Assembly (NCBI RefSeq): GCF_900101045.1
Contig: NZ_FNFN01000001.1
Coordinates: 1 to 64,000, forward strand
From: Nocardioides sp. YR527
Lineage (GTDB): Bacteria; Actinomycetota; Actinomycetes; Propionibacteriales; Nocardioidaceae
DNA: 64,000 bases
Direction of reading: 5' to 3'
Position 1 is the first letter of the stretch, and the number at the start of each line of letters is the position of its first letter. Positions 1 to 64,000 of the stretch are shown here, one piece after another. The position numbers were made by a program, and so were the translations under genes. The notes under the pieces are model-generated. The model searched no databases. It was not told the origin of the DNA and saw nothing but the letters and a program-made list of their open reading frames with translations.

Positions 1-51
1 AAACGAAGAACAGTCGCTAAGCGAGCTCTCCCGAGCAAGAGAACCGTGTTG

Positions 52-203
52 GTCTCGACACGCCTCCGCCTAGCGGCTCCGGCGGCTCGACCAGCGGCGG
101 CTCGACCAGCGGCGGCTCGACCAGCGGTGGGTTCCAGCGGTGGGTTCCAGCGGTGGGTTCCAGCGGTGGGCTCCAGCGGCTCGACCCGTCCGCCCGTCGA
201 GAC
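52..203. repeat. Short tandem repeats bounded by an inverted repeat
   Basis: Three perfect 15-base copies of ggcggctcgaccagc lie head to tail at 81-125. They are followed by four 13-base copies of ggtgggttccagc at 126-177, the last with one change. An 8-base inverted repeat, gtctcgac at 52-59 and gtcgagac at 196-203, brackets the block. A short open frame runs through it, but its translation is only repeat periodicity, so I do not call a gene. Bases 1-288 otherwise hold only the leader of the TauE/SafE gene, including an AT-rich stretch around 224-260 that probably contains its promoter. Confidence 0.8.
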
Positions 204-288
204 GCCCCAAGGCTCCCGGATGCACTATCTATAGTAAATAGCGTTACATTACTACTTCGCCATTTTCGATCGCACCTAGGAGGTACGC

Positions 289-1191
289 GTGGAGCGGCTT
301 CTCATTTTCGCTCTTGTCGGTCTCGCGGCCCAGGCGGTCGACGGGTCGCTGGGCATGGCGTACGGGGTTACCTCGAGCACCCTGCTGGTCGCGACAGGGG
401 TCGCGCCGGCGGTCGCCTCGGCGTCGGTGCACCTGGCCGAGGTCGGGACGACGTTCGCTTCGGGGGTCTCCCACTGGCGGCTCGGCAACGTCGACTGGAA
501 GGTCGTGGCGAAGATCGCGATCCCGGGCGGCATCGGCGCGTTCGCCGGAGCAACCGTTCTCTCCAACCTCTCCACGGAGAGCGCGACGCCCTGGGTCGCC
601 GGTCTCCTGCTCGTCCTGGGCCTCTACATCATCGCCCGCTTCGTCTTCGGCAAGCCGCCGGTCTTCATCCCGGGACGTCGCCCGGGGCTCGGTCTGCTCG
701 CGCCGCTCGGTCTCTTCGGCGGCTTCATCGACGCGACCGGTGGTGGCGGCTGGGGTCCGGTGACCACGCCCACCCTGATCTCCAGTGGCACCCTGCACCC
801 GCGCAAGGTGATCGGGTCGGTCTCCACCGCCGAGTTCGTCACGACGCTCTCGGCGAGCGTCGGGTTCCTCGTCGGACTGGCCGGGGAGGCGCTCGACTGG
901 CGCGTCATCGGCGGTCTGCTCGTCGGCGGCGTGATCGCGGCCCCGTTCGCCGCCTACCTCGTCAAGCACCTCTCGCTGCCCATCCTCGGCGGCCTGGTCG
1001 GCAGCATCATCCTGGTCACCAACGGACGTACGCTGCTGCGCAACTTCGAGGCCGAGTCGGTCGCCGCCTACGGCGTTCTCTTCGCCGTCGCCGCCGTGAT
1101 CGTCGCCATCGCGGTGCGGAAGTCCCGTGGCACGTCCGCAGGCGCCTCGGAGCGGGAGCCGGCGGCCGAGTCCGAGGCAGCCAACGCCTGA
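289..1191 (+). CDS. TauE/SafE family sulfite/organosulfonate-type permease
   Basis: A 300-residue integral membrane protein of the TauE/SafE (DUF81) family, whose members export or import small anions such as sulfite or sulfoacetate across the cytoplasmic membrane. The two-fold internal repeat of the family is visible: DGSLGMAYGVTSS at residues 18-30 is echoed by GGFIDATGGGGWGPVTTP at 144-161, each opening a bundle of hydrophobic helices. The last 20 residues are a charged, probably cytoplasmic tail. The GTG start is fixed by a strong aggagg Shine-Dalgarno just upstream (277-282). It stands alone, so nothing in the context identifies the substrate. Family assignment is firm, substrate unknown. 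Confidence 0.88.
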   Translation: MERLLIFALVGLAAQAVDGSLGMAYGVTSSTLLVATGVAPAVASASVHLAEVGTTFASGVSHWRLGNVDWKVVAKIAIPGGIGAFAGATVLSNLSTESATPWVAGLLLVLGLYIIARFVFGKPPVFIPGRRPGLGLLAPLGLFGGFIDATGGGGWGPVTTPTLISSGTLHPRKVIGSVSTAEFVTTLSASVGFLVGLAGEALDWRVIGGLLVGGVIAAPFAAYLVKHLSLPILGGLVGSIILVTNGRTLLRNFEAESVAAYGVLFAVAAVIVAIAVRKSRGTSAGASEREPAAESEAANA

Positions 1192-1324
1192 ACGTGCTCG
1201 CATCTCGCCGCCCGCGCGGCCGGTGGAAAGTTCTTCCGATGTCGATGTCGAAGGAGAACGATGTGGTTCGACGCACATGTGTCGGCCACCGAGAAGCGGT
1301 TGGCCCCGAACTGAGGAGCACATC

Positions 1325-1678
1325 ATGCCCCGTTTCATGGGTTTCGTGAGGATGGAAGAGGGAATCGGCCAGGCGCCGGAGGCCCTGTACAAGGCGATGG
1401 ACGACTACATCGGCGCGCAGGCGGCGGCCGGACACTTCCTCGACGGCGGCGGTCTCTACGGCAGCGAGGACGCGGTGAACTTCCTGGTGGAGAAGGGCGA
1501 GGTCACCCGTGTCGACGGTCCGTACGCCGAGGCCAAGGAGGTCGTCGGCGGCTGGGCGCTGACGCGCTACGACACCCTCGAGGAGGCGATCGCCGGGCAG
1601 CGCGAGTTCGCGCAGCTGCACGCGACGTACTGGCCGGAGTGCAAGATCGTCGCCACCCTGCGCCAGATCTCCGACTAG
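1325..1678 (+). CDS. YCII-related (DGPF) domain protein
   Basis: A 117-residue cytoplasmic protein of the YCII/DGPF family, a ferredoxin-like alpha/beta barrel fold of mostly unknown function often found with ECF sigma factors. The hallmark appears as DGPYAE at residues 64-69 within VDGPYAEAKEVVGGW. I chose the ATG at 1325 because gaggag sits 7 bases upstream and the domain begins immediately (MPRFMGFVR). No sigma factor is adjacent here. The stop codon lies in a perfect palindrome shared with the stop of the convergent ABC ATPase gene. Confidence 0.85.
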   Translation: MPRFMGFVRMEEGIGQAPEALYKAMDDYIGAQAAAGHFLDGGGLYGSEDAVNFLVEKGEVTRVDGPYAEAKEVVGGWALTRYDTLEEAIAGQREFAQLHATYWPECKIVATLRQISD

Positions 1679-1690
1679 CGCCGGCGCTAG
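1675..1690. terminator. Palindrome joining two convergent stop codons
   Basis: The perfect 16-base palindrome ctagcgccggcgctag contains the TAG stop of the YCII gene and, on the other strand, the TAG stop of the ABC ATPase gene, which end 9 bases apart. It could fold as a compact bidirectional terminator. No U-tract is seen. Confidence 0.45.
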
Positions 1691-3294
1691 GACGCCTGCT
1701 GGCGGGGCCGCGGTACGGCAGCGACGAGCTGCTGGGTGTAGGGATCCTGTGGGGAGTGGAAGACGGTGGCTGGGTCGCCGCTCTCGACGATCCTGCCGGC
1801 CCGCATGACGTAGACGTGGTGGGCGACGAGCTGGACGACGGCGAGGTCGTGGCTGATGAAGAGGTAGGAGAGACCCTGGTCGCGCTGCAGGCTGACCATC
1901 AGGTCGAGGATCTGCTCCTGGACGAGCACGTCGAGGGCGCTGACGGCCTCGTCCATGACGACGAGCTCGGGGTCGAGCGCGAGAGCACGCGCGATCGCGA
2001 CGCGTTGGCGCTGGCCGCCGGAGAGCTCGTGCGGCCGGCGGTCGGCGTACGCCACGGGCAGGGCGACCCTGTCGAGCAGCGCCTCCACAGCCTTGCGGCG
2101 CGTGGTGGCGTCGCCGACGCCGTGGACGCGGAGGGGCTCGGAGATGACCTGGGCGATCGTGTAGCGCGGATCGAGGGAGGCGTACGGGTTCTGGAAGACC
2201 GGCTGGATGGCGCGCCGATAGGCGAGGAGGTCCTGACCGCGAAGACCGGAGAGGTCGGTGCCGCGGTAGCGGATGGTGCCGGCGTCGGCCCGTTCGAGGC
2301 GAAGCGCGAGGCGGGCCGCGGTGGACTTACCGGATCCGGACTCGCCGACGATGGCGACCGTACGTCCCTTGGGGATGGTCAGGTCGATGCCGTCGACGGC
2401 GCGGAGCTGCTCGCGTTGCCCGCGGATCCGGTAGCGGCGTACGGCACCGGACACCTCCAGGAGGGTCTCGGTCTCCTCGGTGGTGGTCGGCGGCGCGACC
2501 TTCACCTCGGACATCGCGGGCGCGGCGGCCAGCAACCGCTGGGTGTACTCATGCTGGGGAGAAGCGATGATCGCGGCCGCGTCACCGCTCTCGACGATCC
2601 GGCCGCGGTGCATGACGATGACCCGGTCGGCACGCTCGGCGGCCAGGGCGAGATCGTGGGTGATGAGGAGCACGCCGGTGCCGAGCTCGGTGGTGAGCGT
2701 GGTCATCTGGTCGAGGACGCGGCGCTGCACGGTGACATCGAGCGCAGATGTCGGCTCGTCGGCGAGGAGCACCTCGGGACGGCAGGCGAGCGCCATCGCG
2801 ATGAGCACGCGTTGCCGCATCCCGCCGGAGAACTCGTGTGGATACTGCCGGTAGCGGGCGCCGGGGCGGTCGATCCCGGCCTGGCCGAGCAGGTCGACGG
2901 CACGTTCGCGGGCCGTGCGCCCGGACGCCAGACCGTGGACCTCCAGCGCCTCGGTGATCTGCGCGCCGACGGTCATCACGGGGTTCAGGTTGGTCATCGG
3001 GTCCTGCGGCACCAGGCCGATGCGTCTGCCGCGGATCGCGGTCATCGCCGACTCGGGTGCTCGGGTGATGTCGTGGTCGCCGAGGGCGATCGTGCCGGCG
3101 GTGATCCGGCCGTTGTCGGCGAGGAGTCGGTTGACGCAGGAGGCGAGCGTGGACTTGCCGGACCCGGACTCGCCGACGACGGCGACGGTCTCACCGGCCG
3201 CGAGGTCGAGGGAGATGTCGGTCAGTGCCTGAACCGGCCCCTGGCTGGTGTCGAAGGTGACCGAGAGGCCGCGTACGGACAGGACGGGGGTCAT
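1687..3294 (-). CDS. Fused dipeptide/oligopeptide ABC transporter ATPase (DppD-DppF type)
   Basis: A 535-residue protein with two complete ABC ATPase domains of the peptide/nickel class in one chain. Domain 1 has Walker A GESGSGKS at 41-48, signature FSGGMRQR at 155-162 and LLADEP at 176-181. Domain 2 has Walker A GESGSGKS at 317-324 and signature LSGGQRQR at 424-431. Each is followed by an Opp/Dpp C-terminal extension. It should energise the two permeases encoded upstream in the same minus-strand operon. The ATG at 3294 overlaps the stop of the hydrolase gene by 4 bases, so translation is probably coupled. Context (murQ, anmK) suggests muropeptide or amino-sugar peptide import rather than general peptides. 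Confidence 0.9.
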   Translation of the reverse strand: MTPVLSVRGLSVTFDTSQGPVQALTDISLDLAAGETVAVVGESGSGKSTLASCVNRLLADNGRITAGTIALGDHDITRAPESAMTAIRGRRIGLVPQDPMTNLNPVMTVGAQITEALEVHGLASGRTARERAVDLLGQAGIDRPGARYRQYPHEFSGGMRQRVLIAMALACRPEVLLADEPTSALDVTVQRRVLDQMTTLTTELGTGVLLITHDLALAAERADRVIVMHRGRIVESGDAAAIIASPQHEYTQRLLAAAPAMSEVKVAPPTTTEETETLLEVSGAVRRYRIRGQREQLRAVDGIDLTIPKGRTVAIVGESGSGKSTAARLALRLERADAGTIRYRGTDLSGLRGQDLLAYRRAIQPVFQNPYASLDPRYTIAQVISEPLRVHGVGDATTRRKAVEALLDRVALPVAYADRRPHELSGGQRQRVAIARALALDPELVVMDEAVSALDVLVQEQILDLMVSLQRDQGLSYLFISHDLAVVQLVAHHVYVMRAGRIVESGDPATVFHSPQDPYTQQLVAAVPRPRQQAS

Positions 3295-4427
3295 CGGTCC
3301 TCCTGGAGGCCGGCCGCGTCGAGCAGCACCGAGATGATCTCGGTGCCCGGCACGACGTCTGGGAGCCGGGTGGGGTTGTGGTCGAGCGAGCCGAGCGGAC
3401 CGTGCAGGCGGGTCGCGCCGCCGGCGACGACGACACCGGTGGCGGGTGCGATGGCGAGGTAGGTGCCGGTGAAGCCGGGATGATGGAGGTAGCGGACATC
3501 ACCGGCCCGGCCGAGGAAGGCGCCCAGCGCCTGCTCAGGATGCCTCGGGTGGGGCGTCGCGAAGCGGTCGACCACCTCGCGTGGCACGAAGGTCCCGTCG
3601 CACAGGGCCGCCCCGTACGTCAGCAGGTCATCGACGGTGGCGAACAGCCCGGCGTGCCCGGCGACGCCGTCGAGGGCGTGGGCGGTGTTGCCGTCGTCGA
3701 CCTCTCCTCGGAGGTGATGGTCGCGCCATCCGGAGAAGCGGGCCGGTGGGATGCCGACGGGGTGCGGCTCGTCGGTGGCGAGCATGGCGTACTCGTAGGC
3801 GTCGCTGTCCGCGCTGGTGGCGGCGCGATCCGGGAGCACCGGGCCGTAGCGCGCGGAGAGTCCCAGGGGAGTGGCCACCAGCTGGTCGTACGCCTCGTCC
3901 AACCGCAGCGTGGTGGTCTGCTCGATCACCGCGCCGAGCAGGATCATGCCGAGGTCGGAGTAGGTCCAGCCGGCGCCGGGTGGGTAGGCCAGCGGGAGCT
4001 GCTGGACGAGCTGGATCGCCTCGTACCGGCTGCCGCCGGCCGCCGCGTAGAGAGGCCACCAGGGCCGCAGGCCGGCGGTGTGGGTCAGCAGCTGTTCGAT
4101 GGTGACGCCGTCCTTCCCCTCATCGCGGAATGCGGGCAGGTGACGGCGCACCGGGTCGTTCAGCCGCAGGTCGTCGGCGGCGACCAGCCGCATCGTGATC
4201 GCGGTGGTGGCGGCGAGCTTGGTGACCGAGGCGAGGTCGAGCATGTGGTCAGGCCGCATCGGCACCCCGGGATCGCGTTCCGAGGGCAGCTGGGCCCAGC
4301 CGGAGGCCACGACCTCCGACCCGTTCGGCGTACGCAGCCCGAGAATCCCGCCGGCCGGGTGGCTGCCGTCGCCGCCGATGGTCAGCAGGCGGTCGGCGTA
4401 CGCCTGGAGGGGGCCGCGGCTGGTCAT
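3291..4427 (-). CDS. Serine hydrolase of the beta-lactamase / class C PBP fold
   Basis: A 378-residue protein of the beta-lactamase-like (esterase, PBP4*/AmpH) superfamily. The nucleophile motif SVTK is at residues 67-70 and the second motif is YSD at 156-158, where many relatives have YxN. No signal peptide is evident, so it probably acts in the cytoplasm. Its place between anmK and the ABC ATPase of a MurNAc operon suggests a D-amino-acid peptidase or amidase-like step on imported muropeptides; this is inference. Starts within the anmK stop (ATGA, 4-base overlap) and runs into the ATPase start with another ATGA, so the genes are translationally coupled. Confidence 0.82.
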   Translation of the reverse strand: MTSRGPLQAYADRLLTIGGDGSHPAGGILGLRTPNGSEVVASGWAQLPSERDPGVPMRPDHMLDLASVTKLAATTAITMRLVAADDLRLNDPVRRHLPAFRDEGKDGVTIEQLLTHTAGLRPWWPLYAAAGGSRYEAIQLVQQLPLAYPPGAGWTYSDLGMILLGAVIEQTTTLRLDEAYDQLVATPLGLSARYGPVLPDRAATSADSDAYEYAMLATDEPHPVGIPPARFSGWRDHHLRGEVDDGNTAHALDGVAGHAGLFATVDDLLTYGAALCDGTFVPREVVDRFATPHPRHPEQALGAFLGRAGDVRYLHHPGFTGTYLAIAPATGVVVAGGATRLHGPLGSLDHNPTRLPDVVPGTEIISVLLDAAGLQEDR

Positions 4428-5599
4428 CGCTCGAACACCAGCGTCGCGGGCCAGGCACCGATCGGAGGAGGGGGTGCGCTCGTGGGGATGATCTGGCCGA
4501 GGACACGGGGGCCGATCGCTCCGGTGCAGCTGGGCACGTTGCCGGCGAGACTGTGGACGCTCGCCCATCCGATGAGGGCGAAGGCGATCGCCTCCTTGGT
4601 GTCGGACGGTACGCCGAGGGCGTCGCTGGTGATGACCCGCACGCCGGGGAGGAGGTCGCCGAGCCGTCGCATCAGCACCGGGTTCCGTACGCCGCCACCC
4701 GAAGCGACCAGCACCTCGACGCCCGCCTGGGCCACCGCCTGGGACACGGAGACCGCGGTGACCTCGGTCAGCGTCGCGACCAGGTCGGGAAGAGAGGGGT
4801 CCAGTCCGGTCCGCGCGAGCCCGGCCCGGACGTAGTCGAGGTTGAACAGCTCCTTGCCGGTGCTCTTCGGCGCAGGCTGCCCGAAGAAGGGCGAGTCGAG
4901 CAGGTCGGCGAGCAGCACCGGGATCACGGTGCCGGCGGCGGCCAGCTCGCCGTCGCGGTCGAAGCCGGCCTCTCCGGGCGCGTCGGTGACCACGGCGTCG
5001 ATGAGGGCGTTGGCGGGCCCGATGTCCCAGGCGACCGGATCCGCGGCTGGTCGGCGCACGGTGATGTTGGCGATACCGCCGAGGTTGAGCGCGGCCGCGA
5101 CGGTCCCGTCCTCGGCCAGCGGCGCCAGCATCCGGACGTCCAGGAGGGGCACCAGCGGTGCGCCCTGCCCGCCGGCGGCGATATCGGCGGAGCGTACGTC
5201 CGAGACGACCGTGGCACCGGTGGCCTCGGCGATCCAGGCGGGCTGCCCGATCTGAAGCGTGCCGAGCGCACGGCCGCTCTCGACCCAGTGATAGGCGGTC
5301 TGACCGTGCGTGCAGACGACGTCGACCGAGCCGGCCTCCTCGACGGCCTGCCGTGCGGCTGCGGCGAAGGCCTGTCCGATCCTCGTGTCGAGCTCGCACA
5401 CGACGTCGAAACCGACCGGCGCGGGAGGCAGGGCTTCGATGAGCCGCTCTCGAAGATCCGGCGGGTAGGGCACCGAGCTGTGGTGAACGATCCGTGCGCG
5501 CAGCACGTCCGCGTCGATGTCGACGTCGAAGGCGAAGTCGACGATCGCGACGTCGATCCCGTCGTGGGAGGTCCCGGAGATCATGCCGAGCACGCGCAT
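4424..5599 (-). CDS. anmK: Anhydro-N-acetylmuramic acid kinase
   Basis: A 391-residue AnmK of the ASKHA kinase superfamily. It opens the 1,6-anhydro ring of anhMurNAc and phosphorylates it with ATP to MurNAc-6-phosphate, the substrate of MurQ. The N-terminal signature GMISGTSHDGIDVA (residues 5-18) is the family phosphate-binding motif. Further support is NLGGIANITVR and VASGGGVRNPVLMRRL near the C-terminus. Length matches the family. It follows murQ with a TGATG junction (1-base overlap) in the operon, an expected pairing for cell-wall recycling or scavenging. Confidence 0.95.
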   Translation of the reverse strand: MRVLGMISGTSHDGIDVAIVDFAFDVDIDADVLRARIVHHSSVPYPPDLRERLIEALPPAPVGFDVVCELDTRIGQAFAAAARQAVEEAGSVDVVCTHGQTAYHWVESGRALGTLQIGQPAWIAEATGATVVSDVRSADIAAGGQGAPLVPLLDVRMLAPLAEDGTVAAALNLGGIANITVRRPAADPVAWDIGPANALIDAVVTDAPGEAGFDRDGELAAAGTVIPVLLADLLDSPFFGQPAPKSTGKELFNLDYVRAGLARTGLDPSLPDLVATLTEVTAVSVSQAVAQAGVEVLVASGGGVRNPVLMRRLGDLLPGVRVITSDALGVPSDTKEAIAFALIGWASVHSLAGNVPSCTGAIGPRVLGQIIPTSAPPPPIGAWPATLVFER

Positions 5600-6513
5600 C
5601 AGCCACGCTCCTCGATAACGGTCCGCAGCCGGCCATCGGCCAGCTCGAGCGCCTGTGACGCCTCGGCGGGGGAGAGGCCGGTGAGGATCGTCGCGATCGC
5701 CAGCTTGGCATGCCAGCCCGAGTCGCCGAGCGCCCGGACCGCGGTCGCGTCGTCGGCGCCGGTGGCCTCGGTGACCATCCGGATGGCCCGATGCCGAAGC
5801 TTGGCGTTGTTGGCCCGCATGTCGACCATCAGCGAGCCGTACGTCTTCCCGAGCTGCACCATGGTGGCGGTGGAGATCATGTTGAGCACCATCTTGGTGG
5901 CGGTGCCGGCGCCGAGCCGGGTCGATCCGGAGACGACCTCGGGGCCGACCGGCACCTCGATGCCGTGGGTGGCGACGCGCGCCAGTGGCGTGCCGAGATT
6001 GCAGGCGAGCCCCACGGTGAGCGCGCCGTTGTCGGCGGCGTGGGCGAGGGCGCCGAGGACATAGGGCGTACGTCCGCTCGAGGCGATCCCGACGACCGTG
6101 TCGAGCGGCCCGACGCCGAGAGCGGCCAGGTCGGCCGCCCCGGCCTCGGCATCGTCCTCGATCCCTTCGGCCGCACTGAAGAGCGCCGCCGGGCCGCCGG
6201 CGATGACGCCGACGACGACGTCGTCGAGCCCGAAGGTGGGCGGCACCTCCGAGGCGTCGAGCACCCCGAGCCGGCCCGAGGTGCCCGCGCCCACGTAGAT
6301 CAGCCGCCCGCCGTCCCGCATCCGGGCGGTCGCCGCGGTCACGGCCGCCGCGATCGAGGGCAGTGCGGAGCGTACGGCGGTGGCGACCGTCGCGTCGCGC
6401 TCGTTCATCAACGCGACCAGGTCGGAGGCGGAGAGCTGGTCGATCTCCGGTCCGCCGGATCTGGACGCCTCGGTGGTGAGTGCGTCGAGCATCGACTCGT
6501 CCTCTGGATTCAC
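5599..6513 (-). CDS. murQ: N-acetylmuramic acid 6-phosphate etherase
   Basis: A 304-residue SIS-domain lyase that splits the D-lactyl ether of MurNAc-6-phosphate, giving GlcNAc-6-phosphate and D-lactate. The sugar-phosphate loop GAGTSGRLG lies at residues 75-83, followed by DASEVPPTFG with Glu89 as the expected catalytic acid. I take the GTG at 6513: gaggagg lies 7 bases upstream and the start overlaps the stop of the permease gene (GTGA). A longer in-frame extension upstream has no family similarity. MurQ plus AnmK commit imported MurNAc or anhMurNAc to amino-sugar metabolism. Confidence 0.95.
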   Translation of the reverse strand: MNPEDESMLDALTTEASRSGGPEIDQLSASDLVALMNERDATVATAVRSALPSIAAAVTAATARMRDGGRLIYVGAGTSGRLGVLDASEVPPTFGLDDVVVGVIAGGPAALFSAAEGIEDDAEAGAADLAALGVGPLDTVVGIASSGRTPYVLGALAHAADNGALTVGLACNLGTPLARVATHGIEVPVGPEVVSGSTRLGAGTATKMVLNMISTATMVQLGKTYGSLMVDMRANNAKLRHRAIRMVTEATGADDATAVRALGDSGWHAKLAIATILTGLSPAEASQALELADGRLRTVIEERG

Positions 6514-7394
6514 TTGCTGCCTCCTCGTGGGTCGAGTGCGGCCCGGAGTCCGTCCCCGAGCAGGTTCAGCCCGACCACCGCGAGGATCAGCGCGGCGCCG
6601 GGGGCGTACAGCATCCACGGAGCGACGCTCGTCAGCGTCTGCGCTTCGTAGATCATGCCGCCGAGCGACGCCGCCGGGGGAGGGGTGCCGAAGCCGAGGA
6701 AGCTGAGGGCCGCCTCGGTGAGGATCGCCCAGGACAGTGACAGGGTGACCTGGACGACCAGGATGCCGAGGATGTTGGGAAGCACGTGCACGAAGAGGGT
6801 GGAGAGCCGAGTGCGGCCGACGGCCGTCGCGGCGAGCACGTACTCGGCGTGGCGCAGCGTCAGGACGGGGCCGCGGGCGACCCGCGCGAAGATCGGGAGG
6901 TAGACCACGGCGATCGCGATCGCCACCGTCAGCCAGCTGCGTCGCAGGGTGGCGGCGAGAGCGAGGGCGAGCAGCAGCGAGGGGAAGGCGAACAGCACGT
7001 TGGTGATCACGCCGACAGCCCGGTCGAGGATTCCCTGGTAGTAGCCGGCGAGGATCCCGAGGAGCACCCCGCCGAGCGCCGCCACGGTCACCGAGACGAT
7101 CGCGACCCGCAGCGAGTTGGCCAGGCCGGAGCAGACCCGCGCGAAGATGTCACGGCCGAACTGGTCGGTGCCGAACCAATGGGTCCCGCTGGGACCCTGC
7201 AGGGCCTCCGAGACCTCCTGCGCGGCCGGATCCGGTCCGAACCCGGCCGCAGACAGGAGCGCGAGAGTCGTCACGATCGCCATCAGAACGAGGCCGACGA
7301 TCCCGCCCGGCGTACGAAATGCCTGACGCCACCGGCCGGAGGCCCGGGTCGTGGGGACCTCCGGCACCTCGTGCATGTCTGCTGCCGCGCTCAT
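6510..7394 (-). CDS. ABC transporter permease, DppC type
   Basis: A 294-residue inner-membrane permease of the peptide/nickel ABC class. It has a single N-terminal helix (about residues 29-50), a periplasmic-type loop with the HWFGTDQFGRD motif typical of DppC/OppC, then five helices with the EAA-like cytoplasmic loop. It pairs with the DppB-type permease upstream, whose stop overlaps this start by 4 bases. In this operon it should carry muropeptides or MurNAc-peptides; substrate is inferred from murQ and anmK downstream. Confidence 0.9.
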   Translation of the reverse strand: MSAAADMHEVPEVPTTRASGRWRQAFRTPGGIVGLVLMAIVTTLALLSAAGFGPDPAAQEVSEALQGPSGTHWFGTDQFGRDIFARVCSGLANSLRVAIVSVTVAALGGVLLGILAGYYQGILDRAVGVITNVLFAFPSLLLALALAATLRRSWLTVAIAIAVVYLPIFARVARGPVLTLRHAEYVLAATAVGRTRLSTLFVHVLPNILGILVVQVTLSLSWAILTEAALSFLGFGTPPPAASLGGMIYEAQTLTSVAPWMLYAPGAALILAVVGLNLLGDGLRAALDPRGGSK

Positions 7395-8380
7395 TGAACT
7401 CGCACCCTCGGGTCGACCAGCCGGTAGATGACGTCGGTGAGGAGGTTGACCAGGACGAACATCACCGCGATCACCAGCACCGTCGACTGGACCACGGCGT
7501 ACTCCTTCTGTTCGAGGCCGAGCAGCACCTGGCGCCCGATGCCGGGGATCGCGAAGATCTGCTCGACCACCAGTGCTCCGCCGAGGAGGAAGCCGAACTG
7601 CAGGCCGCTCATCGTCACCACCGGGATCAGGGCGTTGCGGAGGATGTGGCGCACCTGCAGCCGCCGGGCCGGCACGCCTTTGGCGCGAGCGGTTCGGATG
7701 AAGTCCTCCGAACGGACGGCGAGGATCGCGGCGCGGGTCGTCTGCAGGATCGGCGGGGCGATGCTGATCCCGAGGACGAGCGCGGGGAGCAGCATCTGCT
7801 GCAGGTTGAGGAGGGGATCCTCGCCGAGCGTGCGGTAGCCCTCGCCGTTGGGATACCAGCCGATCGTGTTCACCAGCCAGCTCGACACCGCGGCGGCGAG
7901 CAGGAACGACGGCACCGACAGCGCGACCAGGCTGGTCAGCTGGCTGATCTGGTCGCGCGCACGCCCGGGGCGGCTCGCCGCCAGCATTCCGCCGGGTACG
8001 CCGAGGACGAGGCCGATCCCGATGGCGAGCACGGCCAGCTCGATGGTGTTCGGCAGGGACTGGGCGGTCATCGACAGCACACTCAGGTGTGAGGTCGCCG
8101 AGACCCCGAGGTTGCCGGTGAGCACGCCGCCGAGCCAGCCCAGGTACTGGGACAGGAGCGGCTCGTTGAGACCGTAGTAGGCCTCCAGTGCCTGAAGCTG
8201 CTCCGGGGAGAGGTCACCTGCAGCCGTGCCGTACGCCGCGGTGATCTGGTCCCCCGGGACCACCCGCAGCAGCACGAAGGTGAGTATCGAGACCCCGATG
8301 AGCGTCACCGCCGCCTCCCCGGCACGCCGTGCCACCGGGTGACGCCCGAGAGCGCCGGCCCGGTGGGTCAGGCTCGACAC
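7391..8380 (-). CDS. ABC transporter permease, DppB type
   Basis: A 329-residue permease of the peptide/nickel ABC class. A first helix at about residues 22-43 (TLIGVSILTFVLLRVVPGD) is followed by the long external loop with YYGLNEPLLSQYL and by five more helices with the EAA motif region around ARAKGVP. The GTG at 8380 is chosen because it lies 5 bases after the stop of the binding-protein gene and gives the usual family N-terminus. Upstream in-frame sequence is only the shadow of the binding protein. Works with the DppC-type permease and the fused ATPase. Confidence 0.88.
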   Translation of the reverse strand: MSSLTHRAGALGRHPVARRAGEAAVTLIGVSILTFVLLRVVPGDQITAAYGTAAGDLSPEQLQALEAYYGLNEPLLSQYLGWLGGVLTGNLGVSATSHLSVLSMTAQSLPNTIELAVLAIGIGLVLGVPGGMLAASRPGRARDQISQLTSLVALSVPSFLLAAAVSSWLVNTIGWYPNGEGYRTLGEDPLLNLQQMLLPALVLGISIAPPILQTTRAAILAVRSEDFIRTARAKGVPARRLQVRHILRNALIPVVTMSGLQFGFLLGGALVVEQIFAIPGIGRQVLLGLEQKEYAVVQSTVLVIAVMFVLVNLLTDVIYRLVDPRVRVQ

Positions 8381-8385
8381 CGCGC

Positions 8386-9936
8386 TCAGGAGACCGACGC
8401 CTTCCACAGCGTCGCGATCGAGGCGTCTGCGCGCTCCTCCAGGCCCTCGACGCGCTTGTTGGACACGACGTACATCTCCGGGGTGAACAACCACACCCAG
8501 GCCGCCTGGTCGACCAGCTGTTGGGAGATCTCCGCGTAGATCGGCTTGCGGGCGGCGGTGTCGGTCGTGGCGATCCCCTCGGCGAAGAGCTTGTCGAGCT
8601 CCGGCGAGCTGTAGCCGGCGACCTTGTTGAAGCTGCCCGCCTTGGTGAAGTAGCGGCTGTACATCGTGTTCGGGTCCGAGCTGCCGCCGTTCATCGCGAT
8701 CGCGGCATCGAAGTCGGCCGCCAGCCAGCGCTCGACGTAGGCGTTGGAATCCAGCGCCTCGACATCGACCTTGATCCCGACCTTGCCGAGCTGGGCCTGG
8801 AGGTTCTGTGCCTCGTCCACCGCGGTGGAGTAGAGACCTTGGGAGGTCATCAGTTTCAGCGTGAACCCGTTCGGCTTGCCCGCCTTGGCCAGGTAGTCCT
8901 TCGCCTTGTCGAGGTCCTGCTCGGGGCACGGTTGCGCCTCCGGGTCGGAGCGGTACTCCGGCGAGGTGATCGGCCCGCTCGGCTTACCCGATCCCAGAGC
9001 CGCGGAGTCGATCACGTCCTGGCGGGAGACGGCGCACTGGATCGCGAGCCGGGCGTTGGGGTCCGACAGCGTCGGTGAGGTCGCCCGCAGCTGCAGCACG
9101 TGGTAGGACAGCGAGTCGACCGTCATGCTCGTGGTCTCGGCCGAGGTCGCCGTCTTCGCGGTCACCGGGTTGTCGAAGATCGCCACGTCCACCGAGCCGG
9201 TCTTCAGCGAGGACACCATCGACTGCTCGTCGGGGATGATACGGAACTCGACCGTGGCCGCACCGGGTTCGCCCGCGAAGTAGTCGGCGTTGCGCGTGAG
9301 CGTGATCGACTCGTTCGGGGTGCGGCTCTTGAACTGGTACGGCCCCGACCCGACGGGCTTGGACTCCAGGCTCTTCGGGTCCACGTCGGAGGGCACGATC
9401 GCGGTGTTCACCCCGGTGAGTCCGGACACGAAGGAGGCGTCGGGCTGCTTCAGGGTCACCACGACCGTCTGCGGGTCAGGTGCCTCGATGCCGGCCACCG
9501 AGGCGAAGTACGACGCCGAGCTCGCGCTCGAGGCAGGGTCGATGATCTTCTCGTAGGTGTACTTCACATCGGCGGAGTCGAGGTCGGAGCCGTCCCCGAA
9601 GGTGACGCCGTCCTGGATGGTGAAGGTGTAGGTCTTCCCGTCCTCCGAGATTTCCGGCAGGTCCGCGAGCCCGGCCTCCGGGACACCGTCGGCGTCGGTG
9701 TTGATCAGGGGGCTGTAGATCTGCGACAGCACCTGGATCGACTGGGTCGAGGTCGCGGTCCAGGGGACCATCTGTGCCGGGTCGGCAGAGATCCCGAAGA
9801 CGAGGGTGCCGTTGGCGTCAGCGCTGTCTTCGCCGCCGCTGCCGCAGCCGGCGAGACCGGCTGCCAGCAAGCTGGCCGCGAGGGCGGTGGCGACCGTTGC
9901 GTGGGTGCGTTGTCCGTGTCGTCGCTGCGTGCTCAC
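8386..9936 (-). CDS. ABC transporter substrate-binding lipoprotein (peptide/nickel family)
   Basis: A 516-residue extracellular solute-binding protein, family 5 (DppA/OppA/MppA-like). A lipoprotein signal peptide ends in LAGC with the lipidated Cys31. The mature part begins after a Gly/Ser linker and contains the family pattern LADLPEISEDGKTYTFTI. The GTG at 9936 has aggagga upstream and gives a normal signal peptide, unlike the longer frame that starts further out. As first gene of the operon, divergent from the MurR-type regulator, it should bind MurNAc-containing peptides or anhydro-muropeptides, comparable to MppA. Ligand identity is inference. Confidence 0.88.
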   Translation of the reverse strand: MSTQRRHGQRTHATVATALAASLLAAGLAGCGSGGEDSADANGTLVFGISADPAQMVPWTATSTQSIQVLSQIYSPLINTDADGVPEAGLADLPEISEDGKTYTFTIQDGVTFGDGSDLDSADVKYTYEKIIDPASSASSASYFASVAGIEAPDPQTVVVTLKQPDASFVSGLTGVNTAIVPSDVDPKSLESKPVGSGPYQFKSRTPNESITLTRNADYFAGEPGAATVEFRIIPDEQSMVSSLKTGSVDVAIFDNPVTAKTATSAETTSMTVDSLSYHVLQLRATSPTLSDPNARLAIQCAVSRQDVIDSAALGSGKPSGPITSPEYRSDPEAQPCPEQDLDKAKDYLAKAGKPNGFTLKLMTSQGLYSTAVDEAQNLQAQLGKVGIKVDVEALDSNAYVERWLAADFDAAIAMNGGSSDPNTMYSRYFTKAGSFNKVAGYSSPELDKLFAEGIATTDTAARKPIYAEISQQLVDQAAWVWLFTPEMYVVSNKRVEGLEERADASIATLWKASVS

Positions 9937-10043
9937 GGATCCTCCTAGGGTGGGGCCACGAGGTCGGGCTCTTGCCTGCAGTGGCGTGTGCCCGCGGATC
10001 TGACGACCGTATGACAAAATCTTTCCGCCGTGAACCACTCGTG

Positions 10044-10056
10044 GTCAATTATTGAC
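10044..10056. promoter_or_regulatory. Candidate MurR operator
   Basis: The perfect inverted repeat gtcaat-t-attgac lies in the 152-base gap between the divergent transport operon and the MurR/RpiR-type regulator gene. It overlaps a ttgacc hexamer reading toward the transport operon that could serve as a -35 element. Position and symmetry fit an operator that switches both directions; binding is not shown by sequence alone. Confidence 0.5.
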
Positions 10057-10088
10057 AACTTGTGGTGGTCGAGCCGAACGAGGAGACG

Positions 10089-10967
10089 ATGAGCGAAGAC
10101 ATCCTGGTGCGCCTGAGACGGGCCCTGCCCGGTCTGCGGCCGAGCGAGCGTCGTCTGGCAGAGGCGGCGCTGGCGGATCCGGGCGCGATCGCCGCACTGA
10201 CCATCACCGAGCTCGCGAGTCGGCACGAATCCTCGACCGCCACCGTCACCAGGCTGTGTCGCAGCCTCGGCTTCACCGGCTACTCGGCGTTCAGGCTGGC
10301 ACTGGCTCGGGCCGGCGCGAACGAGGCCGGCCGCCGGATCGAGTTCGGCGTCTCCGACGGGGACATCGACCCGGCCGACACGACCCGAGACGTCGTACGC
10401 AAGCTCGCCTATCAGGAGGCGCGAGCCATCGAGGAGACCGCTGACAGGCTCGACATCGACGAGCTCGACCGGGTCGTCGCGGCGATCACGACCGCTTCGG
10501 TCCTCGACGCCTACGGATCGGCCTCCAGCGGCCTGGCCGCGCAGGACCTCCAGCAGAAGCTGCGTCGTATCGGCTACCAGGTCAACGCCTGGGCCGACGC
10601 CCACCTCGCCCTCACCAGCGCCGCGGTGCTCCCCGCCGATGCCGTAGCCATCGCGTTCTCCCACTCCGGGGAGACCGAGGAGGCCATTTCCGCCCTGCGC
10701 ACCGCCGCCGCCCGGGGCGCCTTCACCGTCGCCGTCACCAACTTCCCCGACTCCCCGTTGGCCGAGCTCGCCGATGCCACACTCGCCACCGTCTCCCGCG
10801 AGACCCGGTTCCGCTACGGCGCGATGTCCAGCCGGATGGCCCAGCTCGTGATCGTCGACGCGATCTTCCTCGGCGTTGCCCGCGAGAATCCGGACGATGT
10901 CACTGCCGCGCTCGAGGCGACGCTGGACGCGGTCTCTGTCCGGCGCATCCACCCGCCCAGAGGCTGA
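10089..10967 (+). CDS. MurR/RpiR family transcriptional regulator
   Basis: A 292-residue cytoplasmic regulator with an N-terminal RpiR-type helix-turn-helix (about residues 1-78, core IAALTITELASRHESSTATVTRLCRSLGFTGY within it) and a C-terminal SIS sugar-phosphate domain (about 115-270, AIAFSHSGETEEAISAL). By analogy with E. coli MurR it would sense MurNAc-6-phosphate and repress the divergent MurNAc operon. The ATG at 10089 is preceded by cgaggagac; a GTG 27 bases earlier is less well placed. The gene stands alone on its strand and ends 9 bases from the convergent Lrp-type gene. Confidence 0.88.
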   Translation: MSEDILVRLRRALPGLRPSERRLAEAALADPGAIAALTITELASRHESSTATVTRLCRSLGFTGYSAFRLALARAGANEAGRRIEFGVSDGDIDPADTTRDVVRKLAYQEARAIEETADRLDIDELDRVVAAITTASVLDAYGSASSGLAAQDLQQKLRRIGYQVNAWADAHLALTSAAVLPADAVAIAFSHSGETEEAISALRTAAARGAFTVAVTNFPDSPLAELADATLATVSRETRFRYGAMSSRMAQLVIVDAIFLGVARENPDDVTAALEATLDAVSVRRIHPPRG

Positions 10968-10976
10968 GCCTCCGTA

Positions 10977-11915
10977 TCAGGCGCCGCCGAGGTGCAGGGA
11001 GGCGTACGTCTCCTTGACGAAGCGGAGGTGGCTCCAGGTCTCCGCCTCGCGGACGCCGGTGAGCTCGCGGATGTGGTCGAGGACGCCGACGAGGTCGCCG
11101 GAGGTGGCGGTGCTGACCGTGAGCAGGGCGTCGTAGCGACCGAGGGTCCGGGCCACGAAGGTCACCGACGGGAGCTCGGCGAGCTGCGCGGCGATCGGGC
11201 GGTGGGCGGCGCCGTCGAGACGGAGCCCGACTCCGGTGGCCGTACGCCGCTCCTGACCCGAGTGGCGCACGACGGCGCCCACCCGGACGATGTTCCCGTC
11301 GAGCAGGCGCACCACCCGGCGACGAGTGCCGGCGGGGGAGAGGCCGACGCTCGCGGCCAGGTCGACGTAGGAGGCACGGCCGTTCGCCTGCAGTGCGCGC
11401 AGCAGGGCGTAGTCGGTGTCGTCGAGCGAGCCGGCCGCCGGGGCCGGACCGACCGGGGCGGCGACGTCGCGGATGACCTCGGTGTAGAGCAGGGTCTCGG
11501 TGGTGACGATGCCGTCGATCGTCCGCACCTCGGCGAGGGCGTCGTCGATCCGGCCGATGTCCTTCGCCCGCAGCTCCAGCACCAGGGCGTGGTGGCCGCT
11601 GGTCATCGAGACCAGGGTGGTGTCCTCGCGCGCTGCGGCCGCCTGTGCGACGTGGGTCGCGGAGCCATTCACGGTGACCGAGACGTGGGCGAGCACGTCA
11701 TGGCCGAGGACGGCCGGGTGGACGACGCCCCGGACGTCGATGTGCCCCTCGTTCAGCAGCCGCTGGACCCGGGTGGCCGCCGCTGACCGGGACAGGCCGA
11801 CCTGGGCGGCGATCTCGCGGTGGGTGAGACGACCGTCCTTCTCGAGCAGAACGAGGATCGCCTCATCGGTCCGGTCGGGGATGCCGGGGACGTCCGGAGA
11901 AAATTGGTTCGACAT
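10977..11915 (-). CDS. Lrp/AsnC family regulator, duplicated-domain form
   Basis: A 312-residue regulator about twice the length of classical Lrp. It carries two winged helix-turn-helix units, one at about residues 13-60 (ILVLLEKDGRLTHREIAAQV) and one at about 165-210 (YALLRALQANGRASYVDLAA), each followed by a RAM-type ligand-binding region. Such double Lrp proteins commonly control amino-acid or amine catabolism in actinobacteria. It is divergent from the NTF2-NCS1-ureohydrolase-ThDP-symporter operon, which is its likely target. ATG at 11915; only a weak ggag lies upstream. Confidence 0.87.
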   Translation of the reverse strand: MSNQFSPDVPGIPDRTDEAILVLLEKDGRLTHREIAAQVGLSRSAAATRVQRLLNEGHIDVRGVVHPAVLGHDVLAHVSVTVNGSATHVAQAAAAREDTTLVSMTSGHHALVLELRAKDIGRIDDALAEVRTIDGIVTTETLLYTEVIRDVAAPVGPAPAAGSLDDTDYALLRALQANGRASYVDLAASVGLSPAGTRRRVVRLLDGNIVRVGAVVRHSGQERRTATGVGLRLDGAAHRPIAAQLAELPSVTFVARTLGRYDALLTVSTATSGDLVGVLDHIRELTGVREAETWSHLRFVKETYASLHLGGA

Positions 11916-11972
11916 TTTTTGAGCGCGTCTCCAAGGTCGGATCGATCCTCATGGGCGGGGATCTGGTGCGAT

Positions 11973-12003
11973 TATGACGGATGGTCCGCGCTTCGCCGTC
12001 ATA
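11973..12003. promoter_or_regulatory. Inverted repeat in the Lrp / catabolic operon gap
   Basis: The 8-base arms tatgacgg (11973-11980) and ccgtcata (11996-12003) are perfect reverse complements separated by 15 bases, the kind of dyad Lrp-family proteins recognise. They lie about 60 bases upstream of the predicted promoter of the divergent operon. Candidate operator by position and symmetry only. Confidence 0.45.
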
Positions 12004-12039
12004 TCGACAGCTATTACGGTCAGGTTAAGAACGAAACGA

Positions 12040-12069
12040 TTGCCGCGGTGCTCGGGATGCTCTTAGAGT
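12040..12069 (+). promoter_or_regulatory. Predicted promoter of the guanidino-type operon
   Basis: A ttgccg hexamer (12040-12045) and a tagagt hexamer (12064-12069) are separated by 18 bases, giving a plausible housekeeping promoter with a leader of about 33 bases before the GTG at 12109. The only comparable pair in the gap on this strand. Confidence 0.4.
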
Positions 12070-12108
12070 GACGCAGATCTCGGCCGACCCACAGACCCAG
12101 GAGGCCCG

Positions 12109-12534
12109 GTGTCCACGATCACCGCCCCATCAGCCACGCTGACCGAGTCGCAGGTCCACGAGGCCGCCGACCGGCTCGTCGCGGCCTTCGCCGCGACCGA
12201 CACCGCGGCCTACTTCGCGTGCTTCGCCGCCGAGGCCAGCTTCGTCTTCCACACCGAGCCGCGTCGGCTCGATGACCGCGCTGCCTACCATCGACTCTGG
12301 GCCGCCTGGGTCGCCGAGGGCTGGCGGGTCGAGTCCTGCCGGAGCAGCGCCCGTCTCGTCCAGATCCACGGCGAGACCGCGGTCTTCAGCCACGACGTCC
12401 TCACCACCACCTCGACGGGCGGACCCGCCGAGACCACCCTGGAGCGCGAGACGATCGTCTTCCGGCTCATCGACGGCGACCTTCTCGCCGTGCACGAGCA
12501 CCTGTCCGCGCGGCCGAGCGAGGACCAGCGATGA
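12109..12534 (+). CDS. NTF2-like / SnoaL-type small protein
   Basis: A 141-residue single-domain protein of the nuclear transport factor 2-like superfamily. Helices at about residues 14-45 (VHEAADRLVAAFAATDTAAY) are followed by the sheet segments FVFHTEPRRL, RVESCRSSARLVQIHG, AVFSHDVLTT and TIVFRLIDGDLLAVHEHLS typical of SnoaL / DUF4440 proteins. Start is the GTG at 12109, with gaggccc upstream. It is first gene of the operon and overlaps the NCS1 permease start by 4 bases. A catalytic or substrate-binding accessory role is possible; no specific activity can be read from the sequence. Confidence 0.78.
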   Translation: MSTITAPSATLTESQVHEAADRLVAAFAATDTAAYFACFAAEASFVFHTEPRRLDDRAAYHRLWAAWVAEGWRVESCRSSARLVQIHGETAVFSHDVLTTTSTGGPAETTLERETIVFRLIDGDLLAVHEHLSARPSEDQR

Positions 12535-14084
12535 CTACGCAGCCCCAGCCGCCCAAGGTCACCGAGGTCGAGCAGCACGGCGTCGAGCCGATCCCCGACC
12601 CCGAGCGCAGCGCCCGGCCGCTCGACCTGTTCCGGCTCACCTTCGGCGGCGCCAACACGATCGCCACCGTGGTGCTCGGCAGCTTCCCGATCCTGTTCGG
12701 GCTCTCCTTCGCGCACGGCCTGATGGCCACGCTGCTCGGGCTGCTCCTCGGCGCCGTCGTCCTCGCCCCGATGGCCCTGTTCGGCCCGCGCAACGGCACC
12801 AGCAACTCGGTCAGCTCCTCGGCCCACCTCGGTGTGCACGGCCGGATCGTCGGCTCGTTCCTCTCCCTGCTCACCGCGCTCGCGTTCTTCTCGATATCGG
12901 TGTGGAGCTCGGGCGACGTGCTCGTCGGCGGCGCCAACCGCGCGGTCGGGCTGCCGGAGAACGACCTGACCCTGGCGCTGGCGTACGGCCTGTTCGCCGT
13001 GCTCGTCCTGGTCGTGTGCATCTACGGCTTCCGGTTCATGCTGCTGGTCAACAAGATCGCCGTGATCGCCGCGACCGTGCTCTTCCTGCTCGGCATCGTC
13101 GCTTTCGCCGGCGACTTCGACCCCGGTTACGCCGGTGTGTTCGGCTCCGGTTCGGAGGCGTTCGGCGAGCCCGGCTTCTGGGCGGCGTTCGTCGGCTCCG
13201 CGCTGATCGTGATGTCCAACCCGGTCAGCTTCGGCGCTTTCCTGGGCGACTGGGCCCGCTACATCCCCCGCGAGACCCCGGGCCGCTCCTCGATGGCCGC
13301 CGCCTTCCTGGCACAGATCGCCACCCTCGTACCGTTCTGCTTCGGCCTGGTCACCATGACGATCATCGCCACCCGCGAACCCGAGATCTTCGCCTCCGGT
13401 GCGTACGCCTCCGGCCTGCTCGCGATCGCGCCCGGCTGGTACTTCGTGCCGGTCGCCCTGATCGCCCTGATCGGTGGCATGTCGACCGGCACCACCGCGC
13501 TCTACGGCACCGGCCTGGACTTCTCCAGCGTCTTCCCGCGCTTCAACCGCGTCCAGTCCACGGTGCTGATCGGCGTCTTCGCGATCGGGGTCATCTTCAT
13601 CGGCCGCTTCGTCTTCGACGTCGTCTCCAGCATCTCGACCTTCGCCGTCCTCATCGTCAGCTGCACCGTCCCCTGGATGATGGTGATGATGGTCGGCTGG
13701 TACGTCCGGCGGGGCTGGTACGACTCCGATGCTCTCCAGGTCTTCAATCGCCGCCAGCGCGGTGGCCGCTACTGGTTCGCCCACGGCTGGAACTGGCGCG
13801 GCCTGGCCGCCTGGCTGGTCGCGGCCGCCGTCGCGCTCACCTTCGTGAACCTGCCCGGCCAGTTCGTCGGTCCGGCCGCCTCGCTGATCCCCGGCGGGGT
13901 CGACATCTCGATCCCGCTCGGGATGGGCCTGGCCGCGCTGCTCTACCTGGGACTGCTCTTCGCCTTCCCCGAGCCGCGCGACGCCTACGGGCCCGACGGC
14001 GCCCGTCTGGTCCCGACCGGACCGGCCGCGAACACCCCCGTCACCTCGGTAGAGGGGCCTGCGCCCGCTGCCGTCGTCGGCTGA
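12531..14084 (+). CDS. NCS1 family purine/cytosine-type permease
   Basis: A 517-residue membrane transporter of the nucleobase-cation symporter-1 family (cytosine permease-like). After a hydrophilic N-terminus with RPLDLFRLTFGGANT (family entry motif) about twelve hydrophobic segments follow. The FGPRNGTSNSVSSSAHLGVHGR region and LGDWARYIP near residue 240 are typical of the family. It likely takes up a small nitrogenous compound by proton or sodium coupling. Next to a ureohydrolase, a guanidino compound or allantoin-like amide is more plausible than cytosine; this is inference. Start overlaps the preceding stop by 4 bases. Confidence 0.87.
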   Translation: MTTQPQPPKVTEVEQHGVEPIPDPERSARPLDLFRLTFGGANTIATVVLGSFPILFGLSFAHGLMATLLGLLLGAVVLAPMALFGPRNGTSNSVSSSAHLGVHGRIVGSFLSLLTALAFFSISVWSSGDVLVGGANRAVGLPENDLTLALAYGLFAVLVLVVCIYGFRFMLLVNKIAVIAATVLFLLGIVAFAGDFDPGYAGVFGSGSEAFGEPGFWAAFVGSALIVMSNPVSFGAFLGDWARYIPRETPGRSSMAAAFLAQIATLVPFCFGLVTMTIIATREPEIFASGAYASGLLAIAPGWYFVPVALIALIGGMSTGTTALYGTGLDFSSVFPRFNRVQSTVLIGVFAIGVIFIGRFVFDVVSSISTFAVLIVSCTVPWMMVMMVGWYVRRGWYDSDALQVFNRRQRGGRYWFAHGWNWRGLAAWLVAAAVALTFVNLPGQFVGPAASLIPGGVDISIPLGMGLAALLYLGLLFAFPEPRDAYGPDGARLVPTGPAANTPVTSVEGPAPAAVVG

Positions 14085-14123
14085 TCCACCTCGCCACACC
14101 GCACCACCCAAGGAGAACCACCC

Positions 14124-15071
14124 ATGCCCATCGGGCCCCTCGACGCCTCCAAGAACCCCCGCTACGCCGGCTTCGCGACATTCGCGCGGCTGCCCCGCCT
14201 CGACGAGGTGGAGCACGCCGACATCGCGGTCGTCGGGGTCCCGTTCGACACCGGCGTCTCCTACCGGCCGGGTGCCCGCTTCGGCCCATCGCACGTGCGG
14301 GAGTCGTCGCGCCTGCTGCGTCCCTACAACCCGGCGCTGGACGTCTCGCCGTTCGCCTCGGCCCAGGTGGTCGACGCGGGGGACATCGCGGCCAACCCGT
14401 TCCACATCAACGAGGCGCTCGACACCGTCCAGGCCTCGGCGCTCGAGCTCACCGCAGGCGGAACCCGGCTGGTGACGATCGGTGGCGACCACACCATCGC
14501 CCTGCCGCTGCTGCGGGCCGCCGCCGAGCGCCACGGCCCGGTCGCGCTGGTGCACTTCGACGCCCACCTGGACACCTGGGACACCTACTTCGGGGCCGAG
14601 TACACCCACGGCACCCCGTTCCGGCGGGCGGTGGAGGAGGGCATCCTCGACACCGAGGCGCTGTGCCACGTCGGCACCCGGGGCCCCCTCTACGGCAAGA
14701 AGGACCTCGAGGACGACCGCCGCTTCGGCTTCGGGATCGTCACCTCCTCCGACGTCTTCCGCCAGGGCGTCGACGAGGTGGTGGAGAAGATCAGGAAGCG
14801 CGTCGGCAACCGGCCCGTCTACGTCTCGGTCGACATCGACGTCCTCGACCCGGCGCACGCCCCGGGCACCGGCACCCCCGAGGCCGGCGGGCTCACCTCC
14901 CGTGAACTGCTCGAGATCCTCCGCGGCTTCGTCGGCCTGAACCTGATCGGCGCCGACGTGGTCGAGGTCGCCCCGGCGTACGACCACGCCGAGCTGACCG
15001 GGGTCGCCGCCTCGCACGTGGCCTACGACCTGGTCTCGCTGCTCGCGATGCGCCACTCGGGTCAGGCATGA
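14124..15071 (+). CDS. Ureohydrolase (agmatinase / guanidino-acid hydrolase family)
   Basis: A 315-residue Mn-dependent ureohydrolase that releases urea from a guanidino compound. All metal ligands are present: H123 in GGDHT, D146, H148 and D150 in FDAHLDT, D237 and D239 in [19 protein letters not shown]. The family is usually annotated agmatinase (speB), but homologues include guanidinobutyrase and guanidinopropionase, so I give no symbol. The neighbouring ThDP-dependent enzyme resembles the decarboxylase of the 2-ketoarginine route, which would make 4-guanidinobutyrate the substrate. ATG preceded by aaggag; overlaps the next start by 4 bases. Confidence 0.88.
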
Positions 15072-16693
15072 CGGCACGCAACGGCGGTGACGTCACCGTC
15101 GAGAGCCTGACCGCCCGCGGCGCGACCCACGTGTTCGGCATCCCGGGCCAGCACGCACTCGGTCTCTTCGACGCCATCCGCCGCAGCGACCTGACCTTCG
15201 TCTCCTCCCGAGTCGAGAACAACTCGGTCTTCGCGGCCGACGGCTACGCGCGGACGACCGGCCAGGTCGGGGTGGTGTTCTGCTCCACCGGACCGGGAGC
15301 GCTCACCGCGCTGGGCGCGCTCCAGGAGGCGTACGCCGCCTGCGTCCCGATCCTGATGATCACCAGCCAGATCCCGCGCGACGGGCTCGGGGGTGCCCGC
15401 AAGGGCTACCTGCACCAGCTCGACGACCAGCAGGCCAGCGCCCGCAACGTCACCAAGTCCACCGCCGTCGTCCGTGACGCGGCCGCCATCCCGGGCGTCC
15501 TCGCCGATGCGTGGGCGACCGCCCAGGAGGCGCCGGCCGGTCCGGTCTGGGTCGAGATCCCGCAGGACGTGCTCCTGGAGGAGGTCACCGTGCCGCCGGT
15601 GACCTTGCTCGAGGCAGAGGTGCCCGCACCGCGGCGGCCCCGGCCGGAGGCCAACGCCGAGGCGGCCCGCCTGCTCGCAGCGGCCGAGCGCCCGGTGATC
15701 CTCGCCGGAGGAGGCGTACGCCGCTCCGCCGGAGCCCCGCAGGCGCTGGTCGCCCTCGCCGAGCTCCTCGACGCACCGGTGGTCTCGACCTCCGGGGGCA
15801 ACGGCTCGATCCCGCTCGCGCACCCGCTGAGCGCGGCCGCGTGGATCGAGGACCGGTACACCACCGAACTGCTCGACGATGCGGATGTCCTGCTCGCGAT
15901 CGGCACCTCGTTCGGCGAGGTGACCAGCAACTACGGCACCTTCGCCCCGCGCGGACGGGTGATCCAGGTGGACGCCGAGGCTCGCGTCCTCGGCTCCAAC
16001 CACGGCGTGCTCGGCGTCCACGCCGATGCCGCCGCGGCTCTCACCGATCTGGCCGCGGCGCTTCCCGGTGCCGGCTCCGAGCCGGGCCCGAGGCGATCCG
16101 GTGCCCGTGTCGCCCAGGACCTGCGTGCCCGGGTCCAGGCCCGGCTCGACGCCCAGGACCTCGCCGCCGAGCAGCGGCTGCTCGCCGACCTGCGCGCGGC
16201 GGTCCCCGACGACACCGACACCTTCTGGGACATGACCATCGCGGCGTACTGGGCCTGGTCGGCCTGGGACCCGCGCACGGGCGGCTTCCACACCGCACAG
16301 GCGTCCGGAGGTCTCGGCCTCGCCCTTCCCGCTGCGATCGGAGCCGCGGTCGGGACCGGTCGGCGTACGTTCGCGGTCACCGGAGACGGCGGCGCGATGT
16401 ACTCCATCGCGGAGCTCGCCACTGCCCGCCAGCACGATGCCGAGGTCACCTGGCTCGTGATCGACGACGGCGGCTACGGGATCCTGCGCGAGTACATGAC
16501 CGGGGCCTTCGGTGCCGCCACCGCCACCGAGCTCGCCCGGCCGGACTTCGTCCGGCTCGCCGAGGCGTTCGGCATCCCTGTCCGAGCCGCCACCTCGGAG
16601 ACCGTCGGCGAGATCGTCGCCGACACCTTCGCCGCCAGCGGGCCCGCCGTCGTGGTCCTTCCGACGACCCTCCGCATGTTCGCCGCCACCTGA
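15068..16693 (+). CDS. ThDP-dependent enzyme, acetolactate-synthase-like; possible 2-ketoarginine decarboxylase
   Basis: A 541-residue member of the acetohydroxyacid synthase / 2-ketoacid decarboxylase superfamily. The Pyr domain has Glu50 in [14 protein letters not shown], the conserved acid that activates ThDP. The central Rossmann domain holds [14 protein letters not shown]. The PP domain has GDG at residues 439-441, but the usual NN that closes the ThDP motif reads DDGG (IDDGGYG). No regulatory subunit gene is near, arguing against a biosynthetic acetolactate synthase. Coupled to the ureohydrolase gene (ATGA), it may decarboxylate 2-ketoarginine like AruI of pseudomonads. Function is inference, family is firm. 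Confidence 0.83.
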
Positions 16694-16720
16694 CCGCCCA
16701 CCTCGATCTGGAGCCCCCAC

Positions 16721-18217
16721 ATGGATCTCACCATCATCGTCATCTACCTCGCCGCCATGGTCGCCTTCGGCTGGTGGGGCAAGAGCCGGACCCAGGACAG
16801 CTCCGACTTCCTCGTCGCCGGCCGCCGGCTGGGTCCGGTGCTCTACACCGGCACCATGGCCGCAGTCGTACTCGGCGGTGCCTCGACCGTCGGCGGCGTC
16901 GCGCTCGGCTACGAGTACGGCATCTCCGGGGCCTGGCTGGTCGCGGCGATCGCGTTCGGCGTCCTGGCGCTGAGCCTGTTCTTCGCCGGCAGGATCCAGC
17001 GGCTGCGGATCTTCACCGTGGCCCAGATGCTGGCGCTGCGCTACGGCGTCGGAGCGACCGCGGCCTCTGGCGTGGTCATGATGGCCTACACCCTGATGCT
17101 CACCGTCACCTCCACGATGGCGTACGCGACCGTGTTCAACGTCCTCTTCGGCACCGACCGGGTCGTCTCCATCCTGATCGGCGGCGTCATCGTGGTGATC
17201 TACTCCAGCATCGGCGGGATGTGGTCGATCACCCTGACCGACATGGTGCAGTTCGCGCTGAAGACCATCGGTGTCTTCTTCCTGCTCCTGCCCTTCACCT
17301 GGAACCACGCCGGCGGCCTGGACGGGATCAAGGCCCGTGCCGCGGACTCGGTCTTCGACCTCGGTGCGATCGGCACGGGGACCATCATCACCTACGTCGT
17401 CGTCTACACCCTGGGCATGCTGATCGGGCAGGACATCTGGCAGCGGGTCTTCACCGCCCGTTCGCCGCAGGTGGCGCGCTGGGGCGGCACCGCAGCCGGT
17501 GTCTACTGTCTGCTCTACGGTGTGGCCGGCGCCCTGATCGGTGCCGCGGCCTCCACCTTCATCACCGTCGACAACCGCGACGACGCCTACGCCACCATCG
17601 CCGAGTCGATCCTCCCTGTCGGCATCAGCGGGCTGGTGCTCGCCGCCGCGGTCGCCGCGATGATGTCGACCGCCTCGGGTGCGCTGATCGCGACGGCGAC
17701 CGTGGCGCGCACGGATGTGCAGCCGCTGCTCGCCCGACTCGTCGGACGCACCCCGGCGCTGGTCCAGGACGAGGCGGAGAACCCCGAGCACGACGTGCTC
17801 GCCAACCGGATCTACGTCGTCGTGATCGGCCTCGTCGTCGTCGTCATCTCGTCCCTTCTCGACGATGTCGTCTCGGGCCTGACGATCGCCTACGACATCC
17901 TCGTCGGCGGTCTGCTGGTCCCGATCCTCGGTGGCTTCCTGTGGCGCCGCGGGACCGGCGCCGGCGCGGTGACGGCGATGGTCGCCGGCACCGTCGCCAC
18001 GCTGGGGACCATGGCGATCGTCGGCGACGTGCTCGCCAACGAGCCGGTCTACGCAGGCCTCGCCGCCAGCGCCGTGGCGTACGTCGTCGTCAGCCTGCTC
18101 ACCCGCCCGACCGACCCCGCGGTGATGCGGGAGTGGACCGATCGGCTCGCAGGTCGAGAGAGCTCGGACGGATCCGGCGTCGCGGCCGTTCTGGCCACCG
18201 AGGAGCGACCTATCTGA
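16721..18217 (+). CDS. Sodium/solute symporter (SSS family)
   Basis: A 498-residue SSS (SLC5-like) transporter with about 13 hydrophobic segments starting at residue 3. Family features are FLVAGRRLGPVLYTGTMAA near the N-terminus, GGASTVGGVALGYEYG, and the sodium-site region IGGMWSITLTDMVQF. It uses the sodium gradient to import a small organic solute. Last gene of the operon, 27 bases after the ThDP enzyme gene, so the operon carries two different importers (NCS1 and SSS). Substrate unknown; an amino acid or guanidino compound fits the context. Confidence 0.88.
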   Translation: MDLTIIVIYLAAMVAFGWWGKSRTQDSSDFLVAGRRLGPVLYTGTMAAVVLGGASTVGGVALGYEYGISGAWLVAAIAFGVLALSLFFAGRIQRLRIFTVAQMLALRYGVGATAASGVVMMAYTLMLTVTSTMAYATVFNVLFGTDRVVSILIGGVIVVIYSSIGGMWSITLTDMVQFALKTIGVFFLLLPFTWNHAGGLDGIKARAADSVFDLGAIGTGTIITYVVVYTLGMLIGQDIWQRVFTARSPQVARWGGTAAGVYCLLYGVAGALIGAAASTFITVDNRDDAYATIAESILPVGISGLVLAAAVAAMMSTASGALIATATVARTDVQPLLARLVGRTPALVQDEAENPEHDVLANRIYVVVIGLVVVVISSLLDDVVSGLTIAYDILVGGLLVPILGGFLWRRGTGAGAVTAMVAGTVATLGTMAIVGDVLANEPVYAGLAASAVAYVVVSLLTRPTDPAVMREWTDRLAGRESSDGSGVAAVLATEERPI

Positions 18218-18221
18218 AAAT

Positions 18222-18239
18222 GTGCATTGTCAAATGCAC
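18222..18239. promoter_or_regulatory. Perfect dyad upstream of lipase-tetR
   Basis: gtgcatt (18222-18228) and aatgcac (18233-18239) are exact reverse complements with the spacer gtca. The dyad begins 4 bases after the symporter stop and about 55 bases before the lipase ATG. The second lipase-operon gene encodes a TetR regulator, and such regulators bind dyads of this size near their own operon, so this is a good autoregulatory operator candidate. Confidence 0.5.
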
Positions 18240-18292
18240 GCGCTCGTCCTAGGGTCGGCTGTGTCCGGTTCGCCTGGAGAGAGTGGTCTGCC

Positions 18293-19147
18293 ATGCTCAA
18301 GCGTTCTGCCGTCATCCGTGCCGCCGTGGGGCTGCTCGCGGCCTCGACCCTGCTGATCGCCCCACCTGCGCAGGCGGCGGGCGGCGTCAATGACGCCGCG
18401 TGCCGGCCATCGGCCGACCACCCCAACCCGGTCGTCTTCCTGCACGGGCTGGGAGCCAACAAGGACGAGGACCTCAACTTCCTCCAGGCCGACGTCGCGG
18501 CCCAGGGCTACTGCACCTACAGCCTGACCTACGGCGCCGGCGCCTACGGCCCGTTCGTCGGCGGCGTCGGTGACATCGCCAGGTCGGCGGCGCAGATCAA
18601 GGCGTTCGTCCAGGACGTGCTGAGGCAGACCGGCGCCGCGAAGGTCGACCTGGTCGGCCACTCCGAGGGAGGGTTCCAGACGCTCTACGTCACCAAGACG
18701 CAGGGCATCTCCGACCGGATCGACAAGGTCGTCGCCATCGCGCCGCCGACCCACGGCACCACCTTCGCCGGGCTCTACCGGCTCGGCATGGCCCTGGGCG
18801 CGGACGATCTGGCCGGACAGGTCCTGACCACCTTCGGCTGCGTGGCCTGCACCCAGCTGGTCACCGACGGCAGCGCCGTACGCACCCTGACGAGCGGCCC
18901 GATCGCGCAGCCCGGCGTGACGTACACGATCATCCAGTCGAGGTACGACGAGCTCGTCACGCCCACCGAGACCTCCTTCGTGCGCGAGCCGGGCGTCACC
19001 AACACCTACGTGCAGGACGTCTGCCCGTACGACCCGGTCGGCCACATCGGCGAGGCCTACGACACCAACGTCTGGCACCTGGTCAAGAACGCTCTCGACC
19101 CGGCCGACGCCGCCCCGTTCGTCTGCTCGGTCGGGTCGCCCGGCTGA
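18293..19147 (+). CDS. Secreted triacylglycerol lipase / esterase
   Basis: A 284-residue exported alpha/beta hydrolase of the actinobacterial lipase class 2 type. A Sec signal peptide (residues 1-28) ends in AQA before AGG. The oxyanion segment VVFLHGLG is at 48-55, the nucleophile elbow GHSEGG at 122-127 (Ser124), and Asp and His candidates lie near SRYDELV and VGHIGEAYD. Two cysteines in FGCVACTQL may pair. I use the ATG at 18293, which gives a proper signal peptide with ggagagag upstream. It overlaps the TetR gene start in a TGATG junction. Confidence 0.87.
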   Translation: MLKRSAVIRAAVGLLAASTLLIAPPAQAAGGVNDAACRPSADHPNPVVFLHGLGANKDEDLNFLQADVAAQGYCTYSLTYGAGAYGPFVGGVGDIARSAAQIKAFVQDVLRQTGAAKVDLVGHSEGGFQTLYVTKTQGISDRIDKVVAIAPPTHGTTFAGLYRLGMALGADDLAGQVLTTFGCVACTQLVTDGSAVRTLTSGPIAQPGVTYTIIQSRYDELVTPTETSFVREPGVTNTYVQDVCPYDPVGHIGEAYDTNVWHLVKNALDPADAAPFVCSVGSPG

Positions 19148-19782
19148 TGGCGCAGGAGGGCCGGTCCTACGGCGGGCTGACCCGCGAGGAGCGTGACGCG
19201 CAGCGCCGCCAGCGGCTTCTGGAGACCGCCACGGAGATCATCGGCACGCAGGGCTACGCGGCGACCACGATCCCGGGTGTGTGCGCCGCCTCCAAGGTGT
19301 CGACGCGGCACTTCTACGAGATCTATCCCGGCAAGGAGGATCTCTTCGTCGACCTCTACGACCGGATCACCGCGGACTCCTACGCGCGAGTGGCGACATC
19401 CTTGGCGGCGACCACCGGGAAGCCGATCTTCGAGCGGGTGCCGGCGGCGGTGCTGGCCTATCTCGACCCGATGCTCAAGGACCGCCGCGTCGCCCGGATC
19501 GCGTTCGTGGAGATCATGGGCGCGAGCCCACGCATCGAGAAGCTCCGGCTCGACTATCGCGAGACCTTGGTCGACATCGTGGGCACCGAGTGCACCGCCT
19601 CCGTGGGACGGGGCGAGATCCTCGATCGGGACTGGCGCTTCGCCGCGCTGGCTCTGGTGGGTGCGGTGACCGCCATCGTCTACGACTGGGCGCTGCATCA
19701 GCCGCGCTCGGGCCGCGAGGCGCTCGAGAACCAGCTGGCCGATCTCGCGCTCGTCCTGCTGACCGCGGACCCGCCTGCCTAG
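19147..19782 (+). CDS. TetR/AcrR family transcriptional regulator
   Basis: A 211-residue repressor with the N-terminal TetR helix-turn-helix at about residues 18-64 (RRQRLLETATEIIGTQGY, then STRHFYEIYPGKEDLF) and a helical ligand-binding C-terminal part. Translationally coupled to the secreted lipase gene (1-base overlap), it probably controls that gene from the dyad at 18222-18239. Ligand is unknown; fatty acids released by the lipase would be logical but this is inference. Confidence 0.88.
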   Translation: MAQEGRSYGGLTREERDAQRRQRLLETATEIIGTQGYAATTIPGVCAASKVSTRHFYEIYPGKEDLFVDLYDRITADSYARVATSLAATTGKPIFERVPAAVLAYLDPMLKDRRVARIAFVEIMGASPRIEKLRLDYRETLVDIVGTECTASVGRGEILDRDWRFAALALVGAVTAIVYDWALHQPRSGREALENQLADLALVLLTADPPA

Positions 19783-19846
19783 GGTTGCCCGCGTATCTCC
19801 TCGCCATCTGGGTACCGACCAGTTCTACAGCGATGAGGAGGAACAC

Positions 19847-20170
19847 ATGTTCAAGAAACCAGCATTGTTGGCTGCCTTCGGTATCGGCTACGTCCTCGGC
19901 GCTCGCGCTGGACGTGAGCGCTACGACGCGATGGTGGCCAAGGCACAGGAGCTGTGGCACGACCCGCGGGTCCAGGAGAAGGCGCACCGCGCTCGGGTCG
20001 TGGCCGAGGAGAAGGCGGACACGGCCCGGCACACCATCCAGGACAAGATGCCTGGCGACCACACGTCGTCCTCGGCACCTACCCCGACGCCCCAGACGAC
20101 GCCGAGCGCGCCGCGTCCCCACACCACCACGGACCCGGTGACCGACATGCCGCGGGGGTGGGAGTCGTGA
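19847..20170 (+). CDS. Small YtxH-like protein
   Basis: A 107-residue protein. The N-terminus KKPALLAAFGIGYVLGARAGRERYDAM (residues 3-29) is the short membrane helix plus basic motif of YtxH-like / DUF actinobacterial proteins. A charged amphipathic helix of about 35 residues follows, then a Thr/Pro/Ser-rich tail. Its stop overlaps the GTG of the holin-X-type gene, and the third gene (DUF3618) follows by overlap, so the three form a compact operon. A role in envelope organisation or stress is often assumed for this set; nothing in the sequence shows it directly. Confidence 0.72.
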   Translation: MFKKPALLAAFGIGYVLGARAGRERYDAMVAKAQELWHDPRVQEKAHRARVVAEEKADTARHTIQDKMPGDHTSSSAPTPTPQTTPSAPRPHTTTDPVTDMPRGWES

Positions 20171-20592
20171 CGGTTCATCATCAGAGCGACGCATCGATGG
20201 GTGAGCTGGTCTCGCGACTCTCCACGGAGATGTCCAGCCTCATGCGAGGCGAGGTCGAGCTCGCTCGCCTCGAGCTGACCGAGAAGGCCAAGCACACGGG
20301 CAAGGGGGCCGGGGCGTTCGGCGCGGCCGGCCTGGTCGCTCTGTACGGCCTCGGGGTCCTGATCGCTGCGGCGATCCTCGCCCTGGCGCTGGTCATGGAT
20401 GCCTGGCTGGCCGCGGTGCTGGTCGGAGTCGTGCTCCTGGCGATCGCCGGCGGCGTCGCCCTGTTCGGGAAGAAGCAGGTCTCCGAGGGGACCCCGATGA
20501 AGCCCGAACGCGCCACCGAGAACCTCAGGCGGGACGTGGAAGCCGTCAAGCACCGCCACGTCGAGGATCACACCCCGAGGAGCACGCCATGA
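20167..20592 (+). CDS. Phage holin family / holin-X-like membrane protein (DUF1469)
   Basis: A 141-residue membrane protein of the actinobacterial holin-X superfamily. An amphipathic N-terminal helix (ASMGELVSRLSTEMSSLMRG) is followed by two adjacent membrane helices at about residues 49-72 and 76-98 and a charged C-terminal tail. The GTG at 20167 overlaps the previous stop and gives the family N-terminus. Despite the name these chromosomal proteins are not phage lysis proteins; no prophage genes are near. Ends with a 4-base overlap into the DUF3618 gene. Confidence 0.8.
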   Translation: MTVHHQSDASMGELVSRLSTEMSSLMRGEVELARLELTEKAKHTGKGAGAFGAAGLVALYGLGVLIAAAILALALVMDAWLAAVLVGVVLLAIAGGVALFGKKQVSEGTPMKPERATENLRRDVEAVKHRHVEDHTPRSTP

Positions 20593-20879
20593 CGAACCAC
20601 CATGTCACCAGGCCCGTCGAGGCAGGCGACGACAGCATCGCGGCGGTCGAGGCCGACCTGGACACCACCCGACACCAGATGGCCGACACCCTCGACGAGC
20701 TCGCCTCGCGGCTGGACGTGAAGACGCGCGGGAAGGAGAAGGCTCAGGAGGTGAAGCAGCGTACGCAGGTGGCGGTCAGGTCCCGAGACGTACAGATTCG
20801 AAGCGGCATCGTCGCGGCGATCGTGCTCAGCCTGATCCTGATGCTGGCCCGGAGGAAGCGCCGGCTCAGCGCCGAGTAG
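20589..20879 (+). CDS. DUF3618 domain protein
   Basis: A 96-residue protein. Residues 20-55 match the DUF3618 pattern (VEADLDTTRHQMADTLDELASRLDVK), a helical hairpin-like segment. It is followed by one C-terminal membrane helix at about 73-89 ending in the basic RRKRRL. The third member of the YtxH / holin-X / DUF3618 operon, all small and membrane-anchored. Its end overlaps the convergent PLP-decarboxylase gene by 14 bases. Molecular function unknown. Confidence 0.83.
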   Translation: MTNHHVTRPVEAGDDSIAAVEADLDTTRHQMADTLDELASRLDVKTRGKEKAQEVKQRTQVAVRSRDVQIRSGIVAAIVLSLILMLARRKRRLSAE

Positions 20880-22299
20880 GCCGGGTCAGCCGGTCGAGGA
20901 AGGCCACGAGCAGTGCCTCGCGCATCGCGGCGGAGGCCAGGTCGAGCATCGCGTTGACCTCGGCCATCCGCTGCGGCAGCGCGAGTTCGCCCTTCTCCGA
21001 GCCGGCGGCGCCGACGAGCCCGGCGGCGAGCAGCAGGCCGTCGAAGTCCTCCTCCGACAACGAGTTCGGGTCGAGGTCGCCGATGAACGTGGCGACGGCG
21101 GGGTCGACCGTGACCGGGCCGGCCGCCACGGCCGCCGCGACCGCCTCGGCGAGAGCGGCGAGAAGCTCAGCTACGTGGGGGAGCGTCGCCGCGCTCACCG
21201 ACAGGTGGATGGTGGCGGGGGAGCCGGCGAAGGACATCTGCGGCTGGACGTACCAGCCACGCGCCGCCATCTCGTCGCAGACCGTGAACGGGTCGCAGCT
21301 GCCGTCGGTGGTGAGCGCGAGAAGCGTCGAGTCGGGAGTGCTGACCACGGCGAGCTCGGGCATCTCATCGACGCCGGCGCGGATGCGGTCAACGGCCTCG
21401 AAGACGTCGCGGGCGAGCCGCTCGTACCCCTCATCGCCCAACGAGCGCAGCACCGCCCAGGCGCCGGCCAGCGGCCCACCCGACTTCGTCGACTGCATCG
21501 TGGAGTTGAGCATGGTGTAGCCCGGCCAGGCGGCCGAGGCGAAGAACTGCGGCCGCCTCAGGTCCGGGGTGCGGTGCAGCAGCACCGAGGTGCCCTTGGG
21601 GGCGTAGGCGTACTTGTGCAGGTCGACGGAGATCGAGGTGACTCCCTCGACCGCGAACGTCCAGGCCGGTACGTCCCGCCCCAGCCGTGTCGCATAGGGC
21701 AGCACCCAGCCACCGATGCACGCGTCGACGTGGCAGCGGATCCCGCGCTCGGCCGCGGCTGCCGCGATCGCGGTGACCGGGTCGACGACCCCGTGCGCAT
21801 AGGACGGCGCCGAGGCGACGACCAGCACGGTGCGGTCGTCCATCGCCGCGGCCATCGCGGCCGGGTCCGCCCGGAAGTCGGGTCCGACCGGCACCAGGAC
21901 CGGCTCGACGCCGAAGTAGTGCGCGGCCTTGTGGAACGCGGCGTGGGCGGTCGAGGGCAGCACCATCCGTGGCCGCTCGACCCCCGGATGCGCGTCGCGC
22001 GCCGCCTGCACCGCGAGCAGCACCGACTCGGTGCCACCGGAGGTGACGGTGCCGACCACGGACTCGGGCGCGCCGAGGAGGTCCGCGGCGGTGCCGACCA
22101 CCTCGGTCTCCATCCGGAGCAGGCTCGGGAACGCGGTCGGGTCCAGGCCGTTCGAGCCGGCGTAGGCCGCCACCGCCTCGCGACCGATCCGGTCGATGTC
22201 GGGCAGGCCGGAGTCGTAGACGTAGGCGAGCGTGCGGCCACCGTGCACAGGCAGGTCAGCGGACTGCAGCTCGCGGAGCTGGGTCAGGGCGTCGGTCAT
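20866..22299 (-). CDS. PLP-dependent decarboxylase / lyase (sphingosine-1-phosphate lyase-like, group II)
   Basis: A 477-residue fold-type I pyridoxal-phosphate enzyme of the group II decarboxylase / sphingosine-phosphate lyase superfamily. The PLP lysine is K229 in SVDLHKYAYAPKG, Asp192 in HVDACIGG should pair with the pyridine nitrogen, and TSGGTES at 86-92 forms the phosphate loop. The segment WPGYTMLNSTMQSTKSGG resembles S1P lyase and aromatic-amine relatives. Coupled to the upstream transporter gene (4-base ATGA overlap), so the two may import and decarboxylate or cleave the same compound. Substrate cannot be read. Confidence 0.83.
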   Translation of the reverse strand: MTDALTQLRELQSADLPVHGGRTLAYVYDSGLPDIDRIGREAVAAYAGSNGLDPTAFPSLLRMETEVVGTAADLLGAPESVVGTVTSGGTESVLLAVQAARDAHPGVERPRMVLPSTAHAAFHKAAHYFGVEPVLVPVGPDFRADPAAMAAAMDDRTVLVVASAPSYAHGVVDPVTAIAAAAAERGIRCHVDACIGGWVLPYATRLGRDVPAWTFAVEGVTSISVDLHKYAYAPKGTSVLLHRTPDLRRPQFFASAAWPGYTMLNSTMQSTKSGGPLAGAWAVLRSLGDEGYERLARDVFEAVDRIRAGVDEMPELAVVSTPDSTLLALTTDGSCDPFTVCDEMAARGWYVQPQMSFAGSPATIHLSVSAATLPHVAELLAALAEAVAAAVAAGPVTVDPAVATFIGDLDPNSLSEEDFDGLLLAAGLVGAAGSEKGELALPQRMAEVNAMLDLASAAMREALLVAFLDRLTRPTRR

Positions 22300-23636
22300 A
22301 CGGTCACGGTCCCATCTACGTCGTCGGCGGTGAGCGAGTAGCCCCGCAGCCACAGCAGGCTGAGCAGGGCCAGGCAGGCCGGGAGCACCGAGAAGCCGAG
22401 CGTGATCGCGGTCAGTGCCGAGTCGGGCTGGGCGACGTCGGTGCCGGTCGATGACCGGTAGCCACCGAGTGCCAGAACCGCTGCGTAGACGCCCGGACCG
22501 AGCGCGAGCCCGAGGGTCTCCCCGGCGGTCCAGACTCCGGTGTAGACCCCGATCCGGCTCGACCCGCTACGCCGGGCGTCGACGGCGGCGGCGTCGGGAA
22601 GCATTGCCATCGGAAAGACCTGGCACCCGGCGTACCCGACCCCCACCAGCACCACCGCGGCGTAGACCAGCGCCACCGGTGCGGTCTGGGCGGTGGCGGC
22701 GAGGAGCGCGCCGACGGCGAGGACGACCGAGGCGGCGACGTACCCGTTCTTCTTGCCGATCCTGGCCCCGAGCGCGGCCCACGCGGGGGTGAGCAGCAGT
22801 GCGGGGCCGACGAAGCAGACGAACAGGATCGTCGCCGCGCCGTCGCGGCCGATCACGTTACCGGCGAGGTAGTCGACGCCGGCCAGCATCGCCCCGAAGG
22901 CGACCGCCTGGATCACGAACGTGATCAGCAGCCGGCGGAAGTCGGGTGCCGCGGCCACGATCCGGAGCTGGTCGCGCAGCGTGCCGGCCCCGGGCTGGAC
23001 GGTGTGGACTGGCGCCCGGCGGGTCCCGACGTACGCACTGAGGACCCCGATCAGGATGAGCACCGCCATCACCACGCCCATCACCCGGTAGCCGTCGCGG
23101 CCACCGACCGCGTCGCGGATCATCGGCGCGGTCGCGCCGGCGAGCAGGATGGTGAGTGCCAGGATCGCGACCCGCCAGGTCATCAGCCGGGTGCGTTCGT
23201 CGTAGGACTCGGTCAGCTCGGCGGGCATGGCGACGTAGGGCACCTGGAAGAAGGCGTACGCCGTCGCGCAGCCCAGGAACACGATCAGCACCCAGGCAGC
23301 CTCGAGCCCGGTCGCCATCGACGGTGCCGCGAACAGCAGCGCGAACGTCACCGCCAGCGCGATCCCCGCCCGGCGCAGCCACGGCCGCCGCGGCCCCCGC
23401 GGGTCCACCGTCCGGTCGCTGATCCGGCCGGCGATCGGGTTCAGCACGACATCCCACGCCTTCGGCGCGAACACGATGAACCCCGCCGCCAGTGCGGCGA
23501 TCCCGAGGCTGTCGGTCAGGTAGGGGAGCAGCATCAGCCCCGGGATGGTGCCGAACGTGCCGGTCGCCACGGACCCGGAGCCATAGCCGATCCGTACGCC
23601 GAGCGGGAGGGTCGGGCTGGCGGGCATGCCCGACAT
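22296..23636 (-). CDS. MFS transporter of the glycoside-pentoside-hexuronide (GPH) type
   Basis: A 446-residue transporter with 12 predicted membrane helices. The early segment GYGSGSVATGTFGTIPGLMLLPYLTDSLG and the loop WDVVLNPIAGRISDRT are characteristic of the GPH / MelB-like subgroup, which moves sugars or other solutes with a cation. It is the first gene of a two-gene operon with the PLP-dependent lyase. Two ATG codons lie at 23636 and 23627 with no clear Shine-Dalgarno, so the start may shift by three residues. Confidence 0.83.
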   Translation of the reverse strand: MSGMPASPTLPLGVRIGYGSGSVATGTFGTIPGLMLLPYLTDSLGIAALAAGFIVFAPKAWDVVLNPIAGRISDRTVDPRGPRRPWLRRAGIALAVTFALLFAAPSMATGLEAAWVLIVFLGCATAYAFFQVPYVAMPAELTESYDERTRLMTWRVAILALTILLAGATAPMIRDAVGGRDGYRVMGVVMAVLILIGVLSAYVGTRRAPVHTVQPGAGTLRDQLRIVAAAPDFRRLLITFVIQAVAFGAMLAGVDYLAGNVIGRDGAATILFVCFVGPALLLTPAWAALGARIGKKNGYVAASVVLAVGALLAATAQTAPVALVYAAVVLVGVGYAGCQVFPMAMLPDAAAVDARRSGSSRIGVYTGVWTAGETLGLALGPGVYAAVLALGGYRSSTGTDVAQPDSALTAITLGFSVLPACLALLSLLWLRGYSLTADDVDGTVTV

Positions 23637-23674
23637 AGTGCCGTGGCTGAGCCCTCGGCGTCAGGGGTTTCGCG

Positions 23675-24172
23675 TCAACCCCTCGCGGGCTCGGCATCTT
23701 CGTCGGAGGAGAGCAGGTCCACGCGCGCTAGCGGGACCGGCCGCACCTCGCGCGGTCCGCCGAGCACGTGTCCGTCCTCGCAGGTCAGCTCGAGGTGCAC
23801 CTCGGCCCCGCAGTCGCGGTGCTCGAGGGCGAGGGCGGAGCCGTGCCCCTCGGCGAGATAGCGGTCGCCCCACGCCATCAACGCGACCAGAGCGGGGTAG
23901 AGATCGAGGCCCTTCTGGGTCAGGCGGTACTCGTGGCGCTGACGCTGACCCTCGGCGTGGTAGGGCACCCGGGTGAGCACGCCCTGCGCGACGAGGGTGT
24001 TGAGCCGGTCGGTGAGCACCGCTCGAGGGACGTCGAGGTTCTTCTGGAGGTCGGCGAAGCGGCGTACGCCGAGGAATGCCTCTCGGAGCACGAGCAGGCT
24101 CCACTTCTCGCCGACCACCGCCAGGGTTCCGGCGACCGAGCATCTGGTGCGGTCGATCTCATCTGCAAGCAC
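23675..24172 (-). CDS. HxlR family transcriptional regulator
   Basis: A 165-residue winged-helix regulator. The HxlR core is at residues 8-100: RCSVAGTLAVVGEKWSLLVLRE, FADLQKNLDVPRAVLTDRL and a wing around YHAEGQRQRHEYRLT. The conserved N-terminal cysteine, C11, which acts as redox or electrophile sensor in several HxlR proteins, is present. About 60 residues beyond the core include CGAEVHLELTCEDGH, which has two more cysteines. The only start is GTG at 24172; a TAGTCT hexamer six bases upstream suggests a leaderless transcript. Divergent from a GNAT gene. Confidence 0.87.
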   Translation of the reverse strand: MLADEIDRTRCSVAGTLAVVGEKWSLLVLREAFLGVRRFADLQKNLDVPRAVLTDRLNTLVAQGVLTRVPYHAEGQRQRHEYRLTQKGLDLYPALVALMAWGDRYLAEGHGSALALEHRDCGAEVHLELTCEDGHVLGGPREVRPVPLARVDLLSSDEDAEPARG

Positions 24173-24192
24173 GGGTCAAGACTACGTCCGCT

Positions 24193-24211
24193 GAATTCGT
24201 TTGACGAACTC
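24193..24211. promoter_or_regulatory. Candidate HxlR operator
   Basis: gaattcgt and acgaactc flank ttg and form a 7-of-8 inverted repeat. Related half-sites recur as gagttcg (24226-24232) and gaactc (24239-24244, inside the GNAT start). The dyad covers the expected -35 position of the predicted leaderless HxlR promoter (-10 TAGTCT at 24179-24184, minus strand), so it is a good autorepression site. Confidence 0.5.
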
Positions 24212-24236
24212 AGCTTGGCGTAGGAGAGTTCGAATC

Positions 24237-24764
24237 ATGAACTCAGCCAAGCCTGTCGAGCTCGGCACGGTCGTCACGAGGCCGGTGCGGCCCGATGACA
24301 TCGCCGCCTTCGAGCGTTTGTGGGGCCGCCTGTCCCAAGAGACGATCTACCGCCGCTTCCACTCGCCGCTGCGCTGCCTGTCGCTCAAGCTGCGGCGATA
24401 TCTCGTCGAGGTCGACCACGACGACCGCGAGGCCTTGGTCGCGGTCGTCGGGGGAGAAGTGATCGCGGTGGCTCGCTATGACCGGAGTCCCGACGACTCG
24501 GGCGCGGCCGAGGTCGCGGTGCTGGTCGAGGACGCCTGGCAGGGACGGGGGATCGGGGTGCAGATGCTGCGCGAGATCGGCGTCCTGGCCGGCCGCCGCG
24601 GGATCCACGTCCTCACCGGTGACGTGCAGGCCGAGAACCGCCAGATGGTGCACATCGCCCGGTCACTGCTCGGTCCCGAGGCGATGCGCTCCTGCGGGCC
24701 GGTGGTGGAGGTACGCGGGCGTCTCCCGATCGAGCAGCTCGCGACCGTCCTGATCGCCTCCTGA
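24237..24764 (+). CDS. GNAT family N-acetyltransferase
   Basis: A 175-residue GCN5-related acetyltransferase. The opening VVTRPVRPDDIAAFERLWGRLSQETIYRRF resembles the single-domain GNATs related to the C-terminal part of Pat-type acetyltransferases. Strand 4 and the acetyl-CoA loop are AEVAVLVEDAWQGRGIGVQML (motif A, GRGIG). I start at the ATG at 24237, with aggag about 10 bases upstream, rather than at an upstream in-frame codon. Divergent from the HxlR gene with operator-like repeats between them, so expression is probably HxlR-controlled. Substrate (small molecule or protein lysine) unknown. Confidence 0.83.
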   Translation: MNSAKPVELGTVVTRPVRPDDIAAFERLWGRLSQETIYRRFHSPLRCLSLKLRRYLVEVDHDDREALVAVVGGEVIAVARYDRSPDDSGAAEVAVLVEDAWQGRGIGVQMLREIGVLAGRRGIHVLTGDVQAENRQMVHIARSLLGPEAMRSCGPVVEVRGRLPIEQLATVLIAS

Positions 24765-24819
24765 TCGCGTCCTGGCGGTGCGGGGAAAGGATCCCTGGCC
24801 CGCGGAGTAGGTTGGCGCC

Positions 24820-25278
24820 ATGCCGCTCGAGACCGGTGCCGTCGCGCCCGACTTCACGCTCCCCGCCCAGGACGGTACGTCCGTCACCCTCTCCTCCCTG
24901 ATCGAGAAGGGCCCGGTGGTGCTCTTCTTCTACCCGGCCGCCGAGACGGCCGTGTGCACCAAGGAGGCGTGCCACTTCCGCGACCTCGCCGGCGAGTTCG
25001 AGGCGATCGGCGCCCACCGGCTCGGGATCAGCAAGGACAGCGTGGAGAAGCAGGCCGGGTTCGCCGCCAACCACGACCTCGACTATCCCGTGCTCTCCGA
25101 TCCCGCCGGCTCGGTGGCCGAGCTCTACGGGGTGAAGCCCAGCATCCTCGGCAAGCTCGGGCCGCTGCAGCGTACGACCTTCGCCATCGGCACCGACGGC
25201 CGGATCAAGGCCGTCGTCGAGGGGATGCTCAAGGCCGAGATCCACGCCGACGAGGCACTCGCCGCGCTGAAGAGCTGA
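24820..25278 (+). CDS. Peroxiredoxin, BCP/PrxQ type
   Basis: A 152-residue thiol peroxidase of the AhpC/TSA superfamily. The active-site motif PAAETAVCTKEAC has the peroxidatic Cys46 and, five residues on, Cys51, the spacing of atypical two-cysteine PrxQ/BCP enzymes. It reduces hydroperoxides in the cytoplasm with electrons from thioredoxin. Length is typical for the family. Monocistronic; ends at a strong hairpin shared with the convergent ammonium transporter gene. Confidence 0.92.
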   Translation: MPLETGAVAPDFTLPAQDGTSVTLSSLIEKGPVVLFFYPAAETAVCTKEACHFRDLAGEFEAIGAHRLGISKDSVEKQAGFAANHDLDYPVLSDPAGSVAELYGVKPSILGKLGPLQRTTFAIGTDGRIKAVVEGMLKAEIHADEALAALKS

Positions 25279-25294
25279 CGCCGGCCGGACGACG

Positions 25295-25333
25295 GGGGAG
25301 TCCTGAGGTCATCACGTGACCTCGGGACTCCCC
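25295..25333. terminator. Bidirectional terminator hairpin
   Basis: A 17-base-pair stem with one G-T pair: ggggagtcc (25295-25303) pairs with ggactcccc (25325-25333), and gaggtca (25305-25311) with tgacctc (25317-25323). The loop is tcacg. It lies 16 bases after the peroxiredoxin stop and 19 bases after the amt stop on the other strand, so it can end both transcripts. Confidence 0.85.
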
Positions 25334-25352
25334 GGTTGCTCTCTGCCAGGTC

Positions 25353-26594
25353 TCAGACGAGCTCGTACGCCGGGTCGCGGTGCAGCTTCGCGTCGATGCC
25401 GAGCTCCTCGTCCTCGGGGGAGATCCGCAGTCCCATCGTCACCTTGAGGACGTAGGCGAGGAGCGCGGAGACGAGGAACGAGTAGGCCAGCACCGCACCG
25501 GCGGCCAGGGCCTGCTTGCCGAGCTGGCCGACACCGCCGCCGTAGAGGAGACCCTCGACGGCGTTCACCGACTCGGCCGATCCCACCAGGCCGATCATCA
25601 GGGTGCCGATCAGGCCGCCGACGAGGTGGACGCCGACCACGTCGAGCGAGTCGTCGTACCCGAGCTTCTCCTTCAGCCCGACCGCCAGCGGGCACACGAC
25701 GCCCGCGACGAGGCCGACGAGGATCGCACCGACCGGGGTGACCGCGCCGCATGCGGGTGTGATGGCGACCAGGCCGGCGATGGCGCCTGAGGCCGCGCCG
25801 ATTCCGGAGACGTGGCCGTCCTTGAGCTTCTCCACGGCCAGCCAGGCGAGGGTGGCGGCGCAGGTGGCGAGGAACGTGGTGACCATGGCGAACGCGGCAC
25901 CGCCGTCGGCGGTGAGCCAGGAGCCACCGTTGAAGGCGTACCAGCCGGCCCACAGCAGGCCCGCGCCGAGCAGCGTCAGCGGTACGTTGTGCGGCTTGGG
26001 GCCGGTGCCGAAGGTCTTCGACTTGCCCAGCACGAGGGCGAGCGCGAGAGCCGCCGCGCCCGCGTTGATGTGGACCGCGGTGCCGCCGGCGAAGTCGATC
26101 GCGCCGAGCCTGTTGGCGATCCAGCCACCGGACTCCGAGACGACCCCGTCGAAGGAGAACACCCAGTGGGCGACCGGGAAGTAGACCACCACGGCCCAGA
26201 CGCCGGCGAACACCATCCACGCGGAGAACTTCATCCGGTCCGCCGCCGCACCGGAGATCAACGCGACCGTGATGCAGGCGAAGAGCGCCTGGAAGAGCGA
26301 GAAGATCAGCGTGGTCACACCGTCGTAGGACGTCGTGGCCTCGAGCAGCCCGGAGCTGCCGAAGAAGTCGCCCGGGTTGCCCAGGACGCCTCCGATGGAG
26401 TCACCGAACACGACCGAGAAGCCGAACAGGAACCACAGCAGGCCCACGACCGCGACCGCGCCGTAGGTCATCATCATCATGTTGACCGAGCTCTTGACCG
26501 AGACCATTCCCCCGTAGAAGAGGGCCAGCCCCGGGATCATCATCGTCAGGCCGATGATGCAGCAGAGCATCAGGGCCGTCGTCCCCGTATCCAT
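25353..26594 (-). CDS. amt: Ammonium transporter
   Basis: A 413-residue Amt/Rh channel that moves ammonium into the cell. Eleven membrane helices are predicted; the pore twin histidines are in VHINAGAAALALA and VHLVGGLIGTL, and the N-terminal LALFYGGMV and D-F-A-G-G-T motifs match the family signature. Start ATG at 26594 with aaggag upstream. Unlike many actinobacteria, no glnK (PII) or glnD follows; the gene is alone. A GlnR-type half box about 60 bases upstream suggests induction on nitrogen limitation, in line with the GlnR box at glnA in this window. Confidence 0.93.
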   Translation of the reverse strand: MDTGTTALMLCCIIGLTMMIPGLALFYGGMVSVKSSVNMMMMTYGAVAVVGLLWFLFGFSVVFGDSIGGVLGNPGDFFGSSGLLEATTSYDGVTTLIFSLFQALFACITVALISGAAADRMKFSAWMVFAGVWAVVVYFPVAHWVFSFDGVVSESGGWIANRLGAIDFAGGTAVHINAGAAALALALVLGKSKTFGTGPKPHNVPLTLLGAGLLWAGWYAFNGGSWLTADGGAAFAMVTTFLATCAATLAWLAVEKLKDGHVSGIGAASGAIAGLVAITPACGAVTPVGAILVGLVAGVVCPLAVGLKEKLGYDDSLDVVGVHLVGGLIGTLMIGLVGSAESVNAVEGLLYGGGVGQLGKQALAAGAVLAYSFLVSALLAYVLKVTMGLRISPEDEELGIDAKLHRDPAYELV

Positions 26595-26654
26595 TCGAAC
26601 TCCTTGCCGTTGGAGCGCGCGTGCCTCTCACGCCGTTCACGACGAATAAACGAC

Positions 26655-26670
26655 GTTTCAGTTGCGTCAA
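26655..26670 (-). promoter_or_regulatory. GlnR-type half box upstream of amt
   Basis: On the minus strand ttgac-gcaact-gaaac matches the actinobacterial GlnR a-b pair (TnAC, six bases, GAAAC). A further gaaac lies at 26687-26683. The second pair expected in a full four-box site is poor, so this is weaker than the site at glnA. Confidence 0.45.
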
Positions 26671-26710
26671 CGGTGCGGAGTTGTTTCGGGCCCGTGAATT
26701 CGACGGTCGG

Positions 26711-27250
26711 CTACTTCTTGGTCCCTGCGCGAGTGAGCTCGACCGACGCCATCGCGGGCACATCGAGGCGATAGACGCGGCTGAAGCCCTCGCCGTCGAG
26801 GGAGGTCAGTGCCTTGTCCATGTCGGCCCGTTGGCCACGGATGGCCCGCTCGGGGACGACTCGCCCTTTCCGGGAGGCGTTGCGCGCCAGGCAGTCCTCG
26901 AGCGGGACGTCGAGGGCGACGGCGACCGTCTCGACCCCGAGCTTCGCGGCCAGGTCGAGGTTGCGGCGGCGGGCGCTCTCGTGGACGTTGGTGGCGTCGA
27001 CGACCGCGACCCGGCCGGCCTCGAGGCGTGCCCGGGCGATGTAGCGGACCATGGCGAATGCCTGCGGCGTGACCGACTGGTCCTCCTCGGAGTCCGTGAT
27101 GAGGGCGCGGCAGTGGTCACTGGAGATGACCTCGTACGGCCCGAATATCCGCTTGGCGAACGTCGACTTCCCCGAGCCCGACGGGCCGACGAGGAGGACC
27201 AGGCTGGGAGCGCCGATCGTGAGGGTGCCACCGGCAGGTACGTCGATCAC
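26711..27250 (-). CDS. P-loop kinase of the polynucleotide kinase-like family
   Basis: A 179-residue AAA/P-loop phosphotransferase. Walker A is GPSGSGKST at residues 22-30; VVDATNVHESARRRNL is the hallmark of T4 Pnk / bacterial Pnkp kinase domains, and the lid-like region RNASRKGRVVPERAIRGQ follows. It probably phosphorylates a 5' hydroxyl end of nucleic acid or a small substrate. GTG start at 27250 with TACGGT six bases upstream, suggesting leaderless transcription. It is divergent from the Trypco1-protease operon with only 92 bases between, so a functional link is possible but unproven. Confidence 0.75.
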   Translation of the reverse strand: MIDVPAGGTLTIGAPSLVLLVGPSGSGKSTFAKRIFGPYEVISSDHCRALITDSEEDQSVTPQAFAMVRYIARARLEAGRVAVVDATNVHESARRRNLDLAAKLGVETVAVALDVPLEDCLARNASRKGRVVPERAIRGQRADMDKALTSLDGEGFSRVYRLDVPAMASVELTRAGTKK

Positions 27251-27284
27251 GCGCCAACCGTACTGGGAGCCTCGTCGAAACCAC

Positions 27285-27313
27285 TTACGCGTCCCTTCCG
27301 GTTCCCCTACGGT
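27285..27313 (+). promoter_or_regulatory. Predicted promoter of the Trypco1-protease operon
   Basis: ttacgc (27285-27290) and tacggt (27308-27313) are spaced by 17 bases, with the ribosome-binding gaggagg at 27331-27337 about 12 bases after the expected transcription start. Confidence 0.35.
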
Positions 27314-27342
27314 TGCGGGGTTCGAATCACGAGGAGGACGCG

Positions 27343-27675
27343 TTGGATTACACGCCGGTTCAGATCGGTACGTCGACCATCCTGATCGAGTCGTCGGACG
27401 ACGGACCCGGCGCAGGGATCGACTGGCTCGGCGACGAGTTCGGCACCACCGAGACCAGCAGCAGGCTCGAGGACGCCTACGGATCGCTCAAGCGGATGCT
27501 CCAGGACGTCTCGGGGGATCTCGGCAGCGCGCTCGCGGACTCCCCGGACGGGCCGAGCTCGGTCTCGCTGGAGCTCGCATTCTCGTTCACCGGCAGTGCC
27601 GGCGTATGGGTCATCAAGGCGCAGGGTCAGGGTTCGGTGAAAGCGACGCTGACCTGGGACTTCGACCGATCCTGA
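27343..27675 (+). CDS. Trypco1-like (trypsin-co-occurring domain 1) small protein
   Basis: A 110-residue protein that resembles the CU044_2847 / Trypco1 family, named because its genes accompany trypsin-like protease genes. It has an N-terminal hairpin (TPVQIGTSTILIESS), a central helix (residues 40-62, SSRLEDAYGSLKRMLQDVSG) and a C-terminal sheet: VSLELAFSFTGSAGVW and the ending VKATLTWDF, the family's conserved tail. The TTG start at 27343 is set by gaggagg 5 bases upstream. Its TGA overlaps the ATG of the protease gene (TGATG), so both are made together. By family context it should regulate or be cleaved by the protease; direct proof is lacking. Confidence 0.75.
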   Translation: MDYTPVQIGTSTILIESSDDGPGAGIDWLGDEFGTTETSSRLEDAYGSLKRMLQDVSGDLGSALADSPDGPSSVSLELAFSFTGSAGVWVIKAQGQGSVKATLTWDFDRS

Positions 27676-29300
27676 TGGGCGTTGGCGAGCTGCTCGCGCA
27701 GGCGACCTGCGCCGTGCGGGCGAGCAGGGACGGACGTACGATCGGCACGGCCTGGCTGGGCACCGACGAGGGCTATCTGCTGACCGCGGGCCACGTGGTC
27801 GCACCGCTCGCCGAGTCGGGCGAGGTGTGGGTCAGGTTCCCCGACGCCGAGACCGACGAGCGCGCGACGTTCGTGATCCAGCCGGTCCACGACAAGCCCG
27901 CCGCGCAGGACTTCGCTGTCCTGCGGCTCGACCGGCCGAACGGCCGGCAGCCACTGCCGTTCACCCTCGTGACCCAGGCCGACGGGCAGGTGCGCGCGCG
28001 TGGCTACGGCGACAACCTCCGCAGCGCGCAGAGCGGCGGCACCGGCGTACTGACGCCCGCCGGGAACTACCTGCGCACCAGCAGCTCGTGGGCCTACTAC
28101 TTCCAGTACGAGACGACGACGCTGGCGGTGACCGGGTTCAGCGGCGCCGCGGTCTACAGCGATCTCGCCGGTGCGGTGATCGGCATCCAGGTCGAGGCCG
28201 AGGGAGGCCGACAGGCGTTCGCGATGCCGCTGGCCCGGATCGTCGACTACTGGGAGGAGCTCGTCGGTGCCGCGGTGAGACCGACGCGCGGCCGCTGTGT
28301 GCTGCTGCAGCCGAGCACGACCACCGAGGCCCAGCGCGACATCGTCCGCGAGCGGATCCTGCGGCCGGTGCTGGAGCAGCTGAACCTTGCCCTGTACGTC
28401 TCGGAGCCGTCCGGGATGCGGGGTGAGGATCTCAAGCAGCTCGAGCTCGCCGATGTCGTGATCGCGGACATCACCGGCGCCGACCCCTCGGTCGTCTACG
28501 AGCTCACCGTCGCCCAGGGCCTCGGCACCCCGGACGTCGTCATCAGGGACCGGAGCGCGGACTCGCCGGCCGGCCGGATCTTCGACGTCCTCGACCTGGA
28601 TCTCGACGACATCGAGGCGTCCAGACGCACCGTCGAGCAGCGGCTGCTCTCGGTGAGGTCCATCTTCGAGGCGCTGGGGGAGAACCCGACGACCAACCCG
28701 GTGACGACGTTCTTCAAGGCACCGCTGACCCAGATCTCGGTGGCCAACGCGCTGGCGGCGGGCTATGCGAGGAACTTCGTGCTCCCCGTCGCCAACGCGC
28801 TGCTGGAGATCTCCACCGGACGGGGCCCGGGCAGCTTGACCGTCGATGGGGTCGAGCTGCCCGTCGAGCGGCTCCGAGACGCCACCGTGACGGTCGTGGT
28901 GCCGAAGCGACTGGAGTGGTGCAACGACGACTTCATCGATCTCGAGCTCGCCCAGACCGGCCTGGTCGTCCCCGCGACCGTCTCCCACCCCGACTTCTCC
29001 CGGCCCAGGGCGATGAAGTGCCTCCCGCTCGTCGACGGCGAACCGGTGCGCCTTCTCGACGTCTTCCCGACCACTCTGTCCACCGTCGCCGAGTCCATCG
29101 ACGAGCGCTTCGACGTCGATCCGCACCGGCGTACGAGCGACCACTGGAGGGCACTGGAGCAGAAGGAGATCGACCGCTTCCAGAGCAAGCTCATCAAGCG
29201 CATCCGCTCCGCCGGCGACCGCCGCGTCGGCCCCCGGTTCCTCCGCGACGTCATCCGCGTCTCCACCGCCGCCGCTGTCTTTCCCGACCTGGACGGCTAG
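27675..29300 (+). CDS. Trypsin-like protease fused to a TIR/deoxyribosyltransferase-like domain and a STING-like domain
   Basis: A 541-residue multidomain protein without signal peptide. Residues 1-195: trypsin-fold protease with His40 (LLTAGHVV), Asp79 (QDFAVLRL) and Ser156 (GFSGAAVY). Residues 207-300: Rossmannoid domain with ELADVVIADITGADPSVVYE, the pattern of nucleoside 2-deoxyribosyltransferase / TIR-like folds, with Glu276 as likely catalytic acid. Residues 345-541: a region resembling prokaryotic STING, with a long first helix ISVANALAAGYARNFVLPV, strand TVTVVVPKRL, and DVFPTTLST. Bacterial STING binds cyclic di-GMP and oligomerises, activating an attached effector. The predicted logic is nucleotide sensing that turns on an NAD- or nucleotide-consuming domain and a protease. 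Protease call is firm, Rossmannoid likely, STING moderately sure. Confidence 0.8.
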   Translation: MGVGELLAQATCAVRASRDGRTIGTAWLGTDEGYLLTAGHVVAPLAESGEVWVRFPDAETDERATFVIQPVHDKPAAQDFAVLRLDRPNGRQPLPFTLVTQADGQVRARGYGDNLRSAQSGGTGVLTPAGNYLRTSSSWAYYFQYETTTLAVTGFSGAAVYSDLAGAVIGIQVEAEGGRQAFAMPLARIVDYWEELVGAAVRPTRGRCVLLQPSTTTEAQRDIVRERILRPVLEQLNLALYVSEPSGMRGEDLKQLELADVVIADITGADPSVVYELTVAQGLGTPDVVIRDRSADSPAGRIFDVLDLDLDDIEASRRTVEQRLLSVRSIFEALGENPTTNPVTTFFKAPLTQISVANALAAGYARNFVLPVANALLEISTGRGPGSLTVDGVELPVERLRDATVTVVVPKRLEWCNDDFIDLELAQTGLVVPATVSHPDFSRPRAMKCLPLVDGEPVRLLDVFPTTLSTVAESIDERFDVDPHRRTSDHWRALEQKEIDRFQSKLIKRIRSAGDRRVGPRFLRDVIRVSTAAAVFPDLDG

Positions 29301-29317
29301 CGCATCGGCCGGATCGC

Positions 29318-30142
29318 TCAGCGGACCGAGCGAACCGCGTTCTCGATCAGGGCGAGGGTCTCGTGCGGGTGCGACTGGTGCGCCACGTGCGAGGACCGCA
29401 CCCTCACGATCTTGGCGCCGGCACGCCTCGCCATGAACTCCTGCGCGGCGGGCGGGATGGTCTTGTCGGCCGTTGCCAGGAGGTACCAGGAAGGAACGGT
29501 CTTCCACGCGGGCTCCCCGGACGGTTCGGTGAACGCCGCCAGCGAGAACGGACGCTGGGAGACCTGCATCACCGTGGTGGTGCTGCGGGGGAGGTCGCCG
29601 GCGAAGGCCTCGCGGAAGATGTCTGCCCTCAGATAGAGATCGACACCGACCTCGCCGCCGGGCAGCGGGTAGGGACGGGCGTCGAGCGCGTCCTCGGTGA
29701 CCAGGGTGCCAGGGAACTGCTGGACGAGCTGGGCGACCGGCTCGTGGACGTCGGGGACGAATGCCGCGACGTAGACGAGCGCCTTGACGTTCGGCAGGCC
29801 GGTCGCCGCGTTGCTGATGACGGCACCGCCGTAGGAGTGCCCGACGAGGATGACGGGTCCCGAGATCGTCTCGAGGATGCTGCGCAGGTACGCCGCGTCG
29901 GAGGCGAGTCCACGCAGCGGGTTCGCCGGGGCGATGACCGGGTAGCCGTCGTCGGTGAGTTCCTTGACCTCACGCTGCCACCCGGAGGCATCGGCCCAGG
30001 CTCCGTGGACCATGACGATCGTGGGCTTGGCGCGTCCGGTCGCCGAGGCGCCGATGCTTGTCGTCGCGAGCATCGAGCCCGTGAAGAGGATGGCCACGAG
30101 GATCGCCACGAGGGCGCGACTGCGGCGGAGAGCGAGCTTCAT
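29318..30142 (-). CDS. Exported alpha/beta hydrolase
   Basis: A 274-residue alpha/beta hydrolase with an N-terminal signal peptide (residues 1-36, basic start then ALVAILVAILFTGSML). VMVHGAWAD at 43-51 forms the oxyanion region, the nucleophile elbow is GHSYGG (Ser103), and the His candidate is in RSSHVAHQSHP. It belongs to the EstC / salicylate esterase-like group. Start ATG 30142 with aaagga upstream. It is a close relative of the next gene upstream, from which it differs by the signal peptide, so the pair likely arose by duplication. Substrate unknown. Confidence 0.83.
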   Translation of the reverse strand: MKLALRRSRALVAILVAILFTGSMLATTSIGASATGRAKPTIVMVHGAWADASGWQREVKELTDDGYPVIAPANPLRGLASDAAYLRSILETISGPVILVGHSYGGAVISNAATGLPNVKALVYVAAFVPDVHEPVAQLVQQFPGTLVTEDALDARPYPLPGGEVGVDLYLRADIFREAFAGDLPRSTTTVMQVSQRPFSLAAFTEPSGEPAWKTVPSWYLLATADKTIPPAAQEFMARRAGAKIVRVRSSHVAHQSHPHETLALIENAVRSVR

Positions 30143-30183
30143 TGCGGTGGTTCCTTTCGGTCTTCGAGAGTTCGGTCCGACGC

Positions 30184-30879
30184 CTACAGGTCGATCGCCT
30201 TGACGGCACGCCGGATCAGGTCGGCGACCACGTCGGGCCGGGAGACGTACACGGAGTGGCTGGCGGCGACCGTCTCGACGGATGCTCCGGCCCGTGCGGC
30301 CATGCCCTCCTGGGCAGCGGGCGGGATCATCCGGTCCTCGGTGGCGACGACGTACCAGCTGGGCTTGGAACGCCATGCCGCTTCGGTGATGGCGGTGCTG
30401 AGGGCGGCGCCGCCCCAGGGGGCCTGGGAGTCGGCCATGAACCGTGCCTGCCCGGCCGGCAGGTCGGCGGCGAACGCCTCCTGGAAGCGGTCACGATCGA
30501 GGACGAGCGAACCGTCCTTGCGGGGGAGGATGGGCGGCGCCGGAGCGTCCGGGACGGGCTCGGCGAGCATGGAGGCGACCGACTCTCCGGCGTCGGGCGC
30601 GAACGCCGCGACATAGACCAGACCGGCCACCTGCGGGTGCGTGCCCGCCTCCGTGATCACGACACCGCCGTAGGAGTGGCCCACGAGCAGGACGAGCCCG
30701 TCCTGGGCCTCGACGACCTGGTGGACCTCGGTCACGTCGTCGGCGAGAGACCGGGTCGAGTGTTGGGTGACCACGACGTCGAGACCGTCGCGGGTGAGGA
30801 TGTCGTGGATCGGCTGCCAGCCGGATCCGTCCACGAACGCTCCGTGGACCAGGACGACGGTCGGGTTGTCGTTGCTCAT
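30184..30879 (-). CDS. Cytoplasmic alpha/beta hydrolase
   Basis: A 231-residue alpha/beta hydrolase, paralogue of the downstream exported hydrolase but without a signal peptide. VVLVHGAFVDGSGW opens the domain, GHSYGG contains the nucleophile Ser69, and AASHSVYVSRP holds the likely catalytic His. The shared segments AWRSKPSWYVVATEDRMIPPAAQE and PSWYLLATADKTIPPAAQE in the two proteins show their common origin. Start ATG 30879 has aaggag upstream and overlaps the stop of the serine-repeat gene by 4 bases, placing it in an operon with that gene and an MFS exporter. Confidence 0.85.
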   Translation of the reverse strand: MSNDNPTVVLVHGAFVDGSGWQPIHDILTRDGLDVVVTQHSTRSLADDVTEVHQVVEAQDGLVLLVGHSYGGVVITEAGTHPQVAGLVYVAAFAPDAGESVASMLAEPVPDAPAPPILPRKDGSLVLDRDRFQEAFAADLPAGQARFMADSQAPWGGAALSTAITEAAWRSKPSWYVVATEDRMIPPAAQEGMAARAGASVETVAASHSVYVSRPDVVADLIRRAVKAIDL

Positions 30880-31196
30880 CTGTTCTCCTTGATGTCGGAA
30901 TGGGTGAGAGGTCGTCGGACGGCGCGGCCGAGGATGGCCCGGTTGGCGCGACGGCTGAGGATGGAGCAGTTGGAGAGCCGGCTGAGGATCGAGCAGTTGC
31001 TCTGGTGGCTGAGGACGGAGCAGTTGCTCTGCGAGCTCAGCATCGACATCGCCGAGATCCAGGATCCGATCGAGCCGACGGAGAGTACGGCGCCGATGGA
31101 CCCCACCGAGGCGATCGACCCGATGCTGCCGACGGACAGGATGGAGCCCTTCGAGCAGATCGACAGGAACGAGTTCTCTGAGCGGTAGGACAGCAT
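30876..31196 (-). CDS. Serine-rich tandem-repeat small protein
   Basis: A 106-residue protein built of two repeat types. Residues 17-45 are copies of SVGSIGSxxx (SILSVGSIGS, SVGSIGAVL, SVGSIGSWI). Residues 57-83 are three 9-residue units SNCSVLSHQ, SNCSILSRL and SNCSILSRR, each with one cysteine, mirrored in the DNA as 27-base repeats. A basic tail follows. The regular spacing of small and hydrophobic residues suggests a beta-solenoid like that of pentapeptide-repeat proteins. That it is a real gene is supported by its 4-base overlap with the hydrolase start and its position 11 bases after the MFS gene. Function unknown. Confidence 0.68.
   Translation of the reverse strand: MLSYRSENSFLSICSKGSILSVGSIGSIASVGSIGAVLSVGSIGSWISAMSMLSSQSNCSVLSHQSNCSILSRLSNCSILSRRANRAILGRAVRRPLTHSDIKENR
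30927..31034. repeat. 27-base tandem repeats within the serine-repeat gene
   Basis: Units begin at 30954, 30981 and 31008, each opening gctgagga on the plus strand, with a degenerate unit before (30927-30953) and a partial one after 31035. They encode the SNCS-type repeats, read on the minus strand. Confidence 0.7.
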
Positions 31197-31207
31197 GACC
31201 AGGACCC

Positions 31208-32461
31208 TCAGACCGTCGCGGAGACGGTGGTGGCCAGCGGCTGCGGTGGCGCCACGCGTGGCACGGTGACCGCGAAGAGCAGCAGGCCGGCGGCGGTGAG
31301 CACCAGACCGGCCCAGGCGGTCGAGAGAGCACCCCACCCGGCGTCGAGGACGAGGGCGCCGCCGATCGCTCCGAGCGCATTGGCGAGGTTGAGTGCGGCG
31401 AGGTTGACGGCCCCCATCAAGGTCGGGGCCTCGGGTGCGTACCGCGTCAGGAGGACCTGGATGGTCGGGATCGCCATCATCGTCGAGGCACCGACTCCGA
31501 GCAGGCACGGCAGCAGGACGGCGAGGTTGTCGCCTCCGACCGCGATGACGGCCAAGAAGACCAGCGCGACGGCGTAGCCCAGCACCAGGCCCCGATGCTC
31601 GTACTGATCGGCGAGGCGGCCACCGAGCCAGTTGCCCAGCGCCATCCCGACCCCGAAGACCGCCAACGCGACGGGGATCCAGGACTCGTCGACCGCGACG
31701 GCGTCGGTGATGTACGGACCGATGAAGGTGTAGACGGCGAAGATGCTCGAGATGCCGAGCGCGGCGATGGCCATCGTGGCCCAGACCATGGGCCGCCTCA
31801 GGGCACCGAGCTCCTGCCTGACGGATCCGCCGGCGAGCGCGCTGGTGCGTGGGACGAAGACCCAGATGGCGATCCCGGCCAGCAGGCCGATCACCGCCAC
31901 GACGACGTACAGCGCCTGCCAGCCGACCTGTTGCCCGATGAAGGTGCCCAGGGGAGAGCCGAAGATCGTCGCGATCGTCAGACCGGCCATCACGGTGGCG
32001 AACGCCTTGCCGCTCTTGCCCGGGCCGTACGCGTACGCGGCCACCACCGCACCGGCGCCGAAGAACGCGCCCTGGACGGTGCCGGTGATGAAGCGGGCCA
32101 CGATGAGGACGTCGAGATCGGCGGCCGCGGCGGACAACAGGTTGCCGACGATGAAGAGCACGACCAGACCGAGGAGGAGCGAGCGCCGGTTGAGCCGCGC
32201 CGCCGCGATGGTGAGCACGGGCGATCCGATGACCACGCCGAGGGCGTAGGCGGTGATCGCATTCGTCGCGGCCGGCACCGATGTGCCGAAGTCGGCTGCG
32301 AAGAGCTGGACGATGCCGTTGCTCCCGAACTCGCCGGTCCCGATGGCGAAGGTGCCGAGCGCCAGGGCGAACAGGATGAGCGCGTCTCGCTGGGTCGGCG
32401 CCTGTGCGGGGTGCCGCTTCTCCTCGGCTCGGCACTGCGCGTGATAAGCCTGTTCGTGCAT
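31208..32461 (-). CDS. MFS transporter, DHA1 drug/metabolite exporter type
   Basis: A 417-residue 12-helix major facilitator of the AraJ/YdhP-like DHA1 subgroup. ILFALALGTFAIGTGEFGSNGI in helix 1 and the region ARFITGTVQGAFFGAGAVVA in helix 4 are typical. It probably exports a small molecule by proton antiport. ATG 32461 has aggaagagga upstream and is preferred to an in-frame GTG ten codons earlier. First gene of an operon with the serine-repeat protein and the hydrolase; divergent from a large BTAD-AAA regulator. Confidence 0.86.
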   Translation of the reverse strand: MHEQAYHAQCRAEEKRHPAQAPTQRDALILFALALGTFAIGTGEFGSNGIVQLFAADFGTSVPAATNAITAYALGVVIGSPVLTIAAARLNRRSLLLGLVVLFIVGNLLSAAAADLDVLIVARFITGTVQGAFFGAGAVVAAYAYGPGKSGKAFATVMAGLTIATIFGSPLGTFIGQQVGWQALYVVVAVIGLLAGIAIWVFVPRTSALAGGSVRQELGALRRPMVWATMAIAALGISSIFAVYTFIGPYITDAVAVDESWIPVALAVFGVGMALGNWLGGRLADQYEHRGLVLGYAVALVFLAVIAVGGDNLAVLLPCLLGVGASTMMAIPTIQVLLTRYAPEAPTLMGAVNLAALNLANALGAIGGALVLDAGWGALSTAWAGLVLTAAGLLLFAVTVPRVAPPQPLATTVSATV

Positions 32462-32657
32462 CGTCCGTCCTCTTCCTGTGCGCCGGCACACGCTCGGTCA
32501 GTCGGAACCTACGAAGCGCCACTGGACGATCCGTGGAGATTTCGTGGATCCCGGTTCGCTGCAGACGGCTGCGCCGGGCCCGGCGTACGCCTAGGCTGAC
32601 GACGAGGCCCGGTATCTCGGGGTGTGGGCCATTCGCCGGCGCCCTTTAGGACTCACG

Positions 32658-35600
32658 ATGGAGCACTCTTCGAACACCGAGAGATCGGATCCGCGGGGTC
32701 CGGTCCGCCTTCAGCTTCTCGGTCCGTTGCGCGCCTACCGCGACGATGTCGAGCTGGAGACCGGTCCGCCGCAGCAGGGATACCTGCTGGCGCTGCTCCT
32801 GGCCAGGGCCGGCAGCCCGACGAGCATGTCGGAGCTCGTCGATCTCCTCTGGGAGGAGAACGTACCGATGTCGGCGGTCAACACCGTTCAGAAGTACGTC
32901 GGGACCATCCGCCGCATGCTCGAACCCGATCTTCCGGCGCGCGAGGCAGGCAGCTTCATCGTCCGCAGAGGGGGCGGGTACGCCTTCACCGGACGGACCG
33001 CCAGGGTGGACCTGATCGAGTTCAGGACGCATGTCGACAGCGCCAGGACCCACCTCGCCTCGGGCCGTCGCGACGAGGCGGTCGACGAGTACGCCCAGGC
33101 GCTCGGTCTCTGGCACGGTCCGGCCGGCGACGGTCTGGGCCCGAGCGCGACCGTCTCGCCTCTGTTCGCCGGCATCAACGAGGAGTTCTTCGACGCCTGC
33201 GTCGCGGTGGGGGAGCTGGCCAACACTCCGCAGCTCTCGACGCGAATCCTTCAGCCGCTGCGCCTGGCCGCATGGATGGCACCGCTGAACGAGCCCGTCC
33301 AGGCCAGCCTGATGACGGCCCTGGCCATCGCCGGCAAGCAGGCCGAGGCACTCTCCGTCTTCGAGACCGTCCGGGCCCGGCTGGCCGACGACCTCGGTGT
33401 GGCTCCCGGCGAGGCGCTGCAGGCCGCCCGAAAGCGCGTCGTGCAGCAGGCCCGCGTCCGGAGCGACCAGCACAGCGATCACGGTGGGAGCGCGCCACTC
33501 GTCGGCCGCGGTGAGGAACGCGCCCTGCTGGCTCGAACGCTCGATTCGGCGAGGGCCGGGAACGCGGCTCTGATCATGGCCGAAGGCGAACCGGGAGCGG
33601 GCAAGACCTCTCTCTTCGCCGAGTTCACCCAGGACGCGGAGCGCCGCGGTGCGCTCGCCGTGTGGGGACGATCCCTGGACCACGAGGGCACGCCGGCTCT
33701 GTGGCCCTGGACCCGCCTCATCTCCGAGCTCTTGGCGAACCAGCCGGAGCCGGTCCGCGCAGGGCTGGCCAGCGGCGAGATCCGACGCCTTCTCGACCCG
33801 CGCCCGGACAATCTCCTCGGTGGTGCGGTGCTCCCCGACAGCGGTGCCCAGTTCCGTCTCTTCGAGCAGACCGTCGACCTCATCCGGAGAGCCGCGGCCG
33901 AGCGCCCGGTCGTGCTGGTCGTCGACGACCTGCAATGGGCCGATGTCGCGTCGTTGCAGCTGTTCAGGCACGTGGCGACCCAGCAGCCGGACGGCGTCGT
34001 CCTCGCCGGTCTACTGCGTGATCGGGCTCCCGCTCCTGGCGACGGTCTCGGGAGAATGCTCGCGGCGGTCGGGCGCCTGCCCCACCACCAGCGCCTACGG
34101 ATCGGCCCGCTCCAGCCGACCGAGGTGGGCGAGCTCGTCCGGCGCGAGACCGGACGGGCACCGAGTCCGTACGTCGCGCGCTGCATCCAGGCGCGCACCG
34201 AGGGCAACCCGTTCTTCGTACGCGAGCTCGCCCGGCTCCTGGCTGACAGCGATCTCGATGCCGCTGCCGGTGAGGACGCCCTGGCGCGCACCGGCGTCCC
34301 GTCCACGGTGCGCGACATCGTGCGAGACCGTCTCGCCGGGCTCGACCACGAGACGAGAAGGCTCGTCGAGATCGCGGCGCTCATCGGGCGGGAGGTGGAT
34401 CTTCGCCTGCTCGCTCGCGCGGCCGGCATCGGGATGTCGGCCTGCTCGGCGCTGGTAGCCACGGCCGACTCGCAGGGCCTGCTGGAGCCGGCCGAGGACC
34501 GGCCGCTCTCGGTGCGGTTCGTGCACGACCTGGTTCGTGAGTCGGTGCACCAGACGACCTCGCGGCTGCTCTCGACCGGCCGGTTGCACCTGCAGATCGC
34601 CGATGCGTTGGAGGGGATCCACGGAGACGACGAGGCGGTCACCGAGCGACTCGCCCACCATCTGTGGCTGGCCGGTCCGTTCGCAGACCCGACCCGAACC
34701 ACGACGGCCCTCGTCCGGGGCGGTCGAAGAGCCGTTGCCCAGTCGGCCTTCGACGCGGCGGTGCCGCACCTCGAGGCCGCTGCCGGCATCGCGCACTCGG
34801 CCGGTCTGCTCGAGCTCGAGCTGTCGGCGCTGTCACAGCTCGTGGCGGTCATCGGGATGCAGACCGGCTACATGGGAAGCGCCGACGCCACCTTCGACCT
34901 GCTCGAACGCGCCGAGCGGGCCGCCCGAGGACTCGGCCGGGAGCGAGAGGCGGCCGACTTCCTCTTCTCCCACTGGGCGGCTCACTCCCAGGCCATCCAG
35001 CTCGACCGCAGCGGTCAGCTGGCCCGCCGGCTCCTCGCCGACAGCGAACGATCCGAGGACCCGGTCGTGCAGGCGTACGGACGTCACGCCTGGGGGATCC
35101 ATCAGTGGGACGTCGGAAACATCGGTTCGGCCTATCGGCACCTCAGCGAGTCGAACGCCGTCGTCGCCGAACGGGCGAACTCCCTCGATCAGGATCAGCT
35201 GCGGCACGACCTGCAGCTGCTGTCCCCGGCGATGCTGGCGCTCAACACCGCGCTGCACGGCAAGGACGACGAAGCCCGTGGCATGTTCGGGCGGATCGAG
35301 AGCGACGCCGGAAACCACTCCTACGACGTCACCGTGTGGTCCGCGTTCGCGGTCACGGCCGCGGCGCTGATGGCCGACCCGCAGTGGGCGCTCCGTGCTG
35401 CAGAGCGGGGCATCGCAGCGGACCCGGAGTACGCCTTCCGCTTCCTCGGCGCCTACCAGCGGTTGGGACGATGCTGGGCACACGCGGTCACCGGGCGAGA
35501 CGCCGATCGGTCCGTGGCCGAGGCCGAGGCGCTGATCGAGTCGAACCTGGCCGACCCGCCGCGGTCCGGCCTGACGACCTGGTTGGCGCTGCTGAGCGAG

Positions 35601-35858
35601 ATGTATCTCGCGAGCGGGCGGGTTCAGGAGGCCGCAGGCGCGCTCAGACGCGCCGACGCGTCCATCGAGGCTCACGGGCAGCGCTACGCGGCCGCCTTCG
35701 TCCAGCTGATGCACGCGAAGCTCAGGCGCGCGCTCGGGGACCCGCTGGATGCCGTGCACGAGGCCGCGGGACGTGCCCGAGCGACAGCGATCGCCCAGCA
35801 GGCGTACCTGTTCGTCCATCGCGCGGACGACTTCCTCGGGCTGGCTCGCAGCTCGTAA
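32658..35858 (+). CDS. Large BTAD-domain transcriptional regulator with AAA ATPase
   Basis: A 1066-residue STAND-like regulator. Residues about 10-105 form an OmpR/SARP-type winged helix (LSELVDLLWEENVP-like region), 110-255 the BTAD helical repeat (VDLIEFRTHVDSARTHLASG), and 280 onward an AAA domain with Walker A GEPGAGKTS near residue 312 and Walker B VVDDLQWAD near 420. The rest, to the C-terminus, is helical repeat. No LuxR-type helix-turn-helix closes the protein, unlike LAL regulators. Start ATG 32658; an in-frame GTG lies 12 codons earlier. Divergent from the MFS-repeat-hydrolase operon, a likely target. Confidence 0.82.
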   Translation: MEHSSNTERSDPRGPVRLQLLGPLRAYRDDVELETGPPQQGYLLALLLARAGSPTSMSELVDLLWEENVPMSAVNTVQKYVGTIRRMLEPDLPAREAGSFIVRRGGGYAFTGRTARVDLIEFRTHVDSARTHLASGRRDEAVDEYAQALGLWHGPAGDGLGPSATVSPLFAGINEEFFDACVAVGELANTPQLSTRILQPLRLAAWMAPLNEPVQASLMTALAIAGKQAEALSVFETVRARLADDLGVAPGEALQAARKRVVQQARVRSDQHSDHGGSAPLVGRGEERALLARTLDSARAGNAALIMAEGEPGAGKTSLFAEFTQDAERRGALAVWGRSLDHEGTPALWPWTRLISELLANQPEPVRAGLASGEIRRLLDPRPDNLLGGAVLPDSGAQFRLFEQTVDLIRRAAAERPVVLVVDDLQWADVASLQLFRHVATQQPDGVVLAGLLRDRAPAPGDGLGRMLAAVGRLPHHQRLRIGPLQPTEVGELVRRETGRAPSPYVARCIQARTEGNPFFVRELARLLADSDLDAAAGEDALARTGVPSTVRDIVRDRLAGLDHETRRLVEIAALIGREVDLRLLARAAGIGMSACSALVATADSQGLLEPAEDRPLSVRFVHDLVRESVHQTTSRLLSTGRLHLQIADALEGIHGDDEAVTERLAHHLWLAGPFADPTRTTTALVRGGRRAVAQSAFDAAVPHLEAAAGIAHSAGLLELELSALSQLVAVIGMQTGYMGSADATFDLLERAERAARGLGREREAADFLFSHWAAHSQAIQLDRSGQLARRLLADSERSEDPVVQAYGRHAWGIHQWDVGNIGSAYRHLSESNAVVAERANSLDQDQLRHDLQLLSPAMLALNTALHGKDDEARGMFGRIESDAGNHSYDVTVWSAFAVTAAALMADPQWALRAAERGIAADPEYAFRFLGAYQRLGRCWAHAVTGRDADRSVAEAEALIESNLADPPRSGLTTWLALLSEMYLASGRVQEAAGALRRADASIEAHGQRYAAAFVQLMHAKLRRALGDPLDAVHEAAGRARATAIAQQAYLFVHRADDFLGLARSS

Positions 35859-35878
35859 CGACCTCGAGATGGCCGAAG

Positions 35879-35897
35879 GCCCCGGGAGACCCGGGGC
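35879..35897. terminator. Bidirectional terminator hairpin
   Basis: gccccggg (35879-35886) and cccggggc (35890-35897) pair perfectly around the loop aga, with partial pairing extending outward. It lies between the stop codons of the convergent regulator and DUF6326 genes. Confidence 0.75.
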
Positions 35898-35937
35898 GTT
35901 CGGGGTGTCGCGGCGAACCTCTGGTCGTGCTCTGAAC

Positions 35938-36420
35938 TCACAGCTGCTGGGCGCGCATGGTCTCGCGGTCCGGACGGGCGACCTGCGGTGCGGTGCGGGG
36001 CCAGGTCCAGGCGTACCGCACGATGAACGCGAGCAGGGTCAGCTCCAGCACGACGCCGAGTCCGTAGAAGTACAGCCAGGACTCGCCCAGCAGGTTGAAC
36101 GCCGTGACGGGGACGTAGAGCGCGGCCACGACGAGGTTGGTGATGCGGCCTGCGGGGGCGGGCAGGGTCGTCGACAGCACGACCATGAGGATCGGGACGG
36201 CCACGAGGGTCAGGGCCGTGGTCGAGAAGGTCTGGGAGAGGTCGAACTCGAAGACCTTGCCGGCGAGGATGTCGTCGACGACGCCGGGGGTGAAGAAGTT
36301 GAGGATGTCCACGTAGGCGTACAGGAACATGAAGCTCGTCCAGGCTGCGGCGAGCTTGACTCTCACCGAGATCGGCTGCTCGTCCAGCGTGGTGGTGGTG
36401 GTGGTCTGAGGTGTTCTCAT
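35938..36420 (-). CDS. DUF6326 family membrane protein
   Basis: A 160-residue integral membrane protein matching the DUF6326 pattern. A Thr-rich N-terminus (six Thr in a row) is followed by VKLAAAWTSFMFLYAYVDILNFFTPG and three further membrane helices at about residues 69-87, 92-113 and 116-136. Two ATG codons are adjacent at 36423 and 36420; the second has ggag at a better distance. It is divergent from the two-component system genes 162 bases away and may be controlled by them. Function unknown. Confidence 0.78.
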   Translation of the reverse strand: MRTPQTTTTTTLDEQPISVRVKLAAAWTSFMFLYAYVDILNFFTPGVVDDILAGKVFEFDLSQTFSTTALTLVAVPILMVVLSTTLPAPAGRITNLVVAALYVPVTAFNLLGESWLYFYGLGVVLELTLLAFIVRYAWTWPRTAPQVARPDRETMRAQQL

Positions 36421-36582
36421 CATGGGCTCCGTTGTGGTGGTGAGGATCGTTGGGTCCACGCTGGCTGACCGCGGCCGCGGGCACATCGGACCGGAGGCCG
36501 GAGTTCGCCTGGCCGATGGAACGGTCCTCCTCTCGTACTTTCGGCCGGTACGCCGCGGCTCGCCGATCCCTAGGCTGGTGTC

Positions 36583-37722
36583 GTGATACCTGTCCGGCGT
36601 TCCATCTGGCACGAGCCGCGGCCTGCCGACGCCCCACCCATCGGTCGTCTCGACCGGCTGCTGGTGGGTGCGTTCGCGGTCGCCGTCGTGGTCGAGGGCA
36701 TCGTCCGGTCGGACGTGGCCTGGCGACCCCTGGTGACGGTGCTTGCTCTGACCCTGGTGCCCGCCCTGCTCTGGCGTCGGGGCCGCCCGCTGGTGGCGGC
36801 CCTCATCGGGTGGGGGGTCGCGGGACTGCTCTCCATCCTCCAGCTGACCACGCCCGCCGGGGACCTCGACCTCTACTCCATGCTGGCCGTCCTGATCCTG
36901 CTCTACTCCCTGGTGCGGTGGGGCTCGGGACGGGAGATCGTCGTGGGGACGGCGTTCGTGACGGTCGTCGTCGCGCTGGGCATGTACGCCTCCGCCGCGG
37001 GCTGGGCCGACCTCTTCGGCGGCATCGTCCTCCTGTTGCTGGTCGTCGCCCTCGCGGCGGTGTTCCGCTACCGCGCGGATCTCTGGCAACGCCAACAGCG
37101 CGAGATCCGCACCCAGGAGCGGGTGGCGCTGGCGCGGGAGCTGCATGACACCGTGGCCCATCACGTCTCGGCCATCGCGGTGCAGGCGCAGGCCGGTGGC
37201 GTCGTCGCCGGCATCCAGCCGGAGAAGGCTGTCGAGGTCCTGGCCGCGATCGAGTCCGAGGCGTCGCGGACCCTGGCGGAGATGAGGTCCATGGTGCGGG
37301 TGCTGCGCGAGGAGGAGGCCGCCGCTTTCTCACCGCAGCTGGGTGTCGCGGACCTGCCTGCGCTCGCGCACGCCGACACGAAGCCCGTTGTCGAGGTCTC
37401 GCTGGAGGGATCGTTGACCCGGCTCGCGCGACCGGTGGACGCCGCGCTCTACCGGCTCGCGCAGGAGTCGCTGACCAACGCCGTACGCCACGCCCGGGGC
37501 GCGACCCGCGTCGGGATCGACGTACGCCGCGAGGGCGACGCCGTCAGGCTGCGCGTCTGCGACGACGGGCGGACCGAGCCGGGGCCGGTTCCCGAGCCGG
37601 GGTTCGGCCTGCTGGGCATGACCGAACGCGCCCAGCTCCTCGGCGGCTCGCTCTCCGCGGGCCCGGGGCCCGAGGGTGGCTGGGTGGTCGAGGCCGTGCT
37701 GCCGGCAGAGGTGCGGGCATGA
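36583..37722 (+). CDS. Sensor histidine kinase, NarL/DesK type
   Basis: A 379-residue membrane histidine kinase. Four to five helices in residues 20-165 form a small membrane sensor. The HisKA_3 dimerisation domain has the H-box RELHDTVAHHVSAIAVQAQ with phospho-acceptor His188. The C-terminal HATPase has LYRLAQESLTNAVRHA and GFGLLGMTERAQLLGG. GTG start at 36583. Its last 4 bases overlap the response regulator gene (ATGA), the expected cognate pair. The signal is unknown. Confidence 0.9.
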   Translation: MIPVRRSIWHEPRPADAPPIGRLDRLLVGAFAVAVVVEGIVRSDVAWRPLVTVLALTLVPALLWRRGRPLVAALIGWGVAGLLSILQLTTPAGDLDLYSMLAVLILLYSLVRWGSGREIVVGTAFVTVVVALGMYASAAGWADLFGGIVLLLLVVALAAVFRYRADLWQRQQREIRTQERVALARELHDTVAHHVSAIAVQAQAGGVVAGIQPEKAVEVLAAIESEASRTLAEMRSMVRVLREEEAAAFSPQLGVADLPALAHADTKPVVEVSLEGSLTRLARPVDAALYRLAQESLTNAVRHARGATRVGIDVRREGDAVRLRVCDDGRTEPGPVPEPGFGLLGMTERAQLLGGSLSAGPGPEGGWVVEAVLPAEVRA

Positions 37723-38375
37723 GCATCCGTGTCGTCGTGGCCGACGACCAGGACCTGGTCCGGGCCGGGCTGGTGATGATCCTCGGCGCGCAACCCGACC
37801 TCGAGGTCGTGGGGGAGGCGGCAGACGGGCTCGCAGCGCTCGACCTGGCGACCCGGCTGCGTCCCGACGTCCTCCTCGTCGACATCCGGATGCCCGGACT
37901 CGACGGCGTCGAGGTGACGCGGCGCCTGGCCGGGCCGGAGGTGACGGACCCGATGGCGGTCGTCGTGATCACCACCTTCGACCTCGACGAGTACGTCCTC
38001 GGCGCCCTGCGCGCCGGTGCCCGCGGCTTCCTGCTCAAGGACGCCGGGCCGGAGCTCCTCGTGCAGGCCATCCACGCGGCGGCCGACGGGGACGCGCTGA
38101 TCGCCCCCAATGTCACCCGCCGGCTGCTGGCGACCTTCGCCGGCCAGACGCCGGTGGCACCGGTGCAACCCATCGACCCGCTCACCGAGCGCGAGGAGGA
38201 GGTGCTCGCCCTGGTGGCACGGGGCCGGACCAACGCCGAGATCGCCACCGAGCTCTACGTCGGCCTGAGCACGGTCAAGACCCACGTCGCGTCGCTGATG
38301 ACCAAGCTCGGCACCCGCAACCGCGTCGAGATCGCGATGTGGGCGTACGCCCACCAGCAACCGCCGCGAGGCTGA
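37719..38375 (+). CDS. Response regulator, NarL/FixJ type
   Basis: A 218-residue response regulator. The receiver domain (residues 1-118) has the acidic pocket ADDQD at 8-12, phospho-acceptor Asp55 in VLLVDIRMPG, and Lys at GFLLKDA. The LuxR-type helix-turn-helix is at about 150-210 (LTEREEEVLALVARGRTNAEIA). Partner of the kinase encoded immediately upstream. Target genes are unknown; the divergent DUF6326 gene is the closest candidate. Confidence 0.92.
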   Translation: MSIRVVVADDQDLVRAGLVMILGAQPDLEVVGEAADGLAALDLATRLRPDVLLVDIRMPGLDGVEVTRRLAGPEVTDPMAVVVITTFDLDEYVLGALRAGARGFLLKDAGPELLVQAIHAAADGDALIAPNVTRRLLATFAGQTPVAPVQPIDPLTEREEEVLALVARGRTNAEIATELYVGLSTVKTHVASLMTKLGTRNRVEIAMWAYAHQQPPRG

Positions 38376-38411
38376 GGCCGCCGCCGCGGGCGCGGGCGCG
38401 GGCGGACTCAG
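38372..38411. terminator. Hairpin between response regulator and UBP gene
   Basis: ctgag and ctcag at the ends, and ccgcc (38378-38382) with ggcgg (38401-38405) inside, form an interrupted stem with a GC-rich loop. It includes both convergent stop codons. Confidence 0.45.
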
Positions 38412-38758
38412 TTCAGGTGCTGCTGCCAGTCCTCGGGAACGCGATCTGCCGGAGCCGGCGAGGGCTGAGACTCCGGTCGACTGGTCGGGCCCGCCAGAAC
38501 GACTCCGCGTACGGCCTCCTGGTTCTCGAAGTCCCAGAACCACTCCTCGCCGGGCTCGTAGCTCTGCATGTAACGGTGGCCGGTCTCGCGGTAGTGGCGA
38601 CTGGCGTGCTGCGCCGGCGAGCTGTCGCAGCAGCCCACATGCCCGCACTCGGCACATCTGCGAAGGTGCAACCACCAGCCGTCGTCACTGGCAAGGCACT
38701 CGGCACACCCGGCGCCGGACGGCCGAACAGTGGTATTGACTCCCTGGATGCCGGTCAT
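38408..38758 (-). CDS. UBP-type zinc finger protein
   Basis: A 116-residue protein with one UBP-type (ZnF-UBP) zinc finger. The metal ligands are spread over CAECLASDDGWWLHLRRCAECGHVGCC and the histidines of QHASRHYRETGH. In eukaryotes this finger binds the ubiquitin C-terminus; in actinobacteria the family is common, with no ubiquitin, and its role is unknown. The C-terminal 35 residues are Pro/Ser-rich. I prefer ATG 38758: TAATCT lies exactly seven bases upstream, fitting a leaderless transcript. An in-frame GTG at 38782 would add eight residues. Confidence 0.82.
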   Translation of the reverse strand: MTGIQGVNTTVRPSGAGCAECLASDDGWWLHLRRCAECGHVGCCDSSPAQHASRHYRETGHRYMQSYEPGEEWFWDFENQEAVRGVVLAGPTSRPESQPSPAPADRVPEDWQQHLN

Positions 38759-38765
38759 GTCGACC

Positions 38766-38771
38766 AGATTA
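38766..38771 (-). promoter_or_regulatory. -10 element of a leaderless transcript (UBP gene)
   Basis: Minus-strand TAATCT, followed by seven bases and the ATG at 38758. Confidence 0.4.
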
Positions 38772-38887
38772 ATCGCCACCACGGGCCGGACGTCTCCGTT
38801 CGCGCCGATCCAGACCTGATTTGTGGTTGCGCTCTGACCACGGCTGGCTACAGTCGCGGTGGATCGGCTCGATGGCGAAGGAGCGTG

Positions 38888-41674
38888 GTGGTCGACCGCA
38901 CTGCGTCCGACCTACAGGTCGGCCTTCTCGGGTCCTTCGAGGTCACCGTCGCCGGCCGACCGGTTCTGCTTCCCCGCGGTCGTGGCCGTGCGCTGCTCGC
39001 GGTGCTCGCGATGGATCCCGGCCTGCCAGTGACTGTCGAGACGCTCGCCCAGCGGGTCTGGGGTGCGCGGCCGCCGCAGCACGTGCGCGCCTCGGTCCAC
39101 ACGGTCGTACGCCGCCTGCGCAGCCGGCTGCCACCCGAGTCGATCGGTTTCAGCGCGGGCGGCTACGTGCTGAAGGCGACCGCAGAGCAGGTCGACGTGG
39201 CCAGGTTCCGCAGGTTGGCGGAGGCCGAACCCGGCGATCCTTCGTGTGCGGAGAAGCTGTGGGCCGCGGTCCGGCTCTGGCGAGGCGTCGCCTTCACCGG
39301 CGTCGACTCCGAGGATCTCTACGCCGCCGAGGTACCGGCTCTTACCGACCGCTACCTGTCCGCTCTGGAACGGGTGGCTGATCTGTCCTTGGTGGGACCT
39401 CGGTTCCCCGATCCGATCGAGATCACCGAGCTGACTCAGCGGATCCGTGCCGCTCTCGAGCACCACCCACTGCGAGAGTCGCTCTGGGTCAGGCATCTGA
39501 GGTTGCTGGATCTGACCGGCCGCCGAGCGGAGGCACTGGCTGCGTATGAAGACGTACGCCGCTCGCTCGCCGACGAGCTCGGTGTCGGCCCGGGCGCGGA
39601 GCTGAGCGCGGTCTTCGCCGACCTGCTCGGCGACCCGGAGGACGCCGGCCGCTCCGGGGCGGCGACCAGGCCGGTCCCGCCGTCGGCGCCCTCGACCTTC
39701 GTGGGCCGCACCGACGCGCTGGCGGCTATCGACGAGCTGATCGCCTCCGGAGAGCAGGCGCCGGTCGTCGTGGTCTCGGGCGCCGCCGGGGTCGGCAAGA
39801 CCGCGTTGGTCCTGCATTGGGCGCATCTGCACTACGACAAGTTTCCCGACGGCGTCGTCTACGTCGACCTCCGTGGCTTCGATCCCAACCGTCGGCCGAT
39901 GGCGCTCGGGGAGGCCCTGCGGCTGGTGCTGGCCGAGCTCGGCGTCGATGCCCAGCAGGTGCCCAGTGACGTGCACCGACAGCTCACCCTCTACCGTTCG
40001 ACGATCGCCGAGCGGCGCCTGCTCGTCGTGCTCGACAACGCGCGTGATGCCGATCAGGTTCGGCCGCTGCTCCCGCCACGTACTGCCGCGGCTCTGGTGA
40101 CCAGTCGGGACCAGCTCTTCGGCGTGGTCTCCCGGGAGGGTGCCTCGACGGTGCGACTGGGGCCGCTCAGCGGTGACGAGGCTCGTGAGCTGCTCAGGCG
40201 CCGGCTCGGCGCGCGCCGGGTCGGGGCCGAGGACGGCGCGGTCGCTGAGATCATCGAGACCTGCGACCGGTTGCCGATGGCACTGAGCCTGGTCGCGGCC
40301 AGGGCGGCCACCAACCCGGCCTTCCGGCTCTCCGACCTGGCCGACGAGCTGCGACCCGAGAGCGGCCGTCTGGACAATCTGAGCGGGCCGGATGAACACA
40401 GCAGCGTACGCGCGGCCATCCGCTCCTCCTATCTCGCGCTGGGGCCCGAGGACGCCCGTGTCTTCCGCTTGCTCGGCCTGCACCGGGTGGCGGAGATCTC
40501 GCTCGCGGCAACGGCCAGCCTCGCCGGCGTGACGCTGACCGAGGCGAGCTCGACGATGGCCCGGTTGGCGGCGGCCAGCCTGGTCGAGGAGCGTCGGCCG
40601 CAGCGCTATGTCCAGCACGACCTGGTCCGCTTGCTCGCCGTGGACCTGCTCGGAGCCTCGGAGTCGCCGGAGGCGAAGCGACGCGCGGCGCTCGGGGTGC
40701 TCGGGCACTACCTGGCCACGGCTCGCGAGGCGGCGATGCTGATGGACCCGCAGCAATACCCGATCTCGCTGCTGCCGATGGTCGACCAGGTGGTCCTGGA
40801 CCGGGTCACCAGCTATGACGAGGCGCTGGCCTGGTTCACCGCGATGCACGAGAGCCTGCTGGAGGTCGCCTGGATCGCCCTGGCGACGGGCTACCCGGAG
40901 TACGGCTGGCGGCTGGTGTGGTGCTTGGTCGACTATGCCGACCGACGAGCGGCCCTGTGGTGGCCGTGGGCGAATCTCGCCGAGCACGCGGTCGTCGTCC
41001 TGGCCGCTGCCGGCGACGGTGCCGGGGTGGCTCAGTGTCACCGGCTCGCAGGTCAGGCTCTCGCGCGGCTGGGGGAGTACGACCGCGCCCACGAGCACTT
41101 CGCCCTCGCCTCCGAGGGCTTCGAGCGGATCGGCGACGACGTCGGCCGTTCGTACGTGCTGCGCAACGACACCTGGACCTGTGCCCGAGAAGGCCGGTTC
41201 GCCGAGGCGGTGGCGAGGATGGAGAAGCTCGTGGAGCTGTTCACCGGCACCGGCGACGAGGCCGGCCTGGGCCGCGCGATGAACTCCATGGGCTGGTATC
41301 TCGTTCACCTCGGCGACCTCGACCGGGCACTCGCCACCTGTCTGAAGGCGCTCGAGCATGCCCAGACCAGCGGCGACCGCCCGGGCGAGGCCGACACCTG
41401 GGACAGCCTCGCCCTGGCGTACCAGCGACTGGGCCGGCTCGAGGACGCGCTCGAGGCGGCCGAGCGGGCAGCGGAACAGTACGAGGCCCTTGGCGACCAT
41501 GTCAGCGCCGCCCGCAGCGGGCTGCAGGCAGGCGACCTGTCCGAGGACCTCGGCGACCGACCCCGCGCCCGCGGTGCATGGCAGCGGGCCCTCGTCGTCG
41601 TCGACAACGCCGATCCCGAGATCAGGGCAATCCTCACGCTACGACTCGACGGGGCCGGCGGACAGCCGCACTGA
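38888..41674 (+). CDS. AfsR/SARP-like regulator with BTAD, NB-ARC and TPR domains
   Basis: A 928-residue regulator of the AfsR type. Residues 5-95: winged helix (LLGSFEVTVAGRPVLLPRGRGRALLAVL). 100-240: BTAD (VDVARFRRLAEAEPGD, ending LADELGVGPGAELSAV). About 265-560: NB-ARC STAND ATPase with Walker A GAAGVGKT near residue 298 and the sensor region LPMALSLVAARAA. C-terminal third: TPR repeats (YLVHLGDLDRALATCLKALEHA). These proteins switch on secondary-metabolite or developmental genes in actinomycetes. Start GTG at 38888, with aaggag upstream; another GTG is three bases earlier. No biosynthetic cluster adjoins it. Confidence 0.85.
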   Translation: MVDRTASDLQVGLLGSFEVTVAGRPVLLPRGRGRALLAVLAMDPGLPVTVETLAQRVWGARPPQHVRASVHTVVRRLRSRLPPESIGFSAGGYVLKATAEQVDVARFRRLAEAEPGDPSCAEKLWAAVRLWRGVAFTGVDSEDLYAAEVPALTDRYLSALERVADLSLVGPRFPDPIEITELTQRIRAALEHHPLRESLWVRHLRLLDLTGRRAEALAAYEDVRRSLADELGVGPGAELSAVFADLLGDPEDAGRSGAATRPVPPSAPSTFVGRTDALAAIDELIASGEQAPVVVVSGAAGVGKTALVLHWAHLHYDKFPDGVVYVDLRGFDPNRRPMALGEALRLVLAELGVDAQQVPSDVHRQLTLYRSTIAERRLLVVLDNARDADQVRPLLPPRTAAALVTSRDQLFGVVSREGASTVRLGPLSGDEARELLRRRLGARRVGAEDGAVAEIIETCDRLPMALSLVAARAATNPAFRLSDLADELRPESGRLDNLSGPDEHSSVRAAIRSSYLALGPEDARVFRLLGLHRVAEISLAATASLAGVTLTEASSTMARLAAASLVEERRPQRYVQHDLVRLLAVDLLGASESPEAKRRAALGVLGHYLATAREAAMLMDPQQYPISLLPMVDQVVLDRVTSYDEALAWFTAMHESLLEVAWIALATGYPEYGWRLVWCLVDYADRRAALWWPWANLAEHAVVVLAAAGDGAGVAQCHRLAGQALARLGEYDRAHEHFALASEGFERIGDDVGRSYVLRNDTWTCAREGRFAEAVARMEKLVELFTGTGDEAGLGRAMNSMGWYLVHLGDLDRALATCLKALEHAQTSGDRPGEADTWDSLALAYQRLGRLEDALEAAERAAEQYEALGDHVSAARSGLQAGDLSEDLGDRPRARGAWQRALVVVDNADPEIRAILTLRLDGAGGQPH

Positions 41675-41935
41675 ACGAGCCGTCAGCCCCGTTGTATAAC
41701 AGGAGACCGCGACGAGCCTGCCGTTGGCCAGGCGATCCTTGACGTCGTAGCCTGATCCAGGCCCGGTGCGGACCGTGAGGTAGCTCCCGGAGGCGATTCC
41801 GGTGACGTTCGCCCAGTCCGGGAAAGTCTGGTTGCGGATGGTGCACGGGCTGGTGTCGGCGGACGCCGGTGGCGGAAAGCGCAGCGCTTGACCGCCTGGA
41901 AGCTGGTCTGTGCCGCGCCATGGGGCGACGATCAT
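41639..41935 (-). pseudogene. Truncated bacterial SH3-domain gene remnant
   Basis: A 98-codon frame. Residues 44-83 (NVTGIASGSYLTVRTGPGSG, then YDVKDRLANGRLVAVSCYTTG) match the first two-thirds of a bacterial SH3 domain, which normally continues for some 25 residues with a VWYRL-type strand. Here the reading changes into unrelated sequence that overlaps the last 36 bases of the convergent AfsR-like gene. The start overlaps the aldehyde dehydrogenase stop (ATGA). No signal peptide remains. Best explained as a secreted SH3 protein gene cut by a rearrangement; a short expressed protein cannot be excluded. Confidence 0.45.
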
Positions 41936-43488
41936 CCGGATCTTGCGCCTGGCCACCGGCGAGATCGCACGATCCGGGGTATCCGACGTCGTAGGTCGCG
42001 AGCCGCGACAGCGTGGAAGAGGTGGCGGGTGAGCTGCGCGCGCCTTCTGGAGTAGGGGAACCAGGCCGGCTCGCGCTCGAGCGTGGGGAACCGGGGTGTG
42101 GTGATCGCCTGCTGACGGGTGTACTTGCGCAGTCCGTGTGCGCCGCCGAACCGGGCGCCCGAACCCGACGTCTTCCACCCGCCGTGCGGCAGGGTCAGGG
42201 CGAAGAGGTTCGCGTACGCGTCGTTGATGTTGACCGCGCCGACGTCGAGCCTGCGCGCGATGCTCTGGCCGCGGGCGAGGTCTCGGGTCCAGATGGTGGC
42301 CGAGAGGCCGTAGCTGGAGTCGTTGGCGAGCCGTACCGCCTCGTCCGCATCGGCGACCCTGATCACCGGGATGGTGGGACCGAAGGTCTCCTCGCGGATG
42401 CAGGTCATGGAGTGGTCGACGTCGACCAGCACCGTCGGCCGGTAGCCGGTGCCGACCCCCGTGGGTCGGCCGCCGGTCAGCGCTCGGGCGCCGCTCGCGA
42501 GGGCCTCGGTGACGTGTCGATGGACGAGGTTGCGCTGCGCCATGGTGGCCATCGCCGCGGTGTCGACGGCGTACGGCGTCTTCTCCTCGCCGTGGCGCAG
42601 GCCGTCGACCAGCGTGGTGAGCCTGGAGACGAAGCTGTCGTGGATCGAGTCCTCGACGTAGACCCTCTCGATGGAGACGCAGGCCTGCCCGGAGTTGAAC
42701 AGCGCTCCCCAGGCGACGCCGGCGACGGCCCGGTCGAGATCGGCGTCGGCGAGCACGATGGCGGGGTCCTTGCCGCCGAGCTCGAGGCTGTAGGGGACCA
42801 GCCGATCCACGGCCCGATGGGCGACCAGCCGTCCGGTGCCGGTCGAGCCGGTGAACTGGACGAAGTCGACCACGTCGACCAGCGCCTGGCCGGCCGGAGC
42901 CGAGCCCGTCGCGACCGCCAGCACCGGGGGAGCGCCGATCTCACGCCAGCCGCGGGCCAGCTCCAGCGCCGAGAGCGGGGTCACCTCCGATGGCTTCAGG
43001 AGCACCGCGGAGCCGGCGAGCAGCGCCGGGATCACGTCCATGCCGGGCATCGCGAGCGGGTAGTTCCACGGCGAGATCACGCCGACCACGGGATAGGGCC
43101 GGTGGACCTTGACCATCCGCTTGGTCGCGGACAGCAGGCCGGAGCTGCCAACGCGTTCGTCCGCCAGGAACTCGCGCGCGTGGTCGGCGAAGTAGTTGAT
43201 CAGCTCCGCCATCCACGGGGCCTCGAGCTGCGCCTCGGCCCGCGGCTTGCCCGACTCCGCCTGGAGTACGTCGGCCAGGTGCTCGGCCTCGTCGAGGAGC
43301 CAGTCGCGCAGCCTGCGCATCCATCGTGCGCGCCCCTTCGGGCCCAGCGCCTCCCAGGCCGGCTGGGCGGTCCGGAGCGTGGTCACGGCCTCCGCGACCT
43401 GGGCCGGAGCGAAGTCGGCGACCTCGGCGAGCAGCCGACCGTCGACGGGGGAGCGGACCTCGAACGTCGAGGTGGTCGGACCGTCCAT
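41932..43488 (-). CDS. Aldehyde dehydrogenase (NAD(P)-dependent, succinate-semialdehyde type)
   Basis: A 518-residue ALDH superfamily enzyme oxidising an aldehyde to the acid. Catalytic Cys270 lies in NSGQACVS and the general base Glu236 in LELGGKD; SPWNYPLAMP is the cofactor-site motif. The C-terminal 60 residues (PYSRRRAQLTRHLFHAV onward) are an extension beyond the usual end, found in a subgroup related to membrane-associated fatty-aldehyde dehydrogenases. One base separates its start from the SDR stop, so the two act in one operon with the acyl-CoA ligase: probably alcohol to aldehyde to acid to acyl-CoA. Confidence 0.88.
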   Translation of the reverse strand: MDGPTTSTFEVRSPVDGRLLAEVADFAPAQVAEAVTTLRTAQPAWEALGPKGRARWMRRLRDWLLDEAEHLADVLQAESGKPRAEAQLEAPWMAELINYFADHAREFLADERVGSSGLLSATKRMVKVHRPYPVVGVISPWNYPLAMPGMDVIPALLAGSAVLLKPSEVTPLSALELARGWREIGAPPVLAVATGSAPAGQALVDVVDFVQFTGSTGTGRLVAHRAVDRLVPYSLELGGKDPAIVLADADLDRAVAGVAWGALFNSGQACVSIERVYVEDSIHDSFVSRLTTLVDGLRHGEEKTPYAVDTAAMATMAQRNLVHRHVTEALASGARALTGGRPTGVGTGYRPTVLVDVDHSMTCIREETFGPTIPVIRVADADEAVRLANDSSYGLSATIWTRDLARGQSIARRLDVGAVNINDAYANLFALTLPHGGWKTSGSGARFGGAHGLRKYTRQQAITTPRFPTLEREPAWFPYSRRRAQLTRHLFHAVAARDLRRRIPRIVRSRRWPGARSG

Positions 43489-43489
43489 G

Positions 43490-44359
43490 TCAGGCCTGCC
43501 TGCGCAGACGCTGGTGGTACGCCTCGCGGGCGACCGGGTCCGCCTGCGTGTAGGCGGTCGATGCCCCGGTCGCCTTCTCGGCGAGGCCGCGGAGCCGGTA
43601 GGGCAGCAGGCTCATCGCCGTCAGGGTCACGCCCAGGCTCCGGGGCACGGTGACCAGCGGCTTCTCCGAGCCGACGACCCGCACGATCGCCCGGGCGACG
43701 TCCTCGGGGTCGACGGTGGTGATGGCCTCCGTCCAGGCCGGGGTGTTCGCGCCGGCGGAGAGCTCGGTGCGTACGACTCCGGGGAGGACGGCGGTGACGC
43801 CCACCCCGTGCACCGCGAGCTCACGGTGCAACGACTCGGTGAACCCGACGACGGCATGCTTGCTGGCGCAGTAGGTCGCCAGACCCGGGAAGCCGCTGAC
43901 GCCGGCGAGGGAGGCGATGTTCACCAGATGTCCCGTCCCCCGGGACGTGAAGCGCTCGGCGGCGAGCCGGCTTCCGTTGATGACGCCGCCGAGGTTGATG
44001 CCGAGGATGCGGCCGGTCATCGCCGGGTCCTCCTCGGCGAACAGGCCGGTCGGCATGATGCCGGCGTTGTTCACCAGGACGTCGAGCGGCCCGAGCTCGG
44101 CCTCGGCGGCGTCCAGGAAGGCCGCGAAGGACACCGGCTCGGTGACGTCCAGCGGCAGCCCGACCACCCGGGTGCCCACGTCCACGGGGCCCTCGAGCTC
44201 AGCCGCCGTCCTGGCCGCCAGGTCGGCGTCGAGGTCACCGATGGCGACCTTCGCCCCCGCGGCGAGGAAGGCCTCGGCCGTGGCCCTGCCGATCCCGCGG
44301 GCGGCGCCGGTGATCGCCACCACCTTGCCGTTGACCTCGTTCCCTCGTGTACGTGCCAT
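43490..44359 (-). CDS. SDR family oxidoreductase
   Basis: A 289-residue classical short-chain dehydrogenase. The nucleotide loop TGAARGIG is at residues 17-24, NNAG at 97-100, and the catalytic Ser150, Tyr163 and Lys167 are present (YCASK). A C-terminal extension of about 40 residues follows the core. NAD(P)-dependent alcohol/ketone interconversion is expected. Between the acyl-CoA ligase and the aldehyde dehydrogenase genes, it may oxidise a fatty or terpenoid alcohol. Start ATG 44359 with aagg upstream. Confidence 0.88.
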   Translation of the reverse strand: MARTRGNEVNGKVVAITGAARGIGRATAEAFLAAGAKVAIGDLDADLAARTAAELEGPVDVGTRVVGLPLDVTEPVSFAAFLDAAEAELGPLDVLVNNAGIMPTGLFAEEDPAMTGRILGINLGGVINGSRLAAERFTSRGTGHLVNIASLAGVSGFPGLATYCASKHAVVGFTESLHRELAVHGVGVTAVLPGVVRTELSAGANTPAWTEAITTVDPEDVARAIVRVVGSEKPLVTVPRSLGVTLTAMSLLPYRLRGLAEKATGASTAYTQADPVAREAYHQRLRRQA

Positions 44360-44416
44360 CGCTGTGCCTACCTTCGATCGATGTGTCGAGCAGTGGGTGG
44401 TCGAGCCCGTCCGACG

Positions 44417-46249
44417 TCAGGACGCGGACGAGGACGCGGACGATGACCCATACGGCGATCCCGGGGACGAGTAGAGCGACTCCAGGACCGCCGCGTGCCT
44501 CTCGTTGACGACCTTCCGCTTGACCTTCAGCGTGGGCGTCAGCTCGCCGTTCTCGACCGAGAGGTCCTCGCTCAGGATCGCGAACCGCTTGATCTGCCCC
44601 ACCCTCGCCTGCTTGGCGTTGGCCTCGTCCAGGTCCTTCTGGACGAGCTCGAGGACCTGGGGGTGGGTGGCCAGCTCGGCCAGCGACGTCGGCAGCCCGT
44701 GCGCCGCGGCGTACGCGGTGATCTCGTCGGGATCCAGCGTGATCAGCGCCACCGGATAGGGCCGCCGGTCTCCGTGCATCACCGCCTGGGAGATCCAGCG
44801 GGAGCGCTTCAGGTCGTTCTCGATGTTCGCCGGGCTCAGGTTCTTGCCGCCGGCGGTGATGATGATGTCCTTCTTGCGGCCGGTGATCGACAGGTAGCCG
44901 TCCGCGTCGAGCTCGCCCAGGTCGCCGGTGTGGAGCCAGCCGTCGACCACGGTCTGGGCGGTCGCCTTGGGGTTGCCGTAGTAGCCGAGGAAGACGTTGT
45001 CGCCGCGGGCGCAGACCTCGCCGTCCTCGGCGATCCGGACCTCGACCCCGGGCAGCGGCTTGCCGACGGTCCCGAAGCGGGGCCGGCCGAGGGGAGTCGT
45101 CGAGATCGCCGCACCCGACTCGGTCATGCCGTAGCCCTCGACCACCGGGATGCCCATGCCGTAGAAGAACTCGAGGATCTCGGCGGAGATGGGGGCCGCT
45201 CCGGTGAGGCAGTAGCGGACCCGGCCGCCGAGGACCCCGCGTACCTTCCTGAAGACCAGGCGGTCGGCGATCGCTGCCTGGACGGCCAGCGGCCCGCGCG
45301 GTGTCCGCCCCTGTTCGCTGAGCCTGGCCGTACGTCGGGCGACGCCCATGGCCCAGTCGAAGATCCTGGCGCGGGCGCCCCCGGCGTCGCTCGCGCCGGT
45401 GGTGACCCGGACGTAGATCTTCTCGAAGATCCGCGGCACCGAGGGCAGGATCGTCGGCCGGACCTCGGCGAGCTCCTCGACCACTCGGGAGAGGTCGCCG
45501 CCGTAGTAGGTCACGGTGGATCCGACATCGGCGGAAAGCATCTGGATGATGCGCGCGAACATGTGCGCCAGCGGCAGGAACAGGTAGGCCAGATCGTCCT
45601 CCCGGATCAGTCCGAGGGCACGCGTCGAGCGACACAGCGCGATCATGTTGCCGTGGCTGATCACGCAGCCCTTCGGCGGACCGGTCGTGCCGGAGGTGTA
45701 GACGATCGACCAGGTGTCCTCGGGACGTACGGAGGTGCGACGCCGTTCGAGCTCCTCGGTGTGGTCCTCGCCGTCGGCCTGGAGGTCGGCCAGGAGATCG
45801 GCCGGCGTCGTCAGGTCGTCGTCATGCTCGGGAGCGTCGATCACCACGATCGAACGCAGGTCGGGGAGCCGGTCGCGGACCGAGGCGACCTTGGCGACCT
45901 GGGAAGCGTCCTCGCACACGATCATCCGGGCCCCTGAGTCACCGATCACCCAGGCGCAGTCCTGGGGGCTGCTCGTCGGGTAGATCGGCACCACGACGGC
46001 GCCGATGCGAAGGAGCGCGAAGTCCACCAGCGTCCACTCGGGGCGGGTCTCGGAGAGGATGCAGACCCGGTCACCGGGCTCGACGCCTCTGCTGATGAGC
46101 CCGCCGGCGAGGCGGGTGATCTCGGCGTCGAGCTGGTGGTAGGTGCGCTCCACCCAGCTGCCGTGCCGCTTGGACCGGATCGCGACCCGGTCGCCGTGGT
46201 TCGCCACGCGGGCCGCGATGTCGGTGATGGTGTGTGCCAGGTCGGTCAT
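44417..46249 (-). CDS. Long-chain acyl-CoA ligase (AMP-forming, FadD15-like)
   Basis: A 610-residue adenylate-forming ligase that activates a carboxylic acid to its CoA thioester with ATP. The P-loop [11 protein letters not shown] is at 184-194, and [12 protein letters not shown] and [23 protein letters not shown] are further conserved motifs. Length and the region VLSEGRTP-like insertion agree with FadD15-type long-chain ligases. The C-terminus ends in a low-complexity serine tail. First gene of the ligase-SDR-ALDH operon, downstream of a terminator that separates it from the MaoC operon. Confidence 0.9.
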
Positions 46250-46287
46250 GGGTGTCGCCCCTCGTGAGGTCCGGTACGTGGTGAGCT

Positions 46288-46316
46288 CCCCGGGAGCCGC
46301 CGCGCGGCTCCCGGGG
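46288..46316 (-). terminator. Terminator after the MaoC-thiolase-SRPBCC-SDR operon
   Basis: ccccgggagccg (46288-46299) and cggctcccgggg (46305-46316) form a perfect 12-base-pair stem around ccgcg. It starts 9 bases beyond the SDR stop on the minus strand and ahead of the acyl-CoA ligase start. Confidence 0.8.
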
Positions 46317-46324
46317 GACGGGGG

Positions 46325-47203
46325 TCAGGCCCAGTCGGCCAGCCGTCGCTCGAGGTCCTCGACGAGCCACGGCCCGTCGGTCTCGATGGTCTCCTCGATC
46401 GTCCAGCCCACGAGCCGCTGGATCGCGCCGCCCTGCACGGCCAAGACCTGGCCGCTCAGCGGGCACTTCTCCTGGGCCAGGTAGGCGACGACGGGGGCGA
46501 TGTTGGCCGGGCTGAAGGCGTCGAACTCACCCTCGGGCACCTCCTGCGCGAACAGCGCGCCCATGCCGGGCGTGGCCAGGGTGAGGCGGGTCCGGGCGAC
46601 GGGGGCGATCGCATTGACGCGGACGCCGTACCGCTCCAGCTCCTGCGCCGCCACGAGGGTCATTGCCGCGATGCCGGCCTTCGCGGCACCGTAGTTGGCC
46701 TGACCCGAGTTGACGGCGAAGGTCCCCGACGCCGACGCGGTGTTGATCACCGACGCGGCGACCTGCTCGCCGGCCTTCGACCTCTCCTTCCAGTACGCCG
46801 CGGCGTGGTGCAGCACCGCGAAGTGGCCCTTGAGGTGGACGTCGATGACCGAGTCGTACTGCGCCTCGGTGATGCCGGCCACGAACGCGTCGCGCAGGAT
46901 GCCGGCGTTGTTCACGACGATGTCGAGGCCGCCCAGCTTCTCGACGGCCTGGTCGACCAGCGCCTGGGCACCGGCCCAGGTGGCGATGTTGTCGGTGTTG
47001 GCCACCGCGCGGCCACCCGCCGCCTTGATCTCGTCGGCGACCTCCTGGGCGGGACCGGCGTCCGAGCCGGCTCCGTCGTTGGCGCCACCCAGGTCGTTGA
47101 CGACCACGGCGGCACCCTCCTGAGCGAGCAGGAGCGCGTGCTCACGGCCGATGCCGCGACCCGCTCCCGTCACGACCGCGACGCGGCCATCGAGGGATCC
47201 CAT
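46325..47203 (-). CDS. SDR family 3-hydroxyacyl-CoA dehydrogenase (MFE-2/HSD17B4-like)
   Basis: A 292-residue short-chain dehydrogenase with TGAGRGIG at 12-19, catalytic Tyr171 and Lys175 (NYGAAK). The stretch VVVNDLGGANDG and NNAGILRDAFVAGI match the dehydrogenase part of peroxisomal multifunctional enzyme 2, which oxidises (3R)-hydroxyacyl-CoA. With the MaoC (R)-hydratase encoded in the same operon it would complete the middle two steps of an (R)-specific beta-oxidation. Start directly abuts the stop of the SRPBCC gene. Confidence 0.88.
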   Translation of the reverse strand: MGSLDGRVAVVTGAGRGIGREHALLLAQEGAAVVVNDLGGANDGAGSDAGPAQEVADEIKAAGGRAVANTDNIATWAGAQALVDQAVEKLGGLDIVVNNAGILRDAFVAGITEAQYDSVIDVHLKGHFAVLHHAAAYWKERSKAGEQVAASVINTASASGTFAVNSGQANYGAAKAGIAAMTLVAAQELERYGVRVNAIAPVARTRLTLATPGMGALFAQEVPEGEFDAFSPANIAPVVAYLAQEKCPLSGQVLAVQGGAIQRLVGWTIEETIETDGPWLVEDLERRLADWA

Positions 47204-47638
47204 TCAGCTCACCAGCTCGTTCAGCTTCTCCAGCGACGCCTTGCACTCCTTGTCGGAGGCGCGCTCGATGGCGGCCCCGATCGCGCCGACGACCATCTGG
47301 CCGGTGAAGTCGGCGACGATCGACGCGGTCGAGGTCGTGTCGCTGACCGGGTCGACGGAGAGGTCGAAGGTGATCTGGGCCCCGGCGAGGCCCTTGCCCG
47401 AGATCTTCATGTTCGACGGGGCGTTGAACTCCTCGACGACCCAGTCGATCTTGTTGGACATGCCCATGATGGTGGCCTGCTCGGTGAACGTGCTGCCGAC
47501 CGTCAGGTCCGTCGGGGGCTCGCCGTACCACTTGTCGTGGATGGTCAGCCACTTCTCGAAGCTGTTCAGGTCGGAGAACACCTTCCAGGTGTCCTCCTGG
47601 TTCGCGCCGATCTCCTGGGAGACGTCTACGTGTGCCAT
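47204..47638 (-). CDS. SRPBCC family protein
   Basis: A 144-residue START/Bet v1-like (SRPBCC, polyketide-cyclase type) protein. The opening HVDVSQEIGANQEDTWKVFSDLNSFEKWL is the usual first strand and helices, and a long C-terminal helix (IERASDKECKASLEKLNEL) closes the hydrophobic cavity. It probably binds a lipid or acyl intermediate. It sits between the thiolase-like and SDR genes of a lipid catabolic operon. Start ATG 47638 with aaggagcag upstream. Confidence 0.85.
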   Translation of the reverse strand: MAHVDVSQEIGANQEDTWKVFSDLNSFEKWLTIHDKWYGEPPTDLTVGSTFTEQATIMGMSNKIDWVVEEFNAPSNMKISGKGLAGAQITFDLSVDPVSDTTSTASIVADFTGQMVVGAIGAAIERASDKECKASLEKLNELVS

Positions 47639-47666
47639 GGATGCTGCTCCTTCTGGGTTGGGTCGG

Positions 47667-48878
47667 TCAGCGGTTCGCCGGTCGGTACGCCGTGACGACG
47701 ACCGATCCGCCGAGGCCGATGTTGTGCTGCAGCGCGACCCCGGACTTCAGGGCGGCGCTCTGGACCTGGCGCTTGTCGGCCGTGCCGCGCAGCTGCCAGG
47801 TCAGCTCGGCGCACTGCGCCAAACCGGTGGCTCCGAGGGGGTGCCCCTTGGAGATGAGGCCGCCGGAGGGGTTGACCACCCACCGGCCGCCGTACGTCGT
47901 GTCGTTGTCGTCGACGAGCTTGTGGCCCTCGCCCTCGGCAGCGAGCCCGAGCGCCTCGTAGGTGAGCAGCTCGTTGGGGGCGAAGCAGTCGTGCAGCTCG
48001 ATGACGTCGACGTCGTCGGGCGTCAGCCCGGCCTGCTCGTACACCCGGCCGGCGGCCTCCTTGCTCATCGGGGCCCCGACGAGGCTGATGAGGCTCTTGT
48101 CCTCGAAGGTGGAGGGCAGGTCGGTGACCAGCGACTGGCCCACGATCTCGACAGCCTGGTCGCCGAGGCCGTTGTCCTCGACGAACCGCTCACTGGCCAG
48201 GATCGCCGCGCCGGAGCCGTCGGAGGTCGGCGAGCACATCAGGCGGGTCAGGTCGGCCTCGGCGTAGACCATCTTCGCGTCCTTGACGTCCTGGAGCGTG
48301 TACTCGTCCTGGAACTGCGCGTAGGGGTTGTTCACCGAGTGCCGGTGGTTCTTCTCGGCGATCTTGGCGAAGTGCTCCGAGGTGGAGCCGTAGCGCTCGT
48401 TGTGCTCGAGGCCGGCGGCGCCGAACATCCACGGCGCCGGCGGGAACGCGATCTCCCGCAGCTCGGCCATCGCCAGCATGTGCCGCATCATCGGCTGCTC
48501 GCGGTCCTCGTAGGTCGAGGCGAGCGAACCGGTCTGCATCTTCTCGAACCCGAGCGCCAGGGTGCACTCCGCCATCCCGCCGCGGATCGCCTGGGCGGCC
48601 AGGAAGAGCGCGCTCGAACCCGTCGAGCAGTTGCTGTTGACGTTGAAGACCGGAACCCCGGTCAGGCCGAGGCCGTAGACCGCGCGGTGACCGGCGCACG
48701 AGTCGCCGTAGCAGTAGCCGGCGTACGCCTGCTGGATCCTGTCGTATCCGACTCCCGCGTCCTCGAGAGCCTTCGTGCCGGCCTCGAGGGCCATGTCGGG
48801 GTAGTCGAAGCTCTCCCGGCTGCCCGGCTTCTCGAACTTCGTCATGCCGACGCCGATGACGAACACCTTGCCACTCAT
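47667..48878 (-). CDS. Thiolase-like lipid-transfer protein (SCP-x type)
   Basis: A 403-residue thiolase-fold protein. The nucleophile is Cys84 in [14 protein letters not shown]; the C-terminal half has HDCFAPNEL and [17 protein letters not shown] with the catalytic histidine. The final cysteine loop of classical thiolases is absent, as in SCP-x / sterol-carrier thiolases and steroid side-chain Ltp proteins, which cleave or retro-aldol cleave branched acyl-CoAs. Coupled by ATGA overlap to the MaoC gene. A role in sterol or isoprenoid side-chain degradation is plausible but inferred. Confidence 0.88.
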
Positions 48879-49771
48879 GCGTTGCTCCTCTTGCTCGTTG
48901 CGGGTGCGATCTCGGCGAGCCCGTCCCTGATGACGAAGTCGCCCTCGTCGGTGGTCGTCTCGAAGACGTACGTCCCGCCGTCGTCGAGCGACTCCGGGGT
49001 GACCTTCCACAGCTCGGTCGTGATGGTGTGCCTCGGCTGAGCCGGCGAGCTGAACCGGACCGCCAGGCGCTTCAGCCGGCTGGGGTCCTCGGGGCAGGCC
49101 GTCTCGATGACGGCGCGTGAGGTGAACGCCATAGTGCAGAGGCCGTGGATGATGATCCCCGGCAGGCCCATCGCCTTCGCAAAGTCGTCGTCGAGGTGGA
49201 TCGGCATCAGGTCGCCGGAGGCCTCGGAGTACCGGAAGGTCTGGTCGTCGTCGAACTTCTGGACGACGACGGCGTCCGCAGGACGCTCGGTCTGCGTCGG
49301 ATCGATGCCGTGTGCCGGAGGCTCCTCGCCCCGACCGCCCTCGAGTACGCCGCCCCGGAAGAACCCGGTGAAGTGCTGCTCGTTGACGAGCTCGCCCGCG
49401 GCGTCCCTCGTCTCCAGCAGCGTGGTGACCACGACGCCGGAGGAGCGGCCGTGGACGCCGACCACCTGGGCCCGGCAGGTCAGCTCGTCCCCGGCCACGA
49501 TCGGGCGGTGGAAGCGCATGTCCTGCTCGCCGTGGAGGATGCGCATGATCAGCTCGTCCGGGACGGCGCTCATGGTGCGCTCGGCCATGATCGAGAAGAC
49601 CGGCACGACCGCGTAGACCGGCGCGGCGTAGTCGCCGGCGGCATGGGGTGTGGCGTCGTCGTTGGTCGCGTTGGCGTACGCGATAGTGGCGTCCTGGGTG
49701 ACGCTGAACGACACCGGCTCACTCCACTGCCCGATCACGTCGAAGTCGAAGTCTTCGCCTGCCTCAGCCAT
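48875..49771 (-). CDS. MaoC family double-hotdog enoyl-CoA hydratase
   Basis: A 298-residue protein with two hotdog domains. The C-terminal one has the hydratase-2 motif [22 protein letters not shown] with Asp187 and His192; the N-terminal one (residues 1-140) is FAS1-dehydratase-like and lacks the motif. It should hydrate trans-2-enoyl-CoA to (3R)-hydroxyacyl-CoA. First gene of the MaoC-thiolase-SRPBCC-SDR operon, divergent from an AraC regulator. ATG 49771 is chosen with aaggag five bases upstream; a GTG one codon earlier is too close. Confidence 0.88.
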
Positions 49772-49888
49772 CACGGCTCCTTTGGTGTCAGTACGTTTCT
49801 TGCCTGGGAAAGACGCTAGGGAGGATGGCCGTGAGTTCTAATGACCGGAGTTCGCGAGAAGATTGACCGCGACGATCGAAGGAGTCCG

Positions 49889-50908
49889 ATGACCCAGCGC
49901 ACGATCCCGGTGAGGTTCCTGCGGGCCGCCGCGAGGACCGCTCGGCGTCGTGACGTCGACGCCCAGGAGTGGCTCGACCACCTCGGCATCGACCCGGAGC
50001 TGCTCTTCGACGACCGTGCGCGCATCACGCTCGAGCAGGCCACCGAGATCGTCCAGGAGCTGTGGCGGCTCACCGGGGACGAGTGGGTCGGGCTGGGCGC
50101 CCGGCCCTCACCGTTCGGCACGTTCCGGATGGTCTGCCTCGGCCTGATGAGCGCCCCCGACCTGCGCGGCGTCATGGAGCGGGCCCGGGACTTCAGCCGG
50201 GTCCTGCCCGGGCTGCCGACCTTCGACCTCGAGGTGGGGGAGCGGACCACGCAGCTGACCCTGGACACCGAGAGCCTCGACGACCCGGACCACTTCGTCA
50301 CCGACATCGCGCTCTCGGTCGGGCTGCGCTTCTTCAGCTGGCTGGCCGGGTCCCGGCTCCCCGTCGAGCAGGTCTCGCTGCCGTACGAGCGTCCCGAGCG
50401 GGCCGAGGACTACGACCAGGTCTTCGGCCGGCGCATCGCCTTCGGCCAGGCCACCGCGAGCCTGCGCTTCAGCAACGAGCTGCTCACGCTCCCGGTGATG
50501 CGCACCGAGGAGGAGCTGGAGGAGTGGCTCCGCAACGCGCCGGCGGACCTGCTGATGTACCGCGACTACGGAGCGACGCCCGCCGACCAGGTGCGCCGGA
50601 TCCTCGAACGCGGTCTTCGGGGCCCGTGGCCAACGCCCGACGAGGTCGCCTCGCAGCTGGCGATGAGCACCCAGCACCTCAGGCGGGTCCTGCGCGAGGA
50701 CGACACCTCGATGTCCGCGATCAAGGAGGAGCTGCTCCGAGACGCCGCGATCGCCAGCCTGGTGGCCGGCGAGGAGACCATCGCGGCCCTCTCGGAGCGG
50801 CTCGGTTTCTCCGAGCCCAGCGCCTTCCATCGCGCGTTCCGCCGGTGGACCGGCAGCGCGCCGGGTGCCTATCGCCCGAAGTCGGCGCAGGACGCGTCGG
50901 ACGACTGA
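49889..50908 (+). CDS. AraC family regulator with arabinose-binding-like N-terminus
   Basis: A 339-residue regulator of the OruR/ArgR-like AraC branch. Residues 1-190 form the Arabinose_bd-type sensor region; the C-terminal double helix-turn-helix is at about 240-325 (DEVASQLAMSTQHLRRVLRE, ending ALSERLGFSEPSAFHRAFRRWTG). ATG 49889 has aaggag five bases upstream. Divergent from the MaoC operon and convergent with a second AraC gene of the same subfamily, so it likely controls the lipid catabolic genes. Confidence 0.88.
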   Translation: MTQRTIPVRFLRAAARTARRRDVDAQEWLDHLGIDPELLFDDRARITLEQATEIVQELWRLTGDEWVGLGARPSPFGTFRMVCLGLMSAPDLRGVMERARDFSRVLPGLPTFDLEVGERTTQLTLDTESLDDPDHFVTDIALSVGLRFFSWLAGSRLPVEQVSLPYERPERAEDYDQVFGRRIAFGQATASLRFSNELLTLPVMRTEEELEEWLRNAPADLLMYRDYGATPADQVRRILERGLRGPWPTPDEVASQLAMSTQHLRRVLREDDTSMSAIKEELLRDAAIASLVAGEETIAALSERLGFSEPSAFHRAFRRWTGSAPGAYRPKSAQDASDD

Positions 50909-50938
50909 CCCGGGCCTGTGCGGCTGTCGGCCGGGAGG

Positions 50939-51946
50939 TCAGCGTGCCGAAGCGCTCCTGCGGAACTGCGAGGGCGACAGTCCGGTCCACCGCCGGAAGG
51001 CGTGGCTGAACGCTGCGGCGTCGGCGTACCCGAGCTCGACCCCGATCTGCTCGACGCTCAGCCGGCCTTCCGCCAGCAGCGCGTCGGCGCGAGCCCGGCG
51101 CACCTCGTCGGCCAAGGCGCGAAACGACGTGCCCTCGGCGGCCAGCTGCCGCCGCAGGGTTCGAGGCGTGGTGTGCAGCGCGGCCGCGACCGGCTCGAGG
51201 CGGGGTGGTCCCGGTTGCTGCTCGAGGTGGGCGACCACCGCGCCGGCGACGTTGCTGCGGGGTGGTCGCCGGTCCAGGTGCTGCGCGACGTCGACCATCG
51301 CCTCGACCAGCGCATCCGGGTCCGCCTGCGGAGCGGGGGCGTCGAGGAACGCGTCGTCCATGAGCAGGCGCGTGGCGGGAGCGTCGTAGGACGGGGTGAT
51401 CCGCAGCGCGTCGACGAGCTCGTCATGGGCCGCGTCGCGACCGAGCTCGAGGTCGATCGTCAGGCCGGTGAGGGGCCGTCCCGCGACCTCCCGCAGCGCC
51501 GTGGTGACGGCGATGACGTCCCGCTCCAGGAGCATGCGGCGTACGTCGGCCGGGATCCTTCCGGCGTCGAAGCGCAGCGCGGAGCGGTGACCGACCTCCT
51601 CGAGCTCCGTGCGTGACAGCACGGCCAGGCGGTCGGGGAAGTAGCGCGCCAGCTTCAGCGCGTTGCGTGGCGTGGAGCAGGCCAGCGCCGCCAGCCCGGC
51701 GGCTCCGTAGCTGACCAGGTGCAGGCGGCGCCCGAGGGCGACCCCGAGCCCGGTGGTGTCGGACAGCGCCCGGGCCAGGTTCCGGGCGACGGCGAGCTCC
51801 TGCCAGCCGGTCACCTCGTCGATGGGCCGCTCGGCGTCCAGGCCGGTCCCGGCCAGCGCGTCCGACGCCTCGATCCCGCGCTCCCGGGCGGCGGCGAGCA
51901 GGTGGCGAACCCCGATGGCGGTACGGGGGACCTCCCAATGGCTCAC
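50939..51946 (-). CDS. AraC family regulator (second, same subfamily)
   Basis: A 335-residue AraC-type regulator resembling its convergent neighbour. The N-terminal sensor part starts with IGVRHLLAAARERGIEASDAL; the DNA-binding part has RLEPVAAALHTTPRTLRRQLAAEG and IGVELGYADAAAFSHAFRRWTGLSP. I place the start at GTG 51946: TACCGT lies exactly seven bases upstream with a TTGTCG 17 bases before it, a convincing leaderless promoter. An in-frame ATG at 52003 would add 19 residues without a Shine-Dalgarno. Divergent from the secreted lipase gene. Confidence 0.83.
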   Translation of the reverse strand: MSHWEVPRTAIGVRHLLAAARERGIEASDALAGTGLDAERPIDEVTGWQELAVARNLARALSDTTGLGVALGRRLHLVSYGAAGLAALACSTPRNALKLARYFPDRLAVLSRTELEEVGHRSALRFDAGRIPADVRRMLLERDVIAVTTALREVAGRPLTGLTIDLELGRDAAHDELVDALRITPSYDAPATRLLMDDAFLDAPAPQADPDALVEAMVDVAQHLDRRPPRSNVAGAVVAHLEQQPGPPRLEPVAAALHTTPRTLRRQLAAEGTSFRALADEVRRARADALLAEGRLSVEQIGVELGYADAAAFSHAFRRWTGLSPSQFRRSASAR

Positions 51947-51953
51947 CTTCGTG

Positions 51954-51982
51954 ACGGTAGGCCGCGTGGCCGATATCGACAA
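51954..51982 (-). promoter_or_regulatory. Leaderless promoter of the second AraC gene
   Basis: Minus strand: -35 TTGTCG (51982-51977), 17-base spacer, -10 TACCGT (51959-51954), then seven bases to the GTG at 51946. Confidence 0.5.
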
Positions 51983-52082
51983 GAGAACGTCCTGGATCGG
52001 CATGGCTGCACGGATGTGACGAACAGCACACTCACTCCTGAGCGGGTCCGTGAGAGGTCCGCCGATCCCGAGGAGCTACCCC

Positions 52083-53498
52083 ATGCGACGACCCCTCCTA
52101 CGTACCGTCCTGCTGAGTCTCGCCGTCCTCGCCGCGGTCGGGCTCACCCCGACCACCGGCGCCGGCGCGAGTGCCACGACGGCGGTGACGACAGGCCCGG
52201 TCGGGTTCGACGCCCCGTCCGGCCCGACCCTGACGACGTCCACGGCCGCGCTGTCCGCGGCGCTGTCCTGCTCCTCGGACCTGGCCACCTCGAGGAAGAC
52301 CCCGATCCTGCTCGTGCCCGGCACGGTCATGACCGCGCCGGTGGCCTACAGCTGGGGCTACCAGAAGGTGCTGCGGGAGCAGGGCTACCCCGTCTGCACG
52401 GTGGCGCTGCCCGGCGGCGGCGCGCAGGACATGCAGGCCACCGTCGAGTACGTCGTCCACGCGGTGCGCTCGATGAGCGACACCAGCGGCAAGGAGATCT
52501 CCGTCCTGGGGCACAGCCAGGGCGGTCTCCTGCCGGCCTGGGCGATCCGCTTCTGGCCGGACCTGGCGTCCCGGATCGACGACGTCGTCTCCCTCGACTC
52601 ACCGTACGGCGGGACCGAGCTGGTGGGCCGGGTCTGCGGCCCCATCGACTGCCCCGCCCTGGCGTGGCAGGTCATGCCGGCCTCGGACTGGTCGCGTACG
52701 TTGCGGCGCTTCCCGATCCCGGCCGGCGTCTCCTACACCTCCATCGGGACCAGCAGGACCGACCTCATCTTCCCGTCGCCGGATGCGACCTCGCTGCCCG
52801 GCGCGAGCAACCTGACCCTCCAGCAGGTGTGCCCGGGGCGCTACGTCGGCCACCTCGACATGCTCTCGGACGCCGCCGCGCACGCTCTGGCCATGGACGC
52901 GCTCACCCACGCCGGCACCGCCGACGTGACACGGATCGACACCGCCGTCTGCGCCCGCACGGCGTTCGAGGGAGCCGACGCCAACCAGGGCAAGCTGCTC
53001 GTCGGCCTCCTGACCGACCTCATCGACGCGCTGTTCGAGAACGAGGAGCTCTGGCTCACCGCCGAGCCGCCGATCCGCGAGTACGCCCTGGGCGAGCCCG
53101 GCGACACCGACCTCGCGCTCGGCAGGCCCACCACGGTGAGCTCCGTGGAGTCCTGGACGTCGCACCACGGCTCCAAGGCCGTCGACGGCAACCGCGGCAC
53201 CCGCTGGTCCAGCAGCGCCTGGGACTCCCCGACCTGGATCCAGGTCGACCTCGGCACCACCCGGACGATCAACGGCATCCAGATCGCCTGGGAGGCGGCG
53301 TACGCGGAGGACTACCGCATCCAGGTGTGGGACGGGTCGACCTGGGCGACGAAGCTCCAGGTGACCGACAGCGGAGGCGACAACTCGGTCATCGCCCTCG
53401 ACGGGGTGCAGGCGCGCCACGTCCGGGTCCGCATGGACAGCGCCCCCTGCTGCTACGGCAACTACTCCATCTGGGAGCTGCAGATCGTCGGCAGCTGA
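52083..53498 (+). CDS. Secreted lipase with C-terminal F5/8 type C (discoidin) domain
   Basis: A 471-residue exported protein. Signal peptide at residues 1-30 (RRPLLRTVLLSLAVLAAVG). The alpha/beta hydrolase part has ILLVPGTVM and the nucleophile elbow GHSQGG (Ser145); LDSPYGGTE follows. Residues about 348-470 form a discoidin/F5-8C module (NLALGRPT-like start, VDGNRGTRWSS, WIQVDLGTTRTINGIQI), usually carbohydrate- or surface-binding. This fusion is unusual for a lipase and may tether it to polysaccharide or cell surfaces. ATG 52083 with gaggag seven bases upstream. It may feed fatty acids to the adjacent beta-oxidation genes. Confidence 0.87.
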   Translation: MRRPLLRTVLLSLAVLAAVGLTPTTGAGASATTAVTTGPVGFDAPSGPTLTTSTAALSAALSCSSDLATSRKTPILLVPGTVMTAPVAYSWGYQKVLREQGYPVCTVALPGGGAQDMQATVEYVVHAVRSMSDTSGKEISVLGHSQGGLLPAWAIRFWPDLASRIDDVVSLDSPYGGTELVGRVCGPIDCPALAWQVMPASDWSRTLRRFPIPAGVSYTSIGTSRTDLIFPSPDATSLPGASNLTLQQVCPGRYVGHLDMLSDAAAHALAMDALTHAGTADVTRIDTAVCARTAFEGADANQGKLLVGLLTDLIDALFENEELWLTAEPPIREYALGEPGDTDLALGRPTTVSSVESWTSHHGSKAVDGNRGTRWSSSAWDSPTWIQVDLGTTRTINGIQIAWEAAYAEDYRIQVWDGSTWATKLQVTDSGGDNSVIALDGVQARHVRVRMDSAPCCYGNYSIWELQIVGS

Positions 53499-53520
53499 CC
53501 GTCCGAAGACGCACGGTTCG

Positions 53521-53542
53521 GCGGGCAGGACGTCCTGCCCGC
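53521..53542. terminator. Perfect palindrome, bidirectional terminator
   Basis: Arms gcgggcagga (53521-53530) and tcctgcccgc (53533-53542) around cg make a 22-base perfect palindrome between the convergent lipase and acyl-CoA dehydrogenase genes. Confidence 0.75.
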
Positions 53543-53559
53543 CGATGGGCTTCTGGGGC

Positions 53560-54705
<1,146 letters not shown>

Positions 54706-54855
54706 CAGCGTCTCCAGTCAGTTCGGTTCGACATCTGGAACGCTAGAAGGGCTCTCGCGTCGCCCCCATGACTGAGGCGAACAAGGTCCTTGACCCTCGC
54801 GACCCCCCGCGCGCGGAGGCTCCCGATCGGGGCCTGAATCGGCCACACTCACGGC

Positions 54856-55695
54856 ATGGACGATGGTTTCCGCGAGATCGCCGGGGTGCGCACCCGAGTG
54901 CTCACGGTCCACGGCACCGGTACGCCGATCCTGCTGCTGCACGGCTTCTCCGACCACGCGCCGGGGTGGCGGGCGCTGCTCCCGGTGCTCGAGGCGCGCG
55001 GGCACGCCGCGCTGGCCCTGGACCTGCCGGGCTTCGGGCGGGCGGACAGGATGCGGCCCGGTCCGGTCATGCCCCAGCTCGCCGAGTTCGTGGAAGACGC
55101 CGTACGCCGCGTCGCCGCCGAGCAGGGTCCGCCGCTGGTCGTGGGCAACTCGCTGGGCGGCGCGGCCGTCTGGGCCGCGGCCCAGACGAGCAGACTCCCG
55201 CTGGCCGGGATCGTGGCGATCGCGCCGGCGGGCTTCGGGTTCACCCGGCGGGTCCGACTCGGCCGCCGGATCCTCGCCAGGACGCCCGCGGCGCTCCCAG
55301 TCCCGATCCTTCCCATGCCGGTCCTGCGGTTCCTGCTCGTACGCGGCTATGCGCACGGGGCCGGCGTCGGCCGCCGGCTCGACCCGGCCGTGGCGGACTC
55401 GTGGATCGCGCAGTTCTCCCGGCGCGGTGACCTCCGCGACGCGGCCGGGCTGGTGGCCCGGGTCCTTCACGAGATCGACGAGGTCCGGGAGCTGCCCGTC
55501 CCGGCGTACCCGGTGCTGATGGTGTGGGGGACCCGCGACCGGCTGGTGCGTGCGGACCGGCCGGTCCCCGGCACCGAGTCGATCCGAGTCGCGGGGTGGG
55601 GACACTGCCCGCAGCTCGAGCACCCGGAAACGCTGGCGGACCTCGTGCTGGAGTTCGGGTCGCGACTCCCGGCGGCGCAGCCGCGCCCGGCCTGA
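54856..55695 (+). CDS. Alpha/beta hydrolase
   Basis: A 279-residue cytoplasmic alpha/beta hydrolase. ILLLHGFSDHAPGW is the oxyanion region, GNSLGG at 97-102 carries the nucleophile Ser99, Asp is in WGTRDRLV and His in GWGHCPQLEHPE. This is the epoxide hydrolase / haloperoxidase-like group of esterases and C-C hydrolases. Divergent from the acyl-CoA dehydrogenase gene and followed 109 bases later by a hotdog thioesterase. Substrate unknown. Confidence 0.86.
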   Translation: MDDGFREIAGVRTRVLTVHGTGTPILLLHGFSDHAPGWRALLPVLEARGHAALALDLPGFGRADRMRPGPVMPQLAEFVEDAVRRVAAEQGPPLVVGNSLGGAAVWAAAQTSRLPLAGIVAIAPAGFGFTRRVRLGRRILARTPAALPVPILPMPVLRFLLVRGYAHGAGVGRRLDPAVADSWIAQFSRRGDLRDAAGLVARVLHEIDEVRELPVPAYPVLMVWGTRDRLVRADRPVPGTESIRVAGWGHCPQLEHPETLADLVLEFGSRLPAAQPRPA

Positions 55696-55804
55696 CGCGC
55701 GTCGCCGTCAACGATCCTGGCTGCCACGGTCATGGCGGTCCCCTCGGTCACACCGACAGACTCGAGGTGACGCCGGCCGGCGTCGACTCGAGCAGGGAGT
55801 GCTG

Positions 55805-56302
55805 ATGGACATCACCGTCGAAGAGCTGACCGCCACCCTCGGCGCCATGGTGCCGCGCATGGGCGAGATGGGGATCACGATCACCCGGGCCGTACCGGGC
55901 CATGTGGTCGCCGAGGTCGGCATGGACGGAAACGCCAACCACCTCGGGACCATGTACGCCGGCACCCTGTTCGGCGTCGCGGAGGTGCTCGGCGGGGTGA
56001 TCTGCGTCCCCAGCTTCGACCTCGCGCGCTTCTACCCGACCGTCAAGGCGCTGACGATCGACTTCCGGCGGCCGGCGACCACCGCCGTACGCGCCGAGGC
56101 CTCGCTGACCGAGGAGGCCATCGCACGGATCCGCGACCTCGCCGAGGCGACCGGGAAGGCCGAGTTCGTCCTGGACGCCGTGATCGCGGACGCGAGCGGC
56201 GAGGTCGTCGCGACCACGACCGGCACCTACCAGCTACGAGCGACGGGATCCGCCCGCGTCGGAGCATCAGTCGAGCTCACACCACGCGTACGCGGGTCTT
56301 GA
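55805..56302 (+). CDS. Hotdog-fold thioesterase (YiiD C-terminal / DUF4442-like)
   Basis: A 165-residue single hotdog-domain protein. ANHLGTMYAGTLFGVAEVLGGV is the central helix with the conserved Asn-His-x-Gly-Thr entry seen in DUF4442 / YiiD_C putative thioesterases, followed by sheet strands ALTIDFRRPATTAV and KAEFVLDAVIADASGEVVATTTGTYQL. Probably hydrolyses an acyl-CoA. ATG 55805 with gggag upstream. Its 3' end overlaps the convergent L,D-transpeptidase gene by 26 bases. Confidence 0.8.
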   Translation: MDITVEELTATLGAMVPRMGEMGITITRAVPGHVVAEVGMDGNANHLGTMYAGTLFGVAEVLGGVICVPSFDLARFYPTVKALTIDFRRPATTAVRAEASLTEEAIARIRDLAEATGKAEFVLDAVIADASGEVVATTTGTYQLRATGSARVGASVELTPRVRGS

Positions 56303-57026
56303 CCTTGGTGAAGTCCCAGACCTCGGCCGCCATCGTGGCGCTGAGGCGGATGCAGCCGTCGGAGGTCTTCTCATCGGTGCCGAGATACCAGTTCGGGTGG
56401 ATCTGACGACCGGTCCGCATGCTCACCGGCACCCGGTGGAAGGCGACACCGCAGGGCGCGAACCGGACGAAGTGGTAGAGCCACTGAGTGCCGCTGTAGT
56501 TCGTACGTGGGTTGCCGCGCGCCGGTCGGCCGCAGTAGGAGCCGGTGGTGTACCACTGCTTGTCCAGCCATTCCGCGTCGATCATCCCGCCCTGCGCGCG
56601 GATGGACCCGTCGGCGCGCACCAGCCAGACCCAGTCCTGACGCTGGCTGATCACGATGCGGCGTCCGGTCCCGGTGCTCGCCGGCACCGGCCGTACGTCG
56701 CACCGCTTCGCCGTCGCCGCCATCAGCCGTGTCCGCGTGGTGGTCGTGAACTGACCGCTCGGGCTCAGGCGGTGGCGGGTCTGGAAGCGTACGACGGCCG
56801 TGCGGGTGTGGTCGTCGACGCGGCCGTCGACGCGGCCGACGTTGCAGCCAAGGCCGGCCAGCCGGGTCTCCCACCGCTTGATCGTCGTGGCGGTGGCGGC
56901 GTTGCCGGGGCTGACCACCACCACGGCGGCCGCCGCCAGCGCGGCAGCGGCGACGAGGGGGAGAACGAGGACGAGGGCGGAGCGGCGTGCCCGAGATGCG
57001 CCGGCCAGGGTCGCGAAGATTGGCAC
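56277..57026 (-). CDS. L,D-transpeptidase with peptidoglycan-binding domain
   Basis: A 249-residue envelope protein. Membrane anchor or uncleaved signal at residues 16-38; a PG_binding_1-like helical repeat at about 46-105 (WETRLAGLGCNVGRVDGRVDDHTRTAV); YkuD catalytic domain at about 120-249. The active site is His197 and Cys225 in SDGCIRL, matching the HX(14-17)S/T-HGC-like motif with Asp before Gly. It forms 3-3 cross-links or attaches proteins to peptidoglycan. Divergent orientation from glnA direction is absent: both read leftward, but a hairpin separates them. Confidence 0.87.
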   Translation of the reverse strand: MPIFATLAGASRARRSALVLVLPLVAAAALAAAAVVVVSPGNAATATTIKRWETRLAGLGCNVGRVDGRVDDHTRTAVVRFQTRHRLSPSGQFTTTTRTRLMAATAKRCDVRPVPASTGTGRRIVISQRQDWVWLVRADGSIRAQGGMIDAEWLDKQWYTTGSYCGRPARGNPRTNYSGTQWLYHFVRFAPCGVAFHRVPVSMRTGRQIHPNWYLGTDEKTSDGCIRLSATMAAEVWDFTKVKTRVRVV

Positions 57027-57150
57027 CGGTCGAGGCTACGCGACATCCGCGCTCCAGGCAGACGCTGTTGCCCGGTTGTTGACCAGATGACGCGGGCGCG
57101 GGTGGTGCGACCGGTGGTCCAGGCCCTGGGGGCACAGGACAACGAAGAAC

Positions 57151-57200
57151 GGTGGCTGACGCTGAAAGACGCCGAAAGACGTTCTCTCAGGTCAGCCACC
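57151..57200 (-). terminator. Hairpin after glnA
   Basis: ggtggctgac (57151-57160) and gtcagccacc (57191-57200) are perfect 10-base arms around a 30-base loop, which contains two near-copies of gacgc(t/c)gaaaga. It lies about 38 bases after the glnA stop. The long loop makes it an untypical terminator. Confidence 0.5.
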
Positions 57201-57237
57201 GCTTCAGCAGACGCTGACAGGCGTTGGAAGTGCCGGA

Positions 57238-58659
57238 TCAGATGTCGTAGTAGAGCTCGAACTCGTGCGGGTGGGGGCGGACCTGGATCGGGAGGATCTC
57301 GTCGTTGGTCTTGTAGTCGATCCACGTCTCGATCAGGTCGGGGGTGAAGACGTCGCCCACGGTGAGGAAGTCGTGGTCGTTCTCCAGGGCCGACAGGACG
57401 GCGCCGAGGGAGGTCGGCACCTGGTTGATCTCGGCCATCTCGTCCGGCGGAAGCTCGTAGATGTCCTTGTCGATCGGAGCCGGCGGCTCGATCTTGTTCT
57501 GGATACCGTCGATGCCGGCCAGCAGCAGGGCCGAGAAGGCGAGGTACGGGTTCGAGGACGGGTCCGGGAACCGGGTCTCGACGCGCTTGGCCTTCGGGTT
57601 GGTGCCGGTGATCGGGATGCGGACCGCGGCGGAGCGGTTGCGCGAGGAGTAGACCAGCGAGATCGGAGCCTCGAAGCCCGGCACCAGACGGTGGTAGGAG
57701 TTCACGGTCGGGTTGGTGAACGCGAGCACCGACGGGGCGTGCTTCAGGACGCCGCCGATGTACCAGCGGGCCATGTCGGAGAGGCCGCCGTAGCCGGTCT
57801 CGTCGTAGAACAGCGGCTCGCCGGCGTTCCAGATCGACTGGTGGACGTGCATGCCCGAGCCGTTGTCACCGAAGACGGGCTTCGGCATGAAGGTGACGGT
57901 CTTGCCGGCTTCCCAGGCGGTGTTCTTGACGATGTACTTGAACTTCATGACATCGTCGGCAGCCTTGAGCAGCGTGTCGAACTTGTAGTTGATCTCGGCC
58001 TGGCCGGCAGTGCCGACCTCGTGGTGGGCGCGCTCGACGAGCAGGCCGGAGGCCTCGAGGTTCTTGACCATCGTGTCGCGCAGGTCGGCGAAGTGGTCGG
58101 TGGGGGAGACCGGGAAGTAGCCGCCCTTGTAACGCGTCTTGTAGCCCAGGTTGTTGGAGCCGTCGGGGTTCTTGTCGGCGCCCGAGTTCCACCAGGCCTC
58201 GACGGAGTCGATCTTGTAGAACGACTCGCCCTCGGAGCTGCTGTAGGCGACCTTGTCGAAGATGAAGAACTCGGCCTCGGGGGCGAAGAAGGCGGTGTCG
58301 CCGATGCCGGTCGAGGCGAGGTACGCCAGCGCCTTGCGCGCGATGTTGCGCGGGTCGCGCGAGTAGGCCTCGCCGGTGATCGGGTCGTGCACGAAGTACA
58401 TCAGCGCGAGGGTCTTCGCGGTGCGGAACGGGTCGATGTACGCAGTCGTGACGTCCGGGTAGAGCGCCATGTCGGACTCGTTGATCGTCTGGAAGCCACG
58501 GATCGACGAACCGTCGAAGGCCATCGGCTCCAGGTTGAACGACGAAACCGGCACCGTGAAGTGCTGCTGGATACCGGGCAGGTCGACGAAACGGATGTCG
58601 ACGAACTCGACTCCCTCGTCAGAGATGAACTTCAAGAGTTCGTCGTCAGTGCTGAACAT
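57238..58659 (-). CDS. glnA: Glutamine synthetase, type I
   Basis: A 473-residue GSI that makes glutamine from glutamate, ammonium and [11 protein letters not shown] near residue 50, AEFFIFD, the glutamate/ATP site [10 protein letters not shown] and [20 protein letters not shown] match GSI-beta; Tyr401 in IYELPPDE is the expected adenylylation site, implying control by GlnE. ATG 58659 with aaggagg six bases upstream; an in-frame codon further out is not supported. A full GlnR box lies 104-141 bases upstream. The block lipB-lipA-DUF4191-RDD-glnA is conserved around glnA1 in actinobacteria. Confidence 0.97.
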
Positions 58660-58762
58660 CAATCCTCCTTGGCTCCCCCGGGCGGGAAGAGCCAGATAGG
58701 TCTCTAGCGATCGAGGCCGGGCCTCATGGTCCGGCCGTGCCACCGCAAATTACGAAGGGACG

Positions 58763-58800
58763 GTTGCACAGGAGTGTCGCAAATGTTTCAGGCATGTAAC
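58763..58800 (-). promoter_or_regulatory. Four-box GlnR binding site upstream of glnA
   Basis: On the minus strand gttac, gaaac, gacac and gcaac occur in this order, each separated by exactly six bases (atgcct, atttgc, tcctgt). This is the complete actinobacterial GlnR a1-b1-a2-b2 array (gTnAC-n6-GaAAC twice). It predicts GlnR control of glnA in response to nitrogen. Confidence 0.8.
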
Positions 58801-58870
58801 AGGTTGTGTGATTTGCACGTCAACCATCCCGATCTCACGCTTCAAGACGTTGCCGCCTACGCTTACCGAC

Positions 58871-59344
58871 GTGACCAGTTCCGCCACTCCTGCGACACCC
58901 ACTCTGCCTTACGAGACCGCCAGCTGGGGGAGAAGGGTGCTGGCGCTCTTCATCGACTGGCTCGCGTCGTCGCTGGTGGCGTCGGTCTTCCTCGGCGTAC
59001 GGGCGATGCCGTTCGGGTCGCTCCTCGCCGGTGTCGACCCACGGCCGAGCGACAACCTGTGGATCCTGGTCGTCTTCATCGTGCAGACGGCGGTCTTCAC
59101 CACGCTCGGTGGAGGCTCGTTCGGCAAGCTCGTCACGCGACTGCGTACGGTGCGAGTGTCCCCGGGGGAGCCGGACGTACGCCCGCTCGATCCGCTGCGG
59201 AGCATCGCCCGTCAGATCCTGGTCGTCCTCGTCATTCCGCCGCTGGTCTTCCGCCCTGATCGGCGCGGGCTGCACGATCTGGCGGCCGGCACCGCGACTG
59301 TCACCCTTCAGACCTATCGACACGTGTTTCGCCGAGTGAGTTGA
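58871..59344 (+). CDS. RDD family membrane protein
   Basis: A 157-residue RDD-domain protein. WGRRVLALFIDWLASSLVASVF holds the Arg and Asp of the family in the first helix; further helices at about residues 59-78 and 118-134 and the segment SFGKLVTRLRTVRV follow. It corresponds by position to the RDD gene beside glnA1 in mycobacteria. GTG 58871 is chosen: TACGCT lies exactly seven bases upstream, indicating a leaderless transcript; a longer frame from 58808 would overlap the promoter. Function unknown, possibly small-solute transport. Confidence 0.82.
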   Translation: MTSSATPATPTLPYETASWGRRVLALFIDWLASSLVASVFLGVRAMPFGSLLAGVDPRPSDNLWILVVFIVQTAVFTTLGGGSFGKLVTRLRTVRVSPGEPDVRPLDPLRSIARQILVVLVIPPLVFRPDRRGLHDLAAGTATVTLQTYRHVFRRVS

Positions 59345-59408
59345 TAGGCGTCCAGAGGTAGGTTGGACCGGTCAGCCGCAGGCAGCGGCAAACACGAAGG
59401 GAAGCTCA

Positions 59409-60191
59409 ATGACGCTCAACCGTACTCTCGGGCCACGTGGCCTCTGGCGCCGCGCTGCTGTCGCAGGCGTGCTGGCCGTATCGCTCTCGGGCCTGGTGGC
59501 CTGCGGCGGCGGTGGTGGGGCCGGCGGCGCCAGCGAGGGTGACTCGGTCTCGGCCGAGGAGATGACCGAGGTGATGAAGAAGGCGACCGACATCGACACC
59601 GCCCACTTCACCACGAAGATGGAGGCGAAGGCGTCGGGTCAGACGGTCTCGATGACCGGCGAGGGCGACATCCAGAAGGAGCCGCCGGCGCAGCACTCCA
59701 CCATGAAGATGAGCGGTGGCTCGATGAACATGGATCTGGAGACGATCCTTGTCGACGAGAAGATCTACATCAAGGGCATGATGGGCGACTCGTGGGTGAC
59801 CGCGAGCACCGACGATCTCGCCAAGATGGGCGGGACCAGCCTGGAGTCGATGAGCAACCCGCTCGCGTTCTTCGACGGTATGGAGGAGTCGATCAAGTCC
59901 TCCAAGTTCGAGGGCGAGGAGACGGTGGACGGCACCGAGACCAAGCACTACAGCTTCACCGTCGACTCCGCCGGGCTCGCCAAGAGTCTCGGTGCCGACA
60001 GCACCAGCGGTATGCCCAAGACGATCGACCAGGACATCTGGGTCGACGGCGACGGCCTGCTCCGCAAGGCCGAGGTCGGCATGGGCGAGATGGGCACCGT
60101 CGAGATGGTGCTCTCCAAGCACGGCGAGGACGTGACCATCGAGGCGCCGCCGGCGGACCAGGTCACCGACATGCCGAGCATGGCCGGCTGA
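59409..60191 (+). CDS. LppX/LprG-like lipoprotein
   Basis: A 260-residue lipoprotein. The signal peptide ends in GLVAC with lipidated Cys32, followed by a Gly/Ala/Ser linker. The mature part (residues 48-255) has the LppX_LprAFG pattern: AHFTTKMEAKASGQTVSMTGEGDIQ, SMNMDLETILVDEKIYIKG, and a C-terminal VWVDGDGLLRKAEV-like strand, a half-barrel that carries lipids across the periplasm in mycobacteria. A similar lipoprotein starts at 63757. ATG 59409 with gaag upstream; ends at a strong terminator. Confidence 0.83.
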   Translation: MTLNRTLGPRGLWRRAAVAGVLAVSLSGLVACGGGGGAGGASEGDSVSAEEMTEVMKKATDIDTAHFTTKMEAKASGQTVSMTGEGDIQKEPPAQHSTMKMSGGSMNMDLETILVDEKIYIKGMMGDSWVTASTDDLAKMGGTSLESMSNPLAFFDGMEESIKSSKFEGEETVDGTETKHYSFTVDSAGLAKSLGADSTSGMPKTIDQDIWVDGDGLLRKAEVGMGEMGTVEMVLSKHGEDVTIEAPPADQVTDMPSMAG

Positions 60192-60210
60192 TAGCCAGTT
60201 CGTACGCAGC

Positions 60211-60240
60211 AGGGCCGGTCCCCGAACGGGGACCGGCCCT
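60211..60240 (+). terminator. Strong intrinsic terminator after the lipoprotein gene
   Basis: A perfect 13-base-pair stem: agggccggtcccc (60211-60223) with ggggaccggccct (60228-60240), loop gaac, 20 bases after the stop codon, followed by gtgtcgttcgt. Confidence 0.9.
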
Positions 60241-60265
60241 GTGTCGTTCGTGGCACTGTGGTCGC

Positions 60266-61105
60266 ATGACTCTCGACGCCGAAAGCACCCGCCAGATCGA
60301 GGCCAACCGAGCCAACTGGGACGCCCGGACACCCGTCCACGTCGCCAGTGCGTTCTACGGCATCGACGGGTCCCGGCCGGCCGAGTCGTGGTTCGCCGAC
60401 TACGAGTGGAGCGATCTCGGCGACCTCGCCGGCCGCGAGGTCGTGCATCTGCAGTGTCATCTCGGCACCGAGACGGTGGCGTTCGCGCAGCGGGGTGCAG
60501 TGACGTACGGACTGGACATCTCGGCCGAGGCGGTGGCCGCGGCGCGCCGGATCGCCGCCGAGCGCGGGCTGGCCGTCGACTACCACGAGGCCGACGTCCA
60601 CGACGCCGTCGAGGTCTTGGGCGCCGGCCGGTTCGACGTCGTCTACACCGGCAAGGGCGCGGTCTGCTACCTACCCGACATCGACCTGTGGGCGCGGATC
60701 GTCCACGATCTGCTCAAGCCCGGCGGGTTCCTCTACCTGGCCGAGTTCCACCCGCTCCTCGACGCTCTGGGCGAGGTGCCGGAGCCGGGGCGCGAGGACT
60801 CCCTCGAGCTGCACCACGACTACCTCTCGGGCCGGGGCGCGATCGCGAAGGACTCGACCCACACCTACACCGACGGCCCGGCGCTGGGCAGCGCCACGAC
60901 GGCGTACGAATGGCGCCACGGGGTCGGCGAGGTCGTCACCGCGCTCGCGGGGGCAGGCCTGCGGGTCGAGGTCGTCCGCGAGGACGAGCGGCTGCCGTGG
61001 CCCCGCTTCCCGTCGATGGTGGCGGGGGAGGACGGCTGGTTCAGGCTGCCCGAGCAGGCGCCCCGGATCCCGTTGCTCTACGCGATCCGGGCGCGCCGGC
61101 GGTAA
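60266..61105 (+). CDS. Class I SAM-dependent methyltransferase
   Basis: A 279-residue methyltransferase. Motif I reads VVHLQCHLGTETVAFAQRG (residues about 58-76), the variant LQCHxGT loop seen in SmtA-like enzymes; YGLDISAEAV ends strand 2, and FDVVYTGKGAVCYLPDI is motif IV-V. The C-terminal region YEWRHGVGEVVTALAGAGLRVE is typical of the same group. ATG 60266 lies after the terminator of the lipoprotein gene; no clear Shine-Dalgarno. Substrate unknown. Confidence 0.85.
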   Translation: MTLDAESTRQIEANRANWDARTPVHVASAFYGIDGSRPAESWFADYEWSDLGDLAGREVVHLQCHLGTETVAFAQRGAVTYGLDISAEAVAAARRIAAERGLAVDYHEADVHDAVEVLGAGRFDVVYTGKGAVCYLPDIDLWARIVHDLLKPGGFLYLAEFHPLLDALGEVPEPGREDSLELHHDYLSGRGAIAKDSTHTYTDGPALGSATTAYEWRHGVGEVVTALAGAGLRVEVVREDERLPWPRFPSMVAGEDGWFRLPEQAPRIPLLYAIRARRR

Positions 61106-61108
61106 CCG

Positions 61109-61819
61109 TCAGCGGCCACGCAGGTTGCCGCGCATGCCCTTCATCGAGGTCGGGACGGGGCCCTTCGGGATCGGCATGGCGCCGCGGGTGGCGTCGACGG
61201 CCTTGAGGCGGTTGAGGATGTCGGTGATCTCGGGACCGGCGACCTTGCGGCCGATCTTGGTGACGTGCTTGGTCAGCTGCGGCAGCGGCACCTCGTCCTC
61301 ACCGTTGCCGGCGACGATGGTGGTGATCGGCACGTCGGCCAGCACCCGGGCGTGGGTGCGCTTCGTGCTGGCCAGTAGCGAGCGGACCTTGCTCGGGCTG
61401 TTGCCCTCACCGACGAGGACGACTCCCGGAGGGCCGACCACGCGGTGCACGAGGGTCTGGCTGCGCGGCTCGACGCCCACGGCCTGGGTGACGGTCCAGC
61501 CTCGGCGGAGCATGGTCAGGGCGGCGTACCCGCCACCGATCTGGCCCTCGAGCCGGGAGTACATCACCTTCTGCGCGCGCCGCGAGAAGACCACCATCGC
61601 GGCGAGAAGGCCTGCCAGGAGGGCGCCGACGATCGTGAAGATCCAGGAGAAGATGCCCTCGCCGGGAAGGAACCAGAAGATCACGCCGGCGACCGCGGCG
61701 ACGACCACGAAGATCGAGCCGAGGATGAGGCCGATCTTGGGGTCTGACTGCTTGGTGAGCTTGTAGGTCTCCACCATCTGCTGGCGGCGACTCATGCTGC
61801 TCGGGTCGGTCTGGGACAT
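61109..61819 (-). CDS. DUF4191 family membrane protein
   Basis: A 236-residue protein with two membrane helices at about residues 28-50 and 55-75 and a long cytoplasmic tail. The tail has GWTVTQAVGVEPRSQTLVHRVVGPPGVVLVGEG, the DUF4191 core. It is located between lipA and glnA, as in mycobacteria (Rv2219-like), and follows lipA by 30 bases on the same strand. ATG 61819 with agagg close upstream. No function is established for the family. Confidence 0.88.
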   Translation of the reverse strand: MSQTDPSSMSRRQQMVETYKLTKQSDPKIGLILGSIFVVVAAVAGVIFWFLPGEGIFSWIFTIVGALLAGLLAAMVVFSRRAQKVMYSRLEGQIGGGYAALTMLRRGWTVTQAVGVEPRSQTLVHRVVGPPGVVLVGEGNSPSKVRSLLASTKRTHARVLADVPITTIVAGNGEDEVPLPQLTKHVTKIGRKVAGPEITDILNRLKAVDATRGAMPIPKGPVPTSMKGMRGNLRGR

Positions 61820-61849
61820 CTTCCTCTTTCAGTTCTCGTACGCAGGGAC

Positions 61850-62794
61850 TCAGGCCACGGAGGAGGCGTCTCGCGCCTCGATCGCCTGACGGTACAGCCG
61901 ACCGGCGCGGTAGGACGAACGAACGAGCGGTCCGGACATGACTCCGGAGAAGCCGATCTCCTCGGCCTCGGCCTGGAGCTCGATGAACTCCTCGGGCTTG
62001 ACCCAGCGCTCGACGGGGTGGTGACGCACGCTCGGGCGCAGGTACTGCGTGATCGTGATCAGCTCACAGCCGGCTGCGTGCAGGTCGCGCAGCGCCTCGG
62101 AGACCTCTTCACGGGTCTCGCCCATACCGAGGATCAGGTTGGACTTGGTGACCAGGCCGAAGTCGCGGGCCTGGGTGATCACATCGAGGCTGCGCTCGTA
62201 GCGGAACGCGGGCCGGATCCGCTTGAAGATCCGCGGGACGGTCTCGACGTTGTGGGCGAGCACCTCGGGGCGGGACTCGAAGACCTCCTGGAGGAGCTCC
62301 GGGATGCCGTTGAAGTCGGGGATGAGGTTCTCGACGCCGGTCTCGGGGTTGAGCTCGTGGATCTGCTTGACCGTCTCGGCGTAGAGCCAGGCCCCGCCGT
62401 CGGCGAGGTCGTCACGGGCGACGCCGGTGATCGTGGCGTACTTCAGGCCCATGGTCTGCACGGACTCGGCCACGCGGCGCGGCTCGTCGCGGTCGAGGTC
62501 GGTAGGCTTGCCGGTGTCGATCTGGCAGAAGTCGCAGCGCCGGGTGCACTGGTCGCCGCCGATGAGGAAGGTGGCCTCGCGGTCCTCCCAGCACTCGAAG
62601 ATGTTGGGGCAGCCGGCCTCCTGGCACACCGTGTGCAGGCCCTCGGACTTCACCAGCGCGGTGAGCTCCTTGTATTCGGGCCCCATCTTCGCTTTGGTCT
62701 TGATCCACTCCGGTTTGCGTTCGATCGGAGTCTGCGCGTTGCGGACCTCGAGACGGAGGAGCTTGCGACCTTCTGGGGCAGGAGCTTGAGTCAC
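61850..62794 (-). CDS. lipA: Lipoyl synthase
   Basis: A 314-residue radical-SAM enzyme that inserts two sulfurs into protein-bound octanoate to make lipoate. Auxiliary cluster cysteines are C57, C62 and C68 ([12 protein letters not shown]); the radical-SAM cluster is C83, C87 and C90 (CTRRCDFC); the C-terminal RSSY motif is in VRSSYRAG. The GTG at 62794 has TACCCT six bases upstream (62806-62801), suggesting its own leaderless promoter separate from lipB, which is 82 bases upstream. Confidence 0.97.
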
Positions 62795-62876
62795 CCCACA
62801 AGGGTACGCCGCGTGGTGGTGGAACCTCGAAGGCAGGCGGCTACTGGTCGGTCACACCGATCGTCGCCGCCGCCGC

Positions 62877-63614
62877 TCAGCCCAGGCTGGGGGAGAGCAG
62901 CGGAACCCGCGGAGTCTTCGCGGGGTCGGGCTTCGCCTCGAGGCTCGGGCCCTGCTCGTAGTCGCGCCAGGAGAGCATCTCCGCGATCTGCGCGTGGAGC
63001 ACCGGCATCGCCTCGGCGTTGCCGATCTGCCGCCCGGCCTCGATCGAGAGGGTGGTGACCCCGGCGTCGGAGATACCGCACGGCACGAACCGCTCGTACC
63101 AGCCCAGGTCGACGTCGCAGTTGAGCGCGATGCCGTGCATGGTCACGTGCTGGCTGACCCGCAGCCCGATCGCCCCCACCTTGCGCTCCAGGCGGCGTAC
63201 GCCGTCGGGGGTCTCGCCCGCGGGCAGCCACACGCCGCTGCGGCCCGGGACGCGGTAGGCGGTGACGCCGAACGCGGCACAGGTGCGGATCATCGCCTGC
63301 TCCAGGCGGCGTACGAAGTCGACGACCTTGACCTTCTCCGGCAGCCGGACGATCGGGTAGGCGACGATCTGGCCGGGGCCGTGGAAGGTCACCTCACCGC
63401 CGCGGTCGACGTCGATCACCGGCGCGCCGCCGGGATCCGCCGGCCGGTCCTCCGGCTTCGTACGCTTCCCCGCGGTGTAGGTCGGCGGGTGCTCGAGCAG
63501 CAGCACGGTGTCGGGCTCTTCGCGGTCCACGACGCGCTGGTGGATCTGCTTCTGCAGCTCCCAGGCGTCCAGGTAGTCGATCGTCCCGACCTCAACGAAG
63601 CGCAGCTCAGTCAC
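62877..63614 (-). CDS. lipB: Lipoyl(octanoyl) transferase
   Basis: A 245-residue octanoyltransferase that moves octanoyl from acyl carrier protein to lipoyl domains, providing the substrate for LipA. Catalytic Cys179 (VPCGISDAGVT) and Lys145 (ERKVGAIGLRV) are present, as is GGEVTFHGPGQIVAYPI. The GTG at 63614 is preferred: TACGAT lies seven bases upstream, a leaderless arrangement, and it gives the family N-terminus TELRFVEVG. The longer frame from 63656 has no homology. Confidence 0.95.
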   Translation of the reverse strand: MTELRFVEVGTIDYLDAWELQKQIHQRVVDREEPDTVLLLEHPPTYTAGKRTKPEDRPADPGGAPVIDVDRGGEVTFHGPGQIVAYPIVRLPEKVKVVDFVRRLEQAMIRTCAAFGVTAYRVPGRSGVWLPAGETPDGVRRLERKVGAIGLRVSQHVTMHGIALNCDVDLGWYERFVPCGISDAGVTTLSIEAGRQIGNAEAMPVLHAQIAEMLSWRDYEQGPSLEAKPDPAKTPRVPLLSPSLG

Positions 63615-63621
63615 ACCCGCG

Positions 63622-63627
63622 ATCGTA
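63622..63627 (-). promoter_or_regulatory. -10 element of a leaderless lipB transcript
   Basis: Minus-strand TACGAT followed by seven bases and the lipB GTG at 63614. No convincing -35 hexamer at the normal distance. Confidence 0.4.
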
Positions 63628-63756
63628 CGCCGGGGCGGATAACGGTTTGGCGACAACCCCGCGAGGGTAAAGAGACTGTGCGCAGAATGCGCGTGCTTCG
63701 GCTGGCCGCGCTCGGGAGCGATCGGTCATCGGATCAGTCTTGAAAGGCACACAGAC

Positions 63757-64000
63757 GTGCGTACCACCCAGAACCGGCGCCGCCTCGCGGCGGCCGTCCT
63801 CGCCCTGACCGCGACCTGCACAGTTGCGGCGTGCGGTGGGACCGGCAGCGACGCGAAGGACGCGGATTCCGCGGCCGATGCCGCACCTTCGATCGAGCCC
63901 GGCACGACGCTGTCGGCGTCAGAGGCCACGAAGGTCGTGAAAGCGGCCGCCGAGTCCATGTCGACGGTCCATGTCGAGATGGAGATCAACGCCGTCGAGG
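63757..64000 (+). CDS. LppX/LprG-like lipoprotein, partial (cut by window end)
   Basis: The first 81 codons of a lipoprotein. GTG at 63757 has aaagg nine bases upstream. The signal peptide is RRRLAAAVLALTATCTVAAC with the lipidated Cys at the end (residue 26), followed by an acidic, Asp/Ala-rich linker. The start of the mature domain, SEATKVVKAAAESMSTVHVEMEIN, resembles the same region of the lipoprotein at 59409-60191 (EEMTEVMKKATDIDTAHFTTKME), so the two are probably paralogues. The reading frame is open to the edge. Confidence 0.75.
   Translation, partial: MRTTQNRRRLAAAVLALTATCTVAACGGTGSDAKDADSAADAAPSIEPGTTLSASEATKVVKAAAESMSTVHVEMEINAVE

Follow-up and report, generated by a model that had tools for sequence, protein, structure and literature searches.

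The window, i.e., the whole analysed stretch of 64,000 nucleotides from the soil actinobacterium Nocardioides sp. YR527, contains five genes on the plus strand (12109-18217) which would appear to form an operon for the use of arginine-derived guanidino acids as nitrogen and carbon source, with GABA and urea as end products. This reading is considered rather probable; it is supported, at the level of sequence, by homology to a gene cluster of Pseudomonas aeruginosa, by an arginine residue (R66) of the ureohydrolase and by aldehyde dehydrogenase genes in the clusters of relatives. The substrates of the two importers, of the NCS1 and SSS families, would be 4-guanidinobutyrate, 2-ketoarginine (or a compound closely related to it) or both. 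Judging from context, the ThDP-dependent enzyme would convert 2-ketoarginine (5-guanidino-2-oxopentanoate) to 4-guanidinobutanal, from which an aldehyde dehydrogenase, encoded in or beside the cluster of some relatives, would form 4-guanidinobutyrate; the ureohydrolase would then release GABA and urea. These products could be taken by the GABA transaminase (631 bits, above the cut-off) and the urease of the genome. Neither an aldehyde dehydrogenase nor an aminotransferase is among the genes of the operon in the window; elsewhere in the genome, an aldehyde dehydrogenase gene is found which is 72% identical to that of N. albus.

All six genes listed in the initial annotation were found in their places. 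The minus strand (10977-11915) encodes a divergently transcribed Lrp/AsnC-type regulator, in which Pfam finds two HTH stretches and two for ligand binding, and which probably controls the operon; the divergent intergenic region of 193 bp (11916-12108) presumably holds promoter and operator. On the plus strand follow the genes for an NTF2-like (SnoaL_3) protein (12109-12534; Pfam, blastp), the NCS1-family importer (Transp_cyt_pur), predicted for guanidino acids (12531-14084; Pfam, blastp), the ureohydrolase (Arginase family), predicted to be a guanidino-acid hydrolase of the guanidinobutyrase type (14124-15071; PDB searches, residue counts, tree), a ThDP-dependent enzyme which resembles 2-keto-acid decarboxylases and belongs to a separate actinobacterial clade (15068-16693; NCBIfam, tree, alignment) and the SSS-family sodium:solute symporter (16721-18217; Pfam, blastp). 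Four-base overlaps (ATGA) link the NTF2-like to the NCS1 gene and the ureohydrolase to the ThDP gene, and gaps of 39 bp (NCS1 to ureohydrolase) and 27 bp (ThDP to SSS) separate the others. The ThDP gene is followed by genes for SSS, for a lipase and for a TetR regulator, so that no small subunit of acetolactate synthase adjoins it among the neighbouring genes examined, in agreement with the initial annotation, which had described the enzyme as lacking a regulatory subunit.

All five families are present in the gbu cluster of P. aeruginosa, with identities (blastp) of 53% for the NTF2-like protein, 67% for NCS1, 44% for the ureohydrolase (GbuA), 35% for the ThDP enzyme and 51% for SSS; the PAO1 tags, gbuA and PA1416-PA1421, were given to the cluster genes by position. 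In both organisms the NTF2 gene is located directly 5' of the NCS1 gene. The presence of two importers in one operon, which had been singled out as notable, loses weight, because the P. aeruginosa cluster also has both and the arrangement is thus not unique. Differences concern gene order, the regulator (LysR in the gbu cluster versus Lrp), an extra gene for a GlcD-like FAD oxidoreductase in the gbu cluster, and the ThDP enzymes, which belong to different clades. In a mexT deletion of PAO1, gbuA and each of PA1416-PA1420 are lower (PMC12607905). By sequence homology, the operon is a putative counterpart of this little-studied Pseudomonas cluster, with another decarboxylase and another regulator.

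The ureohydrolase is a member of its superfamily (PF00491, Arginase family: 322 bits, cut-off 22), and the six metal ligands H123, D146, H148, D150, D237 and D239, already described as complete in the initial annotation, are conserved throughout the 70 orthologue rows. The best score in PDB searches was obtained with the guanidinobutyrase GbuA (3nio, 283 bits), followed by proclavaminate amidinohydrolase (270 bits), guanidinopropionase (262 bits) and agmatinases (234 and 212 bits); GbuA and GpuA (3nip), both among the best matches, share metal ligands and a carboxylate-side Arg with the window enzyme. This residue, R66 (Arg in 70/70 orthologue rows), is in the column of GbuA R72, which faces the substrate carboxylate (PMC9772407). 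The same column holds W68 of E. coli agmatinase, so that the E. coli-type Trp, placed at the amine side of the substrate and contributed by the neighbouring subunit (PMC8125230), is replaced. Close to the substrate, Y155 (70/70 rows) corresponds to guanidinopropionase Y157 and not to GbuA M161; because of this loop Tyr, which is as in GpuA, the enzyme is named here a guanidino-acid hydrolase rather than GbuA proper. The missing Met is not decisive, since the guanidinobutyrase of A. niger has Tyr at this position, too (PMC10833137).

The invariant Tyr could also point to a different guanidino acid as substrate, e.g., 3-guanidinopropionate, taurocyamine or a modified arginine, in which case the 2-keto acid used by the ThDP enzyme would either correspond to it or be unrelated. 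Human AGMAT, another member of this family, has a broad substrate range that includes taurocyamine, and no characterised member was found in the ThDP clade within the analysed set; however, the gene contexts of relatives converge on guanidinobutyrate and the A. niger enzyme shares the Tyr, and this explanation appears unlikely. A further point against the guanidinobutyrase assignment is the ureohydrolase of Paenarthrobacter, 57% identical and in the same clade, which has His at the R66 column; the tree comprised 18 rows, with the Nonomuraea row and one very distant paralogue from the same genome left out. A second ureohydrolase of the genome, on contig C4, adjoins GabT and an amine oxidase and has an Arg near the R66 column; it could be the guanidinobutyrase of the genome instead of the operon enzyme. 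Residues, relatives and gene contexts taken together nevertheless support the prediction that the operon ureohydrolase hydrolyses 4-guanidinobutyrate.

Agmatinase models were exceeded by the window protein, with 235 bits for TIGR01230 (cut-off 174) and 321 bits for PRK02190 (cut-off 302), and its C-terminal YDxxExT resembles that of agmatinases. An agmatinase together with an acetolactate synthase-like enzyme, serving polyamine or branched-chain metabolism, would fit these data. But these models hardly separate agmatinases from guanidinobutyrases, since P. aeruginosa GbuA passes TIGR01230 (212 bits) and nearly reaches PRK02190 (297 bits, just under the cut-off). R66 stands in place of the agmatine-side residue, acetolactate synthases fall outside the ThDP clade, and the genome has a separate one on contig C13; the combination is regarded as very improbable. 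Acetolactate synthase as such was rejected for the ThDP protein, which in the tree is outside the IlvB clade and has no adjoining small subunit. A biosynthetic pair of clavam type was likewise rejected. Streptomyces clavuligerus also combines a ThDP enzyme, carboxyethylarginine synthase, with a ureohydrolase, proclavaminate amidinohydrolase, which is 46% identical and the second-best solved match. Its ThDP enzyme, however, is only 28% identical and groups on a long branch with acetolactate synthases, its ureohydrolase has His at the R66 column, and no beta-lactam synthetase-like gene is present in the operon, which makes such a function extremely improbable.

The ThDP protein carries all three TPP domains (Pfam). 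With PRK07524, the model for "5-guanidino-2-oxopentanoate decarboxylase", it scored 339 bits, below the curated cut-off of 500. One clade joining its group with PRK07524 was not supported (p-AU 0.0102, for a group named after inspection of the tree, which has long branches). The nearest clade, in a tree which leaves out AruI of PAO1 (PA4977), holds a PRK07064 protein. ThDP decarboxylases acting on a guanidino or amino 2-keto acid are likewise part of the arginine-to-GABA routes AruH/AruI and, in Sinorhizobium meliloti, AspC/IlvB1 (PMC7268258), AruI being likened here by description; the AruH/AruI route has an aminotransferase, which the operon does not. An aminotransferase-ThDP pair of Rhizobium belongs to PRK08266, the cut-off of which (571 bits) was missed by the window protein (345 bits). 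At E 1e-30, 25 plasmid records match the ThDP protein; leaving aside the top three, 18 of the remaining 22 carry a feature name, i.e., "5-guanidino-2-oxopentanoate decarboxylase" (9), "thiamine pyrophosphate-dependent enzyme" (8) or acetolactate synthase (1); these are family names and not test results. The ureohydrolase of the pair is labelled "agmatinase" in the annotated plasmid records examined.

The enzyme would thus represent a separate actinobacterial clade, with 2-ketoarginine or 5-amino-2-oxopentanoate as substrate predicted from context. Of the earlier reading, the guanidino-acid operon is supported by the P. aeruginosa homology, R66 and the aldehyde dehydrogenases of relatives; the 2-ketoarginine step of the ThDP enzyme, which neither reaches the PRK07524 cut-off nor groups with the decarboxylase of that name, is suggested by context only.

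The order of the two reactions could be reversed: the ureohydrolase would act first, yielding 5-amino-2-oxopentanoate from 2-ketoarginine, and the ThDP enzyme would produce 4-aminobutanal, to be oxidised to GABA. The AruI-like IlvB1 of S. meliloti prefers 5-amino-2-oxopentanoate sevenfold, and the ureohydrolase SpeB2 accepts 5-guanidino-2-oxopentanoate besides 4-guanidinobutyraldehyde and 4-guanidinobutanoate (PMC7268258). R66 fits any carboxylate, and the aldehyde dehydrogenases of relatives score with succinate-semialdehyde and lower with aminobutyraldehyde dehydrogenase models, all below cut-off. Against this order, the nearest solved relative of the ureohydrolase is a guanidinobutyrase, and in Tsukamurella a same-clade ureohydrolase (66% identical) is found with a C-N hydrolase and a homologue of L-amino acid oxidase/monooxygenase, where 2-ketoarginine would be unexpected; this gene set could also yield guanidinobutyrate. 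The reversed sequence is judged to be rather unlikely.

Guanidinobutyrate as the intermediate, formed by decarboxylation and oxidation, is in keeping with the gene neighbourhoods of relatives, of which the best 80 of at least 489 matches were retained. In 75 of these 80 loci, the ureohydrolase gene is on the same strand as the ThDP gene and at a distance of 0-225 bp; in one more (L059) the adjoining ureohydrolase is cut by the contig end, giving 76/80, and therefore the grouping is beyond chance. A ThDP gene without a ureohydrolase nearby was found in four of the best 80 (L039, L049, L051, L068); about 480 kb separate the two genes in Embleya. Aldehyde dehydrogenase genes complete the clusters of Kineosphaera (SSS, ThDP, ureohydrolase, aldehyde dehydrogenase) and N. 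albus (ureohydrolase, ThDP, SSS, aldehyde dehydrogenase, with a four-base overlap); one more member of the genus (G025) has a gene of the same aldehyde dehydrogenase family 3.5 kb from the cluster. In Paraburkholderia the genes for ThDP enzyme, aldehyde dehydrogenase and ureohydrolase are consecutive, and in Shinella the order is ureohydrolase, ThDP, aldehyde dehydrogenase. Nine more of the best 80 loci contain other aldehyde dehydrogenases, of 30-41% identity and at a distance of over 4 kb from the ThDP gene; these, and a second one in L026, were set aside. Homologues above 120 bits were present in 56 of these 80 loci for SSS and in 19 for Lrp, and an XRE-cupin regulator is near the pair in 46 of 83 loci; conserved neighbours other than these and NCS1 resembled, on inspection, general Micrococcaceae synteny and were disregarded. 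A literature search on actinobacterial guanidinobutyrate yielded one matching publication, which deals with Streptomyces polyketides.

Both importers are recognised by their domains, NCS1 by Transp_cyt_pur (147 bits, cut-off 23.5) and SSS by SSF (91.6 bits, cut-off 22.8); the NCBIfam models ncs1 (67 versus 353 bits) and sss (109 versus 184 bits) were not reached. No substrate was assigned to PA1419, by position the NCS1 protein of the P. aeruginosa cluster, in a systematic nucleobase screen (PMC11633122); its counterpart in the window is predicted to carry guanidino acids. By description, the system MetT-MetCaCb for metformin uptake and hydrolysis (PMC13390362) likewise imports a guanidine compound by an NCS1 protein, encoded in a cluster with an enzyme of the ureohydrolase superfamily; substrate and enzyme are different. 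The NTF2-like protein recurs next to NCS1 or ureohydrolase genes, one examined context speaking against this. Its structure model (mean pLDDT 88) matched many NTF2-like folds, including CaMKII hubs, which are too generic to indicate a function, and a PHROGs search gave no match. As a tentative and rather doubtful extension, the NCS1 subfamily with PA1419 might be a dedicated importer of a natural guanidino acid, the ThDP clade a further, separately evolved clade of 2-ketoarginine decarboxylases, and the conserved NTF2-like protein a new dedicated component, for example with the guanidino keto acid or the aldehyde, in cyclic form, as substrate, or with a C4 acid bound in its pocket.

The widespread actinobacterial ureohydrolase-ThDP gene pair thereby obtains a testable function. 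For PA1419, left without a substrate by the screen (PMC11633122), a guanidino acid would be a candidate, and the NTF2-like protein would appear as a recurring partner of genes for guanidino compounds across phyla.

All six genes of the initial annotation were borne out at their places. The compact plus-strand run (12109-18217) has the order NTF2-like protein, NCS1 importer, ureohydrolase, ThDP enzyme and SSS importer, with ATGA overlaps at two of its four junctions and gaps of 39 and 27 bp at the others; 193 bp separate it from a minus-strand Lrp/AsnC regulator with tandem domains (10977-11915). Searches of open-licence literature gave no publication on this actinobacterial operon. Directly next to the operon, region 1687-10967 resembles a locus for recycling of cell wall muropeptides: it codes for AnmK (378 bits; anhydro-MurNAc kinase), a MurR/RpiR-family regulator, a protein that combines a SIS domain with a match of the glucokinase-regulator type, and an ABC importer of the oligopeptide type together with its binding protein.

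A Pseudomonas aeruginosa plasmid record showed a LysR gene divergent from speB, NTF2, "cytosine permease" (NCS1), SSS and a ThDP gene annotated as 5-guanidino-2-oxopentanoate decarboxylase, followed by genes for an FAD oxidoreductase, an MBL-fold protein and a PA1414-family protein. Counted upward from the latter, the cluster genes correspond to PA1415 to PA1421, and PA1421 is presumably gbuA. Identities (blastp) between the window and this cluster were 53% for NTF2, 67% for NCS1, 44% for the ureohydrolase, 35% for the ThDP enzyme and 51% for SSS. According to a report on strain PAO1, gbuA and PA1416-PA1420 were all lower in a mexT deletion (PMC12607905), as would be expected of one transcription unit. 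Since P. aeruginosa has homologues of all five genes and these respond jointly, the gene combination represents an existing kind of cluster; the two importers, which had been considered notable, are both already present there. The operon is the actinobacterial form of the gbu cluster known from P. aeruginosa, from which it differs by its own ThDP clade and the Lrp regulator. An extra gene of the P. aeruginosa cluster (locus L112, 14079-15461) encodes a GlcD-like FAD oxidoreductase (FAD_binding_4 plus FAD-oxidase_C), which, speculatively, could furnish 2-ketoarginine from a 2-hydroxy acid, e.g., argininic acid.

Relatives of the NTF2-like protein occurred in 23 plasmid records, and the contexts of five were inspected: an NTF2-NCS1 pair was found in P. 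aeruginosa, Klebsiella and Tsukamurella, and NTF2 with a ureohydrolase in Rhizobium; the Shinella context contained neither NCS1 nor ureohydrolase, but a divergent polyamine ABC transporter. A C-terminal HEHLS motif was common to all seven aligned proteins. The conjugative Klebsiella pneumoniae plasmid (L150, 7564-17398) carries NTF2, NCS1, an aldehyde dehydrogenase, an amino-acid ABC importer, speB, an MFS protein and LysR, i.e., a cluster of the guanidino-acid type on a mobile element. In Arthrobacter plasmid NicSoilB11-1 (L114, 1-18485), ThDP, MarR, MFS and ABC genes are present twice, in opposite orientation and with identical protein accessions, as an inverted duplication flanking SSS, cupin and speB genes.

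Compared with solved structures, the ureohydrolase scored highest with guanidinobutyrase (GbuA, 3nio; 283 bits), followed by proclavaminate amidinohydrolase (270), guanidinopropionase (262) and two agmatinases (234 and 212). Its R66 shares a column with GbuA R72 and Escherichia coli agmatinase W68 (residues counted along the alignments). R72 of the adjacent GbuA subunit is described as a cap over the active site that could contact the carboxylate, and the related human enzyme as active on guanidino acids and inactive on agmatine (PMC9772407); W68 was placed at the amine side of agmatine (PMC8125230). Arginine was found at R66 in all 70 orthologue rows, which were derived from 83 loci by ORF calls and clustering and of which at least one is repeated (N. 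luteus, entered twice); a Paenarthrobacter enzyme of the same clade, 57% identical, has His. Y155, also present in 70 of 70 rows, matches Y157 of guanidinopropionase GpuA, not M161 of GbuA; since Aspergillus niger guanidinobutyrase likewise has Tyr there (PMC10833137), this residue does not settle the chain length of the substrate. An 18-row tree grouped the enzyme with actinobacterial proteins, including those of Tsukamurella, Embleya, Kineosphaera and Paenarthrobacter (99/98), with GbuA outside and most deeper forks weak. The enzyme exceeded the cut-offs of both agmatinase models; P. aeruginosa GbuA passed one and narrowly failed the other (297 of 302).

For the ThDP enzyme, the best of 53 NCBIfam models were PRK08266 (345 bits; cut-off 571) and PRK07524, the 5-guanidino-2-oxopentanoate decarboxylase model (339 bits; cut-off 500); it was the best PRK07524 match of four in its own genome. 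In a 35-row tree its clade of 13 actinobacterial rows (100/100) joined, at 95/96, two other relatives and the PRK07064-type paralogue L106 of the same genome, and did not join PRK07524. Holding the clade together with PRK07524 was rejected (p-AU 0.0102), less strongly so with the single PRK08266 row (p-AU 0.0305); the groups were chosen with the tree already in view, and it contains long branches. A PRK08266 protein of Rhizobium adjoins an aminotransferase and an Lrp gene, which suggests an AruH/AruI-like setting. Because the enzyme falls below both cut-offs and outside the PRK07524 clade, its role is assigned by context. Of the initial proposal that the operon handles 4-guanidinobutyrate and 2-ketoarginine, the part concerning guanidino acids is sound and 2-ketoarginine is plausible. 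The reversed order, with the ureohydrolase acting first on 2-ketoarginine and the ThDP enzyme afterwards on 5-amino-2-oxopentanoate, was considered because Sinorhizobium meliloti IlvB1, similar to AruI, showed a sevenfold preference for 5-amino-2-oxopentanoate, and the ureohydrolase SpeB2 also acted on 5-guanidino-2-oxopentanoate (PMC7268258); we regard it as improbable.

Guanidino-acid import is our best guess for NCS1, on four grounds. All 13 putative NCS1 and NCS2 transporters of P. aeruginosa were deleted and each was tested singly on 10 nucleobases; PA1419, the counterpart of the window protein, had no substrate assigned among these, and a hint of xanthine uptake was dismissed by the authors, since a clear growth benefit was absent (PMC11633122). 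MetT, also an NCS1 protein, carries metformin, and its homologues cluster with the hydrolase genes (PMC13390362). Relatives of the window's NCS1 were found in 13 plasmid records (E 1e-80), 11 with identities of 58.7-69.3% before a drop to 43.9%. A ureohydrolase lay within 8 kb in four of six inspected NCS1 contexts (P. aeruginosa, Klebsiella, Caballeronia, Nonomuraea), and none was detected in 7-8 kb around NCS1 in S. chartreusis (tblastn) and Tsukamurella plasmid 14 (annotation). The putative role of SSS is read solely from its gene company.

Gene neighbourhoods of relatives favour guanidinobutyrate. In Kineosphaera, genes for SSS (37-45% identity), ThDP enzyme, ureohydrolase and aldehyde dehydrogenase stand consecutively; in N. 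albus the run of ureohydrolase, ThDP and SSS genes ends with an overlapping aldehyde dehydrogenase gene, whose product is 68% identical to that of Kineosphaera, and in genome G025 a 70% relative lies 3.5 kb off on the opposite strand. The order is ThDP, aldehyde dehydrogenase, ureohydrolase in Paraburkholderia, and ureohydrolase, ThDP, aldehyde dehydrogenase in Shinella, with D-amino acid dehydrogenase and racemase genes farther downstream. In Tsukamurella, a 66% identical ureohydrolase accompanies an amino acid permease, a C-N hydrolase and an L-amino acid oxidase/monooxygenase homologue (677 bits to 3we0), which reads as an arginine monooxygenase route. No aldehyde dehydrogenase is present within the window's operon; contig C15 of the same genome (6.19 Mb) has a gene 72% identical to that of N. 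albus, and GABA transaminase and urease are also encoded. Contig C4 (L141, 5853-12694) carries another cluster of the guanidino/polyamine kind, in which a further ureohydrolase is accompanied by GabT, a flavin amine oxidase, a dehydrogenase of the succinate-semialdehyde type and a LysR-like gene; this cluster may serve an agmatine or putrescine route. The PDB matches of this ureohydrolase do not single out one activity (putative agmatinases at 197 and 193 bits, guanidinobutyrase at 190), and an Arg lies close to the R66 column, so that the enzyme could alternatively hydrolyse guanidino acids.

Among 58 genomes searched (37 of Nocardioides, the own included), the ThDP gene was patchy in the genus, with at least 58% identity in only four (own, G011, G015, G025) and a best further match of 37%. 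Genome contigs were scanned with an alignment of four orthologues, and the analysis used the best 80 of at least 489 relatives, an uneven sample of the family consisting of its most similar members; all 80 were Actinobacteria by record title, the nearest named ones by ThDP protein being Nocardioides luteus (92%) and N. albus (91%). A same-strand ureohydrolase (>200 bits) lay 0-225 bp from the ThDP gene in 75 of these loci, upstream in 74 and downstream in one; in a 76th (L059) it was truncated by the contig end. SSS was present in 56 of the 80 (25 same strand, 31 opposite), Lrp in 19 and NCS1 in 14 (all three >120 bits), and NTF2 in five (>60 bits), all with NCS1. The core therefore consists of ureohydrolase and ThDP enzyme, often with SSS, and NCS1 and NTF2 form a variable module. 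In Embleya, a distance of about 480 kb separates the ureohydrolase gene from the ThDP gene on the same replicon. Four of the best 80 loci, L039, L049, L051 and L068, had no ureohydrolase near the ThDP gene, and L049 and L051 kept SSS despite this; these four actinobacterial loci are promising places in which to seek a different function.
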